Shown one piece after another: positions 1 to 25,688 of a stretch of DNA of 25,688 nucleotides. The translations under genes were made by a program, and so were the position numbers. The notes beneath the pieces were generated by a model. It was not told where the DNA came from, did no database searches, and saw nothing but the letters and a program-made list of their open reading frames with translations. Each line of letters opens with the position of its first letter. Within the stretch, counting starts at the first letter, position 1. The DNA lies in the IMG/VR virus record IMGVR_UViG_3300010149_000149, positions 1-25,688 of that record; one strand, 5' to 3'. This DNA is from a virus.

Positions 1-638
1 CTATATACCATTTCTGAATCTGATTTTGCACTACATATGTATTTATAACAAGGTATTCCTTTATCATTTAATCTTTGCATTCCCGGTTTAAATGATTCAA
101 ATATTGGATGCTTTTCTATTGATTCATACGGGTATTTATCTTTCCATAAATCATATTTATTTGCCCATATTCCTACTGCTACTGGATAATCATGAGATTT
201 CTTTTTCTGCCTCTTATTTATGGGATTCCAGTATTTTGAACATATTGTATCTACTAAAAATTTCCAACCTAATTGTTGTTCTATATCATAGTGTTTTTCC
301 ATATGCCTATCATCTATCATAAAAATAATATATTTTACTTTTCTTTTACGCATATCTTGAAGCCATTCTGCCCAATATACTGTTTCTCCCCCTATATCTG
401 CTGTTTTAATTGTATGAGCATCTCCTTCAAATTTAATATATTTTCTTGATGCCCTTTCTCTACCTACTGTCCTATCTTTTATTTCAGGTACTTCCCCTCT
501 TGTTCTTAATTGATGATGCAATGTGGTTTTTCCTACTCTACTAGCACCATAAACTCCAAATGCGTGGGGATTTATTTTTTTCCATAATAACCCGATTTGT
601 TCGGCTACTATAATCACAAATCCTGTCATCATGGACAT
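1..638 (-). CDS. Arf/SR-beta-like small GTPase, 3' end cut by window edge
   Basis: My own translation from the ATG at 638 gives 212 codons with no stop before the window edge. All G-box signatures of a TRAFAC/Ras-superfamily GTPase are present: P-loop GASRVGKT (residues 31-38), switch-I Thr in RTVG (57), G3 DIGGE (81-85), G4 ANKYDL (159-164) and G5 SAK (203-205). The DxGG form of G3, the TVG switch I and ANKxDL in G4 resemble Arf, SAR1 and SR-beta more than Ras. Residues 5-19 are hydrophobic (GFVIIVAEQIGLLW), like a membrane-anchoring helix. A GGTGA Shine-Dalgarno embedded in the stop of the upstream membrane-protein gene sets the start. Expected role: GTP-dependent switch at a membrane. The viral function is unknown. 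The family call is strong; the subfamily is an inference. Confidence 0.88.
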   Translation of the reverse strand, partial: MSMMTGFVIIVAEQIGLLWKKINPHAFGVYGASRVGKTTLHHQLRTRGEVPEIKDRTVGRERASRKYIKFEGDAHTIKTADIGGETVYWAEWLQDMRKRKVKYIIFMIDDRHMEKHYDIEQQLGWKFLVDTICSKYWNPINKRQKKKSHDYPVAVGIWANKYDLWKDKYPYESIEKHPIFESFKPGMQRLNDKGIPCYKYICSAKSDSEMVY

Positions 639-644
639 TAAAAA

Positions 645-872
645 TCACCATAAGCCATACCACATTTCCCAAAAACCATTCCATGCCATTGAATATAAAT
701 CAATTCCACCAATTGTGGATAAAGCATGACCAACAAGGAACCCTCCAACAGTGGAAGTTACTCCCCATATGAAAAATCTTGCACGAATAAACCAAATATC
801 AGCAGAATGTGCTCTTTGTAAATCATAGGCCAAGGTTTGTTCATCAAACCCCATTAATAGTTCTGTTACCAT
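645..872 (-). CDS. Small membrane protein, 75 aa, unknown function
   Basis: The protein is short. Its N-terminal 30 residues are polar and partly acidic. A hydrophobic glycine-rich stretch follows (about residues 32-55, FIWGVTSTVGGFLVGHALST) that can span a membrane, and the tail is Trp/Met-rich (WNGFWEMWYGLW). It lies 8 bases after the gene at 881-1291, and its TGA overlaps the ribosome binding site of the GTPase, so the three are probably translated together. The GAGGT before the start is close to the ATG. No family is recognised. Holin-like, virion-membrane or GTPase-partner roles are all possible and none is shown. Confidence 0.7.
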   Translation of the reverse strand: MVTELLMGFDEQTLAYDLQRAHSADIWFIRARFFIWGVTSTVGGFLVGHALSTIGGIDLYSMAWNGFWEMWYGLW

Positions 873-880
873 TTACCTCA

Positions 881-1291
881 CTACTGCTCTATTTCTGCTA
901 AGAAAGATGGCGTAGAAGGAATAGGTGGTTGAGGAACATACATATTGTTTGGCTGAATATTCATTTGTTGGTTGAAATTTGCTCGATAAGTGTTCATTGT
1001 CTCTCTAGCCTTCATTCGCTGTTGTTCTTCCTTTTGTCTTTTAGCCCAATATGCTGCAATTCTTCTATCTAATAGTATCATCTCAATCTTATCATTTAAT
1101 ACTAAATCAAACAATGCTTTCATTACTAATATTCCACCAATAGTCATTAAAGCAAATATAGTGGCATGAGAATAAGCATTAAATGCTAATAAATGCCCAT
1201 ATTGGGCATAAAAATATACATTCACTCCACTCATTGTTCCAATGAACAATATGGTCATCACTAATCGGGTATCTTTTTCTAAACTTGGCAT
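881..1291 (-). CDS. Two-TM membrane protein with cytoplasmic coiled coil, 136 aa
   Basis: There are two clear hydrophobic segments, at about residues 10-30 (VMTILFIGTMSGVNVYFYAQ) and 43-66 (ATIFALMTIGGILVMKALFDL). A charged helix follows (about 70-98, rich in R, K, E and Q) that looks like a coiled coil, then a Gln/Asn/Pro-rich tail with the run PQPPIPSTPS. The start has a good site, GAGGT then TATAAT then ATG. The positively charged residues just after the second segment suggest that the C-terminal arm faces the cytoplasm. It lies between the small virion-type genes and the GTPase. No family is recognised; it could be a virion membrane component, a lysis protein or a GTPase receptor. Confidence 0.75.
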   Translation of the reverse strand: MPSLEKDTRLVMTILFIGTMSGVNVYFYAQYGHLLAFNAYSHATIFALMTIGGILVMKALFDLVLNDKIEMILLDRRIAAYWAKRQKEEQQRMKARETMNTYRANFNQQMNIQPNNMYVPQPPIPSTPSFLAEIEQ

Positions 1292-1300
1292 ATTATAACC

Positions 1301-1585
1301 TCAAGCATAGTTAATTGTAACAAATCCAGAACCTGCTGTAATTTGCATATATAGGCCATTTGCTGCTATTGCCCCATGCATATCATATTCCATGTTTACT
1401 GCATCGCCCTTTAAGTTTAGTCTAACTATTTCTTTTTTACCAGAAACAGATGTACTATCGCTATCCCATAACTTAAAGGTAAATAACGCATTGCCTACAG
1501 CACTAGAATGAATACTAATTACTTTCGTTCTACTTGTACTAACTACACTTGATGCCGTTAAGACACCGCTTGTATTACAACCCAT
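1301..1585 (-). CDS. Small beta-rich probable virion protein, 94 aa
   Basis: I place the start at the ATG at 1585 because GGAGG lies 6 bases upstream; a longer reading from a TTG would put that site inside the gene. The protein begins MGCNTSG. It then alternates hydrophobic and polar residues throughout (KVISIHSS, ALFTFKLWDSD, EIVRLNLKG, GLYMQITAGSG, FVTINYA), the pattern of a compact beta-sandwich. It has no charge clusters, helices or catalytic signature. Position downstream of the capsid genes and composition rich in Ser, Thr, Gly and Ala fit a decoration, fibre or other surface protein. The function is inferred from context only. Confidence 0.72.
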   Translation of the reverse strand: MGCNTSGVLTASSVVSTSRTKVISIHSSAVGNALFTFKLWDSDSTSVSGKKEIVRLNLKGDAVNMEYDMHGAIAANGLYMQITAGSGFVTINYA

Positions 1586-1606
1586 ATTACAACCTCCTAC
1601 GCTCAA

Positions 1607-1618
1607 CCCCCAATTAGG
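1607..1618 (-). repeat. Leader repeat copy 1 (CYTAATTGGGGG on the minus strand)
   Basis: The plus strand reads CCCCCAATTAGG. The same 12-base word with one change recurs at 1988-1999. Both copies lie just upstream of the ribosome binding site of a small virion-type gene (here the 94-aa gene), in two of the few intergenic gaps of this cluster. Its role is unknown; a promoter, processing or RNA-binding site is possible. Confidence 0.4.
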
Positions 1619-1629
1619 GTATCACTATA

Positions 1630-1956
1630 TCAATCCTCGGTTTTCTTTTTGGGCTTTGAATCTAATTTAGGAATCTTTATTTTCGTTGGATATAATTTAT
1701 CAATGACTTCTTGATAACTGCCCTCAACCCTAAATTCTTTCTTTAAAATCTCTAATTGTGGTTCAGTTAATCCTAAAATTGAATCTTTATCCTTTTTAGT
1801 AAATGTAATTTCCATTTCAGCATTACCAATAAAATGAACCGCTATGTTAAGTGGAACCTTTGTTTTTTCTTGGGCTGTAAATGAATAGTCTGTACCTGCC
1901 CTTCTTAATATAAGAGGCCCGTGAACCCTATGCTTCTTTAGTTTAATCAAACTCAT
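1630..1956 (-). CDS. Hypothetical head-cluster protein, 108 aa
   Basis: The N-terminal half is basic and beta-like (LKKHRVHGPLILRRAG, then VPLNIAVHFIG and AEMEITF). It is followed by a helical segment (LTEPQLEILKKEF, EVIDKLY) and a highly basic tail (PKLDSKPKKKTED). The layout of a small beta domain plus a TEPQLEILKK helix loosely recalls short head-completion or FluMu-like phage proteins, but I cannot assign a family. A strong TAAGGAG site precedes the ATG; that site can be masked by an 8-bp inverted repeat (see 1964-2003). It lies between two beta-rich virion-type genes. Confidence 0.7.
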   Translation of the reverse strand: MSLIKLKKHRVHGPLILRRAGTDYSFTAQEKTKVPLNIAVHFIGNAEMEITFTKKDKDSILGLTEPQLEILKKEFRVEGSYQEVIDKLYPTKIKIPKLDSKPKKKTED

Positions 1957-1963
1957 AATATCA

Positions 1964-2003
1964 TCTCCTTAGAAAAGTGACCCAATGCCCCCAATTAAGG
2001 AGA
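1964..2003 (-). promoter_or_regulatory. Inverted repeat able to mask the ribosome binding site of the 108-aa gene
   Basis: On the minus strand TCTCCTTA (2003-1996) is an exact reverse complement of TAAGGAGA (1971-1964), with a 24-base loop. The 3' arm contains the AAGGAG Shine-Dalgarno of the gene starting at 1956. Folding would hide that site. The gap 1957-2026 is one of the longest in the window. It may be a translational control hairpin; no folding calculation was made. Confidence 0.45.
1988..1999 (-). repeat. Leader repeat copy 2
   Basis: The plus strand reads CCCCCAATTAAG, matching the copy at 1607-1618 in 11 of 12 positions. It lies in the loop and 5' arm of the hairpin before the 108-aa gene. 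Confidence 0.4.
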
Positions 2004-2026
2004 CATTGAGCCACAATTTTGCGTAA

Positions 2027-2380
2027 TTAAAGGTTTCCCCAAACCCTAACTCTAACAGAGCCACCATTAGCGTCATTAGCCAAAGTAGCGTTAGTACCAT
2101 CTAATGAGGTAAACATAAGAGCAAAAGACTTTCCACTCTCATAAGCACCTGTAGCACTAATTTCTACTGAAGCCAACACACCATTAGCGTTATCTACACC
2201 TGTAATAGTCACACAATGAATGGTTGATAGTCCCAAAGCGGTCGCAGGAATTACTGAACCTGCGGCCACAATGGAAGTTACATCTATCAACGCATCCACA
2301 ACATATTCATCACCTACAACCTTTGGAGCAGTTACGCCCTTATGGTCAGCAAGTGTTGTTACTGTATATGCTAATGCCAT
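2027..2380 (-). CDS. Probable capsid decoration/structural protein, 117 aa
   Basis: The protein is rich in Ala, Val, Thr, Ser and Gly with short alternating beta-type stretches (YTVTTLAD, DEYVVDALIDVTS, IHCVTITGV, ASVEISATG, FALMFTSLDG, VRVRVWGNL) and no cysteine pairs or charged helices. It starts 9 bases downstream of the major capsid gene, with AGGTG before the ATG. Its size, beta-rich composition and place directly after the capsid gene fit a head decoration or cement protein. This is an inference from context; no specific family is recognised. Confidence 0.75.
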   Translation of the reverse strand: MALAYTVTTLADHKGVTAPKVVGDEYVVDALIDVTSIVAAGSVIPATALGLSTIHCVTITGVDNANGVLASVEISATGAYESGKSFALMFTSLDGTNATLANDANGGSVRVRVWGNL

Positions 2381-2389
2381 CTAAAACAC

Positions 2390-3751
2390 CTATGCGCTCG
2401 TTATGTTGGTTAGTTTACCCTGTCCCTTAAAGAAGGAACAACCAGTTTCACCGATTGTTCGGTACATACCCTGATTCCCTAGAGTACCTACACCGAATGG
2501 GTTTCCGTTGCTAATACCATCCTCAAAGTATTGGGTTGGCTTCATAACACTCATCCAAACATGGTCAGTATCAAGCATTAATATGTCGCTTAGTTTACTG
2601 GAACCGTTGCCTGTTGCGGGCATATCCTTAGCAGGGATTAATGGTATATCAAAGTATGTTGCGACCCTAAAGCCAGTTTCCCTACCCTTTAGTCCTCTTA
2701 GACCATTGTGGCTTGGAACAACTTCTTTTCTATCCATGAATCTCTCTTGGCTTTGTAATAAGTCACCAATAGCCTGAATAGTATCATATCCAGTCATCAT
2801 AACCTTTGGACTACCGCCGTTCTGCCTAACCTTTCTAATTAAGTCATTTAACAGTGTTAGCGATAGTGGCCTTGCATCTCCAGCCGCATATCCAGAACCA
2901 AAATCAACTTCAGCATCTAAGAATGATGTTGCCGCTGTTGCTACATTTGAACTGATGGTTGGTGCGCGTAGAGTAGTTCCATAAATTGATGAAACATCTG
3001 TTACAACTGCGGAGTTATCTCCATTGTTTGCGCCAGTAGTCAACAAGTTAGCGTTATACATTGCAGCAATTTCAGCCGATGAAGAAACTACCTTGTTTAA
3101 TGAAGTATAGTTCCTTTCAATGTTAGTAGAAGTACCGTCATCATACGATTCTAGGGGCATTACTAGCATCTTGCTTTGTGCTTCTGCGTGTTGTTTCCCC
3201 ATATCTTCGCGGATTAACTGCCTTAAGTCACCAACGCCATCATCAATCTTTGCTAACTCCATTCCTAATTCTGAGAACTCAAACAAGTGAGCAACCGTCT
3301 TTGGACTGGTGTATAGTTTTGCATACTGTGGTGCAATTGGTGGAATATTGTTTCCAGTACCTAGAGATGCGTTTTCAGGCACACCACCAATACTGTCTGC
3401 TCTTGGAGTAGCGGAGCCAGTCGCACCTGTTCCAGTCGAAAACTGGAATCCAGAGCCACCTTCTGCCCTTTCCTTTAAAACCCTCCAACCACTTGTTGTA
3501 TATGGCCTCTTAGCAATAATTGCTAATGGATTTATTTCTTGGTTTAACATTGACCAAACTTTCTGTCCATAAAGGACGTTGTATAGGTCGCCTAATCCGC
3601 TTGCCGCACTAAAGGGGTTTGTTGCAGAGTCGTGAGGGGTTCCAAAACCACCCACTACACCTGCACTCTTCAATAGAGAATTACCCGCAGGGCCGCGTAC
3701 TCCGTATGTTTGCGCTTCTAAGTCTTTCATTGTGTTAATATATTTCGTCAT
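2390..3751 (-). CDS. Major capsid protein, HK97 fold
   Basis: The 453-aa product (from the ATG at 3751) directly follows the prohead protease/scaffold gene, the standard order in HK97-type heads. Features: a short polar N-arm with Gly-rich stretches (about 1-55); a helix with many acidic and basic residues (around 165-200, FSELGMELAKIDD and GDLRQLIREDMGKQHAEAQ) that looks like the spine helix region; a later segment VMMTGYDTIQAIGDLLQSQERF; and a C-terminal ILMLDTDHVWMSVMKPTQYFED typical of P-domain strands. A GTG at 3760 would overlap the upstream stop, but GGAG lies about 8 bases before the ATG at 3751, so I prefer that. The short N-arm suggests that the scaffold comes mainly from the protease fusion. 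Confidence 0.88.
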   Translation of the reverse strand: MTKYINTMKDLEAQTYGVRGPAGNSLLKSAGVVGGFGTPHDSATNPFSAASGLGDLYNVLYGQKVWSMLNQEINPLAIIAKRPYTTSGWRVLKERAEGGSGFQFSTGTGATGSATPRADSIGGVPENASLGTGNNIPPIAPQYAKLYTSPKTVAHLFEFSELGMELAKIDDGVGDLRQLIREDMGKQHAEAQSKMLVMPLESYDDGTSTNIERNYTSLNKVVSSSAEIAAMYNANLLTTGANNGDNSAVVTDVSSIYGTTLRAPTISSNVATAATSFLDAEVDFGSGYAAGDARPLSLTLLNDLIRKVRQNGGSPKVMMTGYDTIQAIGDLLQSQERFMDRKEVVPSHNGLRGLKGRETGFRVATYFDIPLIPAKDMPATGNGSSKLSDILMLDTDHVWMSVMKPTQYFEDGISNGNPFGVGTLGNQGMYRTIGETGCSFFKGQGKLTNITSA

Positions 3752-3756
3752 TTTAT

Positions 3757-4455
3757 TCACTCCCCATACTTCGCCGCAAGGTTATGTATGTCGCCCCACG
3801 ACATTTCAGCCAAATTACCGGCCAATTCTTCTGGAATTTCTACTTGTTGTGCCTTAATGATAGAATCATTTTGTTCTGATAGACTCTTTCTTAGTTCTGC
3901 AAATTCTTCTCTTAGTGTCGAAACTTCTGTCTTAGCGTCATATGATGCTCTATCAACAGATTCCTTTCTAACAGAGTTTTCGTTTGTAAATCTTTCAGCA
4001 AATGTCTTCTGTAGTTTCTCATAAGCAATCTTTTCAAGTTCTTCTGCCTTGTATTGCTCATAAGCCTTTTCTACATTTTCTACGCTTAAGTCAAGAGTTG
4101 CGAATTCAGCATTGTCCCATCCTTTTGCTAATGGCCCCGCCGCTGATTTTTGGTCATGGCCCTTTCCGGCTTCTCCTGTGCCTCCACCGACATTTGAAGA
4201 TGATTTACCACCTGCATATCCGGTTTCAACAGAATCGCCGCTTACTAGAGAAGTGGCCTTCATTTCTTCATCCATAACCTCTTCTTCAGTAAATCCATTA
4301 CCTTCGCCTTCTGTGTCCATATACTCAGACTTTGTTTCATCTTCTGTATCAGAATCATCGTCCTTTAATATGGCCGTTTCAGGCTCCGTCATCTCATTGA
4401 CTTGCTTCATTAAGTCATTAAGTTCTTCTAGTGCTTTCTCCAATCTTTCTGTCAT
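3757..4455 (-). CDS. Probable nested scaffold-only protein from an internal start
   Basis: Inside the protease gene, Met180 (4455) is preceded by GAGGG with a 7-base spacer, as good a ribosome binding site as any in the window. It lies exactly where the protease domain ends and the coiled-coil scaffold begins (MTERLEKALEEL). In-frame nested scaffolds are known in lambda (C/Nu3) and in herpesviruses (UL26/UL26.5). The 232-aa product would retain the MSWGDI segment. It is an inference from position and site strength. Confidence 0.55.
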   Translation of the reverse strand: MTERLEKALEELNDLMKQVNEMTEPETAILKDDDSDTEDETKSEYMDTEGEGNGFTEEEVMDEEMKATSLVSGDSVETGYAGGKSSSNVGGGTGEAGKGHDQKSAAGPLAKGWDNAEFATLDLSVENVEKAYEQYKAEELEKIAYEKLQKTFAERFTNENSVRKESVDRASYDAKTEVSTLREEFAELRKSLSEQNDSIIKAQQVEIPEELAGNLAEMSWGDIHNLAAKYGE

Positions 4456-4992
4456 TTTGTTTCCCTCTTTTTCTTCTTTTAATATATCAAACTTTGCTTC
4501 CGGGTTAATACCTTTTTCACAAATTGTGACTTCGTGTAATTCCAACTTATCTATTTCGTTATATTCACCGAATTCTTTGTTGGTTCTCTTATGTTTTGAT
4601 AATGCTTGACCACCAATACTAAATGAGCGTAATGTTCCTTTTCTAACATTTCTAGCAATTTCTTTTGCCTTTTCTATATCATCTCTCATTTTTATTACTA
4701 CATAAAATCCTACATCATCTACTGCTGTCTTATGTAATACTCCATTTGTATCTCTATGTTTATCTATTACTTCTCCTACTTGAACATTTGAATGGTTAGA
4801 CATTACGTTTCTATATTTATTGTCCTTCATAAATTTTAATACGGCTTCATTAAGTGCTTCTAAGGTTATTAAATCATTTTGCTTATCTACCATTTCTATT
4901 GAAGCATATCCACCTATAATTAAATCATCAGACTTTAGTATATTAAAATTAGTTTCTTCTGTTGCCTTTAGAAGTAATGTTGCTTCGGACAC
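3757..4992 (-). CDS. Prohead protease fused to scaffold domain
   Basis: The 411-aa product opens with a protease of the HK97-gp4 (S78/U35) type: GGYASIEMVDKQND, then His67 in MSNHSN, Ser125 in RSFSIGG and the following LELHEVTICEKGINPEA strand (Glu154 and nearby). Residues 180-410 form a charged, low-hydrophobicity scaffold: a coiled coil (about 180-198), an acidic linker with many D/E, a Gly/Ser linker, then long helices. The last residues, LAEMSWGDIHNLAAKYGE, contain a copy of the tryptophan tag found at the N-terminus of many other proteins here. The start is GTG with GGTGAGGG upstream. It should shape the procapsid, then cleave itself and other head proteins. The active-site assignment is by pattern. 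Confidence 0.87.
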   Translation of the reverse strand: MSEATLLLKATEETNFNILKSDDLIIGGYASIEMVDKQNDLITLEALNEAVLKFMKDNKYRNVMSNHSNVQVGEVIDKHRDTNGVLHKTAVDDVGFYVVIKMRDDIEKAKEIARNVRKGTLRSFSIGGQALSKHKRTNKEFGEYNEIDKLELHEVTICEKGINPEAKFDILKEEKEGNKMTERLEKALEELNDLMKQVNEMTEPETAILKDDDSDTEDETKSEYMDTEGEGNGFTEEEVMDEEMKATSLVSGDSVETGYAGGKSSSNVGGGTGEAGKGHDQKSAAGPLAKGWDNAEFATLDLSVENVEKAYEQYKAEELEKIAYEKLQKTFAERFTNENSVRKESVDRASYDAKTEVSTLREEFAELRKSLSEQNDSIIKAQQVEIPEELAGNLAEMSWGDIHNLAAKYGE

Positions 4993-5012
4993 GCTACCCT
5001 CACCCTCTTATA

Positions 5013-7580
5013 CTATTTAACCTCGGCGTTCTCCCCACCTTCTAAGGTTAAATTTTTATACCTATCTTCAGTAATATCCCATATCCCTTTATCTTCATCA
5101 TCTTGAAGCATTTGTTGTTTATATCCTGTCCAAACTATCCACTTATCTTCACCATCAAGAGGAACTACTCTAAAATGCATTCTAGTTTCAAACTTCTCTC
5201 CTAATAATTTATATTCATGATAACCGTCTTTTTGCACACCCAACACAATTTTTCCTTTGTCTAAAGTTTTATGGGGGTCTATTGATTCAGATACTTGAGC
5301 AGGATATTTACCTGCTTTACCGAATAAATTGAACACATCTTCTTCATTCTCAATGTCTATTAACCAAGCAAGTTTTTCCTTCTTAACCTCAATTACTAAA
5401 TTCAAATTTTTATCCTTTCTTAAGTAGACAGTAAATTCTCCTTCATTTTTGCTCCATTTTTCAGAAGGGGGTTCATCAATGTCCTTCATTAAAAAGTCTG
5501 GAGAATGATACCATTTGTTAGTAGGTACATATTTAATGCCATCGAAAAATCTTAGGCGTTGAGTTAATTCTCGTATGTTATTATTCCATGCTTCTTTGTA
5601 TTCTTCCGGATATTCTTTTTCAACAAACTCTTTAATATCATCAGATGTTGCCGGTCTTCTAGCACTAGAATCCTTATCTCTTAAAAATTCATAAATGGCA
5701 GATAATACTTTAGATTCTTTTCCTTTAATTATATTTGTTATTTGTTCTTTCCACAAATCAATATCTGCTAAAGCGTTTTTCTCCATTAAAGAATCACCAT
5801 CAAAACCATAGATAGTAAACCCATCCATATCTCTCTTTAGAATTATTTCTGCCTTTCCATGCACACCATCAGTAATATAGTATTTTAATACGTTTTCTTC
5901 TACTGAATAATTTAATGACTTTTTAGCAGTAGAAGCCAATAACTCTAGTGTCTCTACCTTATCTGATTCAGTTACTTCAGGTATTTCAATTACTTTTGCA
6001 GAATGTAAAACAAACCCATTCTTATTCTTTCTTACTTCATCTACCTTTACTCTAACAATTGAGCCTATCTTAACAGACTGTTTTGTATTTAATCCTTTAC
6101 CGACCTGCAAATACGGCTTATCTTCTAATTCAACATAATTATAAGTTCTTGAATCTTCAGCATTTAATGGGCCAACCCCCAAAGTGTAAGAATACAAATT
6201 AGATTTAGTCTTAGATTTATCTAATACTACTAAATCTAAATCTACAAATTTCTTCATTTTTATCCATTTAGGATTTTTACGATTCCCTAACATATATGTA
6301 GATTCTAAATCTTTTATTACTACTCCCTCAGAAGCAGGTAATTTCATTATTTCAGTTGAATATTCTTTTAGTTCTTTCAAACTATCTGCCATCCTACTAT
6401 CTTTCTTAGAAGGAAACGCAAGTTCTTCAGAAGAATGGGATGATAATTGATAAAATAGTGTATTAATTCTATCTCTTAATGGGCTATCCATTAAATTTTC
6501 TCCTTCATGTCTCATAATATCAAATACGTGAGCCTTTAATTCATTATTCTTATATTTTCCCTTAAATACATGAGAAATAGTATCTGCCCTATGTAGTGGC
6601 TCATTTTCATCAAACAATATTAATTCTGCATCCAAAATTATGTCCTTAAATGCTTTGTTTTCTAACCTCTTTACTATTTTAGGACATTTATCAGTAATAT
6701 CTTTATTATTATATGAATAGATTTTTATTTTATCATTTAATTTGTGTATTTGAATTCTCATCCCATCATATTTTTCTTGAACTAACCATTCACCAGTAAA
6801 TCCTTTTAGTTCTTTAATATCATCTATTTCAAATATTCTATACATTGGTTTATTAGGCATTATAAAATCAATTTCTTCTTTTTCATCTTCAGACTTTTCT
6901 TCTTTATTAACTTTAATATCAACAAGTTTTTCCCAGTCTTCCTCTGATTGTTCAGTTAAGAATACTTTCTTTAATAATTGTAATGCTCCTTTGAATTTAG
7001 ATTTTACCCTTGTAGAATCCTTGTTATCCCCATAATGCTCTACAATATAAATTGGAATATCACTAATGGCTAAATCTAATCCCATAGCACCCATTGTAAT
7101 TGAATCCGGCTTTAGGCCGTGCTTCTCCCATGCCGCATCAATAATGCTATGCGTGTCTGCGCGTAATGCGTAATGTATGAACATAGCATATATAGAGGGA
7201 GAGTCAAGAATAGTTTCTATAACTTCTTCGCCCATTGTTCTAGCAAAGGGGTCATTTACTTCATCAGATTGAAACCTCATTTCTTTAACCTTATCATATA
7301 TTCTTTCAGATGCATTTGAATTTGCATCAAGGGCTTCTTTAGAAAATAAATCATCTTCTCCAATATACTTCTTCATTGTCTCAGATAAATCATCTAATAC
7401 ATCAAATTTTTCTCGCATCCCTTCAATTGCTTTTTTCCATTCTTTACCATATTCTCTAGGGTCTTCCCTAGCCGATAAATACGCAAAGCGTGTCTTCTCA
7501 AAGAAATCTAAAACGCGCTTACTAAGAGCAGGTTTAGTATTCTTCTTTTTCTTATCAAAGACAATTCCCGAAAGTGGCAT
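5013..7580 (-). CDS. Large ATP-dependent DNA ligase located in the head module
   Basis: The 855-aa product has the full nucleotidyltransferase signature: motif I KYDGMR with adenylation Lys270, motif III DAELILF (about 317-323), IIIa HVFDIM (351-356), IV SEGVVIK (417-423) and V KWIKMKK (438-444). An OB-like domain follows (about 446-535). It joins 5'-phosphate and 3'-OH ends using ATP. The N-terminal 240 residues are helical and not clearly the usual Lig1 DNA-binding domain. The C-terminal ~300 residues include a winged-helix-like region (about 640-705) and a beta-rich tail I cannot assign. It sits 20 bases before the protease gene, within the head operon rather than a replication cluster. 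This suggests action during packaging or within the capsid, which is an inference. Confidence 0.88.
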   Translation of the reverse strand: MPLSGIVFDKKKKNTKPALSKRVLDFFEKTRFAYLSAREDPREYGKEWKKAIEGMREKFDVLDDLSETMKKYIGEDDLFSKEALDANSNASERIYDKVKEMRFQSDEVNDPFARTMGEEVIETILDSPSIYAMFIHYALRADTHSIIDAAWEKHGLKPDSITMGAMGLDLAISDIPIYIVEHYGDNKDSTRVKSKFKGALQLLKKVFLTEQSEEDWEKLVDIKVNKEEKSEDEKEEIDFIMPNKPMYRIFEIDDIKELKGFTGEWLVQEKYDGMRIQIHKLNDKIKIYSYNNKDITDKCPKIVKRLENKAFKDIILDAELILFDENEPLHRADTISHVFKGKYKNNELKAHVFDIMRHEGENLMDSPLRDRINTLFYQLSSHSSEELAFPSKKDSRMADSLKELKEYSTEIMKLPASEGVVIKDLESTYMLGNRKNPKWIKMKKFVDLDLVVLDKSKTKSNLYSYTLGVGPLNAEDSRTYNYVELEDKPYLQVGKGLNTKQSVKIGSIVRVKVDEVRKNKNGFVLHSAKVIEIPEVTESDKVETLELLASTAKKSLNYSVEENVLKYYITDGVHGKAEIILKRDMDGFTIYGFDGDSLMEKNALADIDLWKEQITNIIKGKESKVLSAIYEFLRDKDSSARRPATSDDIKEFVEKEYPEEYKEAWNNNIRELTQRLRFFDGIKYVPTNKWYHSPDFLMKDIDEPPSEKWSKNEGEFTVYLRKDKNLNLVIEVKKEKLAWLIDIENEEDVFNLFGKAGKYPAQVSESIDPHKTLDKGKIVLGVQKDGYHEYKLLGEKFETRMHFRVVPLDGEDKWIVWTGYKQQMLQDDEDKGIWDITEDRYKNLTLEGGENAEVK

Positions 7581-7589
7581 ATTTTCATC

Positions 7590-7940
7590 CTAGTCTAATA
7601 AACTTAATTCAAATTCTAATTGCTTTAAACAGTCTTCTTTAAAGGCTTCCCATTGAAACCCCCACTCCCATTTTTTTATTTGTTCTTGAGAAAACGCTTT
7701 TAATAGGTTCCTTACACTCGCGTTACTTGGCTTATCTTCCTTTTGTAATTCTCCACCAACAGGATTCTTTTCAGAAACATTTTCTGCCTTTGGTCTAGTA
7801 ACTTTTTGTTCTTCCCCTAAAAGTTCCTTTTTCTTTTTAGCATCGACTAAACTGTTTTCATTCAATTGTTCAATTACTTCTTTAGTAGCCTTAGTTAATT
7901 TTTCTACTAATACTTCTTCATAAGTTATTTTATCCGGCAT
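7590..7940 (-). CDS. Hypothetical charged helical protein, 116 aa
   Basis: The N-terminal helix (TYEEVLVEKLTKATKEVIEQL) is followed by a Lys/Glu-rich, probably disordered middle and a C-terminal helix with three tryptophans (KKWEWGFQWEAFKEDC). The start overlaps the stop of the preceding gene (TAATG) and has GGTGG upstream, indicating translational coupling. It lies between scaffold-like small proteins and the ligase. It may be an assembly or adaptor protein; no family is recognised. Confidence 0.7.
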   Translation of the reverse strand: MPDKITYEEVLVEKLTKATKEVIEQLNENSLVDAKKKKELLGEEQKVTRPKAENVSEKNPVGGELQKEDKPSNASVRNLLKAFSQEQIKKWEWGFQWEAFKEDCLKQLEFELSLLD

Positions 7941-8191
7941 TAATAACCACCTTCTATTCTCTGTATCATACTACCTATTTCCTTCCAATCCATCTTTGCT
8001 ATTGTATCACCATCAGGCATACCTGAACTACTTTCAACAATAGGAGAAGGAGAATCCACTACAACAAACCCCGACTTCATTAACATATTGTCTTTGTTAT
8101 ACACTGTCTGCTCTAATGTTTTTACTTTCTCAACTAACTCTTTTAATAAAAGTAACATTTCATTTTCGTTATTTTCTTCTTTATCACTCAT
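7940..8191 (-). CDS. Small scaffold-like protein with C-terminal MDWKEI segment, 83 aa
   Basis: I place the start at the ATG at 8191 (MSDKEENNENEM), which has GAGGT 7 bases upstream; longer readings run back into the upstream gene. The N-terminal half is an acidic then leucine-rich coiled coil (about 14-36, MLLLLKELVEKVKTLEQTV). A polar Ser/Pro linker follows. The C-terminus IAKMDWKEIGSMI closely parallels the C-terminus of the protease-scaffold (LAEMSWGDIHNL). Coiled coil, linker and shared end suggest that it binds the same capsid surface, as a second scaffold or an assembly cofactor. The function is inferred. Confidence 0.7.
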   Translation of the reverse strand: MSDKEENNENEMLLLLKELVEKVKTLEQTVYNKDNMLMKSGFVVVDSPSPIVESSSGMPDGDTIAKMDWKEIGSMIQRIEGGY

Positions 8192-8195
8192 TTTA

Positions 8196-8663
8196 TCAAC
8201 CTCTTTGTTCGCGGGATGCTTCCCTATCATAATCGTCCATTTCACGATTTGATTCACCTGCATTAGTTCCAGCCTCGCTGAACACTTCTCTTCTTTTGGG
8301 ATAAACTAATCCCCTAATTCTTCTATACATATTTTCATAATCCTTTCTTAATTCTGCCGAAGCAGCAATAATATCTACATTTGATGATTCTAATTTTTCT
8401 AGAAGTTCCTTTTCGCCTTTAGATTTCATCAATCCTAAAGCCCTTAATTCACTAATTAAATCTCCTGCCTTTGTATATTCTTGTCCCAAATATTCAGAAG
8501 GCTGTGCTGCTTGTAATAGTTTCTTAATCTTCTTCTTTTGTTTTTTATTTAATTTCTGCAAAAGGGGGCTATTATCCTTTTTTTCCATTTCTTCAGGTAC
8601 AAATTCTTCTGCAACTGCTGATTCATACTTAGATGCACTTTTTAATACTTCTTGCCAAGTCAT
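8196..8663 (-). CDS. Tagged protein (MTWQEVLKS), 155 aa, unknown
   Basis: It begins with a form of the tryptophan tag, MTWQEVLKSA. The body is helical and very lysine-rich (residues about 36-50, LNKKQKKKIKKLLQAA), with a second helix pair (AGDLISELRALGL, GEKELLEKLESS) and a polar, acidic-basic tail. A strong GGAGG precedes the ATG. The gene overlaps the stop of the upstream tagged gene by 4 bases. The basic central helix could touch DNA. No family is recognised; I infer a capsid-associated or packaged protein. Confidence 0.78.
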   Translation of the reverse strand: MTWQEVLKSASKYESAVAEEFVPEEMEKKDNSPLLQKLNKKQKKKIKKLLQAAQPSEYLGQEYTKAGDLISELRALGLMKSKGEKELLEKLESSNVDIIAASAELRKDYENMYRRIRGLVYPKRREVFSEAGTNAGESNREMDDYDREASREQRG

Positions 8664-9130
8664 TCTGATTCCTCCTTTACTTGTTCTAATTCTTTAAGTT
8701 CACCACTTAATTTATTCCAACCATTTTGTCCATAATGTTCCGAAAACCATTCTGCAAAATTTCCAGAATTTAGTGTGTCTTCTCCTTTACCACTCCAATC
8801 ATCATAGGGTATTTTAACATTTTCTAGTAAATCCATAGCATTTTTGAATATTTCATATTCATCTTGCCATTTATAGGGCTTTTCTAAGAAACTAAATACA
8901 TCCGATTTATCAAAGGAGTATATGTCATCTAAGATATGGAGAAAGAGATTGGTGTCTTCTAAAGTGTTGAGTTTATCATTCCAACCATGTTTTTCCCTAT
9001 GTCTACTTCCCTTAAATGGTGGTGTTGAAGTAGTTCCCAAACCTTCTCGTGCCGCCTTTAAACCTGCCTCTAATCCCCTAGTAAAATCATCAACTGATGG
9101 TGGCATCTTTAACACATTCTCCCAACTCAA
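8660..9130 (-). CDS. Tagged protein (SWENVLKMPP) with TTG start, 156 aa
   Basis: The true start is probably the TTG at 9130: it overlaps the upstream TGA (TTGA), has GGAGGGAGA directly upstream, and makes the product begin with the tag M-SWENVLKMPP. An ATG start 39 bases further upstream would lie deep in the preceding gene. The body has aromatic-rich helices (NLFLHILDDIYSF, YEIFKNAMDLLENV) and an acidic C-terminus. No family is recognised. The PP after the tag also occurs in the 103-aa protein at 23135-23446 and the 701-aa protein. Confidence 0.77.
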   Translation of the reverse strand: MSWENVLKMPPSVDDFTRGLEAGLKAAREGLGTTSTPPFKGSRHREKHGWNDKLNTLEDTNLFLHILDDIYSFDKSDVFSFLEKPYKWQDEYEIFKNAMDLLENVKIPYDDWSGKGEDTLNSGNFAEWFSEHYGQNGWNKLSGELKELEQVKEESE

Positions 9131-10188
9131 TTCTCTCCCTCCAAAATTTCTTGAACTTTTTGTTTCCATTCTTCATCTTCTAATCTTTCCTGATTGGGTT
9201 CATCACCTAATGAGGCCATAAATTCACTTAATTTTGTCTTACTAAGTTCTATATAATCTTCTGTTACTTGTTGGTCTAATTCTCTAAAACTATAGTCTTC
9301 ACGCCTAAATACATCAGTGTCTCTTAAATATCTAATTGCTTCCCATAAATTAGTAATTCCCTTCCACTGTATTTTAATTTGTTTTTTATATTCTTTAATA
9401 GATTCTTTCATTTTATTAAATGCATCTTTAATAGTATTTTGTGTTGTGGTATTATTCCAAAAATTATCTCGATTGTTTTCATCCCACCCTTCTTCTATCC
9501 TACGAATTGAAAGCCTCAAAAGTTTAGATTTCTCAATTGCTTCTTCTGCTAATTGTTCATTAGTTTTAATGGTATTTACTTTGATTTCTAATTCAGTAAT
9601 AAGTTCATCATAATCTTCATTTACTTGGTTTACATCACTCTTATATCGCCTTAACTCAGAATCTTTATCATGATATAATTCTATTATTTTTTTAGCAGTA
9701 GTATCATTAAATTCCCTAGCATAAGGATTATCTAAATATCTTCTTATTCGCTTAACTGTTTTACTAGAAAGATTAGTATGTCCAAAGGCTTGTTTCACTC
9801 CAAATAGCCACAAATCCCAATTTTTATTAAATTCCTCTTGTAAATTTTTTGGAAGACCGCCTTTGTTCTTCATCTCCCTAAGTTTTCTCAAAGATGTGGC
9901 TCTTTTATTATCCTCATCTAATTGAAAATATTTAATTGCGTGTGGTAAATAAGCAGGTAATATCCGTTGTTTTCTTTTAACGCGTTTAACCAAGTCTTTT
10001 ACTTCTTTTGCAAGACTATCTCCAATTCTTTGTTGACGTTTTTCTTCCGATACGCGCTTAGAATCTTTTACTTGAAGGGATTCTATTCTTTTGTCTTCTT
10101 TTACTCTATTTACTCTAAGAAACTCCAAAACATTATCTATACCTTCGATTGGTTCATCCTCTTTTAATATAGTAAAAAAAGAGGACAT
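9127..10188 (-). CDS. Helical protein with degenerate tag (MSSFFTILKED), 353 aa
   Basis: The start is the ATG at 10188, with GGTGA 6 bases upstream and overlap of the previous stop. The N-terminus SSFFTILKEDEP looks like the tag with Phe in place of Trp. The rest is almost entirely helical and highly charged: basic stretches near residues 50-75 (KDLVKRVKRKQR) and a probable coiled coil around 190-240 (ELITELEIKVNTIKTNEQL, KSKLLRLSIRRIEE). It lies two genes after the portal. Possible roles are internal virion protein or head-completion protein; no family is recognised. Confidence 0.75.
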   Translation of the reverse strand: MSSFFTILKEDEPIEGIDNVLEFLRVNRVKEDKRIESLQVKDSKRVSEEKRQQRIGDSLAKEVKDLVKRVKRKQRILPAYLPHAIKYFQLDEDNKRATSLRKLREMKNKGGLPKNLQEEFNKNWDLWLFGVKQAFGHTNLSSKTVKRIRRYLDNPYAREFNDTTAKKIIELYHDKDSELRRYKSDVNQVNEDYDELITELEIKVNTIKTNEQLAEEAIEKSKLLRLSIRRIEEGWDENNRDNFWNNTTTQNTIKDAFNKMKESIKEYKKQIKIQWKGITNLWEAIRYLRDTDVFRREDYSFRELDQQVTEDYIELSKTKLSEFMASLGDEPNQERLEDEEWKQKVQEILEGEN

Positions 10189-10193
10189 TAAAA

Positions 10194-10409
10194 TCACCAC
10201 TTATTTTCAGTTCTGCGCTTTTTCTTTCTTGGTAACAAGACAACATCAGGTATATCTCCTGAACCCAATATCTCCTTTTCTACAGCATTTGGGTCAGGGC
10301 CAACATAATCAAAATTCCTACTTTTAGTAGGTCTTTGCTCATTATGAATCCGGTTCTTTGTTTTAACCAATTCTTCTTTCAACTGTCTTAGTGTTTTTTC
10401 TTCACTCAT
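10194..10409 (-). CDS. Small charged hypothetical protein, 71 aa
   Basis: An N-terminal charged helix (TLRQLKEELVKTKNRI) is followed by a polar segment with DYVGPDPNAVEKEI and a very basic C-terminus (LPRKKKRRTENKW). AAGGAG lies upstream of the ATG, and the gene is 14 bases after the portal stop. No family is recognised. The basic tail could bind nucleic acid or the portal's acidic surface. Confidence 0.65.
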   Translation of the reverse strand: MSEEKTLRQLKEELVKTKNRIHNEQRPTKSRNFDYVGPDPNAVEKEILGSGDIPDVVLLPRKKKRRTENKW

Positions 10410-10423
10410 TGTATTTATCTCCT

Positions 10424-12088
10424 TTATGGAATTCTTCTTTCGCTTCTTCTATCTACATTCTGATTACCGGCTTCAGCGGGCAAACCACTAAATCTCTTGT
10501 CCGGGCCTACGCTACTTCTGCCTTTATTTCTTGTGGCGGGAGGGTTTTCTTGGGGCTTACTTTTTTGTTCCTCGCCTTGATTTTGTCCTCCGCCGCCACT
10601 CATCATTTCTTCTTGTAATTGACCTAATTGACTAGCATCTATGTTAGTTCCGGCATATGGGTCACTTGCAGTATCTCCACTACCTTCACCTTCCTTTTTC
10701 TGTTCTTTGATTTTTGTATACATAAATTCACCTTTATCATCCATGTCTACATCAAACCCAATATTTTTCATTGAAGCAGCAATTTGAATTTCAAGTTCTC
10801 GCAACCTAATCTTGAACAGTTCATCTTCTTCCTCAGATGGAGGCAATTTAAGCGTCCAATCAGTGATACCTAATTCATTAGTCATAAAAGGAAATACATA
10901 ATTATTCCAAATTGTTTGAGCCATTTCTACTGCTCTATTAGTAACTAGTATTTGCATGCCTTCATTATTCAATCCACCTGATGCCGAAGCATCATTTTGG
11001 AATATTTTACTAACTCCATAAAATGCTGAAATTCTATCTCTAAGGTCGTCCTTAACAGCAATATAATCCATCTCTTTTAGGGTATTCATAAACTGTACCC
11101 ATTCTACGCCACCCTTTCCATTTTCTGATTCTATTCCCATTACAGGGATAAAATGAGGGTCTTGTTCCATCTTCTCTTTGACTCCACGCCAAAATGATTT
11201 CATAGATTCAATATTTCTAGTTTGTACTGCAAGAATACCCTTTGGTAATCTTTGTTTAGAATATGAAGAATTTACATAATTTTCCATAGCAATAAGAGTA
11301 GTGATATTATTCCAAAGAGTCAAAATAGGAGATAAGCCATATAATCTACTAGGACTATATTTACTAAAATGTAACACTTCTCCCTTTAGGAAAAATTGTT
11401 CTACTCCATTTGTTCTATTAACATAATGAACTGGATATACATTAGAACCACACATTTCACAATGACCCACTGGGTTAGTATCTATATAATCTCTATGATT
11501 AAGACAGGTAAATCCGCTGTTGCCCTTCTCTCCAAATTCATCAGAATAAATATGCATTGTAACTGGGTCGCCACGATAAACTTCCTTGATTCTATGCATT
11601 TTAACTTCCCCATTACCATCAAGATAATATTCTTTAACTAAAATACAATAAGCATCATCCATTATATTCAAATCATCTTCCATTTCTTTGAGAACATCAA
11701 TAAACATTTGTTCAGATTTATTTACATATCCTCCTAGTAATTTTTTAGCATATTTTAATTGATTAGCATCTGGTTTAAGTAAATCCATAGAACCACACTC
11801 AGTACATTCTTGTACCGGAGACTTATGTTCTTTTTTACATGCATTACATTTTAGTGCAAAAGATTCTTCCCATAAATATCCCCTGCGGAAAACTTCATTT
11901 TTTATTTGAGTAGTACAGGTTCTAACAATAACAGACTGTTGAGCAATATGATAGAGTATCGGAGAAGTAATTAGATAAGATGTGTCCTTTTCCTGTATTC
12001 CGGGATTAAAAACGGTTCTGTCTTGAGGTTTAGGGGTGTTTCTTCTAAGGAAGTTTCTTATCGAAAAGGTTCTTGATTCTTCAGCCAT
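10424..12088 (-). CDS. Portal protein with two metal-binding insertions
   Basis: The 554-aa product has the features of an SPP1/HK97-type portal: an N-terminal region with SYLITSPILYHIAQQSVIVRTC, the core GEVLHFSKYSPSRLYGLSPI (about 236-256), a long helix with NYVNSSYSKQRLPKGIL, and a later GLNNEGMQILVTNRAVEMAQ segment. Length and position after the terminase agree. It should form the dodecameric ring through which DNA enters. Unusually, two Cys-rich segments interrupt it: C81, C84, C95, C98 and C195, H198, C210, C213. Both look like zinc ribbons or knuckles. The C-terminal 100 residues are Gly/Gln/Arg-rich and probably disordered. GAGGA precedes the ATG. Confidence 0.9.
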   Translation of the reverse strand: MAEESRTFSIRNFLRRNTPKPQDRTVFNPGIQEKDTSYLITSPILYHIAQQSVIVRTCTTQIKNEVFRRGYLWEESFALKCNACKKEHKSPVQECTECGSMDLLKPDANQLKYAKKLLGGYVNKSEQMFIDVLKEMEDDLNIMDDAYCILVKEYYLDGNGEVKMHRIKEVYRGDPVTMHIYSDEFGEKGNSGFTCLNHRDYIDTNPVGHCEMCGSNVYPVHYVNRTNGVEQFFLKGEVLHFSKYSPSRLYGLSPILTLWNNITTLIAMENYVNSSYSKQRLPKGILAVQTRNIESMKSFWRGVKEKMEQDPHFIPVMGIESENGKGGVEWVQFMNTLKEMDYIAVKDDLRDRISAFYGVSKIFQNDASASGGLNNEGMQILVTNRAVEMAQTIWNNYVFPFMTNELGITDWTLKLPPSEEEDELFKIRLRELEIQIAASMKNIGFDVDMDDKGEFMYTKIKEQKKEGEGSGDTASDPYAGTNIDASQLGQLQEEMMSGGGGQNQGEEQKSKPQENPPATRNKGRSSVGPDKRFSGLPAEAGNQNVDRRSERRIP

Positions 12089-12131
12089 AGTAGTTCCTCA
12101 CAATGCTCCTAAATACTAGCCCCTATTATAC

Positions 12132-13523
12132 TTACGCTTTTGCTAATCCATCCAAATCATCCATTATAGACGTTTTAGAGTTATTTTCTAGTTTAGAAAT
12201 GTTCTCAATATCAATATCATATTTAGACCAATCAAACCTAGTATTATCACTATGGTTATAATATTTCATTAATTTGAATAACTCATCACAACGCCCCTTA
12301 TACCAATCTTGTTTTTTGTGTGATTTTTTCATTCTAATTAATTCTAACAACACATCTGCATTATTCCCTTTTAACTTAAAATGTGGTCTACATTTAGTAA
12401 GTAACTTTGAAATATCTTCTTGAGAATAGAAGTTTAATCTATTTACAGGTCTTGTGTCTTGCGGTGATTTCTGGTCAAGATGCAGCCTACCGCAGCCGAG
12501 CGACTTTTGCATACCAATCATAAATGCCTTTCCTCTAGTACCTGTAGCAACTAAGCCAACTCTAGGATTATTATTTTTATCCATAGTAATATATCCATCT
12601 GAATCAATAAATGCTGCGGTATATGCCCAAATGTTCTTTTTAATATCATCATTAATCTTATAATGTGAACCATCTATATTAATAATGTCTTGGTCTTTTG
12701 CCATTTTAGCAATAATATGGGGAGTAGACTTCTTATGTAAATTATATGGTAAAGTTTCATGTATTTGTCTAGAAGAAATACCCGGTGTATCACATACTAT
12801 TTTTAATATTTGTTTTTTTAAGTCTTCTTTAGTAGAATACGGTTTATTTCTTTTTTTAACTATAGAATTAAACTCCTTTTTAATTTTAGTAATATTCTTT
12901 GTTAAAACAACACGTTCCTTACTATGTGCCTTTTTCTTACTATTTAAGTCAAACTCCCATATTTTACATAGTTTATCAATTAAGTCTCTTCTAGTATCTT
13001 CATCAGTTATTGAATTTAACTTCCTAAGAGAAGTTTCATCATAACCTATTTTCTTAAGTGGCACTTTATATTTTCTTATCCAATAAATATTATCAATGCA
13101 TTTATCTAAATAATCTGTATATGCATAAATAACATTTTCTATGGATTTAGTCATGGTTTCTCTATCTTCTCCTTTTAACTTACGTCTATATTGACGCATT
13201 TGTTTTATCATGCTTGGAACATCATGTCCTTGTATTTCATACTTATTAGGATAAGTATTTATTGCCTTTTTAGCATCAGTTAAATTGGTTTTATATTCTA
13301 TTGAAATTAGTTTAGCAACTTCAGTATCATCTCTTATAGGCAACGAATCAATAAATGCTTTCTGTGCAGTTAAGTTAAGTCTGTTTATTGCCTCATTCTT
13401 TTCTTGCTCTAATCTATTTGCTTCTTCAATTTTAGGAACATTATCTCTTGCTTCTTGGGCCTGTTCTTCTTCAATTTGAGCAACCCTTTCAGCATCTTGT
13501 ACCTTAGTATTATTTAATGTCAT
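12132..13523 (-). CDS. LAGLIDADG endonuclease-domain protein with winged helix
   Basis: Residues 301-310 (YTAAFIDSDG) followed by YITM and a beta-rich region (PRVGLVATG, CGRLHLDQ, RLNFYS, CRPHFKLKG) form one LAGLIDADG homing-endonuclease unit, the DSDG giving the catalytic acidic residue. A single motif usually means that it acts as a homodimer. Residues about 234-290 read as a winged helix (TPGISSRQIHETLP). The first 230 residues are a Glu/Gln-rich coiled coil and helices unlike endonucleases. There are no intein splice residues, so it is free-standing. It sits between terminase and portal, a common niche for such elements. GGTGAT lies before the start. Whether it still cleaves DNA, or serves the virus, is unknown. 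Confidence 0.8.
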   Translation of the reverse strand: MTLNNTKVQDAERVAQIEEEQAQEARDNVPKIEEANRLEQEKNEAINRLNLTAQKAFIDSLPIRDDTEVAKLISIEYKTNLTDAKKAINTYPNKYEIQGHDVPSMIKQMRQYRRKLKGEDRETMTKSIENVIYAYTDYLDKCIDNIYWIRKYKVPLKKIGYDETSLRKLNSITDEDTRRDLIDKLCKIWEFDLNSKKKAHSKERVVLTKNITKIKKEFNSIVKKRNKPYSTKEDLKKQILKIVCDTPGISSRQIHETLPYNLHKKSTPHIIAKMAKDQDIINIDGSHYKINDDIKKNIWAYTAAFIDSDGYITMDKNNNPRVGLVATGTRGKAFMIGMQKSLGCGRLHLDQKSPQDTRPVNRLNFYSQEDISKLLTKCRPHFKLKGNNADVLLELIRMKKSHKKQDWYKGRCDELFKLMKYYNHSDNTRFDWSKYDIDIENISKLENNSKTSIMDDLDGLAKA

Positions 13524-13538
13524 ATATCATCACCTGTA

Positions 13539-14975
13539 TTAAAAATTTAACCCCAAAATACCCTGTGGAATGCCCATAGGAGCCGTTTCAGGGCCGTCAA
13601 ATATGCCGAGGTCGTCAATCAACATAAAGGTGTCTGATGGCCCCTGTGTGGCCGCATTTGCTAATGCAAGGCCCATTACTAAGTCATCGTGCGCTCCCAC
13701 TCCTTCAAATTTCCCAGAATCCGTAATTGAAAACATTGATAATTCTTCAATTATGGCATTAGTAGTTGTTCTGCTGTTATTATCCCCATAAGGAAGCACC
13801 ATCTTATTGTTTTCAAAGTTCATTTGAAGATTTAAAATGATTTCTTGTTTCTTTCTTCTAGTTGTGTCAAAGTCCATTACATTCAAATCAGAAATGTTTC
13901 TAAGTTCTTGTGTAAATGCTTTAGCAAAGGTATTAGTTTCATAAAGAATGGCTTCAGGTTCAAAAAGCTTACCAATTATTCTTAATTTATCAATATTCTC
14001 TCTAAATTGAACATTTTTGGCTCTATCTACATGGACTATGGTTTTATTCTTATTTTCATCTACTTCTAATACTATAATTACATTATAGTCACCATCAGTA
14101 GATATAGCCGGGTCTACCCCAATATAGTATTTATATCCTTTATCCTTCCTATGTCCCAGTTTAAGTATAAAATCCCTATTCTTAGATTTTTCCAAATGTT
14201 CTGTAGCAAACAAAGCGGTTCCTGTTGAAATGGGAACACACAAATATTCTCTTGTGAATTTCAAAGAGCCAATTTCTGCTTTTCTTTGCTCAAGTGCGCC
14301 CAAGTCCCATCTTTCAGGCCATAGAGGAATATTCATTGAATTAAGACAAGGATATTCTCGTACTGTATATGCATCGTTTTCTTTCAATTGAGAGAAAATA
14401 TCAGTATATGTAAAGGGAGTGCCAATCATCCTTAAATTTGCAGTATGATGGAGAGTTGGAATCATGTCACCGAAGAACCAATCAGTAACTCTTTGAATAC
14501 CAACCAAACTAAATTCTTTTAAGGGGTCGTCAATAATAATTTCTTGAGGGTGAAGCCCACGAATCTGAGAACCTACTGACCTTTCAAGAACAGAATTACC
14601 ATTAGTCAATGTAATGTTTCCAATAGCCCACCCCTTTGACGGTTTAAATTTCTTTAACTGTGGAATATTAAACATTCTGTCTATCTCTCTCATGTGAACT
14701 AAAGTCTGTTTTTGGTTAGAAGAAATGTAAAGCATTTGGAAAGGAGGTTCTTGGAACACTAAATTCCAAACTACCCAAGAATGCATGAATACTGATTTTC
14801 CATGGTCTCTAGCACATATAATGACAGTTCTATCTGTATTTTGCATGGTATCTAACCATTCTTCCATATATTCAGGGTACATCATTCCACACACATTTTT
14901 AAAGAAATATGGAAAAGATTGTTTAGATAACTCCATATCCATATTATGTGCAAAATTCATTTCTTCTAATTCCAT
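13539..14975 (-). CDS. Terminase large subunit (packaging ATPase and nuclease)
   Basis: The 478-aa product has the classic two-domain layout. The ATPase has an adenine-binding segment before a Walker A CARDHGKS (54-61), Walker B EIIIDDP (145-151) and a coupling motif in RMIGTPF. The RNase-H-like nuclease has YIGVDPAIS with the first acidic residue (near 287), EAILYETN with the second, and a C-terminal GAHDDLVMGLALA with the third. It pumps DNA through the portal and cuts concatemers. GGTGAT precedes the ATG. Neighbours are a 856-aa unknown upstream and the endonuclease-like gene downstream. All key residues appear intact. Confidence 0.93.
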   Translation of the reverse strand: MELEEMNFAHNMDMELSKQSFPYFFKNVCGMMYPEYMEEWLDTMQNTDRTVIICARDHGKSVFMHSWVVWNLVFQEPPFQMLYISSNQKQTLVHMREIDRMFNIPQLKKFKPSKGWAIGNITLTNGNSVLERSVGSQIRGLHPQEIIIDDPLKEFSLVGIQRVTDWFFGDMIPTLHHTANLRMIGTPFTYTDIFSQLKENDAYTVREYPCLNSMNIPLWPERWDLGALEQRKAEIGSLKFTREYLCVPISTGTALFATEHLEKSKNRDFILKLGHRKDKGYKYYIGVDPAISTDGDYNVIIVLEVDENKNKTIVHVDRAKNVQFRENIDKLRIIGKLFEPEAILYETNTFAKAFTQELRNISDLNVMDFDTTRRKKQEIILNLQMNFENNKMVLPYGDNNSRTTTNAIIEELSMFSITDSGKFEGVGAHDDLVMGLALANAATQGPSDTFMLIDDLGIFDGPETAPMGIPQGILGLNF

Positions 14976-14979
14976 AGTA

Positions 14980-17550
14980 TCACCTATACATTGCTTTAAC
15001 TCTATAAATTATTTCTTCTGAAACCCCATATTTCTTAGATAAATCTTTATGTGAATTAAAATCATTAACTATGTTTTCTATTTCAATAGGCATTAATTCT
15101 ACACTATAGGATTTATTTATTATGTCTATTGTATTATTAATATCATTAAAATCAGAAACATCACCAAAAGCAAAATAAGTAGGTCTGCCTGCAATTTTTC
15201 TAATAGTATCATGAGCATATAATATATCAAGTTCTATATCAGATTTTGTTACTTTAGTCATACCAAGGTATTCTAACATTAATTTTCTCTTTTTTGACCC
15301 GTGTGCTGTATTTTCCATATCAGCCGCAGTAAATTGCTCGCCTTTTGTTTCTATCAGTTTATTTAATGCCTTCATTGGATATTCTTCATTGTTATCATCA
15401 AATTCTGATGCTAATTCTGAAATTAATTTTCCCCCATATTTAGGGAATTTCATATCAGTAATATCATTGCCATTTTTCCTAGCCATTAAATCAATTAGAT
15501 ATGCAAAATAAATTTTATTTTCCTCAGTTAAAGTTCTACCTGTGCCTCTTAATGTACTAATGTCTTCAAGTGCATCATAAGCGTTATTAGCCGCAATAAT
15601 TAATTGATTTATGTTATTTCCATTATATTCTTTAAGAGCAGAAACCCATTTAATAATATCTTCCATTTGTGAAACAGAAACTATTTTTATGCCGTCTCTA
15701 TTCCACTTTTGGGCCATTACGCTCGCAGCCTTCCAACCCTGCTTTTTAGGCTTTTTCCAATGAACCTCTAATGTTAGTTTTAACTGACTTACCTCAAAAT
15801 CAGAAAATAGTTCGTCTTGTTCATTTCTATGGAATGGATAATATTGGCTATTAGCAGGGTCAATATAATATTTATCTATTGCTTTAATTAGCTGCTTTAT
15901 TAAACGCTTCATTTTTCCTGAATGTTCTCTAAGCATTCCTTTTTGTCCGGGAGTAAATCCAACAGGTTCAGGATAAGGAGACTTTCCTGTTTTATCTTGA
16001 CCTTTTTTTTGGTCTTTCTTGGCAGGAAGTTTTTGTCCTCTTCTTTGAAAGGTTTGTTCTACAGGATGCATAGTTCTATCTCCTTCATGTTCGGGCTGTA
16101 TTAATGAATTAACGGCCCTTAAAAACTTCTTGTGATTTGAAATAACATTTTTGCGCAACATAGAATCAGTTAAAAATTCCCTATGTACCTGTGAAGTATT
16201 TGGTAAATAAAACTTATCTCCTGCTTTAGCATCACTAGCACGATGCTTAATTTGGTCTACATATTTTTCTAAATCATCTACAATAGAATCATCATCTAAT
16301 TCTTCTAATAAATATTTTATTTTTCTCATTGCTCTTTTAAAGCCAATCTGAATTTTAGGGGCTTCTTCTGATGAATATGCTCCTAATTCTATTTTTCTAT
16401 TGTTTATTAAATACAACAATAGCGGGTCAACCACAATTTTGGTTTTCATCATAGTTTTTAATTGTCTTTTCTCTTGTTGTGTGTGACGCCTTAAATCCTC
16501 TTCTAATTGCTCATATTGTTGTATTTGTTCAGGAGTCATGCCTTCATCATCTAACCATCCGTGTTGTTCAGCATGACCATCTTTCTTAGAATAATCTACT
16601 CCCCCATCACTCAAGGATAATTGTAGTTTTTCTAACTGATTAAACCATATTCGTATTACTTCATGTATTCGGCCTTCATTTAAGTCAGTTACTATTATTT
16701 CTTGAGGTTCCAGTGTAACAACATAATTTTGGTGTGTCTTAGGGTCATCTACATTCTCTACTAATTCTTTGAATGTATAATAAAAGCCATTTCGATTACT
16801 TTCTTTCATAATCTCATCAAATTCTTCATACTCTTTTAAGTTATCTTTGTATTCAGTAATAATTGCCTTAGATGCATTAAGTACTTTTTGATATTCTTTA
16901 GAGACTTTTTCCCAATACTTATATATTTCCTTTCTTCTTGCAGTTAATTCTAAATTAAAACTACCTAATGCTAAATCAGGAAAATAATTTATATCTTCTG
17001 AAACAGTGCGCCCTTCAATAGTCTCAAACAATGGTTTCTCTAAAGACTTAATATAATCTCTTAATAATTTAATATTAGCATTTCTTGGTCTTTCCTTTTC
17101 CAATGCATCTACTACATCAACTAATACTTGGGTATTAACATTAGTTGCGTGGTTTAATTGATTTATATCTAATTCACCTTTATCAAACACTATAGTAGTG
17201 AGAGGGTTTCCTTTGTATTGAAAGTGACCTATTCCACTATCGCCCTTTCCTTTTGTTGCGTGTTTAAGGGAAATAATATAAGAAGATATACCGTTTTCAG
17301 AAATTCCTTTATTTCTCATAGTATGTTCTAAATCTCTAATGAATATTTCTTTATCCCTTGAAGCCTTATATTTTCTAATATGAGAAATATTACCTTTGCC
17401 TACTTCTCTATCTAATAAAGGAGGGTCATTTTTAAGTTTTCTTATGAATTGATTTAACTCTTTATTAGTACTAAATTCTGATTTATATCTTAACCTAAAA
17501 TCAGAAAGGGTTAACTCTAAAAAGTCTTGAAAAGCCAGTTGTTCATCCAT
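14980..17550 (-). CDS. Large unknown protein with C-terminal HTH-like segment, 856 aa
   Basis: No family is recognised. The product is long, charged and mostly helical, with no signal peptide or membrane segment. Visible parts are a helical N-terminus (AFQDFLELTLSDFRLRY); a coiled-coil segment around 345-375 (EQLEEDLRRHTQQEKRQL); a basic, low-complexity linker near 520-545 (KKDQKKGQDKTGK); and a last 25 residues, HKDLSKKYGVSEEIIYRVKAM, that read as a helix-turn-helix. It ends 4 bases before the large terminase start. Size and place suggest a large virion or packaging-associated protein, or a protein injected with the DNA. This is an inference only. Confidence 0.72.
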   Translation of the reverse strand: MDEQLAFQDFLELTLSDFRLRYKSEFSTNKELNQFIRKLKNDPPLLDREVGKGNISHIRKYKASRDKEIFIRDLEHTMRNKGISENGISSYIISLKHATKGKGDSGIGHFQYKGNPLTTIVFDKGELDINQLNHATNVNTQVLVDVVDALEKERPRNANIKLLRDYIKSLEKPLFETIEGRTVSEDINYFPDLALGSFNLELTARRKEIYKYWEKVSKEYQKVLNASKAIITEYKDNLKEYEEFDEIMKESNRNGFYYTFKELVENVDDPKTHQNYVVTLEPQEIIVTDLNEGRIHEVIRIWFNQLEKLQLSLSDGGVDYSKKDGHAEQHGWLDDEGMTPEQIQQYEQLEEDLRRHTQQEKRQLKTMMKTKIVVDPLLLYLINNRKIELGAYSSEEAPKIQIGFKRAMRKIKYLLEELDDDSIVDDLEKYVDQIKHRASDAKAGDKFYLPNTSQVHREFLTDSMLRKNVISNHKKFLRAVNSLIQPEHEGDRTMHPVEQTFQRRGQKLPAKKDQKKGQDKTGKSPYPEPVGFTPGQKGMLREHSGKMKRLIKQLIKAIDKYYIDPANSQYYPFHRNEQDELFSDFEVSQLKLTLEVHWKKPKKQGWKAASVMAQKWNRDGIKIVSVSQMEDIIKWVSALKEYNGNNINQLIIAANNAYDALEDISTLRGTGRTLTEENKIYFAYLIDLMARKNGNDITDMKFPKYGGKLISELASEFDDNNEEYPMKALNKLIETKGEQFTAADMENTAHGSKKRKLMLEYLGMTKVTKSDIELDILYAHDTIRKIAGRPTYFAFGDVSDFNDINNTIDIINKSYSVELMPIEIENIVNDFNSHKDLSKKYGVSEEIIYRVKAMYR

Positions 17551-17552
17551 AT

Positions 17553-19658
17553 TTACACTCTCCTAGTTATTACATTTGCGTCTGTTAGTCTACCAAAAAA
17601 ATCTACAGAATTGTATCTGTTTTTAACTAATCTATCATAATGAGAAATAGTTTTTTCGTCTTTTATCATATCACCAATTTTAGCCTTTGTTGCTTCAACT
17701 AATTGATTTCTAATATTAGGATATTCTTTTTCAAACTCTGTAACAAACGAAGGGATTTCTTTTTTTGTTTTATTTTCTTCCATAGCACGAATAAATCTAT
17801 TTCTTCTTCTTATTAAAGTCTTATCTCCGAATATCCAATTTAATTGACACATCATTTCAAGTATATCTTCTAAGGTTAATTGGGTAGGAGAAAAATCAGA
17901 AACGGTAATTGAATCACCATCCATTTCCTTTAATAAACTAACTATTGTTTTCTTTTCAGCAGGTTTAATGGCGGCCTTGTTAGTCTTTAAAAAATTATAT
18001 AATGCATTAACATCTTTTTCTAAATCAATTAAATCTTGCGAAGGATTGCTAGTTAATTGTTCCTTAATTTTTTTATTTAAATTAGTAGATATTTTTCTTC
18101 CTGTATATTTGAAGTTGCCTTCTCCCACAGTAGTAGGTTTATCAAATAAATCAGAAATTTTAACTTTAGACTCCATAATTTCATTAGTTAAAATATCTTC
18201 TAATGTTTCACTAATTTTAGTGGCATCTTGTATTCCAAAGTGATTTGCTAATTTATCTATATCTATTCCTTTATCTATTTCCTTTTCTAATTCTACTAGA
18301 AAATCATAGTTTTCTTCACTGAATAAAAACTTCCCTTCTTCTAAAGTAGTTCTAACACTTTGCATATAACTATCATATATATCTTTTATACCCAAAATAT
18401 CTCCGGGAAATTTTTTATTTGTTGCCAGTGCTTTTTTCCTTGCCGTTGGCGATAACTTGAATAGGTTTCTAAGAGATTCAAAACTGCCTTCGGCAAGTTT
18501 TTCTTCTCTATCGGCTTGTAAGGTTTCATTAATGTCATCTTCTGTAATTTTTTCACCAGTTCTGCTTTTAGTTCTAGTTATTGTCCATTGTCTCAAAAAC
18601 TTATCTCTTAAGTGGAGTTCCTCTCTTTGTTGCTTAGTTCCTTTATCTGACATATACCAATCATCTACATTAAATTTTGGTTCTTTTAATATAACTCTTA
18701 ATGCAGGGTATATCATTGGGGTATTAGCAGAAACCTTCTTGAAAACAGTGCCAAAAAATAAATTGGGTGTCGGGCCTATCATAAATTCATTGGAAGTAAT
18801 GCCTAATTTAACTAATATATTAAGATAATTAAAAACATCAGCGGGATTTGAAATATTTATTTCATAGCCTGTTGTTATTTCAGGTTGGATGGGCATTCCA
18901 GCAGTAATATCTGACCCAACATATTTAACTAATTTAGAAGGAGGTAATTTTAATTTTTTATTTAATGCTTTTTCTAGTTCTATTTTAATATATGGTGGAA
19001 TTTTATTCTCAAACTTACCTTTCTTTTTTATAAATCGTAAATTACCATCTTGTAATCTAACATATCCTCTTACTACTCTAGGTAATTCTAAATTCCTAAG
19101 ATTAGGAAGAGGAATAGAAGCAGATTCAAAACTAAAATCAGTAATATCATAATAATATGCATCAATATATTTATCAGGAGGATTAGAAGAAATTAATTGC
19201 TTAATTTTATTAATATTGATAGAAATGGCTTTCTTTATTTTTCCTCTAATTTGACCTCCTGTGTTTGTTTTATCCACTTGTAAAAATTTCTCAATACCCT
19301 CAAAATCTTCAGCATCAATCAAGCCGTTTAACGTAGTGTCTATGCTCTTGTAACTAACATCTCTATTAGTAAGTTCTGTCATATCAGACGCTAGAGAATT
19401 GGCATTCTTTTGAACATCTTCTATATTCCTTATTTGAGGAAATTGTCTACTTAATCTATCTGTTTCAGTATTAATTATTTGTTGATTCCACTTAGGAATG
19501 TTTCTAATTCCCCGATTAGACTTATTAGTTTGTATTATCTGTCTAACTATTTCTAATCCATTTGGGGCAGATAGATACATTACATACATTAATTTAGTGT
19601 CAGGCAACTCTTGTTCTCCCGTTATAGGGGGAGCCTTTAATAAGATTTGCCTAGACAT
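17553..19658 (-). CDS. Large unknown protein with degenerate tag (MSRQILLKAPP), 701 aa
   Basis: The start is the ATG at 19658, with GGTGA 6 bases upstream; a start 12 bases earlier lacks a site. The N-terminus MSRQILLKAPPI aligns with MSWEDILKAPPI of the protein at 23135-23446, so the tag is present with Trp replaced. The body is charged and mixed helical, with beta-like pieces at about 185-225 (RVVRGYVRLQDGNLRFI) and repeated helix pairs in the C-terminal half. It overlaps the start region of the 856-aa gene and is probably co-translated. No enzyme motif or family is recognised. Together the pair occupies 4.7 kb upstream of the terminase. Confidence 0.73.
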   Translation of the reverse strand: MSRQILLKAPPITGEQELPDTKLMYVMYLSAPNGLEIVRQIIQTNKSNRGIRNIPKWNQQIINTETDRLSRQFPQIRNIEDVQKNANSLASDMTELTNRDVSYKSIDTTLNGLIDAEDFEGIEKFLQVDKTNTGGQIRGKIKKAISININKIKQLISSNPPDKYIDAYYYDITDFSFESASIPLPNLRNLELPRVVRGYVRLQDGNLRFIKKKGKFENKIPPYIKIELEKALNKKLKLPPSKLVKYVGSDITAGMPIQPEITTGYEINISNPADVFNYLNILVKLGITSNEFMIGPTPNLFFGTVFKKVSANTPMIYPALRVILKEPKFNVDDWYMSDKGTKQQREELHLRDKFLRQWTITRTKSRTGEKITEDDINETLQADREEKLAEGSFESLRNLFKLSPTARKKALATNKKFPGDILGIKDIYDSYMQSVRTTLEEGKFLFSEENYDFLVELEKEIDKGIDIDKLANHFGIQDATKISETLEDILTNEIMESKVKISDLFDKPTTVGEGNFKYTGRKISTNLNKKIKEQLTSNPSQDLIDLEKDVNALYNFLKTNKAAIKPAEKKTIVSLLKEMDGDSITVSDFSPTQLTLEDILEMMCQLNWIFGDKTLIRRRNRFIRAMEENKTKKEIPSFVTEFEKEYPNIRNQLVEATKAKIGDMIKDEKTISHYDRLVKNRYNSVDFFGRLTDANVITRRV

Positions 19659-19719
19659 TATATTCACCAATAAGTTTCAAATATCAATGTACTAAACTCA
19701 TCAAAATTAGTTGTTGTAT

Positions 19720-19923
19720 TCATTCCGGCCACGTCCTTCTTAACATTGGTTTTCCAAAAGTAGTATATAGTTCCCATTTTGGTTGATTGCCGGGCATTTC
19801 AGCATTTAATTTATCCATCATATATTGTGCTGACCCCAATGTATCAAATTGTTTTACTTTCTTAGTTCCTATAGGCGTGTACCATTCGGTATCACCTGTC
19901 TTTAAAATACTTCTCCAATTCAT
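19720..19923 (-). CDS. Tagged small protein (MNWRSILKTG), 67 aa
   Basis: It begins MNWRSILKTGDTEWY, a clear tag variant, with AAGGAG before the ATG. The remainder, with KVKQFDTLGSAQYMMDKLNAE and PKWELYTTFGKPMLRR, looks like a small alpha/beta domain of about 50 residues. It is followed by a 61-base gap before the 701-aa gene, in which I see no further gene. No family is recognised. Confidence 0.75.
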   Translation of the reverse strand: MNWRSILKTGDTEWYTPIGTKKVKQFDTLGSAQYMMDKLNAEMPGNQPKWELYTTFGKPMLRRTWPE

Positions 19924-19935
19924 TGTTATTTCTCC

Positions 19936-20256
19936 TTAAGCACCGGGAATGTCTCCCCTTCCTCTAAAATCAGTGGTTTCTCTGTCAGTATCAGTATGTT
20001 CATCACCATCTGCCAATTCCATACCACAAACATCACGCCCGTTTACTTTACGTCTATCCCATCCTAGCCCATCTAATCTCTCTAACATCTCTCTTCGATA
20101 CATTTCTGCATCACCTTGTTTACCAAGATAATTAGTTCGTTTAGTGCAATAATATTTGCCATTCTGTTCTCTTGACATTTCTTCATTTCTCCATTTATTA
20201 CAGGCATTACAAAAACCTACCCATTGACTCGCTTTCAAACTGTCAAACCAACTCAT
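19936..20256 (-). CDS. Tagged Cys-containing protein (MSWFDSLKAS), 106 aa
   Basis: The start at the ATG at 20256 is set by AGGTGAT upstream and gives the tag MSWFDSLKAS directly at the N-terminus; a longer reading runs back into the previous gene. After the tag comes a probable zinc site, CNACNKW with a further YYC about 20 residues on. The remainder is polar and charged, with an Asp/Thr/Arg-rich, probably disordered tail (DEHTDTDRETTDFRGRGD). No family is recognised. Confidence 0.75.
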   Translation of the reverse strand: MSWFDSLKASQWVGFCNACNKWRNEEMSREQNGKYYCTKRTNYLGKQGDAEMYRREMLERLDGLGWDRRKVNGRDVCGMELADGDEHTDTDRETTDFRGRGDIPGA

Positions 20257-20264
20257 GCTATCAC

Positions 20265-20726
20265 CTAATATACGCCTATCCAAGTAATAGTTGCGTTAGT
20301 CTCAAATTGCGAAGGGTCGGATTGTCCCTTCATATCTATTTCTATCCTTACTTCTTTAGGATTTACTTTTGTCTTCTCTGAATCAAGTTCATCAGTTTCA
20401 ATATTCTTGACTGTTATATCCATGTCCTTGTGCAAATCCCCCTCTGTGTCTTCAAAGGTCAAGGTAAAACTCAATTCATTGGCATAACTGTAAAGAGATT
20501 TTACTCCCCAACTTCTAAGTTCAGCAACAAAATAGCCCTTAACAGTGGCATCTCCTGCTGTGATGTCTACCGTATCAAAATCATCATATCCTTCCTCTTG
20601 GAGCATACGAGTCAATTCTTTTGGTTTGTTTTTAATTTCAACATCATCTACTGGTATTTCTGTCCAACTCATCTCAACATCTCCTTTACGAATGTCTGAC
20701 TTCAATAGTATATTTTCCCAACTCAT
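20265..20726 (-). CDS. Double-tagged beta-rich protein (MSWENILLKS and MSWTEIPVD), 153 aa
   Basis: Translation from the ATG at 20726 (site GGGGGAG) gives MSWENILLKSDIRKG. A second Met-Ser-Trp (MSWTEI) lies at residue 19 with its own GGAG site 8 bases upstream (start at 20672, 135 aa), so two forms are likely. The body is beta-rich: TVDITAGDATVKGYFVAEL, LSFTLTFEDTEG, MDITVKNIE, EVRIEIDMKG and ATITWIGVY, suggesting an Ig-like or jelly-roll domain. The two successive tags are unique in this window. The function is unknown. Confidence 0.78.
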   Translation of the reverse strand: MSWENILLKSDIRKGDVEMSWTEIPVDDVEIKNKPKELTRMLQEEGYDDFDTVDITAGDATVKGYFVAELRSWGVKSLYSYANELSFTLTFEDTEGDLHKDMDITVKNIETDELDSEKTKVNPKEVRIEIDMKGQSDPSQFETNATITWIGVY

Positions 20727-20920
20727 TGTTTCTCCCCCATAAATGATTGAATTAATTTATTATATTCTTCACTTTTTCCATCATGAATTGTCGCCCAATC
20801 TATCGAAACTCCCGCCATTCCTTCGGGATTGTATTTTTCCATCATTATTTTATTGGCTTTCTCTTCAGCCTCATCGAATGTCATTTTTAATATATCTTTC
20901 CAACTCTTTCTAGTTACCAT
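20723..20920 (-). CDS. Tagged small protein (SWKDILKM at residue 6), 65 aa
   Basis: The start at the ATG at 20920 has GGTGAT upstream and yields MVTRKSWKDILKMTFDEAEEKA. Here the tag follows five residues. The rest is a charged helix (DEAEEKANKIMMEKY) and a second helix near the end (EEYNKLIQSFMGE). It overlaps the next gene by 4 bases. No family is recognised. Confidence 0.72.
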   Translation of the reverse strand: MVTRKSWKDILKMTFDEAEEKANKIMMEKYNPEGMAGVSIDWATIHDGKSEEYNKLIQSFMGEKQ

Positions 20921-20924
20921 TTTA

Positions 20925-21137
20925 TCACCACTCAGTATTCTTTCTAAGCCAATCACCTAACATTTCTAATTTATCAACCACATCATTTAAATCATTAGAA
21001 GTTATATTTGGGTAACGCTCCCGAAATTCCTCCAATTCACTAGTCATTTCATCGGTTATGAATTCACTTGCAAGATAGATGGCATTTATATAATCTTTTC
21101 TCGTCATTCCTACCTTAATTATATCATTCCAACTCAT
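20925..21137 (-). CDS. Tagged small helical protein (MSWNDIIKVG), 70 aa
   Basis: The tag MSWNDIIKVGMTRKDY is followed by two or three acidic helices (AIYLASEFITDEMTSELEEF, LNDVVDKLEMLGDWL). An ATG nine bases earlier (MNNM) is possible; GGAT lies upstream of both, and I chose the one that starts with the tag. The small, acidic helical product has no catalytic motif. No family is recognised. Confidence 0.7.
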   Translation of the reverse strand: MSWNDIIKVGMTRKDYINAIYLASEFITDEMTSELEEFRERYPNITSNDLNDVVDKLEMLGDWLRKNTEW

Positions 21138-21138
21138 A

Positions 21139-21498
21139 TTATTCATTATCCTTTTTCCAACTTTCATAACTAGATTCCATTTTAATTAAATCCTTTAAAT
21201 CTTGTATGAATTCTTCATATTGCTTTCTTTCTTCCTGTGTAAGTTTAACTTGAACAGTTCTGCCCCTTTCATAGTCATCATCAGTAGATATAGCAAATCT
21301 TGTTCCCAATTTAAGAATAGACCTATAATTTTTAATTACTTTCTTAATTCTAATATTTACATTATCTTCATTAGCACTAGTAACATGGGTTGGTAAAAAA
21401 AGTTCATCGTGAAGACCTCTAACATCAGCATTGAATTGTAAATATCTTTCTATAAATAAATCTACTTTGGACATTTTAATTAAATCAAACCAACTCAT
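21139..21498 (-). CDS. Tagged protein (MSWFDLIKMS), 119 aa
   Basis: The ATG at 21498 has GGGGTGA upstream and places MSWFDLIKMSKVDLF at the N-terminus. A mixed alpha/beta middle follows (VNIRIKKVIKNYRSILKLG, RFAISTDDDYERGR, TVQVKLTQEER) and then an acidic helix (YEEFIQDLKDLIKM). YRSILKLG in the middle faintly echoes the tag. No family is recognised. Confidence 0.73.
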   Translation of the reverse strand: MSWFDLIKMSKVDLFIERYLQFNADVRGLHDELFLPTHVTSANEDNVNIRIKKVIKNYRSILKLGTRFAISTDDDYERGRTVQVKLTQEERKQYEEFIQDLKDLIKMESSYESWKKDNE

Positions 21499-21503
21499 TG
21501 TAT

Positions 21504-21734
21504 TCACCCCAATAATATGTTATGAGCCTCTTTGTATGCTTTCTGAGCCTCTTCTATTTCATCTAGACTAATAACGTGAGAATTTATATGTCCTTTACTA
21601 CGTTGGTAGTAACCATCTCTTGTTTGTCGAATAATGATTCTTATTTCATCATTAAAATCATCAAGCATTTGTTGTGTCTCCAAAAGTTTCTGTATTGTCT
21701 TTTCTTCATTCTTCAAAATATCTTCCCAACCCAT
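21504..21734 (-). CDS. Tagged small helical protein (MGWEDILKNE), 76 aa
   Basis: The tag MGWEDILKNEEKTIQ runs straight into a helix (KLLETQQMLDDFNDEIRIIIRQ), a short polar turn and a final helix (SLDEIEEAQKAYKEAHNIL), making a probable helical hairpin. GGGTGAT lies upstream of the ATG. No family is recognised. Confidence 0.74.
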   Translation of the reverse strand: MGWEDILKNEEKTIQKLLETQQMLDDFNDEIRIIIRQTRDGYYQRSKGHINSHVISLDEIEEAQKAYKEAHNILLG

Positions 21735-21740
21735 TCTTCA

Positions 21741-22157
21741 TCACCCTAATACAACAGAAATGTATAGTTTTCCTTTGTTATATGACTCAAGGTAATACTC
21801 CGCACCCAATTCTATTTGTGTAACATCTCTTCTACTTTGTTGACCAATTTCTATTGTGTAGTCAACTTGTGAAGAATCAATTGTTTTAATGGTCTTTCCT
21901 GTGTCATCATCAATAACTTTAATCTCACCTTCTGGTTCAACTTTAATCGCTATATATTCACCCATGTATGAATCGTCTGTAGTTACGTTAAACTGGAAAT
22001 CATCTAAATTCAAATAACAGGCTTTATCATTACCTTCTGGTTCATCTTCACCGGGATAATTCATTTCTCTAACAACCTCATCTGCAATATCTGCCCAATC
22101 GTCCTCCCTACTAGGCATTGGTCTTGCATAAACTTTCAATATATCTTGCCAACTCAT
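21741..22157 (-). CDS. Tagged beta-domain protein (MSWQDILKVY), 138 aa
   Basis: After the tag MSWQDILKVYARP comes an acidic helical linker (DDWADIADEVVREM) and then an about 90-residue beta-rich domain: FQFNVTTDD, YIAIKVEPEGEIKVIDDD, KTIKTIDSS, VDYTIEIG, VTQIELGAEYYLE and KLYISVVLG. GGAGGAG lies upstream. The design of tag, linker and small folded domain is what one would expect of a cargo protein. The domain itself is unassigned. Confidence 0.76.
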   Translation of the reverse strand: MSWQDILKVYARPMPSREDDWADIADEVVREMNYPGEDEPEGNDKACYLNLDDFQFNVTTDDSYMGEYIAIKVEPEGEIKVIDDDTGKTIKTIDSSQVDYTIEIGQQSRRDVTQIELGAEYYLESYNKGKLYISVVLG

Positions 22158-22810
22158 TGTAACTTCTCCTCCATTTTACTTTTAACATCTAACCATACTT
22201 GGGGGTGATTTTGTGCTAATACTTCTTGAACGATTTGCATTTGGGCAACTATAATTGTGTCTTGTCTCTTATGTACTAATTTACCCTTAAATTCTAATAA
22301 ATAACGCAAACTCTCTCTTATTTCTTTGGCTAATTTAGTTAGACTATCAATATATTTTGGGTGCATATCTTCTTCTTGAAAAAGAGTATCTATTTTTTCT
22401 TCAAGCCTAGAAATGTTTCTAGATAATGAACCAATTTCATCAACTTCTTGTCTTGCTATAATTGCTGCCGCTGATTTTTGGACTAAGGGCTGCAAGTGCT
22501 TTTTCATGTGTCTCGCTACTTGAATTTCTGAACAATCTATTGCTATTGCTACAGCAGAAGGGGTTATTTTAGCCTCTTTCAAATGTTGCTCAAAATTTGA
22601 ACGTAGGGGGTGGGTACATAGATTACATCTAGGATTAGATGCTTCTACATAATCTCCCATATGATTTCTTTGATGACGAGCAGAAGTTCCACTAGACCAC
22701 TTCATTTCCTTATCCAACCAATCAGGAGTAATAGCAGAAGATTCTAATTGTTCTTCTAAATTATCTCGATTTTCATGATTGCATAATTTGCATCGCCTTC
22801 TTTTTACCAT
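22154..22810 (-). CDS. Tandem zinc-finger DNA-binding protein, terminase small subunit candidate
   Basis: Two homologous modules follow each other: CKLC...HQRNH and CNLC...HMKKH. Each has a CxxC, about 30-35 helical residues and a closing HxxxH, the second with ITPSAVAIAIDCSEIQVARH reading like a helix-turn-helix. A coiled coil (EIGSLSRNISRLEEKIDTLF) and a helical C-terminal region follow. The combination of zinc/HTH N-terminus and oligomerising coiled coil fits a DNA-recognising terminase small subunit or a regulator. It lacks the tryptophan tag, unlike both neighbours. Start at 22810 chosen because GGTGA lies 8 bases upstream; the ATG at 22825 is an alternative. Confidence 0.75.
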   Translation of the reverse strand: MVKRRRCKLCNHENRDNLEEQLESSAITPDWLDKEMKWSSGTSARHQRNHMGDYVEASNPRCNLCTHPLRSNFEQHLKEAKITPSAVAIAIDCSEIQVARHMKKHLQPLVQKSAAAIIARQEVDEIGSLSRNISRLEEKIDTLFQEEDMHPKYIDSLTKLAKEIRESLRYLLEFKGKLVHKRQDTIIVAQMQIVQEVLAQNHPQVWLDVKSKMEEKLQ

Positions 22811-22814
22811 ATTA

Positions 22815-23138
22815 TTATTCACCATAACCTTTGGGCATCCTAATTTCTTTATATGGTTTTTGCATTACCGTTCTTCTTGGAGAATCACTTAAATTTTCAG
22901 TAATTAATGCAGAATATTCCTTAGAAGCAATACTTAGCCTTTTTAATATATCAGCCAATGTCGCTTGGTATCTTTCATAGTTTTCGCTTTTCATTCCACC
23001 ACTTGTTTTCATTTCTGGTGTTTGTCTCTTAGACCATTCCATATACTTTTGATGCTGTTTATCAAATTCGGCTATTATTTCTTTATCTTCTCTACTATCA
23101 TTTCCTAAACCGTGTTTAATTATATCCTCCCAACTCAT
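22815..23138 (-). CDS. Tagged helical protein (MSWEDIIKHG), 107 aa
   Basis: The tag MSWEDIIKHGLG is followed by charged helices (DKEIIAEFDKQHQKYMEW, YERYQATLADILKRLSIA) and a basic C-terminal segment (SPRRTVMQKPYKEIRMPKG). ADILKRL inside the second helix resembles the tag without Trp. GGAGAAGG lies upstream, and there is a 4-base overlap with the preceding gene. No family is recognised. Confidence 0.74.
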   Translation of the reverse strand: MSWEDIIKHGLGNDSREDKEIIAEFDKQHQKYMEWSKRQTPEMKTSGGMKSENYERYQATLADILKRLSIASKEYSALITENLSDSPRRTVMQKPYKEIRMPKGYGE

Positions 23139-23446
23139 ATTTTTCCTTCTCCTTTTAGTTTGAATGTAAGTATGCCATTATCTACGAATATTGCATTGTA
23201 TCCCATGTTTGCATATAATTTTCTTGCTATTTCCTGAGCCTTCTTCTCTGTCATTTTCAAGTCAGTGAGTTTAATATCTGCATAGGTTTTTTTCTTCTTG
23301 CCCGCTCTTCTTATCACTGGGTCTACCTTATCTCTGAATAAATCAATATATTCAGGTAGAAATAAGTCATCATTAGCGTTATCCTTGAACTCTGATTCTC
23401 TAGGATTTCTTATTGGTGGTGCTTTTAGTATATCTTCCCAACTCAT
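23135..23446 (-). CDS. Tagged alpha/beta protein (MSWEDILKAPP), 103 aa
   Basis: It carries the consensus tag MSWEDILKAPPI with GGAGG upstream. The C-terminal 50 residues (YADIKLTDLKMTEKKAQEIARKLYANMGY, AIFVDNGILTFKLKG) look like a small alpha/beta domain. A Lys-rich patch (RRAGKKKKTY) precedes it. The extended tag APPI is shared with the 701-aa protein. No family is recognised. Confidence 0.75.
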   Translation of the reverse strand: MSWEDILKAPPIRNPRESEFKDNANDDLFLPEYIDLFRDKVDPVIRRAGKKKKTYADIKLTDLKMTEKKAQEIARKLYANMGYNAIFVDNGILTFKLKGEGKI

Positions 23447-23463
23447 CTTATTTTCCTCCTTAA

Positions 23464-23703
23464 CTAATATTTTTCCAATGCAGCATCAATAAGTTTTTGT
23501 CTATTGTCATTATCCAACTGACCCCAAAATACTTGAAATCCAGCGCGATAATAACCCTCCCATTGTTGACCATAATTACCATAAACTTCACCAAACAGCA
23601 TATCTACTAAATCTGCCGGGCGTGTATTAAAATAATACTTCATCAAACTATTCACTATCTTTAATTCATTACTTTCCTTTTTAATTTCTTCTTTCCAACT
23701 CAT
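23464..23703 (-). CDS. Tagged small protein (MSWKEEIKKE), 79 aa
   Basis: It begins MSWKEEIKKESNELKIV, a looser form of the tag. The remainder is aromatic-rich (MKYYFNTRPADLVDML, NYGQQWEGYYRAGFQVFW) and ends with a helix (RQKLIDAALEKY), suggesting a compact folded domain. GGAGG lies before the ATG. No family is recognised. Confidence 0.72.
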   Translation of the reverse strand: MSWKEEIKKESNELKIVNSLMKYYFNTRPADLVDMLFGEVYGNYGQQWEGYYRAGFQVFWGQLDNDNRQKLIDAALEKY

Positions 23704-23706
23704 GTA

Positions 23707-24837
23707 TTAATTCCTCCAATGTCTAAATTTAGAAGAACACTCTGGACAAGACCATTTGCCCTTTATTCTTCTTGTGCCGCCCGTTTCCTTTTTCATAGGA
23801 CTACCACAATTATTGCATTTCTTGCCTTTTAATAAAGATTGCCAAGACTTACCAATATCTTCTTTGATTTCTGTTCTTGATTCTGATACTGGCTTTTCTT
23901 GAAACCCTAAAGCAAGAGCCATCTTTTTCATCATTAATGGAGTAACATTCAATTTATATGCAACAATATCTCCTTCAATATCCGCGATACCTGCTGCAAG
24001 TTTAACTAAGTCATCATCTTTTCCTCCCTTAAAAGGAATAGTTTGTAATGCTTTCATTGCCTTGCCAGCATTATAAGTACCATCTGATTTCCTATACTCT
24101 TCTCCAAGAAGCCTATCTTCAATTTTCCTCCTAACTAAGTCTACTTTAATAATTGCTTGTGCTGCACCGGCATCTCTAACATTTAACATAGGAACACTAA
24201 CTTCCATTGATTTTAGATTGTCTAATAAATCAAAAGTCATTTCTTTTAATCCGCCGGGGCCAAATAGTGCTTTCCACATTGGCGGTTGTCCATTAAAATA
24301 AGACTTAGGTGCGGCTCCTAATGTTTCTTCTGCTTCATCTCCACCTTGGTTTGCAGGTAAAGTTCTCTTTTGTATATATCCTTCTGTTCTATAATGACCA
24401 TGAACAGTTTCCCACTCCCATTTACCCAATTGTTTGTTATAACTGTCTTTAATTGGTACTCTAAACGGTATATCTTTAGGATTATTATTTTTCTCAGTAT
24501 ACATTAAATCCTTTTTAACATCTAATAATTCAACGGCTTCCTTTTCAAATATTAAATCATCCCCCAATAATATTTTATCCATTATTCCAATAATACTCCC
24601 TGCGCCAGTATTATCTGTTGCATTACCAACACCACCCCTGCCTTCAACACCATGCTTTGATAGCATTTCTAATATGTTAGTAGAATTTTTTACAAATAGT
24701 TTAGCCTCATCTACATTTCTTTGTTCGTTTTTCCATTCCATATACGAACCTTTCAGTGATTCACCATCGAAAGATTGAATAATGTCATTTCCGTTTACAT
24801 GTACACGAACCCGCGTCTTTTTTACCTTTTTTGGCAC
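23707..24837 (-). CDS. Unknown protein with C-terminal zinc ribbon preceded by tag-like SWQSLLKG, 376 aa
   Basis: I prefer the GTG at 24837 because GGGAGGT lies 6 bases before it; an ATG at 24861 would put that site inside the gene. The N-terminus is basic (PKKVKKTRVRVHV). The large middle (about 40-320) has a Gly-rich loop, IPFRVPIKDS and a helix-rich end, with no motif I recognise. Then GKSWQSLLKGKK, a tag-like segment, leads directly into a zinc ribbon (C341, C344, C364, C367). The tag plus ribbon resemble a separate small tagged protein fused to the end. It may be a virion-associated or DNA-binding protein. Confidence 0.74.
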   Translation of the reverse strand: MPKKVKKTRVRVHVNGNDIIQSFDGESLKGSYMEWKNEQRNVDEAKLFVKNSTNILEMLSKHGVEGRGGVGNATDNTGAGSIIGIMDKILLGDDLIFEKEAVELLDVKKDLMYTEKNNNPKDIPFRVPIKDSYNKQLGKWEWETVHGHYRTEGYIQKRTLPANQGGDEAEETLGAAPKSYFNGQPPMWKALFGPGGLKEMTFDLLDNLKSMEVSVPMLNVRDAGAAQAIIKVDLVRRKIEDRLLGEEYRKSDGTYNAGKAMKALQTIPFKGGKDDDLVKLAAGIADIEGDIVAYKLNVTPLMMKKMALALGFQEKPVSESRTEIKEDIGKSWQSLLKGKKCNNCGSPMKKETGGTRRIKGKWSCPECSSKFRHWRN

Positions 24838-25021
24838 ATTTACACCTCCCTTTGTCTCCATATTTTATATTAAATAGTTCTGGTTGATTAGAATTAAGTC
24901 CACCGCTTGAAGAAACTACTGTTCCGCCTACCTTCAATAAATGAAACCAAGTAGAGCGTAGTCGCTCGTTTTCTCCCATCCGGTATGCCCCTATAACTGT
25001 TCCCTTACTGCTGTCTAACAT
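24785..25021 (-). CDS. Cys-rich small protein with tag-like TWFHLLKVG, 78 aa
   Basis: The start is uncertain. The ATG at 25021 is 8 bases after the acetyltransferase stop but has a weak site; the ATG at 24979 has GGGG upstream and would bring the tag-like STWFHLLKVGG close to the N-terminus. The C-terminus is basic and cysteine-rich (CKCAKKGKKDAGSCTCKRK), a possible metal site with two C-x-C pairs. It overlaps the next gene by about 50 bases, which is unusual here. No family is recognised. Confidence 0.55.
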   Translation of the reverse strand: MLDSSKGTVIGAYRMGENERLRSTWFHLLKVGGTVVSSSGGLNSNQPELFNIKYGDKGRCKCAKKGKKDAGSCTCKRK

Positions 25022-25029
25022 ATTTGGTT

Positions 25030-25506
25030 CTAACGCCTTAAAACCGATTCCCACTTTTTTTGTTTATTATCCAAAATTAACACTTTAGTTCCTTTTCTAT
25101 TTAAGGCTAACCATTCATCTTGAGTTAATTCCTTTGGTTTTTTTCCAACCTTCCACCCATTTTTATTCCAAAGGCTACTAGAGTCATTTCCAGCATTAAC
25201 TATTCCTATTTTGTTTGTTACCTTAGTTACTCTTTCCATCAATGCCTTTCCTACACCTTTGTTACGATATTGTTGTGCCACTCTAACTCCTTGAACCTTA
25301 AACCAATTATCAAAATCAGTCCAAGAAGCATATCCTATTGGAATATTATCATGAAAAGCAACAATTACTTCTGTAACGGGACTACCAAATCTGCCATATT
25401 TACCCTCTCTAAGAGTATATGATGCTGTATGGGGGTCATCTTCCCAATACTTATTCCAAAGAGATTGTAACTCTTTTTCAGACATTTCTTTAAATTGTAA
25501 TACCAT
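25030..25506 (-). CDS. GNAT-family N-acetyltransferase
   Basis: The 158-aa product has the GNAT core: VTEVIVAFHDNIPIGYASW (strands 2-3), then motif A VQGVRVAQQYRNKGVGKALMERV (71-93) with the acetyl-CoA pyrophosphate loop RNKGVGKA, and the later NAGNDSSSLWNKNGWKVG (about 104-121), typical of motif B. It transfers an acetyl group from acetyl-CoA to an unknown amine. The C-terminal extension ends KKWESVLRR, which resembles the tryptophan tag, placed at the end of the protein. The substrate is unknown; viral GNATs are thought to modify host or own proteins. AGGT lies before the ATG. Confidence 0.85.
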   Translation of the reverse strand: MVLQFKEMSEKELQSLWNKYWEDDPHTASYTLREGKYGRFGSPVTEVIVAFHDNIPIGYASWTDFDNWFKVQGVRVAQQYRNKGVGKALMERVTKVTNKIGIVNAGNDSSSLWNKNGWKVGKKPKELTQDEWLALNRKGTKVLILDNKQKKWESVLRR

Positions 25507-25515
25507 TGCTAAAAC

Positions 25516-25688
25516 CTACTCTTCTTCATTAATTTCAGGAGGCAAAACTAAATCCTCTTCTATTTTTCTTCTAGCGGTTCCTGTTTTGGTGTGGCCCCAA
25601 CCTTCATCATCTCCACCAATATTCTGAACCTTTATTGCCCTTCTTTTATCAGAATCATATTTCTTTCTATTCCATTTAGTAGGGCCAC
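25516..25688 (-). CDS. Unknown protein, C-terminal part only
   Basis: An open frame enters from the right window edge and ends at TAG (25518-25516), 9 bases before the acetyltransferase start. About 57 codons are visible: a basic segment (PTKWNRKKYDSDKRRAIKV), a Gly-rich turn (NIGGDDEGWGHTKTG) and an acidic end (RKIEEDLVLPPEINEEE). Coding is supported by spacing and codon pattern. No family can be named from this fragment. Confidence 0.6.
   Translation of the reverse strand, partial: GPTKWNRKKYDSDKRRAIKVQNIGGDDEGWGHTKTGTARRKIEEDLVLPPEINEEE

Follow-up and report, generated by a model that had tools for sequence, protein, structure and literature searches.

Bacteriophage T4 uses short propeptides to send cargo proteins to the core of its prohead (PMC9026906). 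The T4 capsid targeting sequence (CTS), carried by IPI, IPII, IPIII and Alt, resembles the magrovirus tag described here in being a short N-terminal peptide on otherwise different small proteins; in both viruses a prohead protease and scaffold system adjoins, the cargo set varies among relatives, and an enzyme is found in the set, the ADP-ribosyltransferase Alt in T4 and an acetyltransferase among the tagged, putative cargo proteins of magroviruses (PMC9026906). The T4 propeptide is cut by a Glu-type protease, however, and the magrovirus peptide W-x-x-IL-K is unrelated to it in sequence, occurs on 159 families in 80 partial genomes, is also found at C-termini, and is matched by the C-termini of scaffold proteins. 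The T4 CTS targets the prohead, as the magrovirus tag may also do. In the giant phage SPN3US, long N-terminal propeptides of head and ejection proteins are proposed to target the prohead, and the C-terminal propeptide of the protease is proposed as a targeting signal (PMC7411985), as we propose for the protease C-terminus of magroviruses; the SPN3US propeptides, however, are about 110-130 residues long (64 at the protease C-terminus), have a T4-like cut motif and lack a short common tag. The cargo-loading peptides of encapsulins are short, sit on unrelated cargo and dock inside an HK97-fold shell (see PMC11202242). The encapsulin shell has no viral packaging genes, whereas magroviruses build a viral capsid and have a portal, a terminase, a scaffold and a maturation protease for it.

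In this paper we analyse a stretch of 25,688 nt (positions 1-25,688 of IMG/VR record IMGVR_UViG_3300010149_000149), hereafter the window. It is part of the genome of a magrovirus, a tailed virus of marine Poseidoniales archaea, the host being that given in the literature on the group. Magroviruses (order Magrovirales, e.g. Aoguangviridae) are described as having genomes of ~90-100 kb with opposed replication and structural modules, and what is found here agrees with them in gene content, in size, in low G+C and in having two opposed modules: relatives are 92-103 kb long, the gene map of relative G005 shows the opposed layout, and family B polymerase, clamp loader, TFB and ATP-dependent ligase are present. 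Features of the window are listed in Table 1.

Table 1. Tags, scaffold ends, proposed cut sites and context genes in the window
Feature	Position	Strand	Remark
GNAT acetyltransferase (25030-25506), C-terminal tag form KKWESVLRR-stop	25033..25059	-	Pfam Acetyltransf_1 3.7e-9
384-aa protein (23707-24861), internal tag KSWQSLLK	23827..23850	-	Between body and C-terminal Cys motif
N-terminal tag MSWKEEIK (ORF 23464-23703)	23680..23703	-	Imperfect
N-terminal tag MSWEDILK (ORF 23135-23446)	23423..23446	-	Clean
N-terminal tag MSWEDIIK (ORF 22815-23138)	23115..23138	-	Clean
N-terminal tag MSWQDILK (ORF 21741-22157)	22134..22157	-	Clean
N-terminal tag MGWEDILK (ORF 21504-21734)	21711..21734	-	Clean
N-terminal tag MSWFDLIK (ORF 21139-21498)	21475..21498	-	Clean
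N-terminal tag MSWNDIIK (ORF 20925-21137)	21114..21137	-	Clean
Tag a few residues in, MVTRKSWKDILK (ORF 20723-20920)	20885..20920	-	Clean, internal; best-scoring internal match of tag profile
N-terminal tag MSWENILLK (ORF 20265-20726)	20700..20726	-	Imperfect, one extra residue
N-terminal tag MSWFDSLK (ORF 19936-20256)	20233..20256	-	Imperfect
N-terminal tag MNWRSILK (ORF 19720-19923)	19900..19923	-	Clean
Degenerate tag MSRQILLK, 701-aa protein (17553-19658)	19635..19658	-	
Large terminase	13539..14975	-	Context; tag absent in 85/86 relatives
Portal protein	10424..12088	-	Context; untagged in 92 relatives
Degenerate tag MSSFFTILK, protein 9127-10188	10162..10188	-	
N-terminal tag (M)SWENVLK (ORF 8660-9130)	9107..9130	-	Clean; TTG start
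N-terminal tag MTWQEVLK (ORF 8196-8663)	8640..8663	-	Clean
NMLMK before SG, small scaffold-like protein	8075..8089	-	Proposed cut; hhK 81/82
C-terminus of small coiled-coil (scaffold-like) protein, MDWKEIGSMIQRIEGGY	7943..7993	-	
Prohead serine protease (S78) fused to coiled-coil scaffold domain	3757..4992	-	Pfam Peptidase_S78 6.7e-10; helices 304-350, 353-381
FNILK just before protease domain	4933..4947	-	Proposed self-cut; [IVL][IL]K in 33/33
KFDILK at protease-scaffold junction	4477..4494	-	Proposed self-cut; hhK 29/33, Lys invariant
C-terminus of protease-scaffold fusion, MSWGDIHNLAAKYGE	3760..3804	-	W399 invariant in 33 sequences
Major capsid protein (MCP, SU10/HK97 type), untagged	2390..3760	-	Pfam SU10_MCP 8.2e-8; phrog_24667
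NSLLK at MCP residue 31	3668..3682	-	Proposed maturation cut; K invariant in 23 sequences

The initial annotation named thirteen start sites that encode a shared N-terminal peptide, on a dozen or more unrelated proteins, and two degenerate forms. All fifteen read back; the degenerate forms at 10188 and 19658 are as described, and ten of the thirteen tags are clean W-x-x-[IVL][IL]K peptides, the exceptions being those at 23703, 20726 and 20256. Under the strict pattern M-[STND]-W-x-[DE]-[IV]-[LI]-K the tag is carried by 9 of the 33 coding-strand ORFs of the window, and shuffling residues within each protein (2,000 trials) gave a mean of 0.0065 strict tags and a maximum of 1. The family of ORF 23135-23446 has the strict tag in 10 of 15 relatives, with variant tags on near-identical bodies; in the 8196-8663 family the strict motif is present in 52 of 85 members, and most of the remainder begin with a related sequence that contains W. 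In relative G005, a positional counterpart of protein 9127-10188 opens MAQDFMDILRK.

Of 1,543 coding-strand ORFs in 80 relatives, 451 encode the strict tag at their start; they belong to about 159 protein families, a larger set than had been claimed. These 451 make up most of the 539 motif matches and fall within the first 21 residues, a stretch that holds 8.5% of all residues. A broader scan of 50 contigs, each chosen by one stricter match, gave 494 matches to the tag pattern vs 7 to a reversed control pattern. The capsid family of the window was present in 39 of these contigs; a second lineage was considered for tag-rich contigs that matched neither capsid nor terminase and was rejected, as these contigs proved to be fragments on which further genes of this one lineage lie. 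The tag was sought in HVTV-1 (nearly the whole record), vir519 (whole) and vir335 (first 40 kb) and none was found, so that Druskaviridae and the other archaeal tailed viruses examined differ in this from magroviruses. A literature search, beyond whose reach lay the founding 2017 magrovirus paper, returned no published description of the tag for magroviruses, and searches for the peptide itself found no paper; the initial annotation likewise knew of none.

The tag is probably the start of a helix, with a cap residue [S/T/D/N], then W, x, [D/E], [I/V], [L/I] and K. Of 143 tags, 128 have a helix-cap residue at position 2 (background 29.5%) and 80 have D or E at position 5 (background 17%). Lys ends 143 of 159 tags, and there is no Glu-type site.

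Tagged genes are concentrated near the capsid module. In eight near-complete genomes the late block upstream of MCP has the tag on 73 of 263 genes vs 6 of 763 elsewhere (Fisher p = 1e-39), which agrees with the expectation that the motif is rarer on non-structural genes; a few tagged genes lie outside the block, and the replication, terminase, portal and ligase genes are without it. A related motif, the core [SD]-W-x-[DE]-I, closes the protease-scaffold fusion and the small scaffold-like protein. It ends the fusion in 33 of 33 sequences, its W being kept in all despite a mostly divergent scaffold domain; in 81 of 82 relatives the small protein closes with a peptide of the type M[SDE]W.[DEQ][IL]. 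The model of the protease (pLDDT 52) places a short helix from W399, after coiled coil and loop. The scaffold C-terminus has only the W-x-[DE]-I core of the tag, without the final [LI]K, and was not among the top matches listed in a search with the tag profile.

These scaffold ends lend support to the analogy with the T4 CTS drawn in the initial annotation; packaging, trimming and injection are inferred. By means of the tag, proteins probably enter the virus head and are thereby delivered to the host, and we favour, with some reserve, a reading in which it is the address label of the magrovirus capsid, cargo being loaded through a prohead site common to it and the scaffold ends. The C-terminal peptides of the protease-scaffold and the small protein would share one binding site within the prohead, most likely on the capsid protein or the scaffold lattice; tagged cargo would mimic the scaffold's binding peptide, dock at this site and be co-packaged before entry of the DNA. 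Cleavage by the S78 protease then probably takes place behind [IVL][ILM]K motifs of the capsid protein, of the protease itself and of the scaffold, and perhaps behind those of the tags, which would leave the cargo free in the head, to be ejected with the DNA and to act early in the host, like the T4 internal proteins.

A rather improbable alternative, though the strongest of those considered, is that tagged proteins are structural parts or parts of the ejection machine, which the tag attaches not to the inner capsid wall but to another virion assembly, for instance the portal vertex, the neck or an ejection conduit. Terminase and portal are flanked by tagged genes, the conserved, tagged 8196-8663 family is very weakly similar to head-tail connector models, and G040 and G021 have some of their tagged genes in between tail genes. 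However, downstream of MCP, where the main tail genes lie, just 2 of 188 are tagged, more than 150 variable families are too many for one fixed machine, and the proteins that end in the matching motif act inside the prohead.

The motif is mostly N-terminal, as first described, but that description was too narrow, and four related motifs had been missed: the two scaffold ends and those on the acetyltransferase and the 384-aa protein. The tag is C-terminal in 14 of 67 members of the acetyltransferase family, and at the very C-terminus in 32 of 69 relatives of the 384-aa protein; among members of one family it stands at opposite ends. A count over de-duplicated ORFs, each 150 aa or longer, gave 16 C-terminal copies vs 0-4 in control windows. 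The tag is therefore not an N-terminal signal as such.

It had also been claimed that the peptide rather than the DNA is selected. Among pairs with 31% body identity, the hydrophobic and Lys positions of the tag are conservative in 95%, and the seven residues that follow are 25% identical; judged from these alignments the peptide is under purifying selection, and the expected constraint is borne out. The codons for Ile5, Leu6 and Lys8 vary freely. The claim needs qualifying at Ser2, where AGT is used in 94 of 95 families vs 65% in untagged genes; second codons other than Ser are mostly NNT, and the starts of tagged genes are marked by a strong Shine-Dalgarno signal, with T at -4. Since the Ser2 codon is nearly fixed as AGT, the stretch made up of the ribosome binding site and ATG-AGT-TGG probably spread by recombination. 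It is on these features that one could argue that DNA is conserved, the stretch being a recombination or translation-initiation module for swaps of late genes, but we hold this to be quite unlikely. Such a cassette accounts for the spread of the tag, not for its retention: residues I5, L6 and K8 stay while their codons change, the scaffold C-termini have the same core, and the C-terminal copies, which cannot serve initiation, use TCA, TCT, TCG or GAT at the Ser position. Because they are built with different Ser codons, the C-terminal copies are independent, and the cassette reading is already weakened.

Equally doubtful is a role within the archaeal cell, where the tag would be bound by a host factor or by a degradation system and would act, for instance, as a degron or localisation signal. 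The motif, being short and amphipathic and placing a Trp near one or the other terminus, would suit such a role, but the tag is limited to late genes near the capsid module, replication genes are without it, and its core is common to the scaffold C-termini. That the tagged proteins are one fast-evolving family with a conserved N-terminus is very improbable: the tag DNA is probably of common origin, but 137 representatives share only M1, W3 and K8 and no column past the tag, in line with the initial view that the bodies differ, these bodies are between about 30 and 822 aa long, with an acetyltransferase and zinc ribbons among them, and one family has tags at opposite ends.

The capsid-label reading can be extended to a general cargo code, to which we give an even chance: in a virus group that is among the most abundant in the ocean, an eight-residue, scaffold-mimicking helix acquired at either end by any late gene would suffice for the product to be packaged in the capsid and injected. 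Pfam and PHROG gave almost no matches to tagged bodies, and no significant match for the large tagged proteins. Were the code to hold, each virus would carry an exchangeable set of some 6-21 proteins, and the families to draw on would number well over 150; the tag would mark, by sequence alone, the proteins that magroviruses bring into their hosts, and hundreds of unannotated proteins would become candidate factors of host takeover or anti-defence. Capsid targeting peptides would then have evolved outside the T4 and giant-phage lineages too, their mechanism would be explained as mimicry of the scaffold's end, and a short portable peptide would be at hand for loading proteins into a viral shell. 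To our knowledge no magrovirus is in culture, and the tag thus opens an otherwise closed question to tests with expressed proteins.

Conserved motifs of the form [IVL][ILM]K, which resemble the end of the tag, stand where maturation cuts would be expected in the capsid protein, the protease and the small protein (Table 1). Cleavage of the tag itself is weakly supported: a protease-site consensus was sought after its Lys and none was found, Ser and Ala not being enriched there as they are at the sites in MCP and the protease, and a tag at the C-terminus could not likewise act as a leader to be cut off. Structure prediction was poor (pLDDT 42 for MCP, 52 for the protease); a fold search gave no significant match, the first being T4 gp21 at E 0.4, and profile searches of solved structures gave nothing relevant. 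In HVTV-1 the edges of the protease domain are without [IVL][ILM]K sites, and the MCP has LMK followed by S, at residue 24.

All of the start sites at which the initial annotation had read a shared N-terminal tryptophan tag proved real when the sequence was reread, although three of the thirteen tags are imperfect and ten are clean. The consensus of the tag is M-[STND]-W-x-[DE]-[IV]-[LI]-K, and its strict form occurs on 9 of the 33 coding-strand ORFs of the window; within-protein shuffles of the window's ORFs gave a mean of 0.0065 strict tags and a maximum of 1 in 2,000 trials. In 80 close relatives, collected via the terminase, 451 of 539 matches to W..[ILVM][ILVMF][KR] fall within the first 21 residues, which make up 8.5% of the total, and 383 matches have W as residue 3 behind an in-frame start; ORF calling used a simple criterion based on length, which makes the tag counts approximate. 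The existence of the motif is firmly established, as are its spread, the constraint on it and where it lies.

Proteins were clustered by the sequence behind the tag, and a family was called tagged when at least half of its members carried it, which gave 159 tagged families in the relatives, many of them singletons. An alignment of 137 representatives, in which only M1, W3 and K8 stand out, and Pfam and PHROG searches of the tagged bodies, which returned almost no matches beyond single zinc-ribbon, KH and similar ones, bear out the claim that the carriers are unrelated apart from the tag. Some relatives (records L009, L246, L247, L248 and L072; 279-835 aa) have the tagged 8196-8663 body joined to N-terminal domains of larger size.

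The gene content is that of magroviruses, which are tailed viruses of Poseidoniales, a group of marine archaea: the 25.7-kb record carries a head-gene block on its minus strand, and near-complete relatives (92-103 kb) have an opposed replication module with family B polymerase, RFC, a TFB-like zinc ribbon and an ATP-dependent ligase. The head module itself also contains an 855-aa ligase-domain protein, with the scaffold-like protein on one side and the protease on the other, and the replication module of relative G005 has a second, complete DNA ligase (L084:984-2528). A contig in a Maricaulis MAG (L082, NZMJ01000101.1) closely resembles the window's virus, with a terminase at 83% identity, and is probably a magrovirus contig misplaced by a binning error. 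Record G035 (IMGVR_UViG_3300021958_000021, 184.7 kb), in which one contig has both a capsid gene and a tag cluster in duplicate, is probably two magroviruses merged in assembly. The capsid gene G012:C1:17572-18936 (IMGVR_UViG_3300002482_000003) has an in-frame TAG and an open frame of 875 aa, for which sequencing error and protease-capsid fusion are candidate readings.

Features of the window, with conserved [ILVM][ILM]K sites counted in alignments of its main families
Feature	Coordinates	Strand	[ILVM][ILM]K sites
SU10-type capsid protein	2390-3760	-	one, residue 31 (window numbering), N-terminal arm (23/23)
S78 prohead protease	3757-4992	-	three; two flank catalytic domain (33/33 and 29/33)
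ATP-dependent ligase-domain protein	5013-7580		one
Small coiled-coil protein, tag-like end	7943-7993	-	mid-protein (81/82); another in helix
Portal	10424-12088	-	one
Large terminase	13539-14975	-	
Cys-rich protein	22154-22825		
GNAT acetyltransferase	25030-25506		
Two other families			one each

Far from being equally frequent on non-structural genes, the tag in eight near-complete relatives marks 73 of 263 late-strand genes up to 35 kb upstream of the capsid gene versus 6 of 763 elsewhere (p = 1e-39), two of those six looking like chance. The families of terminase, portal, ligase, capsid, protease and the Cys-rich protein are untagged; the last, upstream of the terminase region and conserved in 72 relatives, is by position a candidate small terminase. 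Tagged genes also occur among tail genes in two fragments. The whole viral collection was scanned with a stricter DNA pattern, and in the 50 records selected for at least one strict match a looser pattern gave 494 tag matches versus 7 for its reversal. The window's capsid family is encoded at 51% identity or more in 39 of these; four lack a capsid gene and have a single match, probably by chance, and the remaining tag-rich records are pieces of the same lineage that carry others of its genes. The tag was not found in HVTV-1, vir519 or the part of vir335 examined, whose capsid proteins are distantly related.

Constraint on the tag is evident from tagged homologue pairs with 31% body identity, in which its hydrophobic and Lys positions are conservative in 95% and the seven residues that follow show 25% identity. 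The synonymous codon variation initially described holds for Ile, Leu and Lys, which vary freely, but not for Ser2, encoded by AGT in 94 of 95 families versus 65% in untagged genes; the codons that commonly replace it, AAT, ACT and GGT, each differ from AGT by a single step. On the simplest reading, a gene start of RBS plus ATG-AGT-TGG would have moved between genes by recombination, selection then retaining the peptide, and the near-identical bodies with different tag variants in the 23135-23446 family fit such passing.

The tag is N-terminal in most matches but not in all. When a profile scan did not require the start Met, it also picked up copies within proteins and at their C-terminal ends. 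The last 16 residues of ORFs of at least 150 aa hold 53 matches versus 0-7 in control windows (16 versus 0-4 after de-duplication). C-terminal tags occur in 32 of 69 members of the 23707-24861 family and in 14 of 67 of the acetyltransferase family, some of whose members match acetyltransferase profiles weakly or not at all and a few of which are tagged at the N-terminus instead; only one de-duplicated protein is tagged at both ends. The Ser-position codons of C-terminal copies (TCA, TCT, TCG, GAT) show that these had an independent origin. Apparently functional at either end, the tag would be an address rather than a translation-start or N-end effect.

In the protease fusion, the protease domain is followed by an acidic variable stretch and then, in a model of modest confidence, by coiled-coil helices that a loop separates from a short terminal helix. 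The first residue of this last helix is W399, which does not vary among 33 sequences and lies in the motif [MLI][SDT]W-x-[DE]-[IVLA]. Two genes upstream of this fusion in the window is the small coiled-coil protein, which has an M[SDE]W-x-[DEQ]-[IL] type ending in 81 of 82 relatives. The tag opens with [STDN]-W-x-[DE]-[IV]; of 143 tags, 128 have S/T/D/N/G before W and 80 have D/E two residues past it. The core common to all three resembles a helix cap, and the match stops short of the tag's final two residues. Scaffold C-termini bind coat in several phages, and by that analogy the cargo may borrow the scaffold's docking peptide.

The capsid, protease and small-protein [ILVM][ILM]K sites sit where maturation cuts would be expected from other phages; the alignments of terminase and several other families hold zero such conserved sites. 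That the tag ends similarly suggests that the protease may free cargo by cutting there, the weakest step, because tagged families lack a consensus at the residue after the tag's Lys.

Targeting is the best-supported explanation of the tag and, judged from sequence, a reasonably probable one; trimming seems less certain. We found no description of the tag in the accessible literature. T4 loads its internal proteins and Alt into the head by means of a short sequence at their N-termini, then trims and injects them (PMC9026906; PMC7411985). Tagged proteins would by analogy be head cargo, as initially proposed, injected and active early in the host. The window's GNAT acetyltransferase, tagged at its C-terminus, would be the counterpart of Alt, possibly an injected modifying enzyme. 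Tagged families show high turnover, which fits arms-race factors.
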